A stretch of 59,948 nt of DNA from Candidatus Thiopontia autotrophica (GTDB taxonomy: Bacteria > Pseudomonadota > Gammaproteobacteria > GCF-002020875), in NCBI GenBank assembly GCA_014384675.1, contig JACNFK010000023.1, forward strand, positions 1-59,948, read 5' to 3'. The translations under genes and the position numbers were made by a program. Positions 1-59,948 of the stretch are shown one piece after another. The notes below the pieces were generated by a model. The model worked only from the letters and a program-made list of their open reading frames with translations. It was not told the DNA's origin and searched no databases. Every line of letters starts with the position of its first letter. Position 1 is the stretch's first letter.

Positions 1-959
<959 letters not shown>

Positions 960-1118
960 AATCACTGCGGCTGCTTGTGGCAGCCAATCTTTTCTCGAAT
1001 TGTTCGTAAGCTTCGAAAGAGTCCATTTCTGGACTTTTTCTAGGGTTACTTACAATCGATATTTCTTGCTTAGCAAGATACCGATGCAAGTACCCACACA
1101 AATTATCTGACCTGATTT

Positions 1119-1128
1119 TTAAAGAGCA
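1119..1128 (-). promoter_or_regulatory. rrn leader boxA antitermination signal
   Basis: On the minus strand this reads TGCTCTTTAA, the boxA core of gammaproteobacterial rrn leaders. It is followed by the conserved TGTGTGGGTACTTGCATCGG-type leader segment (about 1081-1104). In this family the site recruits NusB/NusE for antitermination. It lies about 160 nt upstream of the mature 16S 5' end, as expected. Confidence 0.85.
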
Positions 1129-1160
1129 TTTGCATGACTCACGTCGTGCAAGGAGGGCGT

Positions 1161-1188
1161 ATTCTACATCCCTCTATTCGACTGTCAA
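1161..1188 (-). promoter_or_regulatory. rrn promoter P2 (proximal)
   Basis: Minus strand: -35 TTGACA (1183-1188), a 16-bp spacer and -10 TAGAAT (1161-1166), followed by a GC-rich discriminator (ACGCCCTCC). A GC-rich discriminator is typical of stringently controlled rRNA promoters. It lies directly upstream of boxA. Confidence 0.8.
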
Positions 1189-1274
1189 CCACTAATTCAA
1201 ATTAATTTTTGGTGAACCCGAATTACCTGCTTTTGGTGCCGTTTTCAGCAACAACAATCTGAGCAGGGAGGCGC

Positions 1275-1302
1275 ATTCTACATCCTCAAAAACGCCTGTC
1301 AA
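1275..1302 (-). promoter_or_regulatory. rrn promoter P1 (distal)
   Basis: Minus strand: -35 TTGACA (1297-1302), a 16-bp spacer and -10 TAGAAT (1275-1280), with discriminator GCGCCTCCC. An A/T-rich stretch just upstream (1303-1320) could act as an UP element. The core hexamers, the spacer length and the last bases before the -10 (GGATG) match P2, so the two promoters look like a duplication. Apart from the promoters and boxA, 960-1333 holds only leader sequence. Confidence 0.8.
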
Positions 1303-1333
1303 CAGTTTTACAAAATAAAGTACCGGCTCTCGA

Positions 1334-2533
1334 TTATTTAACTGTAACCCTGGCAAATCTACGCTTGCCAACCTGATAAACCTGAGCCTCTCCAGGCATG
1401 ACTTTCAACTTCGTCTCCTCTATCTTCTCACCATCCACCTTGACTGCTCCCTGACGTATCATGCGTAGCGCATCAGAGGTGCTGGCGGTAAGCCCGGCCT
1501 CTTTCAATAAATTGGCAATAGCCAGGCCATCACCCTCTGCTATCAGTTCAACCTCATCCATCTCGTCCGGTATAGCGCCCTTACGGAAACGATTAATGAA
1601 ATTCTGCTCCGCCTGAGTCGCGTCATCTTGACTATGAAAGCGGGCCACAATCTCTTTTGCCAACTCTACTTTTGCATCTCTTGGATTGCCCCCATCCTCA
1701 ACACCTTTTCTGAGTGAAGCTATCTCCTCCATTGGACGAAAACTTAGCAGCTCAAAATACTTCCACATCAACTCATCCGAAACCGACATCAATTTTCCAA
1801 ACATCTCATCCGGGCTATCACTAACGCCAACATAATTATTCAGTGACTTTGACATCTTCTGCACGCCATCCAGTCCCTCAAGAATGGGCATAGTGATAAT
1901 TGTCTGTGGTGTCTGACCTTCCTGCTTTTGCAGCTCGCGCCCCATCAACAGATTGAACTTTTGATCAGTTCCTCCTAGCTCAACATCCGCTTTCAGCTCT
2001 ACAGAGTCCCACCCCTGAATAAGAGGATAGAGAAACTCATGAATCGCTATGGGCTGTCCACCCTTATAGCGCTTGTCAAAATCATCTCGCTCCAGCATCC
2101 GCGCAACGGTCAGTCTTGATGCAAGCTTGATCAGATCTGCGGCCGACTTCTCGCCCATCCATGATGAGTTGAATACAATAGTGGTCTTCTCGGGATCAAG
2201 GATCTTGAAGACCTGATGCTCATAGCTCTTCGCATTCTCCAATACATCATCACGAGTCAGCGGCTTTCTGGTGACATTTTTACCGGTCGGGTCACCAATC
2301 ATTCCGGTGAAGTCGCCGATCAAAAACATCACCTCATGTCCCTGATCCTGAAATTGACGTAACTTATTTATCAAAACAGTATGGCCAAGATGAAGATCTG
2401 GCGCTGTTGGGTCAAATCCTGCCTTGATGCGTAGCGGTCTCCCCTCTTTCAGCTTATCCACAAGCTCGGATTCAACCAGGATCTCCTCAGTCCCACGCCG
2501 AATCTCTTCCAATGACTCTTTTATTGATACCAT
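1334..2533 (-). CDS. tyrS: Tyrosyl-tRNA synthetase
   Basis: Class I aminoacyl-tRNA synthetase that charges tRNA-Tyr with tyrosine in the cytoplasm. A HIGH-type signature (HLGHT) sits near residue 47, KMSKS follows in the middle of the protein, and a C-terminal S4-like RNA-binding domain ends the chain. The KMSKS form and the length of about 399 aa fit the TyrZ-like bacterial subgroup. The open frame extends 20 codons upstream, but that extension has no family similarity. The ATG at 2531-2533 ([10 protein letters not shown]) gives the normal N-terminus, with a weak GAAGA ribosome site. It is transcribed toward the rrn promoters and is divergent from the secreted-protein gene at 2764. Confidence 0.93.
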
Positions 2534-2681
2534 CTTGATCTTCACTCTATATTGATTATTCAGTTTTGAAGCGATAGCCGCGAAGAGTACCACAACTTTT
2601 AGCCACCCCTGGACTACATAAGGCGCTCAGACACCCATATCTGTACTCCCACAGCACACCAATTTAATAGTAATTTAATAC

Positions 2682-2710
2682 TTGACAATGTTATTGAATA
2701 CGACTATCAT
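2682..2710 (+). promoter_or_regulatory. Sigma-70 promoter of the sulfur-globule-like gene
   Basis: A consensus -35 TTGACA (2682-2687), a 17-bp spacer and -10 TATCAT (2705-2710) lie about 55 nt before the ATG at 2764. With the near-consensus hexamers and an A/T-rich 5' leader this looks like a strong promoter, which would suit an abundant structural protein. Confidence 0.75.
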
Positions 2711-2763
2711 TGCACCCGTAAAACAGATTTATTTTTATTTTATTAATTTTGATGGAGATTATC

Positions 2764-3096
2764 ATGAAAAAGATTATTGCTACTATTGCTCTTGTTGCTG
2801 TTGCTTCTAGCGCTTCTGCTTTCTTCGGTGGAGACAACGATAACCAGTCTGGTTACGGAACTGGTTCTGCTGACGGTGCTTTTGACGGACGTGGACGTGG
2901 CGCTGGTAAGGGAAATGCTGACGCAGAAGGTAACTTCAGCATGACTATCAACGCTTCTGGTAAGGGTTCTTCTAACATGGAAGCTGACATGGACGCTGCT
3001 GAGAATGCACGTTTTGACGGTAAGAGCGACATCCGTACTGAGTCTAGCCCTTCTTACCCATACTATGGTGCTCCTGTAGCTCCTGCTGCTCAGTAA
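2764..3096 (+). CDS. Small secreted Gly/Asp/Asn-rich protein, sulfur-globule-protein-like
   Basis: A 110-residue protein with a clear Sec signal peptide: MKK, a hydrophobic core, then SASA with cleavage before FFGGD. The mature part is low-complexity, rich in Gly, Asp, Asn, Ser and Ala, with an aromatic and Pro-rich tail (SYPYYG followed by VAPAAQ). This resembles small proteins annotated as sulfur globule family in sulfur-oxidising Gammaproteobacteria, which coat periplasmic sulfur deposits. The resemblance is by composition and signal peptide, not a firm domain match. I chose the ATG at 2764 because a GGAG ribosome site lies 6 nt upstream; an upstream TTG at 2749 has none. Codons are strikingly uniform (GCT, TCT and GGT favoured), as in highly expressed genes. 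It is monocistronic, with its own promoter and terminator. Confidence 0.6.
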   Translation: MKKIIATIALVAVASSASAFFGGDNDNQSGYGTGSADGAFDGRGRGAGKGNADAEGNFSMTINASGKGSSNMEADMDAAENARFDGKSDIRTESSPSYPYYGAPVAPAAQ

Positions 3097-3116
3097 GACC
3101 TAGTCTTCTTAGTTGC

Positions 3117-3154
3117 AAAAACCCCGTACGATCTACGATCGTACGGGGTTTTTT
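3117..3154 (+). terminator. Rho-independent terminator of the secreted-protein gene
   Basis: A perfect 12-bp stem (3122-3133 with 3137-3148), a 3-nt TAC loop and a run of six T. It starts about 20 nt after the stop codon. The A-run on the left side makes it potentially bidirectional. Confidence 0.95.
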
Positions 3155-3188
3155 ATGCCCAACACATATTGAAAAACAGATTAAAGCT

Positions 3189-3269
3189 CTAGAGCGAGAG
3201 CACCATCGCTGTTGTTACTGTTACAAAAACTGCACAAACCACCATAAACGAGATAATGAATCTATCCAA
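3189..3269 (-). CDS. Possible 26-residue single-pass membrane peptide
   Basis: A short frame with a TTG start at 3267-3269, preceded at 6 nt by a consensus AAGGAG ribosome site, and ending in TAG (3189-3191). The product begins MDRFIISFMVVC and is hydrophobic almost throughout, with one Asp and one Arg at the N-terminus, so it would form one transmembrane helix. A sigma-70-like promoter sits about 60 nt upstream. The design recalls YnhF- and CydX-like small membrane proteins, but I do not recognise a family. The only evidence is the ribosome site, promoter and hydrophobicity. Nothing else coding is seen between 3155 and 3500. Confidence 0.4.
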   Translation of the reverse strand: MDRFIISFMVVCAVFVTVTTAMVLSL

Positions 3270-3325
3270 AATTCTCTCCTTAATGTAAAAGCAATAAACC
3301 ACTCAAAAGATGCGTGATCAGAGGG

Positions 3326-3354
3326 ACTCTAACGACTTTGCCATGTACTGTCCA
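3326..3354 (-). promoter_or_regulatory. Possible promoter for the small membrane peptide
   Basis: Minus strand: TGGACA (3349-3354), a 17-bp spacer and TAGAGT (3326-3331). It points at the AAGGAG/TTG pair near 3270. It is a moderate match and could be chance. Confidence 0.4.
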
Positions 3355-3501
3355 GTGTTTTACCAGATATGTTTTTTCTTATATTTATCAATATGATAAG
3401 CAAATACGTTCATGCATAAATTCTGCTAAATAGCAAAAAATTTATACTGGATGCAATAGTCCCTGGTGCATGGTGACAGCAAAAGAGGTGGTCGATAAAA
3501 G

Positions 3502-3578
3502 TGGCGCGCCCGAAGGGATTCGAACCCCTGACTTCCACCTCCGGAGGGTGGCGCTCTATCCAGCTGAGCTACGGGCGC
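3502..3578 (-). tRNA. tRNA-Arg (CCG anticodon)
   Basis: Read on the minus strand, a complete 77-nt cloverleaf including an encoded CCA. The acceptor GCGCCCG (3572-3578) pairs with CGGGCGC, the D-arm contains AGCTCAGCTGGATAGAGC, the anticodon stem CCACC/GGTGG encloses loop CTCCGGA (anticodon CCG), and the T-arm carries GGTTCGAATCC. It lies about 40 nt downstream of comM on the same strand. Confidence 0.95.
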
Positions 3579-3616
3579 ATGCTCAATCTACAGGTGGTGC
3601 ATTCTACTTGAAGAGG

Positions 3617-5125
3617 TTAACTATCTCGATCCATTTTTCTATATGAGAGCGCCTCTGCAATATGCCTCATTTCAACCCAGCGATCCTCTGCAAGGTCAGC
3701 AATCGTCCTGGCCACCCTTAATACCCGGTGATATGCACGTGCGGACAGCCCCAGAGAATCAATCGCATCAATCAAAAACTGCTTCTCCTCCTGCCCAAGA
3801 CCACACGCCTCTTCCAGTTGATCACCCTGAAGCTGACTATTTGGAACACTCTGACGCTTTATCTGTATCTCTCTTGCACTTTTGACCCGCCGCCTTACCT
3901 GGCTACTATCCTCAACATTATCCTCTCTCTCCCCTGCCAACATTTCAGCAGGGATACGTGCGACCTCAATCTGCAGATCAATTCTATCTAGCAATGGTCC
4001 TGAAATCTTTCCCTTATAGCGCTGAATTTGGTCTGGAGTACAGTGACACTTGCCTGATCGATCACCATAATAACCACACGGACATGGATTCATGGCGGCA
4101 ATCAATTGGAAACGTGCAGGAAACTCCACCTGTGCCGCCGCACGAGAGATGGTAATTTTTCCTGACTCCATAGGCTCTCTCAGTACCTCCAACACACTAC
4201 GAGAAAACTCTGGAAGCTCATCAAGAAAGAGAACTCCATGATGAGATAGTGAGATCTCTCCTGGCCTAGGACGCCCCCCACCACCCACCAGAGCAACTGC
4301 CGATGCAGTGTGGTGTGGTGTTCTAAAAGGTCTAACTCCCCAACGGGATGCATCAAACTGTGGACTGTTTATTGAGTAGATGGTGGCGCTCTCTAGCGCC
4401 TCCTGCTCACCCATTTCAGGCAAAATGCCAGGCATTGTAGAGGCCAGCAGCGTCTTTCCAGTACCCGGCGGGCCACTCATAAGCAGATTATGTGAGCCCG
4501 CAGCGGCAATCTCCAGAGCTCTTCTGGCTATATGCTGCCCACGCACCTGTGATAGATCAGGAACCTGCTGCTTCTCGATCTCCGCAACATTGATCTCAAC
4601 AGCAGGAAGAGGCGTCTCATCAACAAAAAATGAGACCACTTGTTGCAAGGTTGTGGCCGGGTAAAAATTTAAGTCGGAGACGTGTGATGCCTCAGTCGCA
4701 TTCTTTTCCGGAAGTATCAAGGCTCGACCAACATCACGAGCCTTAAGTGCCGCAGGGAGCACGCCTCTAACCTCCCGAATGGCGCCATCCAGAGCCAGCT
4801 CACCAATAAACTCAAAAGAGTGCAATTTCTCCGGCTGGATCACTCCAGAAGCCGCAAGAACCCCCATTGCAATTGCCAAATCAAGCCTTGCGCCAGATTT
4901 TGGCAGATCGGCCGGCGCAAGATTTATGGTTACCCTTCTCTGTGGAATCTTGAAACCAGAACTGATCAGTGCACCACGTACACGATCCTTTGCCTCTCTC
5001 ACCGCAGCCTCAGGTAGTCCAATTATTGATATGCCTGGCAGGCCTCCGCTCAGCAATACCTCAACCACAACCTCAGGCGCCTCAATACCAGAGATTGCAC
5101 GACTATTCACGGCTGCCAATGACAC
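3617..5125 (-). CDS. comM: ComM/YifB-family Mg-chelatase-like AAA+ ATPase
   Basis: A 502-aa protein. Its N-terminal Lon-protease-like fold is followed by a Mg-chelatase AAA+ core with Walker A (GPPGTGKT, about residue 217), Walker B (LFLDE) and the conserved zinc-like CPCGYYGD segment, then a C-terminal YifB domain. In competent bacteria ComM is a hexameric helicase that promotes branch migration during integration of transformed DNA. The GTG start at 5123-5125 has an AGGAG site 7 nt upstream. It is divergent from fetA across only 41 bp. Length and motifs are complete. Confidence 0.92.
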   Translation of the reverse strand: MSLAAVNSRAISGIEAPEVVVEVLLSGGLPGISIIGLPEAAVREAKDRVRGALISSGFKIPQRRVTINLAPADLPKSGARLDLAIAMGVLAASGVIQPEKLHSFEFIGELALDGAIREVRGVLPAALKARDVGRALILPEKNATEASHVSDLNFYPATTLQQVVSFFVDETPLPAVEINVAEIEKQQVPDLSQVRGQHIARRALEIAAAGSHNLLMSGPPGTGKTLLASTMPGILPEMGEQEALESATIYSINSPQFDASRWGVRPFRTPHHTASAVALVGGGGRPRPGEISLSHHGVLFLDELPEFSRSVLEVLREPMESGKITISRAAAQVEFPARFQLIAAMNPCPCGYYGDRSGKCHCTPDQIQRYKGKISGPLLDRIDLQIEVARIPAEMLAGEREDNVEDSSQVRRRVKSAREIQIKRQSVPNSQLQGDQLEEACGLGQEEKQFLIDAIDSLGLSARAYHRVLRVARTIADLAEDRWVEMRHIAEALSYRKMDRDS

Positions 5126-5166
5126 AAAACACTCCTCAGAATTTATTTTGGATACAATAACACGCT

Positions 5167-5775
5167 ATGGATGGCCTCTCTCTTAAACAGCTAGCAACCG
5201 ATCATATTGGTCCTATCGACCTCTCCATTAACCTTGGGCACAGTATCGGTCTTTTTGGCCCATCAGGCTCGGGCAAAACTTTACTGCTCCGTGCAATCGC
5301 TGATCTTGATCCACACCAGGGAGAAATCACCCTGGCCGGCAAATCCCAGATCCAATACATACCAAAACTCTGGCGTCGACATGTTGCATTTTTTGCTACT
5401 GAAAGTCAGTGGTGGGGAGAGACTGTAAAAGAACACATGCCCGGACCGGTAGTTCCATGGCTGGAGATGTGTGGTTTTGACCAAACGGCGTTACAGTGGT
5501 CTGTTAACCGCCTGTCAAGCGGAGAGAAGCAGAGACTTGCCATTGTCCGTCAACTTGCACTATTACCGTCAGTACTGTTACTGGATGAGCCAACCTCTAG
5601 CCTTGACACAAGAAATGGACAACGCATTGAAAAGATGTTGCTTCAATACCAGCTACAGAGAGAGGCCGTATTGATTTGGGTAAGCCATGACAGAGAACAG
5701 TTACTGCGGGTTACTCAACGACAGTTTGAGATGAGTGAAGGAAAAATCCAGGAGATTACAAAACATGCCACCTGA
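5167..5775 (+). CDS. fetA: ABC transporter ATP-binding protein, FetA/YbbL type
   Basis: A 202-aa single ABC domain: Walker A GPSGSGKT (about residues 31-38), signature LSSGEKQR, Walker B LLLDEPTSSLD and the H-loop VSHDREQ. It pairs with the membrane protein encoded immediately downstream. In E. coli FetAB is reported as an iron exporter that protects against oxidative stress; the substrate here is inferred from the pair only. The end of the gene overlaps fetB by 11 bp, so the two are translationally coupled. The 41-bp gap to divergent comM must hold both 5' regions. Confidence 0.85.
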   Translation: MDGLSLKQLATDHIGPIDLSINLGHSIGLFGPSGSGKTLLLRAIADLDPHQGEITLAGKSQIQYIPKLWRRHVAFFATESQWWGETVKEHMPGPVVPWLEMCGFDQTALQWSVNRLSSGEKQRLAIVRQLALLPSVLLLDEPTSSLDTRNGQRIEKMLLQYQLQREAVLIWVSHDREQLLRVTQRQFEMSEGKIQEITKHAT

Positions 5776-6577
5776 GACAACATATTCACTTATTCAATTA
5801 ACCCCAACCGATTTATTGCTTGCAGCCATATTGATTCTATTGGTTGCAGTTATCTCCCTGATAAACAAGATTAACATTGAAAATAAAATCATATTTTCAT
5901 CTATCAGAGCCACCCTTCAACTACTGTTTATAGGTCTCGTTCTACAAACACTGTTCAATCACAGCAATCTGCTATGGGTAGCAATAATGTCCATGATCAT
6001 GGTACTGCTGGCAGGCAGAGAGATTCATGTAAGGCAGCAGAGAAAACTATCTGGTGGCTGGGGCTTCATGACTGGAACAGTCGCCATGTTTCTCTCCTCA
6101 ATGGTCACAGCCCTTTTTGCTCTGTTGGTAATTATTGAACACGACCCATGGTATCACCCTCAATATGCCATCCCTCTGCTTGGAATGTTACTGGGCAATA
6201 CCATGAATGGAATATCTCTGGGAATGGACAGACTGACCAGCAGCGTCTGGCAACAGCACAGGATTTTAGAGGCTCGTCTGGCTCTTGGTGAAAGCGCACA
6301 AGAGGCCATTCGCAAACTACGAGATGATGCCATTCGCACCGGCATGATTCCGATTTTGAATGCCATGGCTGCTGCAGGTGTTATAAGTCTGCCAGGAATG
6401 ATGACTGGTCAGATTCTCTCTGGAACCCCTCCAATTGAGGCCGTGAAATACCAGATTCTCATTCTGTTTCTCATTGCAGGAGGGACTGGACTAGGTGTCA
6501 TGGCATCCGTTTCTGTCTCATCAAGACGTTTTTTTGACACAAGAGACCGTCTCAGAATGGAACGCCTCTCTAGTTAA
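5765..6577 (+). CDS. fetB: FetB/YbbM-family ABC permease (UPF0014)
   Basis: A 270-aa inner-membrane protein with about seven hydrophobic helices and the family hallmark region (LGMLLGNTMNGISLGMDR, then EARLALGES and the AIRTGMIPILN coupling segment). It is the permease partner of the preceding ATPase. The open frame starts earlier (5735), but the ATG at 5765 has an AGGAG site about 10 nt upstream and gives the normal N-terminus (MPPETTYS). It ends 32 bp before the convergent SPOR gene, with no clear terminator between them. Confidence 0.87.
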   Translation: MPPETTYSLIQLTPTDLLLAAILILLVAVISLINKINIENKIIFSSIRATLQLLFIGLVLQTLFNHSNLLWVAIMSMIMVLLAGREIHVRQQRKLSGGWGFMTGTVAMFLSSMVTALFALLVIIEHDPWYHPQYAIPLLGMLLGNTMNGISLGMDRLTSSVWQQHRILEARLALGESAQEAIRKLRDDAIRTGMIPILNAMAAAGVISLPGMMTGQILSGTPPIEAVKYQILILFLIAGGTGLGVMASVSVSSRRFFDTRDRLRMERLSS

Positions 6578-6609
6578 GCGCGTTAATTCAATAGGTTATA
6601 ATGTTAGCA

Positions 6610-7188
6610 CTATCGTGCTTGAGAATTTGAAACATACTTTTTGAGAAACGACTTATATCCCGCACTGTTTAGACGCTGCTTTTCATGATCAGCACTTGAG
6701 AAACTTTGGTACGGGCCAACATCTACTCTATAGAGCGCACCTTTAGAGGTTTTATCTCTATTTATCTGGACATTTTCAAAGCCATTAAGGATTAGCTCAG
6801 CCTTCTGTTTATCAGCAGCCTCTTTGCTGCGAAACGCACCCAACTGAATCAAGTAATTCCCTCTCGGGGTTGATGATCTCTTTACTGGCTGCTTTTTCTT
6901 GCCACTCTTCTTCGAAGAGCTCTCTGATTGTTTCCTGGGCCTCTCCTCAACACCTGCGTACTCCTCCTCCGGTAGCATGGAAAAGAAGTCAAACTGAAAC
7001 TTATCCTCGCTCTCCTGCCCTGCCTTCTTGCCCTTGTCACCATCCTGTTTCACGCTCTGTTTAGGCTCTGGCTCTGCCGGCATCTTCAGCCAATACAGAT
7101 ACCCCCCAAAGATACCCGCAGCAACCAGTGCCAACAGAATAATTGCTGATCCGGAAGATTTCCCTATCATCTTGTGCAGAGCAACCAT
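6610..7188 (-). CDS. SPOR-domain membrane protein
   Basis: A 192-aa protein with a short cytoplasmic N-terminus, one transmembrane helix (about residues 13-32), a charged low-complexity Lys/Glu/Ser linker (about 35-105) and a C-terminal SPOR domain (about 108-186: YLIQLGAFRSKEAADKQKAE region). SPOR domains bind denuded glycan strands at the division septum, as in FtsN and DedD. The start codon overlaps the argS stop as TAATG, so it is translated from the argS message; an argS-SPOR arrangement is common in Gammaproteobacteria. Whether it is the true FtsN of this organism cannot be told from the sequence. Confidence 0.85.
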   Translation of the reverse strand: MVALHKMIGKSSGSAIILLALVAAGIFGGYLYWLKMPAEPEPKQSVKQDGDKGKKAGQESEDKFQFDFFSMLPEEEYAGVEERPRKQSESSSKKSGKKKQPVKRSSTPRGNYLIQLGAFRSKEAADKQKAELILNGFENVQINRDKTSKGALYRVDVGPYQSFSSADHEKQRLNSAGYKSFLKKYVSNSQAR

Positions 7189-8945
7189 TACATCTCTTCC
7201 GGCGCCGATACGCCCAGCAGCCTCAAACCATTAACAAATACCTGCCGCGCAGCCAGAATAAGAGTTATTCGTGCATTCCTCAACACCTGATCATCCACCA
7301 GAAACTGATGTGCGTTGTAGTATGTATGCAACTCATGGGCAAGATCACGCAGATAATGTGCCAACTGGTGTGGCTCACGCTGAAGTGCTGCACTCTCCAG
7401 CAACTCTGAATAACGTGATATTCCAACCATCAATATCTTTTCATGCGACTCAGTTAACAGGTGAAGATTTGACTCTCCCTCTTCCTGACTCCACTCCATC
7501 CCTTTTTCACCCATCTGTCGCATTACGCTATGAATTCGCGCATGGGCATACTGAATATAGTAAACCGGGTTTTCTGATGATTGAGAGCGCGCAAGATCCA
7601 GATCAAAATCCATATGCTGCTCGCTCTTTCTTAGTACATAGAAGAACCTTGCAGCATCATTACCAACCTCAGACCTCAGCTCTCTGAGAGTTACAAAAGA
7701 ACCGCTCCTCGTGGACATCTGCACCTTCTCACCGCCCCGATAGAGTGATGCAAACTGCACCAACAATATCTCTAGCCGATCCGGCTCCTGCCCCATGGCC
7801 GCAAGACCTGCCCGCACCCGTGGCACATAGCCATGATGATCTGCACCCCATATATTTATCATCCTGTCAAAGCCACGATTAAGCTTGTTCATATGATAGG
7901 CAATATCTGATGCAAAATAGGTCTTGAGGCCATTGTCACGAACTACAACACGATCCTTCTCATCACCATAGTTTGTAGAACGAAACCAGAGCGCGCCATT
8001 TTGCTCATATATATCATCACTGGCCTGCAGCTTCTCAATAGCCTGATCAACAGTGCTGTCGTCCATCAACGACTGTTCTGAAAACCACTCATCGTAGATC
8101 ACGCCAAATTCAGCAAGATCATCTCTGATATCTCCCAGGATGGCACTGATTGCTGCATGGTGAATCTGGGAATACTGCTCACTCCCCAGCAGACTACGCG
8201 CCTGAAATATAAGACCATCTATATGCGCCTCTTTATCTCCATCTGGCTCATCCTCAGGGACCCCATCCATCACAACATCAACTGGATGCAAAAACAGCTC
8301 TCCCTGCTCGCGATGGAGCGTTGCTGCAATATCCCAGATATAGTCACCCTGATATCCGTTAACCGGGAACACCACCTCCTCACCACAAAGATCGAGATAA
8401 CGCATCCATACACTGGCCGTCAAAATATCCATCTGACGGCCCGCATCATTTACGTAGTACTCACAGTGAACTTGATAACCAGTTGCTCGCAACAGGCTGG
8501 CTGTTGCCGCACCATAGGCAGCCCCACGCCCGTGACCAACATGGAGCGGTCCGGTCGGGTTGGCAGAGACAAACTCCATTACCACCTTCTCATCACCACC
8601 AACATCACTTTCACCATACTTGTCCCCAACACGCAGGACCTCACTAATCACCTCTCCATAAGCTGCATCAGAGAGATAGAAGTTAATAAATCCGGGGCCT
8701 GCAATCTCTGTTTTTACTACCTGCTCCGATTCTGGCAGGGCCCCCACAATTTTCTGCGCCAGTTCCCGTGGGTTTGTTTTAGCCTGTTTTGCCAAAACCA
8801 TAGCCATATTGGTGGCAAAATCACCATGACTCTGGTCTCTTGTGCGCTCAATAAGAACAGCAGGGTCGCTCTCCAGCTGAAGGACACCTGACTCACAGAG
8901 ATGAGCCAATGCAGACTCAACAAGTTGTTTTAGTTGTTGCTTCAC
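7188..8945 (-). CDS. argS: Arginyl-tRNA synthetase
   Basis: A 585-aa class I synthetase that charges tRNA-Arg. The N-terminal Add-1 domain covers about residues 1-90. The HIGH motif is HVGHGRGA (about 134-141), after the conserved VEFVSANPTGPLHVGH region. The C-terminal DALR anticodon-binding domain ends in the LLGVSAPEEM typical of ArgS. The start is GTG at 8943-8945 with only a weak ribosome site. A CCG-anticodon tRNA-Arg substrate is encoded at 3.5 kb. It is coupled to the SPOR gene downstream. Confidence 0.96.
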   Translation of the reverse strand: MKQQLKQLVESALAHLCESGVLQLESDPAVLIERTRDQSHGDFATNMAMVLAKQAKTNPRELAQKIVGALPESEQVVKTEIAGPGFINFYLSDAAYGEVISEVLRVGDKYGESDVGGDEKVVMEFVSANPTGPLHVGHGRGAAYGAATASLLRATGYQVHCEYYVNDAGRQMDILTASVWMRYLDLCGEEVVFPVNGYQGDYIWDIAATLHREQGELFLHPVDVVMDGVPEDEPDGDKEAHIDGLIFQARSLLGSEQYSQIHHAAISAILGDIRDDLAEFGVIYDEWFSEQSLMDDSTVDQAIEKLQASDDIYEQNGALWFRSTNYGDEKDRVVVRDNGLKTYFASDIAYHMNKLNRGFDRMINIWGADHHGYVPRVRAGLAAMGQEPDRLEILLVQFASLYRGGEKVQMSTRSGSFVTLRELRSEVGNDAARFFYVLRKSEQHMDFDLDLARSQSSENPVYYIQYAHARIHSVMRQMGEKGMEWSQEEGESNLHLLTESHEKILMVGISRYSELLESAALQREPHQLAHYLRDLAHELHTYYNAHQFLVDDQVLRNARITLILAARQVFVNGLRLLGVSAPEEM

Positions 8946-8957
8946 TAATGTCTCACT

Positions 8958-9512
8958 CTAGCCACGTACCAGTGGCTCTTCTACATCCTGACGTGCCTCT
9001 CTGCCCAGCAGAGCCTCAATCAATTCAAGCGCAAAATCCATTGCAGTCCCCGGCCCTCGTGAGGTTATGACTTTACCATCGGAAACCACGTCAGCATCCT
9101 CAATAATATTGGCAGATGTCCCCTGCAAGAAGCCTGGATAACTGGTGGCCTCTTTACCATTTAACACCCCGGCATCAGCCAACACCTTTGGTGCCGCACA
9201 AATTGCTGCTGTATATCTATCTTCAGCTGCCATTTTCTGAACCAGCTTATGGATACGTGGATCTGCATTTAGATGATCCGCCCCTGGCAGGCCACCGGGC
9301 AACACAACCATCTCATAATCTTGTTGCAGAGCTTCATCAAGTGACATATCTGCAATGTGCACGGTGTCACGACTGGCTTTAATTGGGCCATCACTCAGTC
9401 CGGCAACCACTACCTTGATCCCTGCTCGTCGCAACAGATCAACAATGGTTATTGCTTCCAGCTCTTCAAACCCCTCTGCCAGTGGAACCAATACAGAAAT
9501 ATCACTACCCAT
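8958..9512 (-). CDS. DJ-1/PfpI family protein (YajL-like)
   Basis: A 184-aa DJ-1-fold protein. The nucleophile-elbow cysteine is in AAICAAP (Cys105) and the partner glutamate lies in LAEGFEELEA (about Glu16). Members act as glyoxalase/deglycase-like or redox-protective proteins; the exact activity is not settled for this subgroup. It sits 12 bp before argS and 10 bp after the S41 protease gene on the same strand, so ctpA, this gene, argS and the SPOR gene probably form one transcript. Confidence 0.85.
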   Translation of the reverse strand: MGSDISVLVPLAEGFEELEAITIVDLLRRAGIKVVVAGLSDGPIKASRDTVHIADMSLDEALQQDYEMVVLPGGLPGADHLNADPRIHKLVQKMAAEDRYTAAICAAPKVLADAGVLNGKEATSYPGFLQGTSANIIEDADVVSDGKVITSRGPGTAMDFALELIEALLGREARQDVEEPLVRG

Positions 9513-9522
9513 TGATCTATCC

Positions 9523-10872
9523 CTAATGTGGAGCGTGCAGCAGATGTAGCCCTTTAAGCATATTCAGGGCCTCAAACAGAACAAAGTCATCCTCTGCCAG
9601 GTTTGTTTCTGGCTCCTCACCGTCATCAGCCTTCCTCGTTCCTGTATCGTCATCACCATTAGAGGTCTCGCCATTCCCATTGCTTAGGTGGCCAGAAAGA
9701 TCTCTCTCTGAAACACGATGAAGATTCTTCTTTTTATCTTTGTCACTCTTTTCGATTTTGATATTGCTCAACTCAATATCCGGGGCAATCCCCTCTGCCT
9801 GAATAGAGCGTCCAGATGGTGTGTAATAACGTGCCGTTGTCAGTTTCAGAGCCGCACCTTCACGCATTGGCAGGATTGTCTGCACAGAGCCTTTGCCGAA
9901 TGTCTTGGTACCCATTATTACCGCCCGCTTGTGGTCTTGTAGTGCTCCAGAGACAATCTCGGATGCTGAAGCAGACCCACTATTCACCAATACAACCAAT
10001 GGTGCACCATTCATGATGTCATCTGAATCAGCCTCAAACTCTATTTTTGAATCTTTCACACGACCATCCGTATAGACTAACAATCCATCTGTCAGAAATG
10101 CGTCTGCAACAGTTACCGCAGCACTCAACACACCTCCAGGGTTGTTGCGCAGATCCAGCACCAACCCGTTCAGATCCTCTCCATCATTCTCTTTGATCAA
10201 TTTCTTGATGGCCTTTTCAAGATTTTCTCCCGTACGCATCTGAAACTGACTGATTCGTACATATCCAAAACCATCCTCCAGGGTGCGGCTTTTAACACTA
10301 CGAATTTTTATCACATCCCGAATAATATTAACTGTCAGAGCCTGATCTTCCCCCTTGCGCACCACGGTAAGCTCAATCTTTGTGCCAACTTTGCCGCGCA
10401 TCTTCTTGACTGCATCACCCAAGGTGATGCCCTGAACAGCTGTGCCATCAATGCGTATGATCAGATCACCTGCCTGCATTCCTGCGCGCTGTGCTGGAGT
10501 ATCATCAATTGGTGAGATCACTTTGACAAAGCCATCCTCCATGCCCACCTCAATCCCCAGACCACCGAACTCACCTGTAGTGCTAACCTGTAGCTCATCA
10601 TGTGCCTCTGGCAACAGATAGGATGAGTGTGGATCCAGGCCACTCACCATCCCCTTGATTGCGTTATTAAGCAGCTCCTCATCACTCACATCTTCAACAT
10701 AGCTATTTTTAATATTACTAAACGCCTCACTAAAGGCCCGTAATTCATCCAGCGGCAGTGGAACAACAGCGCCCTCCTCCCGTTCAGCCAATACACTACG
10801 CTCCACGGCAAGTGAAATCCCAAGGATTAATCCGGTCAATAAAATCAGTAAGTCACGCGCTTTTGTCTTCAT
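9523..10872 (-). CDS. ctpA: S41 C-terminal processing protease (CtpA)
   Basis: A 449-aa periplasmic protease. An N-terminal signal/anchor sequence (about residues 7-30) is followed by a PDZ domain (about 95-180, GLGIEVGMEDGFVKV region) and the S41 core. The catalytic Ser is in NSGSASASE (about residue 300) and the catalytic Lys in TFGKGSVQT (about 326). CtpA-type enzymes trim C-termini and control peptidoglycan hydrolases. The C-terminal extension of about 60 residues is acidic and low-complexity (NGNGETSNGDDDTG), then ends in a short helix; such tails vary within the family. It heads the minus-strand run that ends with argS and the SPOR gene. Confidence 0.93.
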   Translation of the reverse strand: MKTKARDLLILLTGLILGISLAVERSVLAEREEGAVVPLPLDELRAFSEAFSNIKNSYVEDVSDEELLNNAIKGMVSGLDPHSSYLLPEAHDELQVSTTGEFGGLGIEVGMEDGFVKVISPIDDTPAQRAGMQAGDLIIRIDGTAVQGITLGDAVKKMRGKVGTKIELTVVRKGEDQALTVNIIRDVIKIRSVKSRTLEDGFGYVRISQFQMRTGENLEKAIKKLIKENDGEDLNGLVLDLRNNPGGVLSAAVTVADAFLTDGLLVYTDGRVKDSKIEFEADSDDIMNGAPLVVLVNSGSASASEIVSGALQDHKRAVIMGTKTFGKGSVQTILPMREGAALKLTTARYYTPSGRSIQAEGIAPDIELSNIKIEKSDKDKKKNLHRVSERDLSGHLSNGNGETSNGDDDTGTRKADDGEEPETNLAEDDFVLFEALNMLKGLHLLHAPH

Positions 10873-10909
10873 TAAGCAATCCGCTGTCAGGTTAAAAACT
10901 CATTAATAA

Positions 10910-12025
10910 TTATGCAGATTTTACAGGAAAAATTGCACCCAGTATTACCGATTGGTTTGCGCCTGTAACAGATGGGATATTACCAACATCTCCACGAACG
11001 GTTTGACGAGCCAGCCAGCCAAAAGCTACTGCCTCTACCCAATCTGGATCAACCCCAATCGATGCTGTTGAATCAACACTCCAGCCCGATAAATTTACAG
11101 CCATGCGCTCCAGAAGAAAGGAGTTGTGCGCTCCGCCCCCACATACCAACAACTGTTGCCTACCAACATTCTGGTCACGCACAGCATCTGCGACTGTAAC
11201 GGCCGTCAGTTCACATAGAGTGGCGGCAACATCCTCTACCGGAAGCGATTTAACTAGTGAACTCCAGCCACCATAAAGCCAGTCACTATTAAATAGCTCA
11301 CGCCCTGTACTTTTTGGAGATGGCCGTGAAAAGAAAGGATCGCTCAACATAGATTTCAACAGGCTGGAGGATAGTTCTCCTTGCCTGGCAAAGAGACCAT
11401 CCTTATCCATTCTTGTGCCGAATGACTCTTCAGCCCAATAATCCATCAACACATTACCAGGACCGGTATCAAACCCAACCACAGGAGCGCCTCTGTCTGC
11501 TGGTAAGAGCGTTACATTTGCCATGCCCCCAATATTGACTACAGCACCACTTTGCCCTCTCATCAACCAGCGGTGATAGGCTGGCGCCAATGGTGCGCCC
11601 TCTCCTCCAGCAGCAATATCACGGCGACGAAAATCTGCCACCGTGGTGATTCCTGTCCGTTGCGCAACAATATTAGGGTCGCCAATCTGCAGGGTGAACG
11701 GTGTACTACCAGTTGGTTTATGACGAATTGTCTGTCCATGGCTGCCAATCGCCACTATCTTCTCTGCTGCCAGACCTGCTTTCTCAACCACGGCTACTGC
11801 GGCATCTGAAAAAAGCACTCCCAACTCAACATCCAACTCTCCCATCCTCTCAATCTCATTCTCCCCCTCCATGCAGAGAGCAAGAATTCTCTCTTTAAGA
11901 GATGGTGAAATTTGGGTCACATCTGTTGCACAGAGAGATGGGGGGAAGGTTGAAAAATCAACAACCACAGCATCAACACCATCCATACTGGTGCCTGACA
12001 TCAGACCTACAAAATACTCACTCAT
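10910..12025 (-). CDS. anmK: Anhydro-N-acetylmuramic acid kinase
   Basis: A 371-aa kinase, close to the usual 370. The N-terminus has the diagnostic FVGLMSGTSMDGVDAV ATP-binding signature, with IGSHGQTIRHKP, VADFRRRDIAAGGEGAPLAP and the VCGGGAHN phosphate-binding motif further on. It phosphorylates 1,6-anhydro-MurNAc released during cell-wall turnover, giving MurNAc-6-phosphate for recycling. It lies 37 bp upstream of the ctpA start on the same strand and may be the first gene of that operon. Confidence 0.95.
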   Translation of the reverse strand: MSEYFVGLMSGTSMDGVDAVVVDFSTFPPSLCATDVTQISPSLKERILALCMEGENEIERMGELDVELGVLFSDAAVAVVEKAGLAAEKIVAIGSHGQTIRHKPTGSTPFTLQIGDPNIVAQRTGITTVADFRRRDIAAGGEGAPLAPAYHRWLMRGQSGAVVNIGGMANVTLLPADRGAPVVGFDTGPGNVLMDYWAEESFGTRMDKDGLFARQGELSSSLLKSMLSDPFFSRPSPKSTGRELFNSDWLYGGWSSLVKSLPVEDVAATLCELTAVTVADAVRDQNVGRQQLLVCGGGAHNSFLLERMAVNLSGWSVDSTASIGVDPDWVEAVAFGWLARQTVRGDVGNIPSVTGANQSVILGAIFPVKSA

Positions 12026-12174
12026 TGCCTATCCATAAAAATCATCAGATGACGGTAACCTGTTACGTTGTACTTATCAATGAATAGCTACCATACATGT
12101 AAAGCGCTCTCATCCACGCCCCTTAGCTAAATTATTGGACATTTCCGTACAGGATTGTTAGGTTGGTTACGTCA

Positions 12175-12202
12175 TTGTCACAATACTAGTCACACATAAT
12201 CT
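12175..12202 (+). promoter_or_regulatory. Possible sigma-70 promoter for the SYLF gene
   Basis: TTGTCA (12175-12180), a 16-bp spacer and TAATCT (12197-12202) lie 28 bp before the ATG at 12231. It is a moderate match in the 205-bp gap between divergent anmK and the SYLF gene; nothing else clear is seen there. Confidence 0.45.
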
Positions 12203-12230
12203 TGCGCCACACCACTGGAGAAAATTATTT

Positions 12231-12797
12231 ATGAAACACATCAAGCTGGCTCCATCTCTTGCTCTCTCTCTTCTGCTCTCATTTAGCAATGTCTGGGCAG
12301 ATGAATTTCATGAGACTATCGAAATTTTTCAAAAAGCTGGCGAAAGCGGTGGGTTTTTTAATGATGCCCATGGCTATGCCGTGTTTCCGACTATTGGAAA
12401 GGTTGGTATTGGTATTGGCGGCTCTTATGGCGATGGTAGAGTATATGTTGGGCATGACCATGTCGGTGACACCACAGCAACACAACTAACAATAGGATTT
12501 CAGCTTGGTGCACAGGCATTCAGCCAAATCATCTTCTTTCAGGACAAGCGGGCATTTGAGGAATTCACCACGGGCAAGTTTGAATTTAGTGCGCAAGCAA
12601 ATGCCGTGGCAATTACTGCTGGAGTCTCTGGAACAGCATCAACCATTGGTAATTCTGTAGGAGCGAGCGGCGGAAGAAATGACGCTACAACAACAGGGCA
12701 GTACAACAAAGGGATGGCCTCTTTCACAATAGCCAAAGGTGGATTGATGTACGAAGCATCAATCGGCGGACAAAAATTCAGCTACACACCCAAGTAA
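12231..12797 (+). CDS. Secreted SYLF/YSC84-domain lipid-binding protein
   Basis: A 188-aa protein with a Sec signal peptide (residues 1 to about 23, ending NVWADE). The mature chain is one SYLF domain: AVFPTIGKVGIGIGGSYG, GFQLGAQAFSQIIFF and the conserved KGGLMYEASIGGQKF near the end. Eukaryotic SYLF domains bind phosphoinositides; the bacterial periplasmic versions are poorly characterised. A GGAGA site precedes the ATG. A small membrane-protein gene follows after 48 bp. Confidence 0.85.
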   Translation: MKHIKLAPSLALSLLLSFSNVWADEFHETIEIFQKAGESGGFFNDAHGYAVFPTIGKVGIGIGGSYGDGRVYVGHDHVGDTTATQLTIGFQLGAQAFSQIIFFQDKRAFEEFTTGKFEFSAQANAVAITAGVSGTASTIGNSVGASGGRNDATTTGQYNKGMASFTIAKGGLMYEASIGGQKFSYTPK

Positions 12798-12845
12798 CCC
12801 ACAGCCCTTAACAAACCAGCAATCTCTCCCTCTCAATAAGGGAGG

Positions 12846-13184
12846 ATGCTCAATGAGCAAACAAACATGATGGGAACAACCAACGTTACTTTTATCGATG
12901 TCTTTATGATGGCTCTTCCAATAATACCCATCATCTATTTCCTGATTGCAGGAAACCCCCATGATGTCGACACGGAAGAGAGAGCATCATTATCGGCCGC
13001 AAGAACATGGCTCGTGCTCGCCTTGATGGCCTTGGGGCTAGGGGTGATTGGAGTAGTTATTGCAACTGCCACCCTGATTATGGGGGTCAAGACAATCATA
13101 CGAGGGCGCACCATGTACGGGTTAACAGTGATATTGATATCTATATTTGTGCCAATCTTTAGCTTTATTCCACTATGGAATTAA
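12846..13184 (+). CDS. Small integral membrane protein, unknown
   Basis: A protein of up to 112 aa with about three hydrophobic segments (roughly residues 18-36, 54-78 and 88-110), separated by a polar stretch containing DVDTEERASLS. I do not recognise a family. The start is uncertain: GGAGG (12841-12845) directly abuts the ATG at 12846, which is too close for normal initiation, and the next in-frame ATGs at 12867 and 12870 lack their own site. It is downstream of the SYLF gene on the same strand and may share its transcript. Confidence 0.5.
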   Translation: MLNEQTNMMGTTNVTFIDVFMMALPIIPIIYFLIAGNPHDVDTEERASLSAARTWLVLALMALGLGVIGVVIATATLIMGVKTIIRGRTMYGLTVILISIFVPIFSFIPLWN

Positions 13185-13246
13185 GTTGCTAGAAACTACA
13201 AGACTCATATCGACCCTAATGAGACCTTTCTCAAAGGAGGAGATGG

Positions 13247-15610
13247 GTGGTAGATAACTACGTAGTCTGGCTTGATTCGGTGGGGATGGGGGATGTGGGT
13301 CAGGTTGGGGGCAAGAATGCCTCTCTTGGCGAGATGATCCATGCCCTTTCGGACAAGGGTGTCCGGGTTCCCAACGGCTTTGCCACCACTGCCCATGCAT
13401 TCCGGGACTTTCTTGCCCACAGCCACCTGACCGAGAGGATCCACCAGTCACTTGAGGCACTGGACCCCACCGATATTCATGCGCTGAAGGAGTGTGGTGC
13501 TGAGATCAGGCGCTGGATTCTTGACTCCCCATTTCCCGTTCCCCTGCTCAATGCCATAACCTCCGCCTATGAAAAACTGGAGGGGCAGACTGATGGAAAA
13601 CTGAGTGTTGCCATCCGCTCCTCGGCGACCGCCGAGGATCTTGCCGACGCCTCATTTGCCGGACAGCAGGAGAGCTACCTTAATGTCTGTGGAGTGGAGA
13701 GTGTCCTCGCCTCAATCAAGAATGTATTTGCCTCGCTCTACAATGACCGCGCCATCTCCTATCGGGCGCATCAGCACTTCGACCACCAGAGCATTGCAAT
13801 ATCGGTCGGGGTACAGCAGATGGTACGTAGCGATCTCGGCTCCAGCGGCGTGCTCTTCACCCTGGATACGGAGTCCGGATTCAGGGATGTAATCCTTATC
13901 ACCTCAGCCTATGGCCTTGGGGAGACGGTGGTACAGGGAGCAGTCAACCCCGATGAGTTCTATCTCTACAAACCGACACTGGCCACAGGACATCACGCCA
14001 TCCTGAGCAGGACACTGGGATCAAAGGAGATCCGCAAGATCTATGCACGGGACAATCTGAAGGATTTTATCGTTACCGAACGTGTCCCTGAACTGGAGCG
14101 TAACCGCTTCAGCCTCAATGACCGGCAGATTCATGAGTTGGGGCGCTACGCCGTCACCATCGAGGAGCACTATGGACGCCCTATGGATATTGAGTGGGCC
14201 CTTGATGGTGTCGACAACAAAATCTATATCGTCCAGTCACGCCCGGAGACGGTAAAGAGTCAGGAGAAAACAACCAACTCCATTAACCGCTACAAACTCA
14301 AGGAGAGGGGTACCGTTCTGGCCAAGGGACGCGCCATTGGGCAGGCCATCACCAACGGAACCACACGAATCATTGCCAACATCTCGGAGATGGAGCGTAT
14401 TCAGCCCGGTGATATTCTGGTTACCGACATGACCGATCCAGATTGGGAGCCGATCATGAAGCGGGCCTCAGCCATCGTCACCAACCGCGGGGGCCGTACC
14501 TGCCATGCAGCCATTATTGCGCGGGAGCTGGGGATCCCCACAATTGTCGGCACCGGGGATGCAACCGAATCCATCCCCAACGACCACACTGTCACCATCT
14601 CCTGTGCGGAGGGTGATGATGGTTATGTCTACGATAAGGCACTCGCATTTGAGCTTATTACCACACCAATCAAGTCACTGCCTCCGCTCAAAACCAGAAT
14701 GATGGTCAATATTGGAAACCCCGGGCGCGCCTTCGACTACGCCTCCATCCCCAATGATGGGGTTGGACTCGCGCGGATGGAGTTCATCATCAGCAATATC
14801 ATCGGCATCCACCCAAGGGCGATTATCGATTTCGAAAATCTCCCCGCTGAGAGTAGAGATGAGATAGAGAGAAAAATATCCGGCTATGGATCACCCATCG
14901 AATTTTATGTTGAGAAACTCACCGAGGGGATAGCAACTATTGCAGCGCCATTCTCCCCAAACCCAGTACGCATCAGAACCTCAGACTTCAAATCAAACGA
15001 GTATGCAAACCTGATTGCCGGCAGAGAGTATGAGCCATTTGAGTCTAATCCAATGATTGGATACAGGGGGGCACTACGGCAGCTGTCGGAACCATTCCGC
15101 CCCTGTTTCGAACTGGAGTGCAAGGCGATAAAGCGGGCACGGGAGAAAATGGGGCTCTCAAATATAGAGCTCATGATCCCCTTTATACGCACCCTGGACG
15201 AGGCCATAGATATCATCAGTCTACTCGAGGAGAATGGGCTGAAACGGGGAGAAGATGGCCTCCGGATCATCATGATGTGCGAGGTGCCCTCCAACGTGAT
15301 CCTCGCCGAGGAGTTTCTCGAATATTTTGATGGCTTCTCTATCGGCTCCAATGATCTGACCCAGCTTACCCTGGGGATGGACCGTGACTCCGAGTGGATG
15401 GCCGCTGGGTTTGATGAACGCAATCCGGCAATCAAGGAGAGCATCTCCAGGGTTATCCAGGCGTGTCACAACCAGCACAAGAGTGTTGGTATCTGTGGGG
15501 AGGGCCCCTCACATTATCCGGAGTTTGCAAGGTGGCTGGTAGAACAGGAGATTTCCAGTATCTCTATGAGCCCGAACAGCATAATCGAGACCTGGAACGG
15601 CCTGGGATAG
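13247..15610 (+). CDS. ppsA: Phosphoenolpyruvate synthase
   Basis: A 787-aa enzyme, close to E. coli PpsA (792). It converts pyruvate, ATP and water to PEP, AMP and phosphate for gluconeogenic carbon flow. Domains: an N-terminal ATP-grasp domain (about 1-340, AIRSSATAEDLADASFAGQQE), the phosphohistidine domain with GGRTCHAAII (His near residue 420) and the C-terminal TIM barrel (about 470-785, with GSNDLTQLTLGMDRDS and the CGEGPSHYPEF Cys). The start is GTG with an AGGAGG site 6-7 nt upstream. The PpsR regulatory kinase that often neighbours it is absent. It faces the P-type ATPase gene convergently with a 74-bp gap, and the base usage looks more GC-rich than its left neighbours by eye. Confidence 0.93.
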   Translation: MVDNYVVWLDSVGMGDVGQVGGKNASLGEMIHALSDKGVRVPNGFATTAHAFRDFLAHSHLTERIHQSLEALDPTDIHALKECGAEIRRWILDSPFPVPLLNAITSAYEKLEGQTDGKLSVAIRSSATAEDLADASFAGQQESYLNVCGVESVLASIKNVFASLYNDRAISYRAHQHFDHQSIAISVGVQQMVRSDLGSSGVLFTLDTESGFRDVILITSAYGLGETVVQGAVNPDEFYLYKPTLATGHHAILSRTLGSKEIRKIYARDNLKDFIVTERVPELERNRFSLNDRQIHELGRYAVTIEEHYGRPMDIEWALDGVDNKIYIVQSRPETVKSQEKTTNSINRYKLKERGTVLAKGRAIGQAITNGTTRIIANISEMERIQPGDILVTDMTDPDWEPIMKRASAIVTNRGGRTCHAAIIARELGIPTIVGTGDATESIPNDHTVTISCAEGDDGYVYDKALAFELITTPIKSLPPLKTRMMVNIGNPGRAFDYASIPNDGVGLARMEFIISNIIGIHPRAIIDFENLPAESRDEIERKISGYGSPIEFYVEKLTEGIATIAAPFSPNPVRIRTSDFKSNEYANLIAGREYEPFESNPMIGYRGALRQLSEPFRPCFELECKAIKRAREKMGLSNIELMIPFIRTLDEAIDIISLLEENGLKRGEDGLRIIMMCEVPSNVILAEEFLEYFDGFSIGSNDLTQLTLGMDRDSEWMAAGFDERNPAIKESISRVIQACHNQHKSVGICGEGPSHYPEFARWLVEQEISSISMSPNSIIETWNGLG

Positions 15611-15684
15611 GTCGGTATCCCCTACTGAATCACCTGGTTGATCACTGCCTGGGCCATCTCCAGACCAGACACCCTGTCCATTTT

Positions 15685-18429
15685 TCACCCCGCAGCCAGA
15701 AGGGGGCCATTCCCGGGATGGTGCCTGTTTATTTTCTTCTGGATCTCCATCACCACCATCAACAACAAAGCAATCCCCAACAACTGCAACCAGTGTTCGA
15801 AACTGATGGGCTGAACACCCAATACTCTCTGTAACCAAGGCACATACATGGCACCAATATGGATCAACTGCGCCAATACCGTGCCAAAAAGAAGGAGCGG
15901 ATTCCGTAGTGGAGAGAGTTGAAAAATCGATCGACTTTCGGACCGGCAATTAAAGACGTGGACATTCTCAAAAAGCACCATCAGTAACAGTGTGCTATTT
16001 CTGGCAGCATCTATATCCATCCCCAGAACATGCGTGAGGTTCCAATAGAGGATGAATGCAGTAACCCCCATCATAAGGCTGGAGACAATGATGCGCTCCA
16101 CCATCAGCCGATTGAATATCGGCTCCTCTGGACTGCGTGGGGGGCGCCTCATCTCATCACCCTCTGCCGGCTCAAAGGCGAGTGCAACGTCCTGAATCCC
16201 GTTGGTGACAAGGTTGAGCCAGAGCAGTTGTGCCGGAAGCAAGGGCAGCGCTACCCCTGCCATCAATGCAAGGAAGAAGAGCACTACCTCCGCCGCACCG
16301 GTCGAGATCAACAAAAAGATCACCTTGCGCACATTGGCGTATGCCACCCTCCCCTCTTCGATCCCGGAGACGATGGAGGTGAAGTTGTCATCAACCAGGA
16401 TCATATCCGAGCTCTCACGGGCGACATCTGTCCCCTGTACCCCCATCGAGACCCCGACATTGGCCGCATTAAGTGCAGGCGCATCATTGGCCCCATCCCC
16501 GGTCATTGCAATAAAGTGGCCGTTACGGATGAGTGATCTGGTAATTACAACCTTCTGTGAAGGATCAACACGCGCAAAGACTCGCGTATCTCTGGTCAGT
16601 CTGTCAACCGCAGCCTCACCATCCTCCTCCGCCTGCCTCAGCTGATAGCCGGTAACAACCTGTTGTTCTGACTCTGCCATCCCAAGCTCTCTGGCGATTG
16701 CGAGGGCTGTTACCGGATGGTCCCCAGTCACCATCGAGACATCAATACCGGCATGACGACAGGACTCTATCGCCCCCTTTACCTCCTGCCGCAATGGATC
16801 AATCATCCCCACCAGACCCAGGAAGGTAAGCCCCTCCAGATCCATTACTGTAAACGGGCTGCCATCTGCTATCTGGCGAACACCACCTGCAACTGCCAGA
16901 ATCCGATACCCTTCTCTGGCCAGCTGTTCTGACTGCGCCAGCACCACTTTCTCATCAATCTCCATCTTCCCATCAGCTAATGCCATTCCGGCACACATCG
17001 GCAACAGTGCCTCCAGCGCCCCTTTAACAAAAACCAACTCTCTGTCACCATGCTGGTGGAGGGATGCAGAGAAACGATTCTCTGACTCAAAAGGGATATC
17101 CTCAACCAGCGGATACTCACTCATTGCATCCTGCCGAATCACTCCAGCCCTGTATGCAAAAATCTGTAGTGCAACATCCACCGCATCCCCATGATGAACC
17201 CATTTACCATTGCGCATCCCAAGATACGCCTCATTATTAAGCGCAACACTCCTTGCCAGAGCCCCCAACTGTTGCTGCTGTGAGACGGGGAGATGATCCT
17301 GCAAATTCTCCCTGCCATCTATCCTCAAGAGCTCACCACCAGGAAGAGCAACCATGGCTACGGCCATCTCATTAACTGTCAATGTGCCTGTCTTGTCAGA
17401 GGCTATAAAAGTGCATGAGCCCAAGGCCTCCACTGCATAGAGGCGACGTACAACGACGTTTCTCTTGGCCATTCTGTTGGCACCAATCGCCAAGGCAACA
17501 GTAATTGCAACGGGCAGCCCCTCCGGAATCACGGAGACCGCCAGGGCAACAGCAAGCAGAAAAACCTCCTGAAATGGGGCTCCTAGAACCAGTTCAACAA
17601 CTATCAACAGAAGAGCAATCACCCCGAATACAAGTGCAATCACCCTAGTGAAATCCTCCATCCTCAGCAATAATGGCGGCTTCGCACTCTCTGTAGCTGA
17701 TAGAGAGCCAGCAATCTTGCCGATCTCCGTCTGCTCTCCTGTCGCTACAACCAGGCCATGACAACGACCACGGACGATGATTGACCCGCTAAAGAGCATG
17801 TTGAGGCGGTCACCAACCGCACTATCCAGCGCATATGCTCCCTCTGAACTCTTGGCAACAGCCAGCGACTCACCAGTCAGCAGGGACTCATCAACCTCTA
17901 CCCCTTTGGCACTGATCAACCGTATATCTGCTGGCACCCTGTTCCCTGAACCAAGAAAAACAATATCCCCCGGGAGCAACTCCTCAGAATCAAGTTCCAG
18001 GGGCTCACCTTCACGCAAAACATTTGCGACGGTCCTGACCATGGAACGAAGCGCCTTCGCACTCTTCTCTGCGGAGTGCTCCTGAACCGTACCAATAGTG
18101 GCATTGATAAGAAGTACTGCGGCGATAAAAATTGCATCCAAATAGTGTCCAAGGCTGAGCGATACCAATGCCGCAAAAAGAAGAACATAAATTAGTGGGC
18201 TAAAAAACTGGCGGATAAAGATTGCCATAATCCCAGGCTTGGGTGGCTGGGGAAGAGTATTCAACCCATACTCTAATCGACGCCTCTGCACCTCATTCTG
18301 ATCCAATCCATGCACTGATGCATCGAGCATCTCCAGCAGTTCATCCACAGATCTGGCATGTGGTGAGTCAACCGGTTCATTGGCAGTGACAGTCTCTCTC
18401 ATTATCACGAGACTAGCATATCCAGCCAC
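15685..18429 (-). CDS. P2-type cation-transporting ATPase
   Basis: A 914-aa inner-membrane pump. It has an N-terminal cation-ATPase domain, the actuator TGES loop (LLTGESLAVAKSS), the TM4 site VIPEGLP, the phosphorylation motif SDKTGTLT (Asp near residue 345), the hinge TGDHPVTA and GDGANDAPAL. TM6 reads NLVTNGIQDVALAFEP, where calcium pumps have NLVTDG; the metal-site Asp is replaced by Asn. The P2 group exports Ca2+ or similar cations, and the substrate here is not certain. The GTG start (18427-18429) has GGAAG 4 nt upstream; an alternative ATG at 18402 lacks a site. It is convergent with ppsA. Confidence 0.88.
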   Translation of the reverse strand: MAGYASLVIMRETVTANEPVDSPHARSVDELLEMLDASVHGLDQNEVQRRRLEYGLNTLPQPPKPGIMAIFIRQFFSPLIYVLLFAALVSLSLGHYLDAIFIAAVLLINATIGTVQEHSAEKSAKALRSMVRTVANVLREGEPLELDSEELLPGDIVFLGSGNRVPADIRLISAKGVEVDESLLTGESLAVAKSSEGAYALDSAVGDRLNMLFSGSIIVRGRCHGLVVATGEQTEIGKIAGSLSATESAKPPLLLRMEDFTRVIALVFGVIALLLIVVELVLGAPFQEVFLLAVALAVSVIPEGLPVAITVALAIGANRMAKRNVVVRRLYAVEALGSCTFIASDKTGTLTVNEMAVAMVALPGGELLRIDGRENLQDHLPVSQQQQLGALARSVALNNEAYLGMRNGKWVHHGDAVDVALQIFAYRAGVIRQDAMSEYPLVEDIPFESENRFSASLHQHGDRELVFVKGALEALLPMCAGMALADGKMEIDEKVVLAQSEQLAREGYRILAVAGGVRQIADGSPFTVMDLEGLTFLGLVGMIDPLRQEVKGAIESCRHAGIDVSMVTGDHPVTALAIARELGMAESEQQVVTGYQLRQAEEDGEAAVDRLTRDTRVFARVDPSQKVVITRSLIRNGHFIAMTGDGANDAPALNAANVGVSMGVQGTDVARESSDMILVDDNFTSIVSGIEEGRVAYANVRKVIFLLISTGAAEVVLFFLALMAGVALPLLPAQLLWLNLVTNGIQDVALAFEPAEGDEMRRPPRSPEEPIFNRLMVERIIVSSLMMGVTAFILYWNLTHVLGMDIDAARNSTLLLMVLFENVHVFNCRSESRSIFQLSPLRNPLLLFGTVLAQLIHIGAMYVPWLQRVLGVQPISFEHWLQLLGIALLLMVVMEIQKKINRHHPGNGPLLAAG

Positions 18430-18467
18430 GTGGCTTCCAAATAATGCGGAGGGCTACACTATCTTGC

Positions 18468-21239
18468 CTACAACAGGCGATCCCAAATTTTGGTGACCTG
18501 CTTACGCTCTACAACAAACTCTTCTGCAGAGACGATTGCTTTCCTGTTTTGTAGGGATAGGTGGTAGGCACGCCTTCGATAGCTACGATAATTTTCCTCA
18601 AGTGTTTTTGCTTCATCATCAGTAATCAGCCCCTCTTCGGCCAGCTGCTCCAGTAGACGAATATTATCTGTCCACTGCATTAAGGATGGGTGCTGTAATG
18701 ACCAGCGTAACACCATGTACTGAACCATAAACTCGATATCAACCATTCCTCCCTTCATCTGTTTAAGGTTGATCTCGTCTTTGCCGCACTGGCCTAGCGA
18801 GTCACGCATTTTCTCTCGCATATCACTAACCTCGGACTGCAGCTCTCTCTCGTCTCTCTGCTGACTCAGGATTGTCCTTCTAATTTTTTCAAACTCTGCT
18901 CTTGCCTTTGCGCCACCAAAAATCACCCGGGCACGTACCAGTGCCTGGTGTTCCCAGGTCCACGCATCCTTCTTTTGGTAGTCCAGGAACCCTTCTGAAT
19001 CCAAGACCAGCAATCCCGATGCGCCATTAGGGCGTAGGCGTGAATCAATCTCGTAGAGTCGTCCGCTCATGGTGCGAGTGCTAATTAGGTGGATCATTCT
19101 CTGTGCCAGCCTGATATAGAATTCACGCCGGGTAACAGGTTGCTGTTTACGGCTAAATGGATCTTCTGGTTGGCCTGTATGGAGAAATACCAAGTCAAGG
19201 TCTGAGCCATAGCCAAGCTCAATCCCTCCCATCTTGCCATATCCGATAACCAGAAATCCCGGGGCTGCCATGCTCTCTTTGCGCATACGTGGCTGTCCCC
19301 AGCGCCTGGTCATCTCATCCCACGACAGCTGAAAACAGTACTCCACCACGCTCTCTGCTATCCAGGTCAGGGCATCACTTACCTCCATAATCGGCAGCCT
19401 GTCCATTACATCAACCGCTGCCACCTTAACCATGTGTCTACGCTGAAAGTGGCGCAACAACTCCATCTGCTGTTCAAGGTCCTGTTTATCTACCCGGCTA
19501 CCCAGCAGTAGAAGCTCTTCTGTCAATGATTGACGCTCCTCGGGAAGGAAGAGATTGCGTGGATCCAGCACCACATCCAGCAACATTGGGGTCTGCGATA
19601 GTTGCTCTGAAATCCATTCACTTTTCTGTAGCAAAAATAGCAGGTGCTCTAGTGTGTGATGATTTTCTGCCAGCAGAGTAAAGTAGACGGAGCGTCGGCC
19701 TATCGACTCTACCAGATGAATGGCCCGCTTCAGGCTATGATCTGAATCATCCTGCCTTGAGGCAGCCTCTATCAACAGCGGCATCAATCTATCCAGACGC
19801 TCTTTTCCCTCCCTGCTCATGGATTGGACTGTTGATGAGCTATTTAGTTGCTGCAGAGAGGCTATGATATTTTCCGGTTCATCGAAGTGCCGTGAAAACT
19901 GCTCGACTAATTGCTCCACAGATATGCCGTCATCAAGATCTGACCACGCCTGGTTAAGGGGATGCTGCTCTTTTTCTGGGGCACGCTCATCTGGGACAGC
20001 GAACAATTCCTCAAATCGTCTCTGTACTCGGCCCCGGTGCTCTTCGAGCTGAACAAAAAACTCTTTCCAGCTATCAAATCCCATAGACTCAGCCAGTAAC
20101 ACACGCTGTTCTTTGCTGGATGGAAGCCGTTGGGTCTGTCTATCCTCATACTCCTGCAGGCGATGTTCAGCGTTGCGCAGAAAAATGTAGGCCTCTGTCA
20201 GCTCCTGTTCCTCTTCTCTGCTTATCTCCCCACGTTTAGAGAGTAGTGGCAGCACTTTGAGAATAGGGCGTACCTGTAACTCTGGTTCTCTGCCCCCATG
20301 CACCAGCTGGAAAGCCTGACCTATAAATTCAATCTCACGTATACCGCCTGGCCCCAGCTTGAGGTCATCTTCCATCCCTTTTTTACGTACCTGCTGTGCA
20401 ATCATCATCTTCATTTCACGTAGCGACTCGAATGCACTGTAGTCAATGTAACGTCGATATATGAATGGCCGCAACAGGTTTAACAGTTGCTCTCCTGCAC
20501 CGCTGTCTCCTGCTATCACTCTGCCCTTGATCCATGCATAGCGCTCCCAGCTTCTTCCATGAATCTGATAATAATCTTCCATGGCATCAAATGATGAGAC
20601 CATAGAACCGCTCTCACCAAATGGGCGCAGTCGCATATCAACACGAAACACAAAGCCATCTGCTGTCTTGTTGTTAATGGTACGAATCAGGCGTTGTGCC
20701 AGATGGGTAAAAAACTCCTGGTTGCTGATCCATGGGCGCCTGCCCCTGGTCTCACCATCCTCTGGATAGGTGAAAATAAGATCAATATCTGAAGAGAAGT
20801 TGAGCTCTCTGGCTCCAAGTTTGCCCATTGCGACCACAATCATCTGCTGTGGTCGACCACTCTGCTCCCCTTTCGGGGTTCCCTCCTCATCACACTGCCA
20901 TTGGTATAGCAGGTTTAGAGTCTCTGAAACTACAACATCAGCCAATGCCGAAAGCTCACTGACTGTTGTCTGGTAATCAGACCAGCCAGCAAGATCACGC
21001 AGCGCGATCCTTACCATCTCGTCACGCCTGAATAAGCGTAGCGCCTTTGAGAGCTGCTGGTCACTCTTGACTGGTGCCAATAGTCTCTTTAGTTGTTGTC
21101 GGTAATGTTCCTCATCAACTGTTGAGCTGATGGTTTTTGATTGGATAAGCCGCTGCAACAGGGTTTGATCCTGTCGGCAACTATTCTCAATAAACGGGCT
21201 AAACTTGAAAAGGCTGGTAAGGGTAGAGAGAGAGCTCAC
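18468..21239 (-). CDS. glnE: Glutamine synthetase adenylyltransferase/deadenylase
   Basis: A 923-aa bifunctional enzyme that adenylylates and deadenylylates GlnA in response to PII and glutamine. Both nucleotidyltransferase halves are intact: the deadenylase-side ELNFSSDIDLIFTYPE (about residue 150) and the adenylylase-side ELGYGSDLDLVFLHTG (about residue 675), each with its GSDxD pair and helical partner domain. The GTG start overlaps the stop of the M23 gene by four bases (GTGA), so it is translationally coupled. Its target GlnA and the NtrBC regulators are encoded just upstream, giving a compact nitrogen-control block. Confidence 0.95.
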   Translation of the reverse strand: MSSLSTLTSLFKFSPFIENSCRQDQTLLQRLIQSKTISSTVDEEHYRQQLKRLLAPVKSDQQLSKALRLFRRDEMVRIALRDLAGWSDYQTTVSELSALADVVVSETLNLLYQWQCDEEGTPKGEQSGRPQQMIVVAMGKLGARELNFSSDIDLIFTYPEDGETRGRRPWISNQEFFTHLAQRLIRTINNKTADGFVFRVDMRLRPFGESGSMVSSFDAMEDYYQIHGRSWERYAWIKGRVIAGDSGAGEQLLNLLRPFIYRRYIDYSAFESLREMKMMIAQQVRKKGMEDDLKLGPGGIREIEFIGQAFQLVHGGREPELQVRPILKVLPLLSKRGEISREEEQELTEAYIFLRNAEHRLQEYEDRQTQRLPSSKEQRVLLAESMGFDSWKEFFVQLEEHRGRVQRRFEELFAVPDERAPEKEQHPLNQAWSDLDDGISVEQLVEQFSRHFDEPENIIASLQQLNSSSTVQSMSREGKERLDRLMPLLIEAASRQDDSDHSLKRAIHLVESIGRRSVYFTLLAENHHTLEHLLFLLQKSEWISEQLSQTPMLLDVVLDPRNLFLPEERQSLTEELLLLGSRVDKQDLEQQMELLRHFQRRHMVKVAAVDVMDRLPIMEVSDALTWIAESVVEYCFQLSWDEMTRRWGQPRMRKESMAAPGFLVIGYGKMGGIELGYGSDLDLVFLHTGQPEDPFSRKQQPVTRREFYIRLAQRMIHLISTRTMSGRLYEIDSRLRPNGASGLLVLDSEGFLDYQKKDAWTWEHQALVRARVIFGGAKARAEFEKIRRTILSQQRDERELQSEVSDMREKMRDSLGQCGKDEINLKQMKGGMVDIEFMVQYMVLRWSLQHPSLMQWTDNIRLLEQLAEEGLITDDEAKTLEENYRSYRRRAYHLSLQNRKAIVSAEEFVVERKQVTKIWDRLL

Positions 21240-22234
21240 TGCTTCATTGCAAGCTGTCTGCTCTTATGACGATTCAATAAAACCTTGCGCAGTTTTGCCG
21301 TAGCCTGATAGAAATATTTACGCTCTGCTGTAGATAGCTTGTTGGTGCGTGGCAGTGCAACCTGCATTGCATCCTTGTACTCACCATCTTTTCTGAACTC
21401 GTAGTGGAGATGAGGCCCGGTTGCCAATCCAGTGCTTCCACTATAACCGATTACCTCGCCCTGCCTTACTCGTGTTCCCACCTTAAGCTTTTTTGCAAAA
21501 CGTGAAAGGTGTGCATATACAGTGGTGTATTTCCCGCCGGCATGACTCAGGAATATGACGTTTCCATACCCTCTCTGTCGCTCCCGCTTCTCTACAACGC
21601 CACCTGCTGTTGCCATTACTGGAGTTCCGGTTGCGGCAACAAGGTCTGTACCCCTGTGTGGACGATACTTCTTGAGCACTGGATGGTAACGACGCAGCGT
21701 GAAGTGCGAACTTATCTTGGTGTTTTTTAGCGGGCTACGCAAAAAATCTGCCTCCAGTGGAGTACCGTCTCCACTATAGAAACGTGACACTCCACGACGG
21801 TTGGTGTGGTTAATCACACGTATGGGTTTGCCCTGATTATTAAGCTCGGCAGCAAGAATTTTTCCACTCTGCAGTGTGCCGTCTGCTCCCGGTTGAAATA
21901 CAACCGTAAAGTGATCCCCTTTTTGAATATCTTTGCGAAAATTGATCTGCTCGGAAAACAACTCCTCCAGCTTGCGTATATGTACGCCAGGTATGCCTGT
22001 GTTTCTCGCTGCTCGTGAAAATGTCTTGGTAATATGGCCTCGATAGACTTCCCAACGACGTATAGAGGTGGTGCCTTTATCGGCTTTCTCTCTTATCTGT
22101 TTGTTCGGCTCATGTTGTGGTGTGACCAATCTCTTTTCTACTTTTGTAGTTTTGACCTGGGCACCACCCTGCTCTGCACAACCTGAAAGCAGGAATAGCA
22201 TTGAGATCAACATAATAGAAAATAGCCGGCTCAT
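21236..22234 (-). CDS. M23 (LytM-type) peptidase lipoprotein
   Basis: About 332 aa from the ATG at 22232-22234. A lipoprotein signal ends in LLSGC (about residue 19). An N-terminal LysM-like/Csd3-type domain follows (about 60-150), then an M23 domain with HRGTDLVA and the GPHLHYEF motif, so the zinc ligands (H, D, H-x-H) are present and it is probably an active peptidoglycan endopeptidase at the outer membrane. The frame is open to a TTG at 22249, but the lipobox favours the ATG. A TATAAT-like sequence lies just upstream (about 22243-22248), which may be a promoter remnant. It sits 32 bp after ntrC and overlaps glnE. Confidence 0.85.
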   Translation of the reverse strand: MSRLFSIMLISMLFLLSGCAEQGGAQVKTTKVEKRLVTPQHEPNKQIREKADKGTTSIRRWEVYRGHITKTFSRAARNTGIPGVHIRKLEELFSEQINFRKDIQKGDHFTVVFQPGADGTLQSGKILAAELNNQGKPIRVINHTNRRGVSRFYSGDGTPLEADFLRSPLKNTKISSHFTLRRYHPVLKKYRPHRGTDLVAATGTPVMATAGGVVEKRERQRGYGNVIFLSHAGGKYTTVYAHLSRFAKKLKVGTRVRQGEVIGYSGSTGLATGPHLHYEFRKDGEYKDAMQVALPRTNKLSTAERKYFYQATAKLRKVLLNRHKSRQLAMKQ

Positions 22235-22266
22235 CTCCCCATTATACAATGATTTATCAGGTGGCG

Positions 22267-23694
22267 TTATTCACGATGCTCGTCCAGGGAGAGCTCTTTG
22301 ATTTTACGGGTCAGGGTATTTCGCCCCCACCCCAATAGACGGGCGGCCTCCTGTTTCTTGCCTGCTGTATGCTCCAGCGCAGTCTTGATCAGAATCTTCT
22401 CCATGGTTGGAACAACCTGATCAAGCAACCCTTCCTCTTCCTGGTTGAGATGCTGTCTCAGCCACTGCTCAAGGGCCTTCTCCCAGCTATCACCGCCAAC
22501 TGTTCCCTCTGCACGCAGCTCTGCTGGAAGATCACCCACACAGACATTCCTGGTTGGTGCCATTACTGTGATCCAGCGACAGGTGTTCTCCAGTTGACGC
22601 ACGTTGCCCTGCCACTCCAGACCACTTAAATAATTCATTGTTTCAGGAAGCAGCTCCTTCTCCTCTACCTCAAGCTCTTCTGCCGCCAGCCTTAAAAAGT
22701 GGTTTGCCAACAGCGGAATATCCTCTCTGCGCTCGGAGAGCTCAGGCACATGAACACGGATAACATTGAGACGGTGGTAGAGATCCTCACGAAAATCTCC
22801 AGCCTGGACCGCCGCCTCCAGGTCCTGATGGGTAGCCGCAATAATTCTCACATCCACCTTGGTTGGCGCATGTCCGCCCACCTGGTAAAACTCACCTTCG
22901 GAGAGCACGCGCAACAGTCTGGTTTGCGTCTCTAGCGGCATATCCCCTATCTCGTCCAGAAACAGGGTGCCTCCATCAGCCTGCTGAAAGCGGCCCTTGC
23001 GCACACCTGTGGCGCCTGTAAATGCACCCTTCTCATGACCAAACAGTTCTGAATCCATAAGGTCTCTGGGAATTGCGGCCATATTAAGGGCAATAAATGG
23101 ATAGTCTGCCCGTGGGCTGTGACGGTGCAACGCCTGAGCAACCCGCTCCTTGCCTGTACCGGATTCCCCGTTGATCAGCACCGTCATATTGGAGTGCGCC
23201 AAACGCCCAATTGCACGAAACACCTCCTGCATGGCAGGAGACTCTCCTATGATGTCAGTTACGGTCTCTCCTTTTTCTCTCTGCCTGGTACGTTTACTAT
23301 GCACCTGCTCAACAGCACGCTGCACCAGACCGGTGGCCTCTTCAATATCAAATGGCTTGGGCAGGTATTCAAAAGCACCCCCTTCATAAGCTGCAACTGC
23401 ACTATCCATATCAGAGTGGGCGGTCATGATGATCACCGGCAAATCCGGTTGTCTTGCACCAATCTCCTTCAACAGGGCCAGCCCATCAATACCCGGCATT
23501 CTAATATCACTCACTACAACGTCCGGGCTCTCACGCTCCAGCCTATCCAGCACCTCATTACCATCACTAAAAGTCTCTACCTCCATTCCTGCTTTTTGTA
23601 GTGCTCGCTCCAGAACCCAGCGAATAGAACGGTCATCATCAATAACCCAGATCTGCCCTCTGTTTTTTTCGCTAACTTTTGTATCCTGAGTCAT
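22267..23694 (-). CDS. ntrC: Nitrogen regulation response regulator NtrC
   Basis: A 475-aa sigma-54 activator. The receiver domain has Asp63 in VVVSDIRMP. The AAA+ domain has Walker A GESGTGKE and the sigma-54-contacting GAFTGA loop (in [11 protein letters not shown]). The C-terminal Fis-type helix-turn-helix reads [19 protein letters not shown]. Phosphorylated by NtrB, it binds TGCACC-N5-GGTGCA enhancers and opens sigma-54 promoters; several such sites lie in this window. The start is ATG at 23692-23694, 3 nt after the ntrB stop. Confidence 0.96.
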
Positions 23695-23697
23695 CTT

Positions 23698-24774
23698 CTA
23701 TTCCTCCAGCGGAATCAATAAGGTGAATATGGTTTTGCCGGGCCTGGAATTACACTCAATCACCCCGCCCTGGCGATGGATAATAGACTGCGCAATTGAG
23801 AGGCCGAGGCCAGTTCCCTCGGCACGTCCTGTTACCATGGGTAGAAAAATGGTTTTTTGAAGCTCTTCCGAGACCCCGGGGCCGTTGTCCTGAACCTCCA
23901 GACTACAGACCAGGCGATGATGTTTATGACCAATAGTCACCTGGCGCAATATGCGTGTTCTAAGCTGAATCTCACCACTGTTGTTGAGAGTTTGTGCCGC
24001 ATTTTTAACAATGTTGAGCAGAGCCTGAATTAACAGATCTGGATCAGCCATAATGGTTGGAATGCTGGGATCATAGTCTTGCTTTATCTGTAGTGATGAC
24101 TCTCCAGCCTCCGCAGTAACAAGAGTTCGCACCCGCTCCAGTACCTCATGAATATTTGTCTCTTCCAGGCGTGGCGGACGACTTGGTCCCAACATTCTGT
24201 CGAGCAGAGTCTGCAGGCGATCTGCCTCACCAATAATAACCTCCGTATATTCTCTTAGTGACTCATCTTCCAGCTCTCCCTCAAGCAGCTGTGCAGCCCC
24301 CCTTAATCCGCCCAGAGGGTTTTTGATCTCATGTGCCAGGCCGCGCAACAGGTCTGCTGATGCTCGCGTCTGGTTAATCAACCGATCCTCATTAATCAGG
24401 CGTAACTGCTCATCTACCCTCTGTATCTCTACCAGTACATGGTTGTCTTCATCATGCTCCGTTAGTGGAATCAGTGAACAGTCCACTACAGAGCTCTCGC
24501 CACTAAATAGCCGAAGCTCCACCTCACGCTCTGTGTATGGATAGTTTGTCTCCGAGATGCGCTGCATCCCTTTTGCCAAATCACAACGAATATCCACTAT
24601 TTCTGACATTCGCATGCCTGCCGCCTTCTGTGCACTGGTTCCCAGTAAAATTTCTGCAGCTGGATTAAGAAAACAGAGGCGCTGATTAGCGTCTAAAATC
24701 AGTATCGATACAGTTGTATGGCCTGCAACAAGCTCTGCATAGCTAGATATACTGTTTTGGGAGAAAGAATTCAT
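23698..24774 (-). CDS. ntrB: Nitrogen regulation sensor kinase/phosphatase NtrB
   Basis: A 358-aa cytoplasmic histidine kinase with an N-terminal PAS domain (about 15-125), a dimerisation/phosphotransfer helix with His148 in RGLAHEIKNPLGGLRGA, and a C-terminal ATPase domain with N-box (LNIVKNAAQ) and G-boxes (DNGPGV, GTGLGLSIAQ). Controlled by PII, it phosphorylates or dephosphorylates NtrC. An upstream TTG gives five more residues, but the ATG at 24772-24774 fits the family start better; the ribosome site is weak either way. It is separated from glnA by a terminator and an NtrC-type operator. Confidence 0.95.
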   Translation of the reverse strand: MNSFSQNSISSYAELVAGHTTVSILILDANQRLCFLNPAAEILLGTSAQKAAGMRMSEIVDIRCDLAKGMQRISETNYPYTEREVELRLFSGESSVVDCSLIPLTEHDEDNHVLVEIQRVDEQLRLINEDRLINQTRASADLLRGLAHEIKNPLGGLRGAAQLLEGELEDESLREYTEVIIGEADRLQTLLDRMLGPSRPPRLEETNIHEVLERVRTLVTAEAGESSLQIKQDYDPSIPTIMADPDLLIQALLNIVKNAAQTLNNSGEIQLRTRILRQVTIGHKHHRLVCSLEVQDNGPGVSEELQKTIFLPMVTGRAEGTGLGLSIAQSIIHRQGGVIECNSRPGKTIFTLLIPLEE

Positions 24775-24913
24775 AACTTCAGTAATCAATGCAATCGCTA
24801 TACCAGTATCATAATTATTCCGAACATATCAATAAATATTCTTTAAAAACAATATGTTATAAAACAAGATATACTCATGACTGCATAAATCACGATGCCC
24901 TGGGCAGCTATAA

Positions 24914-24930
24914 TGCACCATTATGGTGCA
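24914..24930 (-). promoter_or_regulatory. NtrC-binding site upstream of ntrB
   Basis: An exact dyad TGCACC-ATTAT-GGTGCA, the NtrC consensus half-sites with the 5-bp spacer. It covers the -10 of the ntrB promoter (24920-24925), so bound NtrC would repress ntrBC, as known for the glnL operator of enterics. Confidence 0.88.
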
Positions 24931-24948
24931 TTCTATTATGGATCACAA
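24920..24948 (-). promoter_or_regulatory. Sigma-70-like ntrBC promoter overlapped by the NtrC operator
   Basis: Minus strand: TTGTGA (24943-24948), a 17-bp spacer and CATAAT (24920-24925). The -10 lies inside the NtrC dyad. The leader to the ntrB ATG is about 140 nt and A/T-rich, with no further gene. Confidence 0.6.
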
Positions 24949-24960
24949 ATCGGAAAAATA

Positions 24961-24995
24961 AAAAAAGCCCCCTCCATAAATGGAGGGGGCTTTTT
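24961..24995 (-). terminator. Terminator of glnA
   Basis: A 10-bp stem GCCCCCTCCA (24967-24976) with its complement (24981-24990) and a 4-nt loop, flanked by T-runs on both strands. It begins 22 nt after the glnA stop, so glnA is mostly monocistronic and ntrBC depends on its own promoter or read-through. Confidence 0.93.
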
Positions 24996-25016
24996 GCAGG
25001 TTTAATGTATTACAGA

Positions 25017-26423
25017 TTAAACGCTGTAGTACATATCAAACTCAACCGGATGGGTGGTCATACGCATACGAGTCACCTCTTCCATCTTCAGGTCGATATA
25101 GCTTTCAATAAAGTCAGCTGTAAATACATCACCCTGTGTCAGGTAGTCATTATCATTGGCCAGCGCCTCAAGCGCCTGCTCAAAGGAGTGACATACAGTT
25201 GGGATCTCTGCTGCCTCCTCTGCTGGCAGGTCATACAGATCCTTATCCATCGCCTCACCTGGATCGATCTTGTTCTTGATGCCATCAAGGCCAGCCATCA
25301 ACATGGCTGCAAACGCCAGGTATGGGTTGGCAGTTGGATCAGGGAAACGAACCTCGATACGGGTAGCCTTGGGTACCGGTACAAACGGAATACGAATAGA
25401 GGCAGAACGGTTACGGGCAGAGTAGGCCAGCATTACTGGTGCCTCAAAGCCTGGAACCAGACGCTTATAGGAGTTGGTTGATGCATTGGTAAATGCATTC
25501 AGTGAACGGGCGTGTTTGATGATTCCACCAATATAGTAGAGCGCGTCCTGAGAGAGGCCGCCATACTTGTTACCCGAGAAGATATTCTTTCCCTTCTTGG
25601 CGATGGACTGGTGAACATGCATACCAGTTCCGTTATCACCAACGATTGGCTTGGGCATAAAGGTTGCTGTTTTGCCATAAGCGTGTGCAACATTGTGCGT
25701 TACATACTTGAGGATCTGCACCTCATCCGCCTTCTTGACCAGTGAGTTGAATGCAGTAGCAATCTCGTTCTGGTTTGCAGTAGCAACCTCATGGTGGTGT
25801 GCCTCAATAGTCAGGCCCATATCCTCCATAACCAGAGACATTGCAGTACGGATATCCTGAGTAGAGTCAACAGGAGGTACCGGGAAGTAACCACCCTTGA
25901 CGCCAGGGCGGTGGCCCATGTTACCGCCTTCATAGACCTTCTCTGTATTCCAGGATGCCTCCTCGGAGTCAACCTTGCAGAAAGAGCCACTCATGTCTGA
26001 GCCCCAACGAACATCATCAAACAGGAAGAACTCTGGCTCAGGACCGAAGAATGCCTTGTCGCCAATACCGGTAGACTTGAGGTACTCTTCTGCACGATAG
26101 GCTACAGAACGTGGATCACGCTCATAACCTTCCATGGTTGCAGGCTCAACAATATTACAGCGAATAATGACTGTTGGCTCCTCATAGAATGGGTCCAACA
26201 ATGCAGTGTCTGCATCTGGCATCAGAATCATGTCTGATTCATTGATTCCCTTCCAGCCCTCGATAGAGGATCCATCGAACATCTTGCCAGCCTTGAAAAA
26301 GCCGGCATTAACCTCGGCTGAAGGAATAGTTACGTGCTGCTCCTTGCCCTTGGTATCTGTGAAACGGAGATCAACAAACTTGGCATTGTTCTCCTTGATG
26401 AGTTTAAGTACTTTCTGAGACAT
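25017..26423 (-). CDS. glnA: Glutamine synthetase type I
   Basis: A 468-aa enzyme forming glutamine from glutamate, ammonia and ATP, a dodecamer in this family. Features include the metal-binding and ATP-binding motifs ([40 protein letters not shown]) and the adenylylation loop [12 protein letters not shown] with Tyr at about residue 397, the target of GlnE encoded here. The start is ATG with a GGGGAG site about 10 nt upstream. Upstream lie a sigma-54 promoter and an NtrC dyad; downstream is a strong terminator. Confidence 0.98.
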
Positions 26424-26552
26424 TAATGACTCCCCTGATTCAATGTAAACACTAGTAAAGAGTAGCCACTACCCTGTGACCAACCCCTGTAAAAAATTAA
26501 TCCTTCGAAATCAGATGTGCTCATGAATCCGAAGGGAACGCCGGATTATATA

Positions 26553-26567
26553 GCATAAGTCGTGCCA
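26553..26567 (-). promoter_or_regulatory. Sigma-54 promoter of glnA
   Basis: Minus strand: TGGCACG (26561-26567), a 4-bp spacer and ATGC (26553-26556), so the -24 GG and -12 GC are at the right distance. It lies about 130 nt before the glnA ATG, with an NtrC dyad about 65-80 bp further upstream. Confidence 0.8.
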
Positions 26568-26630
26568 ATCGTATAACTGCCTGATCTTGCTTGAGACTTT
26601 TTCTGAACTTTTTATAAAAACAGCGGTAAT

Positions 26631-26647
26631 TGCACCAATATAGTGCG
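26631..26647 (-). promoter_or_regulatory. NtrC-type enhancer of glnA
   Basis: TGCACC-AATAT-AGTGCG on the plus strand: one perfect half-site, the other differing at the last base, with a 5-bp spacer. It sits between the end of tusA (26681) and the glnA sigma-54 promoter. Confidence 0.75.
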
Positions 26648-26680
26648 TATTTTTAGGCGTATGCCACATAATAGGGCGCA

Positions 26681-26902
26681 TTACACCTCAATAACAATGC
26701 GCACCTCTCTCCCCTCCTGGCTTTTTTCCACCACCACATGGCCATTGATTCGACACCAGGCCGGAATATCATTCAGTGCGCCTGGGTCAGAGGAGAGCAC
26801 CTCCAGACGGTCGCCTGGATTTAGCTCCTCAACCACCTCCTGAGCACGAATTACCGGCATGGGGCAGAGCAGGCCTCGAGTATCTATGGAAAAATTGGCC
26901 AT
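26681..26902 (-). CDS. TusA-family sulfur carrier
   Basis: A 73-aa protein with the signature LLCPMPVIRA; Cys13 is the persulfide-carrying residue of the family. TusA proteins relay sulfur to tRNA thiolation and molybdenum cofactor synthesis and, in sulfur oxidisers, to the cytoplasmic Dsr/sHdr pathways. It lies 11 bp after a PP-loop ATPase gene on the same strand, which favours a role as its sulfur donor. It is not next to dsr or rhd genes here, so a role in sulfur oxidation is only a possibility. Confidence 0.88.
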   Translation of the reverse strand: MANFSIDTRGLLCPMPVIRAQEVVEELNPGDRLEVLSSDPGALNDIPAWCRINGHVVVEKSQEGREVRIVIEV

Positions 26903-26913
26903 TCAGGCGACTC

Positions 26914-27957
26914 CTATATATACCAGCTTTTTTCAATATCAGCTGGAGAGATTGGTTTCACCGTTATCTCTCTGCTCTCTCCATCACGCCCTCTTATCTC
27001 TACGGTAACCTCAGGGGCGCTTTTTCCTTTACCAAAGCGTGCGGTAATTTGGCCGGCCAGCATCAAATCTTCGTCACTGGCTTCGCCATCGATCAATACC
27101 AGAGGCCCGGGGAAATCTGTTGTTCTCATGCTGGTGTACTGGTTTCTATAACCTTGCAGGAAGTGATTCTCGCCCTCCTCTCTGGAGATGATCATCTTGA
27201 AGTTCTTTCTTGGACGAATATGACGCCCCACCTTGAGTAGCATAATGTCATCCATCTCATACTCTCTGGAACCACGCGCATCCCACAGGTCAACCAGCTT
27301 AATCGAGTAACTCTCATCAGTCAGAAAACAGCATCCGCCAGCCGGGGTTGCATAATCTTCAAAGCCAAACTGTTTTGCCAGCGCCATCTGCGGCTTGCGG
27401 GTGCGGCCACTGAAGTCATATAGGGCTTCACGATCCAGCCAACCCTCTCTCTCTGGAAGTGTGGGGGGAAGATTCTTTGCACAGAGCGGGCGCACCAACA
27501 GGTCATCCGCACCAGATTCGCCAGATACCACCGGCATTGTATCCTTGCGTTGCGACATCGGGCGCTGCCCCACTACCTCTCCGGTGGCGATAAAATCAAA
27601 CTGATGTTTATGCATCCACTCCAGCGCCTTCTTCACCATGAAGATTTTGCAGTCCAGACATGGGTTCATATTGGCTCCATAGCCATGCTTGGGATTTAGC
27701 AAAACATCTTTGTACTCCTCCACAATATCGACCATATGGAGTTTGATCCCTAACTGCTCTGCTACCCAGAGAGCATTGTTGCGCTTATCTTTCTTCTGGT
27801 CTTTCTTGCGAATGGCGTGAGTATGCCCCTCTACACAGAAGCCCGTATAGAAATTAATCCCCTCAACATGAATCCCCTGCTCCTGGAGTACGCGCACAGC
27901 CAGCATGGAGTCCAGTCCCCCCGAGACCAATACCGCCGCTTTTTTCGGTTCCGACAT
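26914..27957 (-). CDS. PP-loop ATPase, ThiI/MnmA-like, with a C-terminal extension
   Basis: A 347-aa protein. The N-terminal adenine-nucleotide alpha-hydrolase domain has the PP-loop SGGLDSMLA (about residues 13-21), then NPCLDCK with a CxxC pair (about 100) and TPAGGCCFLTD (about 215). The PP-loop and cysteines fit a tRNA thiolase-type enzyme that activates its target by adenylation and adds sulfur. The C-terminal 110 residues (GRHIRPRKNFKMIISREE onward) look like an NFACT-R/DUF814-type module, a tentative assignment. Homologues are often labelled tRNA thiouridylate methyltransferase or TrmU-like, but it is distinct from true MnmA. The start is ATG at 27955-27957. It is co-transcribed with tusA. 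Confidence 0.75.
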   Translation of the reverse strand: MSEPKKAAVLVSGGLDSMLAVRVLQEQGIHVEGINFYTGFCVEGHTHAIRKKDQKKDKRNNALWVAEQLGIKLHMVDIVEEYKDVLLNPKHGYGANMNPCLDCKIFMVKKALEWMHKHQFDFIATGEVVGQRPMSQRKDTMPVVSGESGADDLLVRPLCAKNLPPTLPEREGWLDREALYDFSGRTRKPQMALAKQFGFEDYATPAGGCCFLTDESYSIKLVDLWDARGSREYEMDDIMLLKVGRHIRPRKNFKMIISREEGENHFLQGYRNQYTSMRTTDFPGPLVLIDGEASDEDLMLAGQITARFGKGKSAPEVTVEIRGRDGESREITVKPISPADIEKSWYI

Positions 27958-28095
27958 CAAATATCCCGGTTTAATCAGTAATGAGTGCGCATTTTACCCG
28001 AATCCACACCTGGAAAGTATGGATTCGAGTTCTATCAATTGATACCTTTTTCACGGATAATGCCCGCTCACTCCATAGCACTGCTGGCTCATCTT

Positions 28096-28404
28096 ATGAA
28101 AAAAACATTCTCGCTACTCCATCCCAAGAAGACGAGGCCCCGTCTTGTTGAGTCCATCAAACATGAGGTCAGAAAATACATTAAAAGGGAGCGCAGAAAG
28201 AGCCTGCCTGATGGAGCCGACTACTGGGATTTTGACTGCAAATTTGGAGATGATGAGGCAAGCAGCATCGTCACTCATATCTCTGAGATTGATAAACAGA
28301 TTACTGCGGCCGAATCCAAACCGCTTGACTCCTTCTATATAGAGATTTTGGCAAAGCCTGGATATCGCATCAAAAAACCGGCCACAAAAACCGATTCTGG
28401 CTAG
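28096..28404 (+). CDS. DUF6172-like small protein
   Basis: About 102 aa beginning MKKTFSLLHPKKTRPRLVES. The conserved core ESIKHEVRKYIKRERRK, then DYWDFDC and SFYIEILAKPGYR, matches a widespread, uncharacterised proteobacterial family (DUF6172, from memory). It is very basic in the middle, suggesting nucleic-acid or ribosome contact, but no function is known. The frame is open further upstream (27985); the ATG at 28096 gives the family N-terminus. It lies 23 bp before the U32 gene. Confidence 0.7.
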   Translation: MKKTFSLLHPKKTRPRLVESIKHEVRKYIKRERRKSLPDGADYWDFDCKFGDDEASSIVTHISEIDKQITAAESKPLDSFYIEILAKPGYRIKKPATKTDSG

Positions 28405-28427
28405 TTGTCCCACTCTGGCAGGTTTCA

Positions 28428-30716
28428 ATGAAAAGGGAGATTGAGCTACTGGCACCTGGTGGAGATATTGACTCCATCAAGGCGGCCATCCTTGCAGGGG
28501 CAGATGCTGTCTATTGTGGGCTGGATAGGTTCAATGCCAGAAATCGGGCAGAAAATATAACGTTCGAAAATCTTAACGGGATTATCCGGCTGGCACATAA
28601 ACACCGCTGTGAAATCTTTCTGACCGTCAATATCATTATTGTGGAGAGTGAGATCCCAGCTCTTTTAACCATGCTGAACAGGCTGGTCAACACCAGGATT
28701 GACGGGATTATTGTTCAGGATCTGGGGCTACTCTATCTGCTCTCCAAATATTTTCCAACGCTCAGGGTTCATGCATCCACCCAGCTGACTACCCACAACC
28801 CTGGCCAGATAAAATTCCTGCACCATTTGGGGGTTACCAGAACAAACCTCTCCAGAGAGCTGAATCTTGATGAGATAAAAAAGTTGAGCTCAGTTGCACA
28901 TGAGAGTGGGATGCTGACCGAGGTCTTTGTTCACGGCTCCAACTGCATCTCCTTTTCAGGGCTCTGTTATATGAGCTCTCTGCACGGTGGAAATTCCGGC
29001 AACCGTGGTCGCTGTAGCCAGCCCTGCAGAGACCAATACCTGACCACTGCCGAGGGGAGAGATTTCCCCCTAAATATAAAAGATAACTCGGCATATTCCG
29101 ACCTTGGTGCGCTCCATGATGCCGGGGTCGACTCCATCAAGATTGAGGGTCGGATAAAGAAATACCACTATGTCCATACCGTGGTAGATGCCTGGAGAAA
29201 ACAGCTACAGCAGTTTTATGAACAGGGCACAACCAGCATCGATGATGGTGATCTGCGCAAGGTATTTAACCGTGACTTCTCAAACTCCTTTTTGCAGAGC
29301 TCCATCGGCAGAGAGACATTTATTGATAACCCACGAGACAACTCTGCCCTGCATCGCTCAAGACAGGGGGGGGTCTCAACTACCGATAGCTTAACGGTAG
29401 CCAAAAGGGAGCTCTATGAGCTGAAAACAGAGATCATAATCAACGTCAGAGAGGGTATTGAGGGGCTAAGCATTGAGCAGGCGCCACTGCGAATCACTGC
29501 ATCTGGTAGTGCAGGCACGCCTTTGGGGCTACTGATTGAGACCCCTGAGGAAGCATTCACCATCTCCTCAGACACCAACCTGACACAGCTTATTGATGCT
29601 ACTGGTGGTAAAGGCTTGCACAATGACGAAGGCAAAAAATCGCTGCCGCACATTGATCACCAATTTTTATTAAAACGGCTAAGGCCCATCAATGAGACTG
29701 AATATTTCATTGATGATCTCAATCTGGATAAACTGCAGGATGGTCTTACCCTGCCCTTCCGCTCTCTAACCAAGATAAAAATTGAAATTCTATTCGTCCT
29801 GAATGGCTCAAGAGAGAGGGTTAGTCCAGTTGAGATGCCAGCCCTGAAGAGATCTGGTGAAGAGATTAAGCACTCTCTATCACTACTGATCTCTTCCCGT
29901 GATGATCTTGATCTCTCTGTTGATGGTGTTGCAGAGATCTATTTCCAGCTCCCCTCTTCCACTCAAGACAGCAGCGCTGAGCTCATTGAGCTATTTAACG
30001 ACAGCCCGCAGCTAGTCCCGTGGTTTCCGGCTGTATTAATTGGTGAGGAGTACCATGCCGCTGTAGAGTTTCTTCACCAGCTGAAACCGAAAAAGATTGT
30101 TACCAATAACAGTGGCGTAGCCTACGAGGCATACCAGCGGGGAATCCCCTGGGTTGCTGGCCCCTATATGAATCTTGTCAACTCATTCAGCCTGTTGTGC
30201 CTGAAGGAAAATTTTAACTGTAGTGGTGCATTTGTCTCAAATGAACTCAACAGAGAGCAGATAAAGAGGATCAAAAAACCTGCTGGTTTTGATCTCTACT
30301 ACAGCATGTCGCACCCTATCGTATTGATGACCAGCCGAGTCTGCATGTTCCACCCCGTGACCGGATGCGAGAAAAATATAGTAGATGACAAATGCATTCA
30401 ACGCTGTGACAAATCCTCATCCATTACAAATCTTAAACAGGTCTCCTTCATTATTGATAAGGCGAAAGGCGGATATCACTCTGTCTATAATGAGTATGAT
30501 TTTCTGAATACCGACATTGTTAAAGATATACCAAATACATTTTCCAGCTTTCTAATTGACCTAAGAGATATAAAAACCAACACAAGAGTCGAGATTGAGA
30601 AGCCTGACATTGTCAGGCTGTTTATGCAGCATCTCAATGGTGACAGCAAAGCAACAGAACAACTTAACCAGGGAATCTCTCCCTCAACCCAGACCCAATA
30701 CAGACAAGGGATCTAG
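28428..30716 (+). CDS. rlhA: U32 family protein, RlhA-like 23S rRNA hydroxylase
   Basis: A 762-aa protein. The N-terminal U32 barrel begins ELLAPGGDIDSIKAAILAGADAVYCGL and carries the cysteine set C-x6-C-x15-C-x3-C (CISFSGLCYMSS to RGRCSQPC), the ligand pattern of an Fe-S cluster in UbiU/UbiV/RlhA-type enzymes. RlhA hydroxylates C2501 of 23S rRNA, and relatives hydroxylate tRNA U34 or ubiquinone precursors. It is about 100 residues longer than E. coli RlhA. A second cysteine group near residues 640-665 (C-x7-C-x8-C-x3-C) could hold another metal site. The substrate is inferred, not shown. Confidence 0.72.
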   Translation: MKREIELLAPGGDIDSIKAAILAGADAVYCGLDRFNARNRAENITFENLNGIIRLAHKHRCEIFLTVNIIIVESEIPALLTMLNRLVNTRIDGIIVQDLGLLYLLSKYFPTLRVHASTQLTTHNPGQIKFLHHLGVTRTNLSRELNLDEIKKLSSVAHESGMLTEVFVHGSNCISFSGLCYMSSLHGGNSGNRGRCSQPCRDQYLTTAEGRDFPLNIKDNSAYSDLGALHDAGVDSIKIEGRIKKYHYVHTVVDAWRKQLQQFYEQGTTSIDDGDLRKVFNRDFSNSFLQSSIGRETFIDNPRDNSALHRSRQGGVSTTDSLTVAKRELYELKTEIIINVREGIEGLSIEQAPLRITASGSAGTPLGLLIETPEEAFTISSDTNLTQLIDATGGKGLHNDEGKKSLPHIDHQFLLKRLRPINETEYFIDDLNLDKLQDGLTLPFRSLTKIKIEILFVLNGSRERVSPVEMPALKRSGEEIKHSLSLLISSRDDLDLSVDGVAEIYFQLPSSTQDSSAELIELFNDSPQLVPWFPAVLIGEEYHAAVEFLHQLKPKKIVTNNSGVAYEAYQRGIPWVAGPYMNLVNSFSLLCLKENFNCSGAFVSNELNREQIKRIKKPAGFDLYYSMSHPIVLMTSRVCMFHPVTGCEKNIVDDKCIQRCDKSSSITNLKQVSFIIDKAKGGYHSVYNEYDFLNTDIVKDIPNTFSSFLIDLRDIKTNTRVEIEKPDIVRLFMQHLNGDSKATEQLNQGISPSTQTQYRQGI

Positions 30717-30752
30717 TACCCAGTCCGGTAAATCCCCCATAATTATAACGTC

Positions 30753-31940
30753 CTAAACCACCTGTCCCGCACACCAGCCCGATGACCAGGCCCACTGAAA
30801 GTTGTAACCGCCTAACCAGCCAGTGACATCAACCACCTCTCCAATAAAATACAACCCCGACACCTTGCCGGACTCCATGGTTTTGGATGAGAGCTCATCA
30901 CAGTCAACTCCTCCCAGGGTTACCTCAGCGGTTCTATAACCCTCCGTACCATTTGGCTTGAGCTCCCACCTTTGCAGCTGTTGCGCAACATCACCGAAAC
31001 GGGCATAAGTCATCTCCTGCAGTCTGGTATCTGCTATCTCTCTGCCCAGTAACAGCGGAGGAATCCGCTTGGGCAGAAGCTCACTCAATACAGTTCCCAC
31101 CCTACTATTGGGTTGTGTTGACTGCTTTGTAATCAGAAACTGTTCTAAATCCGTATCCGGCAATAGATTAATGTAAATGGTCTCACCCGGATGCCAGTAC
31201 GATGAGATTTGCAAAATAGCTGGGCCACTAAGGCCTCTATGGGTAAACAGCATGCTCTCTCTAAACTGGTTATGACCTGTGCTAACAACACTGTCCACTG
31301 CAACACCTGACAATACGGAAAACTTCTCTCGCTCCTCACTATGCAGGGTCAGTGGAACCAGCCCCGCAGTAGTTGGCCAGATATGGTGCCCAAACTGTTC
31401 CGCTATCCGATAGCCTAAAGGGGTCGCTCCCATCTTTGGAATAGAGAGCCCACCGGTAGCCATCACTAAAGAGGTCGCCTGAAAACACCCTCGTGATGTC
31501 TCTACAGTGAAGCGCTCACCCTCCTTACCGATGGTTTTAATCTCTCTCTGTAGACGTATATCCACTCCTGCCATTTCACACTCGGCGAGCAGCATATCTA
31601 GGATATCCCTGGCGCTGTTGTCACAGAATAGCTGTCCGTGATCCCTCTCATGGTGTGGGATCCGATATTGGTTCACCATGGCGATAAAATCCCACTGGGT
31701 AAAACGGCTCAGCGCAGATTTACAGAAATGGGGGTTGTGGGATATGTAGTTGTCAGCACTTACCTGCTGATTGGTGAAATTACAGCGCCCCCCTCCAGAT
31801 ATGAGGATTTTTTTGCCCGGTTTATCTGCATGATCCAGCACAATAACTCTGCGGTCTCGCTTTCCTGCCTCTATTGCACACATCAAGCCTGATGCGCTGG
31901 CACCAATAATCAGAACATCTGTCTGGGTAGTATTTGACAT
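30753..31940 (-). CDS. HI0933/YhiN-like FAD-dependent oxidoreductase
   Basis: About 395 aa. A Rossmann FAD motif at the N-terminus (DVLIIGASASGLMCAIEAG) is followed by the family hallmarks GKKILISGGGRCNFTN, LVMATGGLSIPKMGATPLGY and the C-terminal VTGWLGGYNFQWAWSSG. The second FAD glycine position is Ser instead of the usual Ala or Gly. The physiological role of this family is not established. The ATG at 31940 gives the canonical short N-terminus; an upstream ATG (31970) adds ten unconserved residues, and neither has a good ribosome site. It is convergent with the U32 gene and divergent from glyQ. Confidence 0.85.
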   Translation of the reverse strand: MSNTTQTDVLIIGASASGLMCAIEAGKRDRRVIVLDHADKPGKKILISGGGRCNFTNQQVSADNYISHNPHFCKSALSRFTQWDFIAMVNQYRIPHHERDHGQLFCDNSARDILDMLLAECEMAGVDIRLQREIKTIGKEGERFTVETSRGCFQATSLVMATGGLSIPKMGATPLGYRIAEQFGHHIWPTTAGLVPLTLHSEEREKFSVLSGVAVDSVVSTGHNQFRESMLFTHRGLSGPAILQISSYWHPGETIYINLLPDTDLEQFLITKQSTQPNSRVGTVLSELLPKRIPPLLLGREIADTRLQEMTYARFGDVAQQLQRWELKPNGTEGYRTAEVTLGGVDCDELSSKTMESGKVSGLYFIGEVVDVTGWLGGYNFQWAWSSGWCAGQVV

Positions 31941-32039
31941 AACAGGTACAACTGTAATGGAGGTGGACATGAGGTGGAAGCAGTGGTGTTATAATTCCCC
32001 TTTTTCCAGAGAGATAACAACCATCTTTTCAGGTTTTTC

Positions 32040-32966
32040 ATGAACAACAACGATTCATCTACTTTTCAGGGGTTGATTCTTTCGCTTCAGAACTACTGGG
32101 CGGAACAGGGGTGCCTACTAAATCAACCATACGATATGGAGGTTGGAGCCGGCACCTTCCACCCCGCCACATTCTTGCGGGCAATCGGGCCTGAGCCCTG
32201 GAGTGCTGCCTATGTACAGCCATCCCGCCGCCCAACTGATGGGCGTTATGGTGAGAACCCAAATAGATTGCAACACTACTACCAGTTTCAGGTTGTAATC
32301 AAACCATCGCCACTGAAGATTCAGGAGCTCTATCTCGACTCGCTTCGTATGCTGGGAATTGATCCGCTGGTACACGATATCCGTTTTGTGGAAGACAACT
32401 GGGAATCTCCCACCCTGGGTGCCTGGGGGCTTGGTTGGGAGGTTTGGTTGAATGGGATGGAGGTGAGCCAGTTCACCTATTTCCAGCAGGTGGGTGGCCT
32501 TGACTGTCGTCCGGTAACCGGCGAGATCACCTATGGCCTGGAGCGTATCGCCATGTATCTGCAGGGAGTGGAGAGCGTCTTTGATCTGGTATGGACCGAT
32601 GGCCCGCTAGGCAAGGTTACCTACGGAGATGTCTTTCACCAGAATGAGGTGGAGATGTCTGCCTACAATTTCAAACATGCCAATATAGAGGAGCTATTTC
32701 ATCAATTTGATAGCTGTGAGGCAGAGAGCAAGAAGCTTATTGAGGCCGATCTTTCTCTTCCTGCCTATGAGATGATGCTTAAGTCCTCTCATCTGTTTAA
32801 TCTACTGGATGCCAGAAATGCCATTTCGGTCACTGAGCGTGCCCGCTTTATTGGACGCATTCGCGGCCTCTCCCGTGCTGTTGCGCAGGCATATTATGAG
32901 CGCCGCGAGAGTCTTGGATTCCCCATGCTTGACGAGTCTGTCACACCTTCCGGAGAAGCCTCATGA
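32040..32966 (+). CDS. glyQ: Glycyl-tRNA synthetase alpha subunit
   Basis: A 308-aa class II synthetase catalytic subunit that begins with the conserved [18 protein letters not shown], then [26 protein letters not shown] and the [18 protein letters not shown] block. It forms an alpha2/beta2 enzyme with GlyS, encoded next with a four-base overlap (ATGA). This two-subunit form is typical of most Proteobacteria. Confidence 0.98.
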
Positions 32967-35044
32967 GCACAACCCAATTTGAAGACTTTCTGTTTGAGCT
33001 GGGTACTGAAGAGCTCCCGCCAAAATCTCTGCAATCACTGAGTCAGGCCCTGGGGCAAGAGGTAGAGTCAAGCCTCCAGAGTGCCGGTCTGGAATATGGA
33101 GAGGTCAGACTTTACGCTGCTCCAAGACGCCTGGCACTTACCATCAAAGCGCTACAGACAAAACAGGCTGATCGTGAAACCGAGAGAAAAGGCCCTGCGG
33201 AGGCCGCGGCCTTTGAGGATGATGGAAGCCCAACCAAGGCTGTAATCGGATTTGCCCGCTCTTGTGGGGTTGAGGTTGACCAGCTTGATAGAGTTGAGAC
33301 ACCCAAGGGTGTCTGGATGAGTTATCAGATAACATCCAAGGGTGCTCCCACGATTGAGTTATTGCCAGAGATTATTCAGACCGCCCTGGATCGCCTCCCT
33401 ATTCCAAAAAGAATGCGCTGGGGATCCTCCGATGCTGAATTCCTGCGCCCTGTACACTGGGTTGTGGCCATGCTTGGCACAACTGTTGTCCCTGCCACAC
33501 TATATGGAATCACCTCAGGCAACCAGACTCAGGGGCACCGTTTCCACCACCCTGAGAAAATAACAATCTCATCTGCAGATAGCTATGCGACACAGTTGGA
33601 AAGTGATGGGATGGTACTAGCTGACAGTAAAAATCGAAAAGAGAAGATTCTCCAGCAAGTCGCTGCTGTGGCTGAAAAGCTTGGTGGCCATGCCGTTATC
33701 GATGCTGCACTGCTTGATGAGGTCACGGCACTTGTAGAGTGGCCTGTTGCAGTTGGCGGCAGCTTTGAGAAGCGTTTCCTGGAGGTTCCTCAGGAGGCAT
33801 TGATTGCATCAATGCAAGGCCACCAGAAGTTCTTCCCGGTGGTGAATGGCAGTGAAGAGCTGATGGCTCACTTCATAACTGTAAGCAACATCGAGAGCAG
33901 TGACCCAACAATGGTACAGAGTGGGAATGAGCGTGTAATTCGTCCACGCCTCTCTGATGCCGCATTCTTCTGGGAACAGGATCTGAGCCAAGCGCTCTCC
34001 TCTCACCAGGATGGGCTGAAAAAAGTAGTCTATCAGGACAAGCTTGGATCACTTTTGGACAAGTCGGAACGTGTTGCCAAGCTTGCCTCAACCATTGCAT
34101 CCGAACTTGGGTCCAGCACTGAACACGCCAACCGTGCGGCAATGCTGGGGAAATGTGACCTGCTGACCAATATGGTAAAGGAGTTCCCGGAGCTGCAAGG
34201 CACCATGGGACGCTACTATGCGGAGCATGACAACGAACCTGTAGAGGTTTCGGCTGCCCTGGATGAGCAATACATGCCCCGCTTCTCTGGCGATCAACTC
34301 CCATCAACCCCCACAGGCGAAGCTGTTGCCCTGGCTGAGCGCATTGACTCCATGGTGGGAATTTTTGGCATTGGAATGGTGCCAACAGGAGATAAAGATC
34401 CATTTGCTCTGCGCCGGGCAGCTCTTGGGGTGCTCCGTATCATGGTTGAAAATAGCCATCCTCTAAACCTGCTGAGGCTGATTCAGTCGGCGGCTGAAGG
34501 CTACGGAGACAAAATAGATGGTGGTACTGCACAGAAGGTTTTTGCCTTCATGTTGGAACGGCTGCGCGGCTACTACCGAGACCAAAATATCTCACCGGCA
34601 GTATTTGAGTCTGTCCTCTCCTGTCAGCCTCCACAGCCGATGGACTTTGATCTCCGTATCTCTGCTGTTAACAGTTTTGTTGATAGTGAAGAGGCTGTCG
34701 GCCTGAGTGCTGCCAACAAGCGAATACATAATCTGTTGAAAAAGGCTGATGATGTTGTTGATGGCCAGGTTGATGTTGCACTGCTAGAGGAGGAGGCTGA
34801 AAAGTCTCTCCACTCCAGACTTGATCAGATCCGCCAACAGCTTGATGATGCTCTGCAACAGAACGATTATGGGACTGCACTGAAACTTCTCTCAGGGTTG
34901 CGGGGGTCTGTTGATCAGTTTTTTGATACGGTGATGGTAATGGCAGATGATCAGGATATCCGGAATAATCGTCTCGCCCTGCTCTCCCAACTACGTAACC
35001 AGTTCCTCAGAATTGCAGATATCTCTCTGCTCCATACCACCTGA
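32963..35044 (+). CDS. glyS: Glycyl-tRNA synthetase beta subunit
   Basis: A 693-aa partner of GlyQ with the N-terminal [17 protein letters not shown] signature, the RMRWG and HPVHWV-type region, an HD-like domain in the middle, and a C-terminal DALR-type anticodon-binding domain (to about residue 690). It binds tRNA-Gly for charging. The start overlaps the glyQ stop, and a MazG-like gene follows after 7 bp. Confidence 0.97.
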
Positions 35045-35051
35045 GACAGAG

Positions 35052-35393
35052 ATGAACAGAGACTCCTACCAAGAGATGTTGAATGAGGTCCAGGCCTTTC
35101 ACGACAAACATCAGTTTAGTGAGAATGGTGGCGAAGAGATGACCTATAGAATCTCACTCATGGCTGAGGAGTTGGGAGAGATCTCATCATGTGTCACCAA
35201 GGGAAAAGGGAAAGAGGAGCTGGCCGAGGAGTGCGCGGACCTCTTTATCCTGTTGATGGGAACTGCAATTGCGGCAAAATTCGACCTTAATCAATCATTC
35301 TGGGACAAGATGAAAAAGCTGGAACAGAGACAATCGAGGATGGTTGATGGGAGAATCCGTGTTTCGGAGTTCAGAGGAGTTAAGGAGCAGTAG
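35052..35393 (+). CDS. MazG-like nucleotide pyrophosphohydrolase
   Basis: A 113-aa all-alpha protein carrying the metal-binding pattern of the MazG/dUTPase superfamily: MAEELGEISSC (ExxE type) and EECADLFILL (ExxxD type). Family members hydrolyse NTPs or modified nucleotides to monophosphates. The frame is open upstream into glyS, but the ATG at 35052, 7 bp after the glyS stop, is the sensible start. It is followed 2 bp later by gmhB, so the run glyQ-glyS-mazG-like-gmhB-plsC looks like one operon. Confidence 0.78.
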   Translation: MNRDSYQEMLNEVQAFHDKHQFSENGGEEMTYRISLMAEELGEISSCVTKGKGKEELAEECADLFILLMGTAIAAKFDLNQSFWDKMKKLEQRQSRMVDGRIRVSEFRGVKEQ

Positions 35394-35395
35394 CC

Positions 35396-35946
35396 ATGGA
35401 GCTGATTATTCTTGATCGGGATGGTGTCATTAATGAGGATTCGGATGAGTACATCAAATCCCCCGATGAGTGGCATCCACTACCCGGTAGTATTCAGGCA
35501 ATTGCCAGACTTAACCATGCAGGTTATCGGGTCGTAGTTGCAACCAATCAGTCCGGGGTTGGTCGTGGACTATTTGATATTGAGACACTGGGAAAAATAC
35601 ACGAGAAAATGTATCTTCAGCTTGAGGAGGAAGGGGCCTCTGTAGAGGCCATCTTTTACTGTCCACACCAGCCAGAGGATGAGTGTGAATGCAGAAAACC
35701 TAAACCCGGACTGTTCAAAGATATAGAGACCAGATTAGGCAAACCGGTTGAGGGGGTTTATGCTGTTGGTGACTCACTACGCGATTTTGATGCCGCTAGA
35801 GCAGTTGGCGCCATTCCTATTTTGGTAAAAACAGGCAAGGGCGAGAGGACAATCGAAGCGGATCAGGGTCTGGACGATGTTCTGCAGTTTAACGATCTCT
35901 ACAGCTTTGTTGATGCTCTCTTGAGTGGTGCCCTCTCTGATACATA

Positions 35947-35947
<1 letters not shown>
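35396..35947 (+). CDS. gmhB: D-glycero-beta-D-manno-heptose-1,7-bisphosphate 7-phosphatase
   Basis: A 183-aa HAD-superfamily phosphatase. The nucleophile motif is LDRDGVINED, motif II is ATNQSGVGRG, and the zinc loop CPHQPEDECECRKP (C-x-H and C-x-C) defines GmhB. Motif III/IV follow in KPKPG and GDSLRDFDAARAVG. It acts in ADP-heptose synthesis for the lipopolysaccharide inner core. The stop overlaps the next start as TAATG. Confidence 0.93.
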
Positions 35948-39292
<3,345 letters not shown>

Positions 39293-40378
39293 TCACTGAT
39301 GAATTATATCGCCATGTTCCACGTGGAACATTTCAACATTACCGATATCAGGCAATTTTAAGCCCGGGTCAGTAGTTGTTGCAAAAACCTGGTATCCGCC
39401 AGAGACAAGATAGTTCAGAATGAGAAAACCATTATTCCTGTCTAGTTCTGAGAAAATGTCATCCAATAAAATGACTGCGCGCTTTCCCATTTTCTCATGC
39501 AGATGGTAAAGCTGAGACAGGTAAAGCTCTATAGACAACAACTTCGCCTGTCCTCTTGATAAAACATCCTTGGCTTTTCCTTTGTTGCTACTAATAATAA
39601 AGTCAGCCTCATGTGGTCCATGCGTGGTTCTTCCTGTAGCTATATCTTTTTCCGTGGAGCCCTCAATAGCACCGAGCAGATCGCCAGAGCCACTCCACCC
39701 TTTACGATAACTAAAAGTTATATCAAGCCCTGATAGACTTTCCATTAGTGTAGAGATCTTTTCCTGGTAAATTTCAACTATCTCATCAAGATAATCTCTT
39801 CTGTAAGCGGTTATTTTCTCCCCATCATCTGCCAACAACTCATTCCAGTATGACAACTCGCTACCTGCTCTCCTTTCTCTTTTTAGAAGAGCATTTCTCT
39901 GTCGAACTGTTTTTTTATACCGCTTAACAACATTTAGAAAATCAGGTTCCACGTGGAACATTCCCCAGTCGAGAAATGATCTTCTACTGCGTGGTGCCCC
40001 AATTACCAGGTTGATTGAATCCGGCGTAATAATTTGCAGGGGTAAAATCTCAGCAGCCTCTGATAGGCGTATAGTGGGGGATCTATTGATGTGAAGACGA
40101 TTATTGTTTTTTCCTCGCTCCATACCAACGGAAAAAAGTTGTCCTGATGGTGATTCTATTTCTGCAAATACAGTTAATATATTTTTACCGTATTTAACAA
40201 GAGAGGAGGGCGATGGTGAACGAAACGATCGTCCCGTACCAAGCAGATAGATCGCCTCAAGAAGTGAGCTTTTTCCGCTGCCATTCTCCCCACAAATAAG
40301 ATTAAATCCTGGTGATGGAACAATTTCAGCATTAGAAATAATTCGACAATCAGAAACAGCAAGCGACCGGATATACAA
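39293..40378 (-). CDS. recF: DNA replication and repair protein RecF
   Basis: A 361-aa SMC-like ATPase with Walker A GENGSGKSSLLEAI (about residues 30-43), signature LSRGQAKLLSIELYLSQ and Walker B VILLDDIFSELD. With RecOR it loads RecA on gapped DNA. The start is TTG (40376-40378) with AAAGG about 8 nt upstream. Two parS-like palindromes lie within the coding region, each encoding MFHVE: one mid-gene, and one six to eleven codons before the stop. It sits 32 bp after dnaN and is probably in a dnaN-recF transcript. Confidence 0.96.
   Translation of the reverse strand: MYIRSLAVSDCRIISNAEIVPSPGFNLICGENGSGKSSLLEAIYLLGTGRSFRSPSPSSLVKYGKNILTVFAEIESPSGQLFSVGMERGKNNNRLHINRSPTIRLSEAAEILPLQIITPDSINLVIGAPRSRRSFLDWGMFHVEPDFLNVVKRYKKTVRQRNALLKRERRAGSELSYWNELLADDGEKITAYRRDYLDEIVEIYQEKISTLMESLSGLDITFSYRKGWSGSGDLLGAIEGSTEKDIATGRTTHGPHEADFIISSNKGKAKDVLSRGQAKLLSIELYLSQLYHLHEKMGKRAVILLDDIFSELDRNNGFLILNYLVSGGYQVFATTTDPGLKLPDIGNVEMFHVEHGDIIHQ
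39315..39330. promoter_or_regulatory. parS-like centromere site 1 (inside recF)
   Basis: The perfect 16-bp palindrome TGTTCCACGTGGAACA. It matches the chromosomal ParB-binding parS of Pseudomonas-type Gammaproteobacteria (TGTTCCACGTGGAAC plus one base). It is 2-4 kb from the presumed origin, where parS sites normally cluster. parAB are not in this window. Confidence 0.85.
39945..39960. promoter_or_regulatory. parS-like centromere site 2 (inside recF)
   Basis: Minus strand TGTTCCACGTGGAACC, differing from site 1 only in the final base. It is 630 bp from site 1 and in the same reading frame of recF (MFHVEP). Confidence 0.85.
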
Positions 40379-40410
40379 CTAAAAACCTTTAGTTTTTAAT
40401 AGGTTATCTA

Positions 40411-41523
40411 TTAAAGCCTCATAGGCATAACAACAAACTTGTACTCTTCAAGATCATTCTGGGTGTGAATCAGGCTACTGCTATTTTCATCAATAAAGTA
40501 TATCGTTACCTCATCATCACTAATTACAGAAAGGGCATCCATCATATAGGCAGAGTTAAAACCAATCTCCATTGGCTCTCCACTGTATTGAACCGACAAC
40601 TCCTCTTCAGCCTCTTCCTGTTCAGGATTGTTTGCGTGAATAGTTACTACAGACTCGCTCATTGCCATACGAATCCCGCGATATTTCTCGTTGGAAAGAA
40701 TTGAGACACGACTCACCGCCTTTCTGAAATTTTCATTATTGGTTACCAGGGTTCTTTTGCCTTCACGTGGTATAACACGCTGGTAATCCGGAAAACGTCC
40801 ATCTATAAGCTTGGTTGTAAGCGTCAATTCACCCAGTACAGCCTGAAGATGGTTTGAGCCAAGAATCAGCTTAACCGGCTGATCACTATCATCCAACAGG
40901 CGCATAAGCTCATGGACTGCCTTGCGGGGGATGATAACCTGTTTTTTCTCACCGTAGTCTTGGTTCAATGTGCGACGGCAGAATGCCAGTCTGTGTCCAT
41001 CTGTAGCAACCAGTCTCAACTCCTTTCCTTCAAGCTCAAGTAGCAGACCATTCAAGTAGTATCTAACATCTTGCATAGCCATTGAGAACTGACTTTTTTG
41101 TAACAGGTTTTTCAATGCGGAGTGGCTAAGTTCATCAATAGAGGCAACCTCTGAAATTTCGTCTACACGAGGAAAATCCCCGGCAGATAGGGTTGATAGG
41201 GTAAATCTACTCTTTCCAGAACGGACGGCTGCGCGACTCTTGTTTATCTCTACCTTGATCTCTGACTCATCAGGGAGAGCTTTCGAGAGGTCGGAAAACT
41301 TTCTGGCAGGAATTGTAGTTGTACCTGGCTCAAATTCTCCTGTCACTTGAATGGTTATTTTTATCTCAACCTCAAGGTCCGTACCAATTAGTGTCAGCTC
41401 ACTGTCATCTGATACATCAACAAAGATGTGAGAGAGAATGGGAAGAGTCTGCCTCTTTTCTACGGCACCACTGATTGATTGCAATGGCTGTAGTAGATTC
41501 TCACGCAAAATGGAAAACTTCAT
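40411..41523 (-). CDS. dnaN: DNA polymerase III sliding clamp (beta subunit)
   Basis: A 370-aa protein. It starts with MKFSILRENLLQPLQSISGAVEKRQTLP-type clamp sequence and ends in the conserved VVMPMRL. Three clamp folds of about 120 residues are expected. It encircles DNA as a dimer and tethers polymerase III. A GAGGGG site lies upstream of the ATG. It is the second gene of the origin cluster, 251 bp after dnaA. Confidence 0.98.
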   Translation of the reverse strand: MKFSILRENLLQPLQSISGAVEKRQTLPILSHIFVDVSDDSELTLIGTDLEVEIKITIQVTGEFEPGTTTIPARKFSDLSKALPDESEIKVEINKSRAAVRSGKSRFTLSTLSAGDFPRVDEISEVASIDELSHSALKNLLQKSQFSMAMQDVRYYLNGLLLELEGKELRLVATDGHRLAFCRRTLNQDYGEKKQVIIPRKAVHELMRLLDDSDQPVKLILGSNHLQAVLGELTLTTKLIDGRFPDYQRVIPREGKRTLVTNNENFRKAVSRVSILSNEKYRGIRMAMSESVVTIHANNPEQEEAEEELSVQYSGEPMEIGFNSAYMMDALSVISDDEVTIYFIDENSSSLIHTQNDLEEYKFVVMPMRL

Positions 41524-41774
41524 TCTTAAATATCCCCTCTAAGTAATAAATATTCTATATATAAGATAGTAGTAGTAATAGTGTTGACGTTTTACTGTTA
41601 TGAAACCTATTTTTATTAATTATTTCAGTCTGTTACATATATTCTTAAACTGTTCCAAACAGGGAGACAAAACTGTCTCAAAACTGTGGATAACTTTTTC
41701 TCAAATTTTCTTTCTCACTATTCTCATTGGTTATCCACACAGTTTTTAACAACTTGTTAGACAACCATGAATTA
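41524..41774. other. dnaA-dnaN intergenic region with DnaA boxes (candidate origin segment)
   Basis: A 251-bp A/T-rich gap. It holds two perfect consensus DnaA boxes in opposite orientation: TGTGGATAA at 41685-41693 and TTATCCACA at 41731-41739. A very A/T-rich stretch (about 41540-41650) could serve as an unwinding element. A further exact box lies on the other side of dnaA at 43217. The window cannot tell which side is the functional oriC. Confidence 0.5.
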
Positions 41775-43082
41775 TCAAGCACTTAATTGTCGTTGAAGGT
41801 TTTGATAATCATCATTTGTTCTTGAGTCACTCTCTCTTAACTCATTTATTTTTTTACAAGCATGTATCACTGTTGTGTGGTCTCGTCCACCAAAGGCTCT
41901 GCCAATTTCAGGCAGGCTCTTTTCTGTCAACTCTTTCGCCAGCGACATGGCAATCTGGCGGGGACGTGCTATTGAGCGCGAACGACTTTTTGAAAGGAGG
42001 TCTGACAGAGAGACGTTATAGTAGTCAGAGATGGTTTTCTGAATATTGTCAATTGATACCAGACGATCATGGACAGCGATCAGATCCCTAAGAGCAACTC
42101 GTACACTTTCAATGGTAATGGGCTCACCGGTCAGCTGGGTATTGGCCCGAACATTATTGAGGGCACCCTCAAGCTCCCTAACGTTTGATTTCACCAGTTT
42201 AGCAATCTCAAATGCAGCCTCCTGAGGAAGGTCCAGTGGTATCTGCTCAGCCTTTTTCATCAGTATTGCTACCCTGGTCTCTAGCTCTGGACGCTCGACA
42301 GGAACGGTAAGCCCGGCCCCAAAGCGTGACTTAAGTCTATCCTCAAGCTTGTCTATCTCTTTCGGATATTTGTCGCTGGTAAGAACAATCTGCTTGTTTC
42401 CCTCAAGAAGGGCGTTGTATGTATTGAAAAACTCCTCCTGTGAGGAGTGTTTTCCGGCAAAGAACTGAATATCATCGATCAATAGAACATCTAGACCATG
42501 AAAATACTGTTTGAACTGGTCAATAGTGTGGTGACGCAGGGCACTGACCATATCATTCACAAAATTCTGAGACCGGATATATAGAATTCTGCTTGATGGG
42601 TTTTTCTTCAACAGCTGGTGACCGATGGCGTGCATCAGATGGGTTTTGCCGAGACCAGTTGATCCGTGTATAAACAGAGGGTTATAGCTGGATTCAGGGT
42701 TATCTGCAACCTGTTTGGCGGCGGCATGGGCCAACTGGGTTGTCTTTCCCTCAACAAAGTTTGAGAATGTAAAAAACGGGTTCAGATTGTTCTCAAAATA
42801 TTCAGGTAGCAGGGACTCGGGCTGAGCTACTGAACTCTTCTTAGAGTTTGAGCCGATATAGAGAAAAACTTCGCTCTCGGAATCATCAATCTGCAGAATA
42901 GTTCGTCTGATAAGAGGAAGATAGTGACTCTGAACCTGATCAAGTATCAACCCATTTGGGGCAAACAACTCGATTGATCCATCTTTTTCAGTGACGTGGA
43001 GAGGGCGTATCCATGCATTAAACTCCTCATCCGGAAGCTCATCACCTAGAATCCTTAGACAGTTAGTCCAAACCTCAGCCAC
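41775..43082 (-). CDS. dnaA: Chromosomal replication initiator DnaA
   Basis: About 435 aa from a GTG start at 43080-43082, with an AAGGAGG site 7 nt upstream. The open frame runs 61 codons further, but that part is hydrophobic and unlike DnaA. Domain I starts AEVWTNCLRILGDELPDEEFNAWI. The AAA+ domain has Walker A HGSTGLGKTHLMHAI and Walker B VLLIDDIQFFAGK. The C-terminal DNA-binding domain has the signature GRDHTTVIHACKKI. It opens oriC for replication. Exact DnaA boxes lie on both sides and may serve autoregulation. Confidence 0.97.
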   Translation of the reverse strand: MAEVWTNCLRILGDELPDEEFNAWIRPLHVTEKDGSIELFAPNGLILDQVQSHYLPLIRRTILQIDDSESEVFLYIGSNSKKSSVAQPESLLPEYFENNLNPFFTFSNFVEGKTTQLAHAAAKQVADNPESSYNPLFIHGSTGLGKTHLMHAIGHQLLKKNPSSRILYIRSQNFVNDMVSALRHHTIDQFKQYFHGLDVLLIDDIQFFAGKHSSQEEFFNTYNALLEGNKQIVLTSDKYPKEIDKLEDRLKSRFGAGLTVPVERPELETRVAILMKKAEQIPLDLPQEAAFEIAKLVKSNVRELEGALNNVRANTQLTGEPITIESVRVALRDLIAVHDRLVSIDNIQKTISDYYNVSLSDLLSKSRSRSIARPRQIAMSLAKELTEKSLPEIGRAFGGRDHTTVIHACKKINELRESDSRTNDDYQNLQRQLSA

Positions 43083-43356
43083 TAAACATCCTCCTTGATG
43101 CTTTATAATCGTTTGATTAATAAAGAATATATTTACTATAAGCAGGAACCTGAAGACAAAGAAACCATACAACAAACCCCCCTGAATGAGGATGATTGTA
43201 GCCCCAAGAGAAAAAGTTATCCACAGTTGCTTCTGTTTTTTATTCATTGATTTATTGTTGATCAAGGAGTAGAGTTCGCTGTTCTCTGGAATGGGCTGAG
43301 GCCTGTTCAGGTATGGCCAAATACAGATTTAACAAGATATAAAAAGGTGAACGATC
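43083..43356. other. dnaA-rpmH divergent region with a DnaA box (candidate oriC side)
   Basis: A 274-bp gap between divergent dnaA and rpmH, the usual oriC place in pseudomonad-like chromosomes. It has one exact DnaA box TTATCCACA (43217-43225) and an A/T-rich tract (about 43100-43140). I see no cluster of further exact boxes. It must also hold the dnaA and rpmH promoters. Confidence 0.45.
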
Positions 43357-43491
43357 ATGAAGCGTACATTTCAACCTAGTGTACTGAAGCGTAAGCGTAC
43401 TCACGGATTTCGTGCAAGAATGAAAACCAAGTCAGGACGCAAGATCCTGAACGCTCGCAGAGCGAAAGGGCGCGCGCGCCTGGCTGCTTAA
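43357..43491 (+). CDS. rpmH: 50S ribosomal protein L34
   Basis: A 44-aa basic protein starting [20 protein letters not shown] and ending ARLAA, the full L34 sequence. An AAGGTG site lies about 8 nt before the ATG. It is the first gene rightward from the origin, followed by a hairpin terminator and rnpA. Confidence 0.97.
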
Positions 43492-43520
43492 TTTTACAGA
43501 TAGCCAAGGTTGAAGAAAGG

Positions 43521-43546
43521 GGTGCTCTATAGCACCTCTTTTTTTC
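43521..43546 (+). terminator. Terminator or attenuator between rpmH and rnpA
   Basis: Stem GGTGCT (43521-43526) with AGCACC (43531-43536), loop CTAT, then TC and a T7 run. It lies 30 nt after the rpmH stop and ends just before the rnpA ATG, so it likely lets only part of the message reach rnpA. Confidence 0.8.
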
Positions 43547-43554
43547 TATTAAAG

Positions 43555-43929
43555 ATGGAGGCCTCATTCTCTTCCGAGCGACGACTGCTTACCGCAGCCA
43601 ATTATAGCCAAGTCTTTGATAATAGTTGTTGCAAGGCGGGAGATGACTCTTTTCTCCTGCTGGCAAGGTTAAATAATCTGAACCATGCACGTCTTGGCCT
43701 GGTGATTGCAAAAAAAAAGCTAAAGCTCGCGGTTGACAGGAATCGTGTCAAACGGATCTCAAGAGAGAGCTTTCGTACCCTGCAGTGCGAGCTTTCAGGG
43801 ATTGATGTTATAGTGCTTTGCCGCTCTGGCGTGGTGAGGCTAGACAAAAAAGAGATTCGTCGCAGACTGGATCTTCTTTTCGATAAAATAAACAGATCAA
43901 AAAAACAGATACAGGCAGTTAGCGAATAA
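43555..43929 (+). CDS. rnpA: Ribonuclease P protein component
   Basis: A 124-aa basic protein. The N-terminus SSERRLLTAANYSQVF and the signature RLGLVIAKKKLKLAVDRNRVKRISRESFR (the RNR motif) identify RnpA, which binds the RNase P RNA for tRNA 5' maturation. The frame is open upstream from a TTG at 43510, but that stretch encodes the terminator hairpin; the ATG at 43555 is the family start, with a weak AAAG site. It is followed directly by yidC, 2 bp later. Confidence 0.93.
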   Translation: MEASFSSERRLLTAANYSQVFDNSCCKAGDDSFLLLARLNNLNHARLGLVIAKKKLKLAVDRNRVKRISRESFRTLQCELSGIDVIVLCRSGVVRLDKKEIRRRLDLLFDKINRSKKQIQAVSE

Positions 43930-43931
43930 TC

Positions 43932-45629
43932 ATGGACACTCAGAGACTCATCCTATTTGTTGCACTCTCTTTTCTCTCACTAATGTTGTGGGATGCGTGG
44001 CAACTGGAGCAGGGAGCCGGTCAACCACAGCTTTCTCAAGCAGAGCAGCAGCATGCACAGACATTTTCTGTTCCTGTAGCGCCTGAGGCGAGAACCGTTG
44101 ATATCGCTACAGGGGGAGGAGTTCCCAGGGTTTCTGCCCCTGAGGCTGAGCAGAGCGGTCAGCCTCGTGTGGTTGCCGAGAGTGAGATGAGAGCATCCGG
44201 CACACCCATTCATGTTGAGACAGACCTTCTGAGTGTGATAATAAACAGTGAGGGAGGAGATCTGCGACAGGTTGATCTGCGTCAGCACGGACAGGACTCA
44301 GAGCACAAAAATATCCCATTCCGCCTGATGAGTGAGGACGACCAGTTCTTTGTTGCGCAGACAGGAATTATGGGTGGAAAGGGGACAGTAAAGAGCAGCT
44401 ATCCTGATCATCACGCCATCTACGAGGTAGAGCAGACTAATTTTGTAATGGCTGGAGAGGAGGAGTTGCAGGTGCCAATGGTGTGGCACGATGATGCTAA
44501 TGGAATCAAGATTACAAAAACATACATATTCCATCACAACAGCTACAAGATTGATGTGGTCTACCATGTAGAAAATAGTGGCACCACAACCTGGAAGGGT
44601 GGACTCTATGGTCAGCTACTGAGAAATGATCAGACACCAGAGGCTGAAAACAGCTTTATCTATACATATACCGGCGGCGTTACCTACACCAATAGTGAAC
44701 ATTACCAGAAGGTAGATTTTGACGAGATGGCAAACAGAGCACCTATCCGCAATGCGGACAAAGGATGGGTTGCAATGATTCAGCACTACTTCCTTGCTGC
44801 GGTTGTTCCAGACTCAAATCTTAAGCCAACACTCTATACAGACCAACAGTCCAGTGGGCACTATGCCATTGGAGCAATTCTTCCAGTTGTCTCTGTGCCA
44901 GCAGGGGAGAGTGGAGATCTAGCAATACAGTTATACACCGGGCCCAAAGATCAGGAGCGTCTTGAGTTACTGGCCGAGGGGCTAGAGCTGACGGTCGATT
45001 ACGGTTGGCTGACATTCCTGGCGCAGCCGCTATTCTGGATTCTCAACGAGATTCAGGATGTGGTCAGCAATTGGGGGCTCTCTATTATTTTGCTTACCAT
45101 TCTGATTAAACTGGTGTTTTTCAAGCTGTCGGAGACAAGCTATCGCTCGATGGCGAGAATGCGCAAACTCTCGCCACGTCTTACATCACTAAAAGAGCGC
45201 TACGGAGATGATCGTCAAAAGATGAATGAGGCAATGATGAAGATCTACCGAGAGGAGAAGGTCAACCCCATGGGTGGCTGTCTCCCTATTCTGGTGCAGA
45301 TCCCCGTCTTTATTGCCCTCTACTGGGTGCTACTGGAGAGCGTTGAGATTCGTCAGGCACCATTCATGCTCTGGATTCAGGACCTCTCCGCCAAGGATCC
45401 GTACTATATTTTGCCGTTGTTGATGGGTGGCTCCATGTTGATTCAGCAGAGGCTTAATCCAGCACCAATAGACCCTATTCAACAGAAGGTGATGATGGTT
45501 CTGCCGGTTGTATTTACCGTCTTCTTTGCCTTCTTCCCGGCTGGCCTGGTTCTCTACTGGGTGGTGAATAATGTGATCTCCATATCCCAGCAGTGGTATA
45601 TAACCAAAAAGATCGAGGCCGCTGGATAA
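43932..45629 (+). CDS. yidC: Membrane protein insertase YidC
   Basis: A 565-aa inner-membrane protein. Its first transmembrane segment (about 5-22) is followed by the large periplasmic domain typical of Gram-negative YidC (about 25-350) and a C-terminal core of five helices with VKLVFFKLSETSYRSMARMRKLSP and NPMGGCLPILVQIPVFIALYWVL. It inserts membrane proteins with or without SecYEG. The usual yidD gene between rnpA and yidC is missing; only 2 bp separate them. Confidence 0.97.
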   Translation: MDTQRLILFVALSFLSLMLWDAWQLEQGAGQPQLSQAEQQHAQTFSVPVAPEARTVDIATGGGVPRVSAPEAEQSGQPRVVAESEMRASGTPIHVETDLLSVIINSEGGDLRQVDLRQHGQDSEHKNIPFRLMSEDDQFFVAQTGIMGGKGTVKSSYPDHHAIYEVEQTNFVMAGEEELQVPMVWHDDANGIKITKTYIFHHNSYKIDVVYHVENSGTTTWKGGLYGQLLRNDQTPEAENSFIYTYTGGVTYTNSEHYQKVDFDEMANRAPIRNADKGWVAMIQHYFLAAVVPDSNLKPTLYTDQQSSGHYAIGAILPVVSVPAGESGDLAIQLYTGPKDQERLELLAEGLELTVDYGWLTFLAQPLFWILNEIQDVVSNWGLSIILLTILIKLVFFKLSETSYRSMARMRKLSPRLTSLKERYGDDRQKMNEAMMKIYREEKVNPMGGCLPILVQIPVFIALYWVLLESVEIRQAPFMLWIQDLSAKDPYYILPLLMGGSMLIQQRLNPAPIDPIQQKVMMVLPVVFTVFFAFFPAGLVLYWVVNNVISISQQWYITKKIEAAG

Positions 45630-45645
45630 TCCCGGCGTATAGATC

Positions 45646-46986
45646 TTGGATGAGACCATCTGTGCCCAGGCGACTGCCAATGGTCGCGGTGGTGTGGGCA
45701 TACTCAGGGTATCGGGCGACAGTGTTCAACCAATAGCACTCTCAATTCTTGGGAAGGTCCCGGAACCAAGAGTAGCTGAGCTTCTCAGTTTTCTGGATGA
45801 GAAAGGGGATCCCATCGATCAGGGGATAGCCATCTTTTTCCCCAATCCAAACTCATTTACTGGTGATGATGTGCTTGAGCTGCAGGCGCATGGTGGTCCT
45901 GTGGTTATGGACCAGTTGATGCGTAGAGCACTGGAGTTGGGAGCACGAGCAGCACGTCCAGGAGAGTTTTCGGAACGTGCATTTCTCAATGGCAAAATGG
46001 ATCTGGTGCAGGCAGAGGCGATTGCAGACCTGATTGACAGCGCCTCGGAGCAGGCGGCACGCTCTGCCGTGCGCTCTCTTCAAGGCGCTTTCTCAACAGA
46101 GGTTCATCATCTGGTTGATGCGGTAACTGAGCTGCGAATTTATGTAGAGTCATCAATGGATTTTCCAGAGGAGGAGATAGACTTTCTGGCAGAAGGAGAC
46201 GTTGCAGGCAGGCTGCAGGCGATTGCGCAACAGCTGGAGCGGGTATTGGATAGTGCCAGAGAGGGGGTTTTGTTAAAAGAGGGGATGACTCTGGTCATTG
46301 CTGGCCGCCCCAATGCAGGCAAGTCCAGCCTGCTTAATGTGCTGTCTGGAAAAGAGTCAGCCATTGTGACCGAGATTCCAGGTACCACCAGAGATCTACT
46401 CAAGGAGCAGATTGATATAGATGGGCTTCCAATCCACATTATCGATACCGCAGGGCTGAGAGAGAGCGACGACCCAGTGGAGCAGGAGGGGATCCGTCGT
46501 GCCTGGCAAGAGATTGAAAAAGCGGACCAAGTACTTCTGCTGGTAGATGATCAAGATGGTCTTACAGAAGAGGATTGGCATGCACTGGATCAGATAGAGC
46601 ATATTCCTGTCACTATCGTGCGCACAAAAATAGATCTAACCGGGAAAGAGCCCGGGCTTCAGGGTGGAGAGCGAGATACAGAGATAGCGATCTCGGCAAA
46701 AAGTGGAGATGGAGTCAACCTGCTACGCACCTTTCTTAAGGATGCTGCAGGTTATCAGTCGGGTGGAGAGGGAACTTTTCTTGCCAGAAGGCGCCACCTT
46801 GATGCACTGCAACGTGCCCAACGTTCACTACAGCAGGGCAGGGAACAGCTGACAGAATTCCATGCCGGAGAACTGCTGGCTGAGGAGTTGCGCCACTCTC
46901 AGGAGGCGCTCTCCGAAATTACAGGAGAGTTCACCAGTGACGATCTTCTGGGAAAGATCTTTTCCTCCTTCTGTATCGGAAAGTAA
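45646..46986 (+). CDS. mnmE: tRNA modification GTPase MnmE
   Basis: A 446-aa protein. The tetrahydrofolate-binding N-terminal domain starts [22 protein letters not shown]. The G domain (about 215-375) has [20 protein letters not shown] and a TKID-type base motif (RTKIDL). The invariant C-terminal CIGK is present. With MnmG it modifies U34 of tRNAs. The start must be TTG at 45646: an in-frame TAG sits two codons upstream and no ATG or GTG is available. It is 16 bp after yidC, and the downstream nitrate gene is convergent. Confidence 0.95.
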
Positions 46987-47004
46987 TGGTATGAGATATC
47001 CGGG

Positions 47005-48930
47005 TTAACGAGCTTTGGTGCTCCTGTTGGTTGCAAGGTATTGGTTCAGTGCGCAACGGGCATCGGCGATCAGCTCATCCAGGCGGAAGGGGTGGTGGCG
47101 GGAGGGCTCTACCCCTAATGTTGTTGTTTCGGAGAGGCCACTCTCAATGGCATGCTCCATGAAACCCGGATTTTTCCAGAAGAAGGCGCCTGGCATGGTG
47201 GTTGGAATAACCAGAACATAGAACAGTGCACGACCAATGATGGAGGCCACAGCCACCATTACAGCCAGCAAAAGGAGAAGTGGGGCTGAATAGAGATCAA
47301 ACCAGGTCATGGTGAAGAGGAGCAACAGGGAGAAAGATATCAACCCATTGCGAAGCCAGTAACTGTAGCCATATGTGGTCTGCTGCTGGTAGATGGAGGC
47401 AGCTCCTTCATTTGTGGCGTGTTCCAGATCTAGCGAGTGAAAGAGTAGCCCAATCCCCTCCAGTGAGATCCCAAAGGCCATCACCATCGCCAGCAGTCGA
47501 CCCAGTTCTGGTGAGAGTTGATCCATGGCTAATGCAATCAGGAATAGCAGGAGTGCACCAAGAGAGAGAGCGGTTCCAACAAATGCAGCAGCAGTATGCC
47601 AGTGATCCCAGTAGGGGCGTGCGGGGATTCGGTAGAGCTTGATCATGTAGTATCCGCCCACTCCACCACCCAACAGGGAGAGCCCGATAAAAAGCTCCTG
47701 GATGAGAGATGGAAATAGCTCACCAAAAAGGAGTTCAGCGAGCGCAAAGAGGGTGAAACCGGCCAGCCCGATAGAGAAGAGGGTGACACCGGCGATCTCT
47801 CGACTCACCGGAGAGAGCTTCAGGTTATAGAACCCCCGGTAGAAGCGGTGTGGTTTTCCAAGATGCATATTGAGCTTAAAGAGACCAACACCCATTGTGA
47901 TCAGCAAGATCAGGGTAGTAGGAACCTGAACAGAAACATCTTCGAAGAGTGAAAATGGTGGGAGCGAAAACCATCTTCCCAGCGCAAGCAGCAAGAATGA
48001 TCCAATTACCATCTGGCTAGTGAGGGTAAAGATGACATGTCCATTTTCGTGGGAGCCGAGTAGCTTCTTCAGATTCCAGGAGCGAGTGAAGCCATGTTTT
48101 GGGTCGAGCTCAGGCTGAAATTGCTCTCCTGCTTTGCACCTTCTGTTTTTCTCGGGGCTCTCCTCTTGGTGATACTTCAGTGGTACTTGATCCAGGCGAT
48201 GCATCTCTCGGTGTGTGGTTCGGGTCTGCTGAAAACGGATATTGGGGTGGGTGATATCGGTTCGTGGGAAACCCGGGATTGTGGTTTGTGACTGTTCTCT
48301 CCCCTCCGGGATGTTTTCAATCACTCCAAAATCGAGCGCCTTGCCAAGGCAGGCAGAGACACAGGCCGGTTTCAGCCCAACCTCAAGTCGATCCACACAC
48401 ATATTGCACTTGGTCACCTGCCCTTTCACTGGATCCAACTGCGGTGCATTGTAGGGGCAGACCCAGGTGCAGTACCCACAACCAAAACAGATGTCGGGAT
48501 CCTGTAGCACCGCACCATATTCGGAAAACTTGGTATAGGCTCGGGTGGGGCACCCCTTGAGACAGACCGGGTTGTCACAGTGGTTGCAGGCCATCGAGAT
48601 ATTGAGGCGCTGAACATTGGGATAGCTTCCTCCCTCGACAAAACCGACTGAGCGGAAGGCAAGATGGGCGGGGTTATCATTTTTCTCCGAACAGGCCGAT
48701 TCACAGGCGTGACAGGCGATACAGTTGTCGGCATTGAAATAGAATCCATGCTGTTTGTAGCGGTTGGGGTTCTCTCCAATGGCCGAGTCACCATTGATGT
48801 TGAGGCTCTTGTTGTGGAGTGGGTCTCCCTCCTTAGCCAGCTCAATTTGCTTGCCGTAGCGATTGGTTGATTCCGAAACGGGATCGCTGAGTAGTGCGTA
48901 GTCAGGTTCAAATTCTCTGCGCTGAAACAT
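47005..48930 (-). CDS. Fused DmsB/DmsC-like subunit: iron-sulfur protein plus quinol-binding membrane anchor
   Basis: A 641-aa protein. Residues about 60-225 are a DmsB-type ferredoxin with four cysteine groups (CIACHACESAC from Cys70; CNHCDNPVCLKGC; CFGCGYCTWVC; CNMC with ACVSAC), predicting four [4Fe-4S] clusters. From about 300 to 585 there are about eight hydrophobic helices like DmsC/NrfD anchors. There is no signal peptide, so the clusters face the cytoplasm. It is the last gene of the nirBD-nasA run, 10 bp after nasA, with an AGGAGT site. It most likely moves electrons from quinol to the nitrate reductase, replacing the ferredoxin or flavoprotein used by usual assimilatory enzymes. That role is inferred from domains and context. 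Confidence 0.82.
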   Translation of the reverse strand: MFQRREFEPDYALLSDPVSESTNRYGKQIELAKEGDPLHNKSLNINGDSAIGENPNRYKQHGFYFNADNCIACHACESACSEKNDNPAHLAFRSVGFVEGGSYPNVQRLNISMACNHCDNPVCLKGCPTRAYTKFSEYGAVLQDPDICFGCGYCTWVCPYNAPQLDPVKGQVTKCNMCVDRLEVGLKPACVSACLGKALDFGVIENIPEGREQSQTTIPGFPRTDITHPNIRFQQTRTTHREMHRLDQVPLKYHQEESPEKNRRCKAGEQFQPELDPKHGFTRSWNLKKLLGSHENGHVIFTLTSQMVIGSFLLLALGRWFSLPPFSLFEDVSVQVPTTLILLITMGVGLFKLNMHLGKPHRFYRGFYNLKLSPVSREIAGVTLFSIGLAGFTLFALAELLFGELFPSLIQELFIGLSLLGGGVGGYYMIKLYRIPARPYWDHWHTAAAFVGTALSLGALLLFLIALAMDQLSPELGRLLAMVMAFGISLEGIGLLFHSLDLEHATNEGAASIYQQQTTYGYSYWLRNGLISFSLLLLFTMTWFDLYSAPLLLLLAVMVAVASIIGRALFYVLVIPTTMPGAFFWKNPGFMEHAIESGLSETTTLGVEPSRHHPFRLDELIADARCALNQYLATNRSTKAR

Positions 48931-48940
48931 CGGAGTACTC

Positions 48941-51187
48941 CTAAAAGGCTCTCATTTCCATACTGAGACAAGCAGCACTCGGCTGATCCATGATCTTTTC
49001 AATCCGGATTGCAGACTGCTTGTAGGCGGGCTGGCGGGAGTGTGGATCCAGCAGGCCGAGAGTGAGGCGGTTGGCACAGTCATGGAAGTGGAAGGGGAGA
49101 AAGAGCATGTTCCTGGGAACCCGATGGGGGGGTTGCGCCATGACGATGGCATCGGATCGACGGGAGATCAGGCGAATATATTCACCCTGAGCTATTCCTC
49201 TCTCTCTACAGAGATCCGGGTTGATCTCGACAAATGGGATTGGGCTGAACTTGTTGTTGTTTCCGATCTTTCCGGTCTTGGTACGGCCATGCCAGTGCGC
49301 TACCAGACGGCCGGTGTTGAGCCAGAGTGGAAATTTCTCATCCGGCACCTCGTTATTGTCGATAAAGGGGAGGGGGATCAGTTTGGCGCGCCCATCCGGG
49401 TACTGGAAGCTCTGAGGGTCGGTGTAGAGCCGACGGCCACCGTGAGGAGGCTCTTTTCCCTCAGACCTCTCATTTTCAGTATAGGGCCACTGAACTCCTC
49501 GTTGTGCTTCAAGTAGTGGATGGTCCATCCCGGAGATATCGGCAAGCCGTCCTTTTGAGAGGCTGGCCATCTCGGCAAAGATATCCGAGGCACTCTCTGG
49601 AAAGTGGACGGATCGTCTCACTGGTTTACCGCTCTCTTTCTGCCTGGATTGATAGTTCTCCTGATTGAATCGTTCCGCCATCCGGTTGAAAATCCAGAGA
49701 TCGGGTTTGGCCTCTCCCGGAGGATCCATGATTGGGGTGACCCGGTTGATTCGTCGCTCGGTATTGGTCATCACTCCATCCTTTTCGGCCCAGGTTCCCG
49801 CTGGGAGGTAGAGGTGGGCATATTGTGTACTCTCACTATCCTGATAACAGTCCTGAACGATGCAGAGTTCCAGTTTCTCCATCGCCTTGCGAACCCGGGC
49901 ACTATTGGGGAGTGAGGTAAGCGGATTGGTTGCAATCAGCCAAATCCCCTTGATCTCACCGCTCTCAATGGCATGGTAGATATCGGTCTGGTACATTCCC
50001 CGCTTGGTTGGCAAGAACTCCGGATCAATACCCCAGTAGGAGGCAATCTCTTCTCGATCCTCCCGGTTCTCCAGATAGCGGTAGTTGGGAAGGCCGGAGC
50101 AGGAGGACCACTCTCGAGTTCCCATTGCATTGCACTGTCCGGTAATGGAGAGGCTGGTTCCGCCCGGCTTTCCGATGTTGCCGGTAATCAGTGCAAGGTT
50201 GTTGATTCCCACCACACCATCCGAGCCATGTGTCGACTGATTGATTCCCATGGTCCAGATCTGCATCGCAGCGGTTGATTTTGCAAAGATCCGTGCCACC
50301 TGACGAATGGTGTCCTCATCGATGCCACAGAGCCTTGATGCAGTGGTCGGATCATAGCGAGCTACCTCGGCACGCAGTGACTCGATCCCCGTGGTGTTCT
50401 TTTCAATATAGTCTTGATTCTCCCAGCCATTAGAAAGGATCACATGCATCAGTGCATTCTGCAGCACCACATCGGTTCCCGGGGTAATAGGGAGGTGGAT
50501 ATGGGCATTCTGCGCCAGCATGGTGACGCGTGGATCGACCACGATCAGTGGAAAACCGCGCTTCTCCTGCGCCTCTTTCATCCGCCAGTAGATGATGGGG
50601 TGCTGCTCCGGCAGGTTGGAGCCCCACGCGATCAGGCAGTCGGTATGATCGAAATCCTCATAACAGCCGGGGGGGCCATCGGAGCCAAAAGAGCGCTTGT
50701 AGCCGGAGACGGCCGATGCCATGCAGAGGGTGGTATTGCCATCATAGTTGTTGGTTCCGATCAGTCCACGAGTCAGCTTGCCGAGGGTATAGAACTCCTC
50801 GGTCAGCAGCTGCCCGGTGGAGACGACCGCTACAGAGTCTCGGCCATGGGCTCTCTGGATCCTGAGTATCTCTTGATGTGCATTGTCCAGGGCACTCTCC
50901 CAGCTGGTTGGCTCCCACGGCTGGTGCCAGTGGTTACGAATCAGTGGTACCGTGCCACGACCAGAGGATTCAAACAGCTCATGCTCGAAGATCCCCTTGA
51001 GACAGAGCTTCCCTCGGTTGACATCGGCATCAGCGACCCCCCGGGAGCTGACCGCCTTCCCCTCCTGGTTGAGCCCAACCTCAATCGAGCAGCCAGTGGA
51101 GCAGTAACCACAGGTGGCATATTTCCACTCCACCACCCTCTTATCGACAATGGTGATCGGGTTTTTATTGGATCTTCCAAACAGCAT
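48941..51187 (-). CDS. nasA: Assimilatory nitrate reductase catalytic subunit (NasA/NarB type)
   Basis: A 748-aa molybdopterin enzyme. The N-terminal [4Fe-4S] ligands are Cys26, Cys29, Cys33 and Cys62 (ATCGYCSTGC and KLCLKG). The molybdenum-ligating cysteine is Cys155 in TLCMASAVSGY, as in NarB/NasA. There is no Tat signal, so it is cytoplasmic. It reduces nitrate to nitrite for NirBD. At 748 aa it lacks the C-terminal BFD-like [2Fe-2S] domain of enterobacterial NasA and matches the shorter NarB size. The ATG at 51185-51187 lies 24 bp after nirD. The neighbouring DmsBC-like fusion is the likely electron donor. Confidence 0.93.
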   Translation of the reverse strand: MLFGRSNKNPITIVDKRVVEWKYATCGYCSTGCSIEVGLNQEGKAVSSRGVADADVNRGKLCLKGIFEHELFESSGRGTVPLIRNHWHQPWEPTSWESALDNAHQEILRIQRAHGRDSVAVVSTGQLLTEEFYTLGKLTRGLIGTNNYDGNTTLCMASAVSGYKRSFGSDGPPGCYEDFDHTDCLIAWGSNLPEQHPIIYWRMKEAQEKRGFPLIVVDPRVTMLAQNAHIHLPITPGTDVVLQNALMHVILSNGWENQDYIEKNTTGIESLRAEVARYDPTTASRLCGIDEDTIRQVARIFAKSTAAMQIWTMGINQSTHGSDGVVGINNLALITGNIGKPGGTSLSITGQCNAMGTREWSSCSGLPNYRYLENREDREEIASYWGIDPEFLPTKRGMYQTDIYHAIESGEIKGIWLIATNPLTSLPNSARVRKAMEKLELCIVQDCYQDSESTQYAHLYLPAGTWAEKDGVMTNTERRINRVTPIMDPPGEAKPDLWIFNRMAERFNQENYQSRQKESGKPVRRSVHFPESASDIFAEMASLSKGRLADISGMDHPLLEAQRGVQWPYTENERSEGKEPPHGGRRLYTDPQSFQYPDGRAKLIPLPFIDNNEVPDEKFPLWLNTGRLVAHWHGRTKTGKIGNNNKFSPIPFVEINPDLCRERGIAQGEYIRLISRRSDAIVMAQPPHRVPRNMLFLPFHFHDCANRLTLGLLDPHSRQPAYKQSAIRIEKIMDQPSAACLSMEMRAF

Positions 51188-51211
51188 AAGATTTCTCTTC
51201 AGAGGATGGGA

Positions 51212-51529
51212 TTAACGGATCAGGTAGAGCCTCTCTCCCTCCACCTCAATCCGGTAGGTTGGAGTGCAGCCATGATCCGGACCGGTGGCCTCGCCACTCT
51301 CCAGGTCGATAACCCAGTTGTGAAGGGGACAGGTGACCCGGTTGCCGTGAACGATTCCCTGAGAGAGCGGCCCCTTGCGGTGGGGACACTGGTCACTGAC
51401 AGCGAAGAAGAGGTCCTCCGAGCTGCGGAAGATTGCAATATCCCCCTCATCACTCTTGACCACTCTTGATCCGAGGCGGGGGATATCCGAGCGTAGGCCA
51501 ATTTCGATTTTTTCAATAACGGCTTCCAT
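51212..51529 (-). CDS. nirD: Nitrite reductase small subunit with Rieske centre
   Basis: A 105-aa Rieske-fold protein. Unlike E. coli NirD, which I recall has lost its cluster ligands, this one keeps them: Cys48 and His50 (QCPHRKGPL), and Cys67 and His70 (TCPLHNW), so a [2Fe-2S] centre is expected. It partners NirB in NADH-dependent reduction of nitrite to ammonium. AAGGA lies 6 nt before the ATG. It is separated from nirB by a MITE-like insertion of about 150 bp but lies on the same strand. Confidence 0.9.
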   Translation of the reverse strand: MEAVIEKIEIGLRSDIPRLGSRVVKSDEGDIAIFRSSEDLFFAVSDQCPHRKGPLSQGIVHGNRVTCPLHNWVIDLESGEATGPDHGCTPTYRIEVEGERLYLIR

Positions 51530-51580
51530 GATTCATCCTTGTATATTGTCTCTCTTTGATCTATCTGATTCTGAATTGAG

Positions 51581-51747
51581 CCTTAGGGCCTGTCCCAAAA
51601 TAACTTGTGCAGATTGCACCGTAATTTCGTTCGCTTTCGAGGCGTGGCAAGGGGCGCATAGCCGGGCTATGTAATCCTTGTCACAACAAAGAAAGCGGGG
51701 GAAAGGGCAAGCAAAATGTGCATGTTATTTCGGGACAGTTCCTTAGG
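51581..51747. mobile_element. MITE-like non-coding element between nirB and nirD
   Basis: A 153-bp element (51588-51740) flanked on both sides by CCTTAGG (51581-51587 and 51741-51747), a likely 7-bp target duplication. Its ends are imperfect inverted repeats: the left end reads CTGTCCCAAAATAAC and the right end, complemented, CTGTCCCGAAATAAC. A short palindrome CATAGCC-G-GGCTATG lies inside. There is no coding capacity. The right CCTTAGG contains the nirB stop codon, so insertion left NirB intact. CCTTAGG is nearly palindromic, so part of it could belong to the inverted repeat. Confidence 0.7.
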
Positions 51748-54256
51748 AGGCCTGTGCCAGAGTTTGCTGGTGCTTAATATTGGCAAGCGGCTGAAATTCT
51801 CTGCTGGCATCTTGATCCTCGGAGTGATGCCTCCAGGGGTCCACTTGTGCATACTGTTGAGAGATCCGGAAACGTTCGGCCAACGCCGCTCTCTGAGATG
51901 CATCCCCCACAATCTTCTCCTTAATGGCCTGCAGACCAATCCGTTCCACCCACGGTGCGGTGCGCTCCAGATAGTGGGCATCCTCCCGATAGAGTTGACA
52001 GAAGGCGGCACAGTATTCCAAAACCTCCTCTTCACTCTCGACCTTGGCCAGAAGGTCGGTGACACGGACCTTGATCCCGCCATTACCACCAACATGGAGT
52101 TCATACCCGGAGTCGACACAGACCACTCCAAAATCCTTGATCGTCGCCTCCGCGCAGTTTCTGGGACAGGCGGAGACTGCCAGCTTGAACTTGTGTGGCA
52201 TCCACGATCCCCAGGTCAACTGTTCAAGTTTGACTCCCAGATCGGTCGAATCCTGGGTTCCGAATCGGCACCACTGACTCCCTACACAGGTCTTTACGGT
52301 TCGCATAGCCTTGCCGTAGGCGTGGCCCGAGACAAAACCGGCCTGATTGAGATCTTTCCAGATGAGCGGCAGCTCCTCTTTCTGAATTCCAAAGAGATCG
52401 ATCCGCTGACCACCGGTTACCTTGATCTCGGGGACATTGAATCTGTCCGCAACATCAGCAATGGCACGGAGTTCATCAGGTGTGGTCATTCCGCCCCACA
52501 TCCGTGGAACCACTGAGTAGCTTCCATCCTTCTGAATGTTTCCATGGGCCCGTTCGTTGATAAAACGGGACTGGGGATCATCATACTCACCAGGCCATTG
52601 GGCAAGAAGATAGTAGTTGATGGTGGGGCGGCAGCTATGGCATCCATCCCGATTTCCCCACTCCAGAAAATGATAAACATCCTGGTGGCTCTTTAGCTGA
52701 TGTTCACGAATGGCCTTGCGAACGACATCATGGGAGTGGGTAGTGCAGCCACAGAGCGATTTCTGGGTTGGGGTCTTCTCGTATCCCTCACCAACGGTAG
52801 AGGCGAGGATCTGTTCAACTAGTGCAGTACAGGATCCACAGGATGCTGAGGCCTTGGTATGGCTGCGCACCTCATCCAGGGTAAAAAGGTTGTTGGCACT
52901 GATGGCCTGAATCACATCTCCCTTACAGATCCCATTACAGCCACACACCTCAGCACTATCGGGTAGATCCATGATGTTCTGACTGCCATGGCCAGAGTCT
53001 CCTAATTGTGCCTGGCCAAAGAGCAGAGTATCGCGAATCTCGCCGACATCGGTCTGATCCCGCATCATCTGAAAATACTTCGCCCCATCAATGGTGTCAC
53101 CGTAGAGCACAGCCCCCTGGATGCGATTGTCTGAGAGGACCAATTTCTTGTAGATGCCACGACCCGGATCCTGAAATAGTAGTACGTCCTGGTTCTCCTG
53201 CTCCTTGAACTGGCCGGCAGAAAAGAGATCTATACCGGTTACCTTGAGTTTGGTTGAGGTCACCGAGCCCCTGTAGATTCCGATGCCATAGTTGGCCAGG
53301 TGGTTGGCCACCACCTTGGACTGCTCAAACAGTGGGGCAACGAGACCATAGGTGGTGTTGCGATGTTCTACACATTCGCCGACGGCATAGATTTTTGGGT
53401 CATAGCTCTGCATAGTGTCACTGACCACAACTCCTCGATTACAGTAGATGCCGGACTCCTTGGCCAGCTGGATCGAGGGTCGAATCCCAACCGCCATTAC
53501 CACCAGGTCAGCAGGGACCTCCAGGCCACTTGTGAAACGGACAGCACGAACCCGAGTGCCTGCATTCTCATCGTCACTTGTAGGGTGTCCCAAAATGGCT
53601 TCGGTCTCGGTGTTGAGCAGGAAGGTAAGGCCATCCTCTTCCAGTTTCCTCTGCAGAAGGTCTGAGGATGCACGATCCAGTTGGTTGTCCATGACCACAT
53701 CGGAGCGGTGGACAATGGTCACCTTCATCCCCTGCTTCTGCAGGCCACTGGCAGCCTCAAGTCCCAGCAGGCCACCACCGATGACAACAGCATGTCGATA
53801 GTGGTTGGAGGCATCAACCATTGACTCCACATCTTCAACGGTGCGGAACCCAATCACTCCATCCAGATCATTGCCGGGAACCGGCAGAATAAAGGGGTGA
53901 GACCCGGTCGCTAGCAGCAGACGGTCGTAGTGGATCTGTTCTCCATTTGCCAACTCCACTCTGCGCCGGGCACGATGAATTTTTGTGGCAGCAACCCCAG
54001 AGATTAGTTCAATCCCATGCTCCTCATACCACTCCGGCGTGTTAATGATGATCTCATCAAAGGACTTTTCTCCTGCCAGTAGTGGAGAGAGCATGATTCG
54101 GTTGTAGTTGGGGTGGGGCTCCTCACCAATGACGGTGATCTGATACTGGCCGGAAGAGATCTTCAGCAGCTCTTCCACAGTTCTCATGCCGGCCATTCCG
54201 TTGCCGATCACTACCAGGCGATTTTTGCTGAGGGGGGTTGGTGATGGGCTGCTCAT
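51743..54256 (-). CDS. nirB: NADH-dependent nitrite reductase large subunit
   Basis: An 837-aa protein. The N-terminal FAD/NADH domain has GNGMAGMRTVEELL and GGGLLGLEAASGL, followed by BFD-like [2Fe-2S] segments (CGCNGICKGD, CGSCTALVEQIL) and the C-terminal siroheme/[4Fe-4S] domain with C-x5-C in CVGSQWC (about residue 656) and C-x3-C in CPRNC (about 695). It reduces nitrite to ammonium with NirD in the cytoplasm. The ATG at 54256 is used; an upstream TTG at 54265 has poorer spacing. A sigma-54 promoter and NtrC dyad lie directly upstream, so the gene starts its own nitrogen-controlled transcript. Confidence 0.96.
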   Translation of the reverse strand: MSSPSPTPLSKNRLVVIGNGMAGMRTVEELLKISSGQYQITVIGEEPHPNYNRIMLSPLLAGEKSFDEIIINTPEWYEEHGIELISGVAATKIHRARRRVELANGEQIHYDRLLLATGSHPFILPVPGNDLDGVIGFRTVEDVESMVDASNHYRHAVVIGGGLLGLEAASGLQKQGMKVTIVHRSDVVMDNQLDRASSDLLQRKLEEDGLTFLLNTETEAILGHPTSDDENAGTRVRAVRFTSGLEVPADLVVMAVGIRPSIQLAKESGIYCNRGVVVSDTMQSYDPKIYAVGECVEHRNTTYGLVAPLFEQSKVVANHLANYGIGIYRGSVTSTKLKVTGIDLFSAGQFKEQENQDVLLFQDPGRGIYKKLVLSDNRIQGAVLYGDTIDGAKYFQMMRDQTDVGEIRDTLLFGQAQLGDSGHGSQNIMDLPDSAEVCGCNGICKGDVIQAISANNLFTLDEVRSHTKASASCGSCTALVEQILASTVGEGYEKTPTQKSLCGCTTHSHDVVRKAIREHQLKSHQDVYHFLEWGNRDGCHSCRPTINYYLLAQWPGEYDDPQSRFINERAHGNIQKDGSYSVVPRMWGGMTTPDELRAIADVADRFNVPEIKVTGGQRIDLFGIQKEELPLIWKDLNQAGFVSGHAYGKAMRTVKTCVGSQWCRFGTQDSTDLGVKLEQLTWGSWMPHKFKLAVSACPRNCAEATIKDFGVVCVDSGYELHVGGNGGIKVRVTDLLAKVESEEEVLEYCAAFCQLYREDAHYLERTAPWVERIGLQAIKEKIVGDASQRAALAERFRISQQYAQVDPWRHHSEDQDASREFQPLANIKHQQTLAQAS

Positions 54257-54298
54257 TGAGTTCAATCCTTGGTTGATACAAACGTGTACTTAACTTTA

Positions 54299-54314
54299 AG
54301 CAATGAACGTGCCA
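54299..54314 (-). promoter_or_regulatory. Sigma-54 promoter of nirB
   Basis: Minus strand: TGGCACG (54308-54314), TTCA, TTGCT (54299-54303), a full consensus -24/-12 element. The predicted transcript start lies about 30 nt before the nirB ATG. Confidence 0.9.
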
Positions 54315-54326
54315 AACGCTTTGTAT

Positions 54327-54341
54327 ATAGATAACATGTTG
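54327..54341. promoter_or_regulatory. 15-bp motif shared by the nirB and glnK promoters
   Basis: ATAGATAACATGTTG, found again with one change at 58177-58191 upstream of glnK. Both copies lie between a sigma-54 promoter and its NtrC dyad. It partly fits the IHF consensus on the plus strand (YAA-N4-TTGATW), so a DNA-bending site is one reading. Confidence 0.45.
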
Positions 54342-54389
54342 TAATCTCAATCATTAATGCGCAAAGTCTATGGTTGAAGAATATGGGTG

Positions 54390-54406
54390 TGCGCCAATTT
54401 GGTGCT
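54390..54406 (-). promoter_or_regulatory. NtrC-type enhancer of nirB
   Basis: TGCGCC-AATTT-GGTGCT: each half differs from the consensus TGCACC/GGTGCA by one base, and the 5-bp spacer is right. It is about 75-90 bp upstream of the nirB -24 element. Confidence 0.7.
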
Positions 54407-54526
54407 CCGAGTGGGGTCAATTCTCTAGCATTGACCAGATATTGAGCTGAACAATGAGGCTCTCTCGATACCTCATTAAGGCCACTGTTTAGGAGCCTCT
54501 GAAAAAGCTTAATGGGATGGGGGTTT

Positions 54527-54581
54527 GGGGGAAGGGCTCTATAGGTGTTGTTGTAACATACTGAACCATAACCCTTCCCCC
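54527..54581. repeat. Long hairpin in the kinase-nirB gap
   Basis: GGGGGAAGGG (54527-54536) and CCCTTCCCCC (54572-54581) form a 10-bp perfect stem with a 35-nt loop. No T-run follows. It could slow read-through from the kinase gene toward nirB. Together with the next hairpin and the nirB control sites it accounts for the 385-bp gap 54257-54641, which has no gene. Confidence 0.5.
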
Positions 54582-54603
54582 ATAGAATAACTTGTAAGGG
54601 AGA

Positions 54604-54634
54604 TCTGATTGGGTCACGAAGTGACTTAATCAGA
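54604..54634 (-). terminator. Hairpin just after the kinase gene
   Basis: TCTGATT, one mismatch, GTCAC, loop GAA, GTGAC, one mismatch, AATCAGA. It starts 8 nt after the kinase stop. It lacks a U-tract, so it may be a weak or factor-dependent terminator or an RNA-stabilising stem. Confidence 0.5.
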
Positions 54635-54641
54635 GCTTTCT

Positions 54642-56381
54642 TTACGTACCAAGCAATGTCAGCAAGATGAGATTGGCCAGTGCCAGAACCAATGCGAGTG
54701 TCCGCCAGAATACCAGTGGATCACGCTCAATCAGTGGCTGGAACGACTCCTGCTGAAAGGATGGGTTGGGCTGCCTGAGATCTATCGGGATCTCGGACAG
54801 CGCCGGATAACGATCGACTGGTGAGGGTGAGAGAGCCTTGCGTAATGTACTGCTGATCCAATCGGGCAGATCATCCCGATAGTGGTGCGGGGCAGTGAAA
54901 TGGCGGGAGTGAATTTTCTGCACCGCCTTCCTGGTCGAGGGGTGGTCACCCAGATCCCCATAGGGGAGTTTTCCGCATAGCATCTCATAGAGAATAACCG
55001 CCAGTGAGAACTGGTCGGAGAGGGGGCTACCCGCATTTCCCTGGAAGAGCTCGGGTGCTGTATAGTTTCGGGTACTGTGTATTCGTGAATAGTCGACAGG
55101 AGAGCGAATCTCCTCAACCCCCGAGATGCGTGTGGATCCAAAATCGATGATTTTGACCGTTCCATGGGTATCGATCATGATATTTTCCGGCTTCAGGTCT
55201 CGATGGACCATCTCCATCCGGTGGAAGGTGCGCATTCCATGAATGATCTGTTCGGCAATCTGGCGCACCTCAACCAGAGAGGGGTTGGGGTGATCGCTCA
55301 TCCACTGTCTGAGTGTGATCCCATTAATATACTCAGTGGCGGTATAGAGAAAGCGGCGCCGCTCCCGGATATCATGGATCTTGAGAACATGGTTGGAGTG
55401 GAGGCGTAGCCCAATCCACTCCTCGTGTTGAAAGGTCTCCAGGTAGGTTGAGTCATCCTCAAAATTGACGGATGGGGTCTTGATCACAACCTCACCAGAG
55501 GATGGATCACTCTTTTCTGCTTTTAGATCCAGTGCAAGATAGACTTGTGTACGGGGGCTGGAGTGGAGCTCTCGAAGAATCCTGTAACCATCAATCTCCA
55601 TTCCAGGGGAGAGATCGGGAGGAAAAGGGAGTGACTGGAGTTTCTGGTAGTGGCTCTGATCATCCTCTTCCGGGAGCTGGTTGATGAGCAGAAACTGACA
55701 GCTCAGATTGTCATTACTGCCACTCTCCAGCGCCTGTTGGCAGATCTTCTCTGTAAGGGGCTGGGGAGAGTCCAAATCCTGATGGATAAGATGATTTATC
55801 TCCCGGTCGGAGAGAAAATCATGAATGCCATCGGTACAGAGCAGAAAGGCATCTCCTGCACGGACTGCTATCCGGTGCACATCCACCTCAATATGGGTAT
55901 TGATCCCCATGGCGCGCCCCAGATACTCTTTCTCGCCACGCCCGCAGACCCGGTGGTCACGAGTAATCTGTTCCAGTTGCCCTTCGCGCCAATGGTAGAT
56001 TCGGCTGTCTCCCACATGGAAGATCGAGGCAGTTGAGGATTTGATCACCAGCGTTGAGAGGGTTGTGACCAGCTCCCCCTCTCTGGAGAAGAGCTGTTGA
56101 CCTTGTCCGAGTAGCCAGTGGTTCAGGGCGGAGAAGATCTTGCTTGCCGAGGTGCTAACAGTCCATGAATCGGGGGTGCTGTAGTAGTCGGAGATAAAGC
56201 CCTGAACAGAGGCACTGCTTGCATCAGCAGCACCGGCACTGGAGCTGACACCATCGGCAATGGCAGCTACCACCCCTTTGCTGAAGAGCTGTGCTCCATC
56301 AGGGATGGCGTAGTTGCAGGCATCATCATTGGCCGGCTTCTGGCCGGCCAATGAGTGTTGTCCTGCCGAGATGTATTCCAA
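54642..56381 (-). CDS. PP2C phosphatase-Ser/Thr kinase fusion in the nitrate operon
   Basis: A 579-aa protein. The N-terminal PP2C domain (about 1-235) has all metal aspartates: AIADGVSSS, HVGDSRIYHW, LLCTDGIHDFL and GSNDNLSC. The kinase domain (about 265-530) has the VVIK lysine, HRDLKPENIM and IIDFGS, but the glycine loop (ELHSSPRTQVYLA) lacks the usual GxGxxG. A C-terminal hydrophobic helix (about 558-578) anchors it to the membrane. The TTG start lies just after the narK stop, with a GAGG site 11 nt upstream. The same order (transporter, kinase, nirB, nirD, reductase) occurs, as I recall, in Pseudomonas aeruginosa PA1783-PA1779, so a role in nitrate assimilation is likely; its target is unknown. 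Confidence 0.87.
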   Translation of the reverse strand: MEYISAGQHSLAGQKPANDDACNYAIPDGAQLFSKGVVAAIADGVSSSAGAADASSASVQGFISDYYSTPDSWTVSTSASKIFSALNHWLLGQGQQLFSREGELVTTLSTLVIKSSTASIFHVGDSRIYHWREGQLEQITRDHRVCGRGEKEYLGRAMGINTHIEVDVHRIAVRAGDAFLLCTDGIHDFLSDREINHLIHQDLDSPQPLTEKICQQALESGSNDNLSCQFLLINQLPEEDDQSHYQKLQSLPFPPDLSPGMEIDGYRILRELHSSPRTQVYLALDLKAEKSDPSSGEVVIKTPSVNFEDDSTYLETFQHEEWIGLRLHSNHVLKIHDIRERRRFLYTATEYINGITLRQWMSDHPNPSLVEVRQIAEQIIHGMRTFHRMEMVHRDLKPENIMIDTHGTVKIIDFGSTRISGVEEIRSPVDYSRIHSTRNYTAPELFQGNAGSPLSDQFSLAVILYEMLCGKLPYGDLGDHPSTRKAVQKIHSRHFTAPHHYRDDLPDWISSTLRKALSPSPVDRYPALSEIPIDLRQPNPSFQQESFQPLIERDPLVFWRTLALVLALANLILLTLLGT

Positions 56382-56382
56382 A

Positions 56383-57852
56383 CTATTTCACCTCAATCAG
56401 CTCAACTGTGCCGTCCGGCAGCACCTCGGCCATATGTCCTTCGGGCTCATCAAGAAAGAGCTGAATCAGAACCAGAATCACCAGGGCAGATACGGCAATG
56501 GTGAGGAAGAAGAGGGCGGGTTCAACAAAGGAGAGCACGGTGAGGAAGATCACGCCACCTACATTACCATAGGCTCCTGTCATTCCAGCAATCTGTCCGG
56601 TCATGCGCCGTTTGACGAGTGGCACCATTGCAAATACCGCCCCTTCACCGGCCTGAACAAAGAAAGAGCAGGCCATGGTGGCGGCTACAGCGACCGGTAG
56701 AGCCCAACTGGCATCAATATGGCTTAGCGCGAAGTAGCCAATGGAGAGCCCTAGCAGCAGGATTGAGAGGGTCCGTTTGCGTCCAAAGCGATCGCTGATC
56801 AATCCACCACTGGGGCGAGCCACCAGGTTCATGAATGCAAAACCGGAGGCCACCATTCCAGCCAGCACCGGGGTAATCTCAAAAGTATCGAGGAAGAAGA
56901 GGGGAAGCATGGAGACGACGGCCAGCTCGGATCCGAAGGTGACTAGATAGGCAAGATCCAGCATTGCAACCTGCTTGAATGAGTAGCGGTCAATCTCGGG
57001 CAGATCCCCCTTTAGCACATGACGGTTGACCTGTAGTACCTTGAAGCTCTGGATCAGATAGATGGAACAGAGCAGACCATAGAGGAGTAGAGCAACCCCA
57101 TCACCATAGAGCCCCAGATTAGCCGGACTCAGCTTCCAGTTTAGCACCGCCAGAGCGCCATACATTGGAAGATTCATCAACAGGTAGAGAATAAGGTCTC
57201 CCTTGCTGGAGACCTCCATAGCTCCGGATTTTTTGGGCTTGAAGTAGGTGGATCCTTTCGGGGTATTGCTGACATTGAGGTAATAGATGAAGGAGTAGAG
57301 AATGGCGACGAGGCCGGTAGATCCGATGGCATAGCGCCAGCCATCCTCACCACCAAACAGCAGCGCAAGAGTGGGAAGGGTCAGGGCTGCAGCGGCAGAG
57401 CCGAAGTTGCCCCATCCGCCATAGATCCCCTCTGCAACACCGACCTCTCGGGCGGGGAACCACTCGCTGACCATACGGATACCAATCACAAAGCCGGCGC
57501 CAACAAATCCCATCAGAAAACGGGTGACTGCCAGCTGCTCAAAGCTGTCGGACAGTGCATAAAAAAAACAGAGGACTCCGGAGAGCGCCAGCAGGATGGA
57601 GTAGACGATCTTGGGGCCAAAGTGGTCCACCAGCATTCCAATGATGATTCTGGCAGGGATGGTGAGAGCCACGTTAAGAATCAGCAGGGTCTTCACCTCC
57701 TGTGGGGTGAGGCCAAACTGTTCACGCATGACCGCCATCAGTGGCGCATGGTTGAACCAGATCACAAAGGTGATAAAGAAGGCGATCCAGCTGAGATGGA
57801 GAACTTTGGTCTTCCCGCTGAAAGAGAGCAGATTGATACTTCCTGTGTTCAT
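56383..57852 (-). CDS. Nitrate/nitrite transporter, MFS NarK/NasA type
   Basis: A 489-aa major-facilitator protein with about twelve helices. The nitrate-signature regions are present: FGFAN-like segment [15 protein letters not shown] (first signature) and [21 protein letters not shown] (second signature), plus the early [22 protein letters not shown]-type loop. It imports nitrate for assimilation. The ATG at 57852 has a GGAG site about 8 nt upstream; 33 further codons are open upstream but unconserved. It lies just downstream of a sigma-54 promoter and starts the narK-kinase transcript. Confidence 0.93.
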
Positions 57853-57914
57853 GGCTTGTCTCCGGAGATCTGATCTTGATTGAGAGAGAGGCTTCCCCCT
57901 TATGGACTGGAAAC

Positions 57915-57930
57915 AGCAATAACCATGCCA
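57915..57930 (-). promoter_or_regulatory. Sigma-54 promoter of the nitrate transporter gene
   Basis: Minus strand: TGGCAT (57925-57930), GGTTA, TTGCT (57915-57919); one base differs from TGGCAC-N5-TTGC. The predicted start is about 50 nt before the ATG. Its likely enhancers are the NtrC-type sites at 58048-58137. Confidence 0.78.
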
Positions 57931-58047
57931 TTGTTGCAGAGAAACTTGCAATTACATGTTTTTCAAGTAGTTAGTAGCTCTGCCCAAGCAGATTGAAAGC
58001 GGAGAGAAGAGTATCGTCTGCACAATGATGATCGGAAAACAACAGCC

Positions 58048-58137
58048 TGCGCCAGCCTGTGGTGCAGAGCAGGATAGTGCCTTGGAGGGCGGCACTCATC
58101 TCGTGCATTTGAGAGAACTCTGCCCTCTGATGGTGCG
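58048..58137. promoter_or_regulatory. Cluster of NtrC-type sites shared by narK and glnK
   Basis: The best dyads are GGCACT-CATCT-CGTGCA (58091-58107) and TGCCCT-CTGAT-GGTGCG (58121-58137), with starts 30 bp apart, about three helical turns. A further pair of half-sites, TGCGCC (58048-58053) and GGTGCA (58061-58066), has a 7-bp spacer and is weaker. They lie between two divergent sigma-54 promoters. The rest of the 438-bp gap 57853-58290 holds no gene. Confidence 0.65.
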
Positions 58138-58176
58138 CAATTGATCAGGCGTTTCTTTCACCACGATGGCATATAA

Positions 58177-58191
58177 ATAGATAACATGCTG
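58177..58191. promoter_or_regulatory. 15-bp motif shared by the glnK and nirB promoters (second copy)
   Basis: ATAGATAACATGCTG, one base different from the copy at 54327-54341. It is 22 bp upstream of the glnK -24 element. Read with the next bases it fits the IHF consensus with one mismatch (TAA-CATG-CTGATA). Confidence 0.5.
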
Positions 58192-58213
58192 ATATTTATA
58201 GCGATATTTGGAT

Positions 58214-58229
58214 TGGCACGGTGGTTGCA
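58214..58229 (+). promoter_or_regulatory. Sigma-54 promoter of glnK-amtB
   Basis: TGGCACG (58214-58220), GTGG, TTGCA (58225-58229): a perfect -24/-12 element about 60 nt before the glnK ATG. NtrC-type dyads are 75-125 bp upstream. Confidence 0.92.
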
Positions 58230-58269
58230 TATACCGTGTCAACCCCCTCTTTAATGAGGGCCGTATTGA

Positions 58270-58629
<360 letters not shown>

Positions 58630-58659
58630 GTGGTTGTATAAGTAAAAAGGAAACAAATA

Positions 58660-59934
58660 ATGGAAAATCAAATTTTTGAACTGCAGTATGCAATGGACAC
58701 CTTCTATTTTCTGGTGTCTGGTGCATTGGTGATGTGGATGGCAGCAGGCTTTGCGATGTTGGAGGCGGGGCTGGTACGCTCAAAAAATACCACCGAGATT
58801 CTAACCAAGAATGTGGCGCTCTTTGCCATTGCCTGCATCATGTATCTGGTGATGGGGTATGAGCTGATGTATGGCGGGGGCGGAGGCACCAACTACTTCC
58901 TCTCCAGTATCATGGGTGGTGATAGTCTGGTAGATGATGCACTGAAAGCATCTGCAGAGAACGGTTTTGGTGGGGATTCTGTCTACTCCGGTGCTTCTGA
59001 CTTCTTTTTCCAGGTAGTCTTTGTGGCAACTGCGATGTCAATTGTCTCTGGTGCAGTTGCAGAGCGCATGAAGCTCTGGGCATTTCTTGCTTTTGCAGTG
59101 GTGATGACCGGGGTTATCTATCCCATGGAAGGGTCGTGGACCTGGGGCGGTCAGGAGGTATTTGGAATGTTCGCCCTGGAGTTCAGTGACTTTGCAGGCT
59201 CCGGTATTGTCCATATGGCGGGCGCAGCAGCGGCACTGGCTGGCGTACTGTTGTTAGGTGCTCGAAAGGGCAAGTATGGCAAGAACGGTGAGGTCAGGGC
59301 TATTCCAGGTGCAAATATGCCATTGGCGACACTCGGAACATTTATCCTCTGGATGGGCTGGTTTGGATTTAATGGCGGATCTGTATTGAAGCTGGGCGAT
59401 ATCGCTAGTGCCCACTCTGTTGCAATGGTATTTCTGAACACCAATGCGGCAGCAGCTGGCGGTGCAATTGGTGCCCTAATTATTGCCCGCATGCTGTTTG
59501 GCAAGGCTGATCTGACCATGTTGCTCAATGGTGCGCTGGCTGGGCTGGTTGCGATTACCGCAGGCCCGGATACACCGACACCGTTGATGGCAACACTGTT
59601 TGGCATGGTTGCTGGTGTAATCGTAGTCTTCTCAATTATCTCTCTGGACAAGATGAGAATCGATGATCCTGTGGGCGCAATCTCTGTCCACGGAGTAGTC
59701 GGCTTCTTTGGTCTGATGATAGTACCGCTGACAAATGATGGCGCAACATTTATGGGCCAGTTGGTGGGCGCAGGGGTCATCTTTGGATGGGTCTTTGGCT
59801 CTAGCCTGGTAGTCTGGGCGCTGATCAAGATGCTTATGGGAATTCGCATCAGTGAGGAGGAGGAAGAGGCTGGTGCAGACTTCACCGAGTGTGGTCTGGA
59901 GGCATATCCAGAGTTCACCAATACGGGCAAATAA
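58660..59934 (+). CDS. amtB: Ammonium transporter Amt
   Basis: A 424-aa channel protein with eleven predicted helices. The Amt signature DFAGSGIVHMAGAAAALAG contains the first of the twin pore histidines, and ISVHGVVGFFGLM the second. The N-terminus (MENQIFELQYAMDTFYF) shows no cleavable signal, unlike E. coli AmtB, so it resembles Amt forms without a leader. It conducts ammonium into the cell under nitrogen limitation and is gated by GlnK. AAAGGAAA lies before the ATG. The remaining 14 bases of the window hold nothing. Confidence 0.95.
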   Translation: MENQIFELQYAMDTFYFLVSGALVMWMAAGFAMLEAGLVRSKNTTEILTKNVALFAIACIMYLVMGYELMYGGGGGTNYFLSSIMGGDSLVDDALKASAENGFGGDSVYSGASDFFFQVVFVATAMSIVSGAVAERMKLWAFLAFAVVMTGVIYPMEGSWTWGGQEVFGMFALEFSDFAGSGIVHMAGAAAALAGVLLLGARKGKYGKNGEVRAIPGANMPLATLGTFILWMGWFGFNGGSVLKLGDIASAHSVAMVFLNTNAAAAGGAIGALIIARMLFGKADLTMLLNGALAGLVAITAGPDTPTPLMATLFGMVAGVIVVFSIISLDKMRIDDPVGAISVHGVVGFFGLMIVPLTNDGATFMGQLVGAGVIFGWVFGSSLVVWALIKMLMGIRISEEEEEAGADFTECGLEAYPEFTNTGK

Positions 59935-59948
59935 CCTCCCAAGTCGCC

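Follow-up and report, generated by a model that had tools for sequence, protein, structure and literature searches.

How electrons reach the nitrate reductase encoded in the nitrogen-assimilation region of Candidatus Thiopontia autotrophica is the question raised by this locus. Assimilatory nitrate reductases draw on ferredoxin, flavodoxin or NADH, and a 2020 survey stated that members of the NasA/NapA/AioA clade never come with four-cluster subunits or membrane anchors (PMC7331816). In the window (the whole stretch of 59,948 nucleotides that was analysed), the gene for a catalytic subunit (748 aa) is followed after 10 nt by the gene for a fused iron-sulfur and membrane-anchor protein (641 aa). 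Our computational analysis suggested that the two genes likely encode one membrane-attached, cytoplasm-facing quinol:nitrate oxidoreductase for nitrogen assimilation, with its activity, the complex and the quinol donor inferred in the absence of biochemistry. A conserved quinol-fed form would contradict the survey's statement on this clade.

Table 1. Features of the nitrate-assimilation region and the adjoining glnK-amtB genes.
Feature	Coordinates	Strand	Basis
Fusion subunit, 641 aa	47005..48930	-	Pfam Fer4_11 and DmsC; AF2 fold matches
Catalytic Mo-bisPGD subunit, 748 aa	48941..51187	-	Pfam domains, active site, tree
nirD, nitrite reductase small subunit	51212..51529	-	NCBIfam TIGR02378 above cut-off
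nirB, NADH nitrite reductase large subunit (siroheme)	51743..54265	-	NCBIfam TIGR02374, 922 bits vs cut-off 578
Sigma-54 promoter ahead of nirB (TGGCACGTTCATTGCT, exact match)	54299..54314	-	
Fused PP2C phosphatase and Ser-Thr kinase within the nitrate cluster	54642..56381	-	Pfam
narK-type nitrate/nitrite MFS transporter	56383..57951	-	NCBIfam TIGR00886 above cut-off
Sigma-54 promoter ahead of glnK (TGGCACGGTGGTTGCA, exact match)	58214..58229	+	
GlnK-type PII protein	58291..58629	+	Recognised from its own sequence, no family search
AmtB-type ammonium transporter	58660..59934	+	Recognised from its own sequence, no family search

Architecture and predicted orientation of the fusion subunit

The preliminary description of the locus placed a 641-aa DmsB/DmsC fusion 10 bp after a catalytic subunit without the [2Fe-2S] domain; this was confirmed by the open reading frames, Pfam domains, transmembrane helices and cysteines. 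The fusion consists of an N-terminal extension, a DmsB-like ferredoxin for four [4Fe-4S] clusters (residues about 60-207), a linker and a DmsC-like eight-helix anchor (about 292-578). Fer4_11 was located at residues 111-203 and DmsC (PF04976) at 292-573, and each domain was present in all 61 fusions searched. Eight transmembrane helices were indicated by family-averaged hydropathy and by the AF2 model, in which their pLDDT was mostly >90; the iron-sulfur half of the model was of low confidence and was left out of the interpretation.

Sixteen cysteines in four groups were invariant across 78 homologues, as were H356 and E378, the equivalents of DmsC H65 and E87, which are listed among the quinone-site residues of DmsC (PMC8076601). 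The modelled transmembrane part resembled ActC (Z 22) and PsrC, which is menaquinone-bound (2vpw_C, Z 17). Sequence and fold led us to infer, without quinol-binding data, that the fusion is a four-cluster ferredoxin joined to an NrfD/DmsC anchor with a quinol site.

The claim that neither protein has an export signal also held, as no Tat-like motif was found in 78 fusions or 63 reductases (141 proteins). The loops on the iron-sulfur side of the fusion contained 12.7 K+R, against 1.0 on the opposite side, and the bias had the same direction in 78/78 sequences. E. coli DmsC showed the opposite distribution (3 vs 8), whereas SoeC-like controls (10-17 vs 0-2) showed the same pattern as the fusion. 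The iron-sulfur side is predicted from these loop charges, rather than measured, to lie in the cytoplasm, which is the reverse of E. coli DmsC but agrees with SoeC.

The module resembles DmsABC, the E. coli DMSO reductase, and related complex iron-sulfur molybdoenzymes in its Mo-bisPGD subunit, four-cluster iron-sulfur protein and eight-helix DmsC anchor with H65 and E87 kept, but differs in that B and C form one polypeptide, the catalytic subunit is of the Nap/Nas type rather than DmsA, no Tat signal is present and the charge bias points to an inverted orientation. SoeABC, a sulfite:quinone oxidoreductase, was proposed to face the cytoplasm with an inverted NrfD-like anchor (PMC8076601). The same loop-charge pattern is predicted for the module, but the catalytic subunit and substrate of SoeABC are different, electron flow is expected to be opposite, and SoeB and SoeC are separate proteins.

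Identity of the catalytic subunit

Pfam analysis of the catalytic subunit identified Molybdop_Fe4S4, Molybdopterin and Molydop_binding domains with one N-terminal [4Fe-4S] site, and found no Fer2_BFD domain in its 748 aa. The active site contains C155-M156 and R358, as in NapA/NasA, and not the C-H of formate dehydrogenase. In the tree, which lacked Bacillus NasC and cyanobacterial NarB, the catalytic subunits formed a separate clade (support 100/100) that grouped with NapA and was not nested in the sampled NasA clade. The preliminary label "NarB-like" therefore needs correction: the enzyme belongs to a separate Nap/Nas lineage nearer to NapA than to conventional NasA.

No NCBIfam model cut-off was reached by the catalytic subunit, whose top score was to formate dehydrogenase alpha. 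The scores were 452 bits for the NasC model (cut-off 1100), 458 bits for the haloarchaeal NasA model (cut-off 1000), 379 and 395 bits for the NapA models (cut-offs 930 and 904) and 44.6 bits for the narG model (cut-off 1084), the last of which rules out a NarG-type subunit. An ordinary proteobacterial NasA was ruled out by the separate clade grouping with NapA, and a SoeA-type subunit by the grouping with NapA/NasA. A periplasmic enzyme of the DmsA clade was ruled out by the Nap/Nas-type placement, the lack of a Tat signal and the cytoplasmic charge bias, and membership in periplasmic NapA proper by the Tat absence and the NapA scores below cut-off.

Among known nitrate reductases, NasA, NarB and NasC share with the module a cytoplasmic location, a Cys-Met active site and clusters with nirBD and narK; the module differs in lacking the BFD domain, in having a conserved membrane partner, in its separate clade and in missing the NCBIfam cut-offs. 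In the tree, NapA is the closest lineage, joined at a 100/100 node, and the best solved-structure match was Desulfovibrio NapA, but the module has no Tat signal, and its context is nirBD-narK with a nitrogen-type promoter rather than a nap operon. NarGHI, the respiratory nitrate reductase, also reduces nitrate in the cytoplasm with quinol, and an assimilatory role has been suggested for it in sponge symbionts that oxidise methane (PMC6474228). NarGHI combines a NarG-type catalytic subunit with a haem-b NarI anchor, in which it differs from the module, and this genome encodes NarGHJI separately.

Conservation and genomic context of the pair

The fusion and the short reductase form a conserved module. 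Among 274 gammaproteobacterial genomes, 45 carried the fusion, 46 the short reductase and 44 both (Fisher p 3e-47, over 36 families). Of the named loci, 74 contained both genes and could be examined, and in every one of them the two were adjacent, mostly with a gap of <200 nt; adjacency was also seen in another class of the phylum. In one genome (G020) the two genes lay on different contigs. The fusion and reductase trees were correlated (r 0.77, Mantel p 0.001). Chance pairing can be excluded because fusions 58-70% identical, found in many families, adjoin the same reductase in every case for which flanking DNA is available. The near one-to-one co-occurrence also led us to reject the fusion as a subunit of another molybdoenzyme, the case that the preliminary description had named as refuting its proposal. 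No full-length fusion was found on plasmids in 72,556 records.

Loss of BFD-type enzymes, whose co-occurrence had been proposed as a check, does not always accompany the module. Several carriers also keep a conventional NasA, some in one operon, so replacement of BFD-type NasA everywhere was rejected; in those genomes a separate function of the module is possible.

In sulfur oxidisers, methanotrophs and animal symbionts alike, the pair lies in clusters with nirB, nirD and narK. The gene dsrA was present in 35 of the 45 fusion carriers, compared with 15 of 69 genomes with conventional NasA only, which associates the module computationally with sulfur oxidisers, without correction for phylogeny. 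None of the eight class-sample genomes with PF02461 (PMO/AMO) carried the fusion. Methanotrophs do carry it among the named loci, and the methanotroph part of the energetic argument given below therefore rests on those loci only.

As expected of an assimilatory type, the module is clustered with genes for nitrite reductase (nirB, nirD) and nitrate transport (narK) and with sigma-54 sites. The only two exact sigma-54 matches in the window lie upstream of nirB and glnK, and a one-mismatch site (57915-57930) precedes the probable ATG of narK, whose true start is likely within the called open reading frame, near 57850. Among 43 related loci, 30 carried a sigma-54 site (<=1 mismatch) ahead of nirB, compared with 27 of 1600 controls, and nitrogen control is therefore indicated. 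No other NasA-type enzyme was found in the genome, which is 98.6% complete; NarGHJI and two Tat-type NapA are present for respiration.

Proposed electron path and alternative explanations

Computational support for the proposed oxidoreductase comes from the gene fusion, the conserved pairing, the cluster and quinol residues, the lack of export signals, the charge bias, the nitrogen-type promoters and the association with sulfur oxidisers, whereas complex formation, the electron path, nitrate as substrate, the quinol donor and the energetic rationale are all inferred. In the proposed mechanism, quinol would be oxidised at the DmsC-like part of the fusion, and electrons would travel along the four [4Fe-4S] clusters of the DmsB-like half until they reach the catalytic [4Fe-4S] cluster and Mo-bisPGD, where the NapA/NasA-type subunit would reduce nitrate to nitrite. 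NADH-dependent NirBD would then reduce nitrite to ammonium. The protons of both half-reactions, at the quinol site and at the nitrate site, are probably exchanged on the cytoplasmic side, so that energy would not be conserved. The benefit would be that electrons entering at the quinone level, such as those from sulfide, need not be pushed uphill to NADH or ferredoxin, two per nitrate.

Quinol-driven, membrane-bound nitrate assimilation on the cytoplasmic side had been the main inference of the preliminary description. Although no biochemical data bear on it, a number of independent tests support it: the conservation of the pair, the DmsC quinol residues, the flipped charge bias, the sigma-54 promoters and the absence of another NasA-type enzyme.

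The module, which occurs in many sulfur and methane oxidisers, appears to be little described and likely to use electrons from the quinol pool instead of costlier ferredoxin or NADH, an inference without biochemical data. If it is quinol-fed, such bacteria, among them symbionts that nourish their animal hosts, could assimilate nitrate without uphill electron transport to NADH. Such clusters tend to appear in genome papers as "nasA plus nirBD" (e.g. PMC10734462), and the electron donor would therefore be misassigned wherever the quinol-fed form occurs. No description of the fusion was found in the literature searched, which is weak evidence of novelty, since subscription journals were mostly outside the search. 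In a bolder reading, which we consider improbable, a third Nap/Nas lineage acquired a fused, inverted DmsBC whose anchor pumps protons outward; nitrate assimilation by lithotrophs would then be both NADH-sparing and energy-conserving.

Alternatively, the same quinol-linked nitrate reductase might serve mainly to dispose of excess electrons or, with NirBD, to produce ammonium in a dissimilatory manner. Quinol coupling without energy conservation would fit an overflow valve, and a second, conventional NasA stands beside the module in some genomes. This explanation is unlikely: nirB, narK and glnK are preceded by sigma-54 promoters of the kind seen in nitrogen control, and for respiration the genome is already equipped with NarGHJI and with two NapA of the Tat type. 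Besides the module it has no NasA-type enzyme. The electron-sink role raised as a possibility in the preliminary description remains conjecture.

It is also possible, but doubtful, that the enzyme has a different substrate or works in reverse, for example by oxidising a small compound and feeding the quinone pool, as SoeABC does with sulfite. The top NCBIfam score to formate dehydrogenase alpha with no family cut-off reached, the SoeC-like orientation and the separate NasA in the same operon of some genomes are compatible with this. Against it are the C-M active site with the nitrate reductase Arg in place of the formate dehydrogenase C-H, the tree grouping and best structural match with NapA, and the fact that this is the sole NasA-type enzyme in a genome bearing nirBD-narK.

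A soluble ferredoxin or flavodoxin donor as in cyanobacterial NarB, with the fusion a mere anchor or part of another enzyme, is very unlikely: other NasA-type enzymes use soluble donors and the search for ferredoxin genes in the genome was not exhaustive, but the near one-to-one co-occurrence and adjacency of the two genes and the full conservation of the 16 Cys and the quinol-site His/Glu argue against it, and a mere anchor is disfavoured because these residues would be needless.

An Rfam scan of positions 46900-59948 gave no match. The PP2C/kinase fusion gene also adjoins narK in many related loci. In addition, a GlnK homologue lies close to the fusion gene in two related loci (L111 and L127), and an AmtB homologue in L111, with a weaker match in L127.

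Gene order and probable nitrogen control at the locus

The catalytic subunit (the short reductase, 748 aa) and the ferredoxin-anchor protein (the fusion, 641 aa) are encoded on the minus strand with a spacing of 10 nt, and no BFD-like [2Fe-2S] domain was found in the short reductase by domain search. The ORF positions, spacing, BFD-less reductase and ferredoxin-DmsC fusion of the preliminary description were thus upheld. None of the NCBIfam models attained its cut-off for either protein. The two genes close a same-strand series of narK, PP2C/kinase, nirB, nirD, short reductase and fusion; GlnK-type and AmtB-type genes lie on the opposite strand.

Features of the nitrate cluster
Feature	Position	Strand	Remarks
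Fusion	47005-48930	(-)	Fer4_11 at 111-203 (four-cluster ferredoxin); complete DmsC domain at 292-573
Short reductase	48941-51187	(-)	three molybdopterin-oxidoreductase domains
Sigma-54 site, exact	54299-54314	(-)	just upstream of nirB
PP2C phosphatase fused to Ser/Thr kinase	54642-56381	(-)	beside narK in many related nitrate clusters
Sigma-54 site, one mismatch	57915-57930	(-)	ahead of narK
Sigma-54 site, exact	58214-58229	(+)	just upstream of glnK

The nirB and glnK sites were the only two exact matches in the window to the sigma-54 consensus used (TGGCACN5TTGCW). Sites with at most one mismatch were located upstream of nirB in 30 of 43 related loci, versus 27 of 1600 control windows taken from the same loci. 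These promoters are predicted from sequence, and are consistent with nitrogen control.

As identified by eye, one flank of the nitrate cluster is mnmE (dnaA/dnaN/recF/rnpA/yidC side) and the other is the mnmG/rsmG/parAB side (39293-47005, and L049:7300-11586 in a related locus), and the cluster probably adjoins the replication origin.

Conservation of the pair and identity of the catalytic subunit

Among 274 genomes drawn evenly from Gammaproteobacteria (the class sample), the full fusion was present in 45, the short reductase in 46, and both in 44. The exceptions were a fusion match without its first 22 residues (genome G191) and partial reductase matches (G276 and G072), for which contig ends are the probable, unverified cause. 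Short reductases in this sample were 66-80% identical, with frames of 726-782 aa in nearly all, and other Nas-type matches were 30-40% identical and mostly 880-1050 aa. In the 80 named loci obtained by scanning GTDB contigs, the short reductase was immediately upstream of the fusion in all 74 containing both, mostly with a gap below 200 nt; in one genome, G020, the two are on separate contigs. Protein trees of fusion and short reductase were correlated (r 0.77, Mantel p 0.001).

Carriers of the fusion among the named loci include symbionts of Lamellibrachia, Escarpia, lucinids and other invertebrates, Methylococcales (among them Crenothrix and a Bathymodiolus methanotroph), Thiotrichaceae, Sedimenticola, Cocleimonas, Cycloclasticus, Sulfuricella, Thiobacillus and Rhodocyclales. 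The fusion was rare in a phylum-wide sample (6/398 genomes), and it adjoins the short reductase also in two genomes from another class of the phylum. None of five congeneric genomes (G001-G005) carried either gene; the nitrate cluster is therefore patchy within the genus, with gain versus loss unresolved.

By alignment, the Desulfovibrio NapA counterparts of Mo ligand Cys155, the adjacent Met156 and Arg358 are Cys140, Met141 and Arg354; formate dehydrogenases carry Cys-His at this site, without the Arg. In a tree excluding Bacillus NasC and cyanobacterial NarB, the short reductases formed one clade (100/100 support) apart from conventional proteobacterial NasA, and another 100/100 node united this clade with NapA plus one actinobacterial sequence. 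Because of this grouping, the label "assimilatory" is justified by gene context and regulation, not by sequence, and the NarB-like, assimilatory NasA identity proposed in the preliminary description held only in part.

Predicted membrane orientation and quinol site

No Tat-like motif was found in 78 fusions and 63 reductases. Loop Lys+Arg in the fusions averaged 12.7 on the Fe-S side versus 1.0 on the opposite side, with the same sense in 78/78. The bias is reversed in E. coli DmsC (3 vs 8), whose partners face the periplasm, and has the same sense in five SoeC-like proteins (10-17 vs 0-2), anchors that are expected to be inverted. By the positive-inside rule, and without a topology measurement, the Fe-S side of the fusion is likely to be in the cytoplasm. 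The earlier claims that neither protein has an export signal and that the pair acts on the cytoplasmic side were therefore sustained, the latter as a prediction.

The 16 cysteines of the four clusters were invariant across 78 fusion sequences, as were His356 and Glu378, which align with His65 and Glu87 of E. coli DmsC (MG1655 record); the quinone-site residues of DmsC are Ser62, His65, Ser82 and Glu87 (PMC8076601). The Fe-S half of the fusion model was unreliable. For the predicted membrane part, structural matches included the alternative complex III subunit ActC (Z 22) and menaquinone-bound PsrC (Z 17), but fold alone cannot fix the anchor family because cytochrome bd chains score 16-20 in the same list; the sequence match to DmsC assigns it.

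A 2020 survey found no member with four-cluster or membrane-anchor subunits in the NasA/NasC, AioA, NapA clade (PMC7331816), a statement at odds with the present pairing if the two proteins form one enzyme. The relevant sections of a review of NrfD subunits contain no such nitrate reductase, and there SoeC is the anchor regarded as inverted (PMC8076601). In genome papers, comparable clusters are labelled "nasA with nirBD" (PMC10734462; PMC4725956), with the fusion not established in those organisms. No description of the module was found in the literature searched, which left out most subscription journals; within that scope, its known parts seem to be combined and oriented in a way that has not been described before.

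Sulfur oxidation, alternative explanations and related loci

The source genome (1.58 Mb, 98.6% complete) has NarGHJI, two Tat-type NapA and dsrA fragments, and no NasA-type enzyme was found in it besides the short reductase; its BFD domains occur only in NirB and one separate 85-aa frame. In the class sample, dsrA was present in 35/45 carriers versus 58/229 non-carriers (p 5e-11) and 15/69 genomes that carry conventional NasA alone (p 3e-9), the last group being approximate (E-value limit 1e-110) and the statistics uncorrected for phylogeny. Sulfide delivers electrons at the quinone level, and their use to form NADH consumes proton-motive force, which a quinol-fed reductase would spare, as inferred from established bioenergetics.

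There is no biochemical evidence for quinol-fed nitrate reduction, and the case is wholly computational. A soluble electron donor for the short reductase is not excluded, nor is an electron-overflow role for the module; the electron sink suggested in the preliminary description is thus neither supported nor ruled out. The co-occurrence check proposed there gave a near one-to-one association of short reductase and fusion, but several carriers also have conventional NasA. Since both enzymes are kept in these carriers, they probably serve different conditions.

Conventional NasA and the short reductase share a cluster in six of the named loci (L043, at 3631-8514, L057, L079, L081, L083 and L118), and retention of both is unexplained. 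An ATPase gene and a second gene directly 3' of the fusion (L043:11086-14352) resemble, by eye, a RavA-ViaA pair; pairs of this type are linked with Fe-S respiratory complexes. In genome G039, the short reductase frame is seemingly broken near residue 155, and a truncated-haemoglobin-like gene, identified by eye, lies between nirB and nirD (L044:12011-12379).
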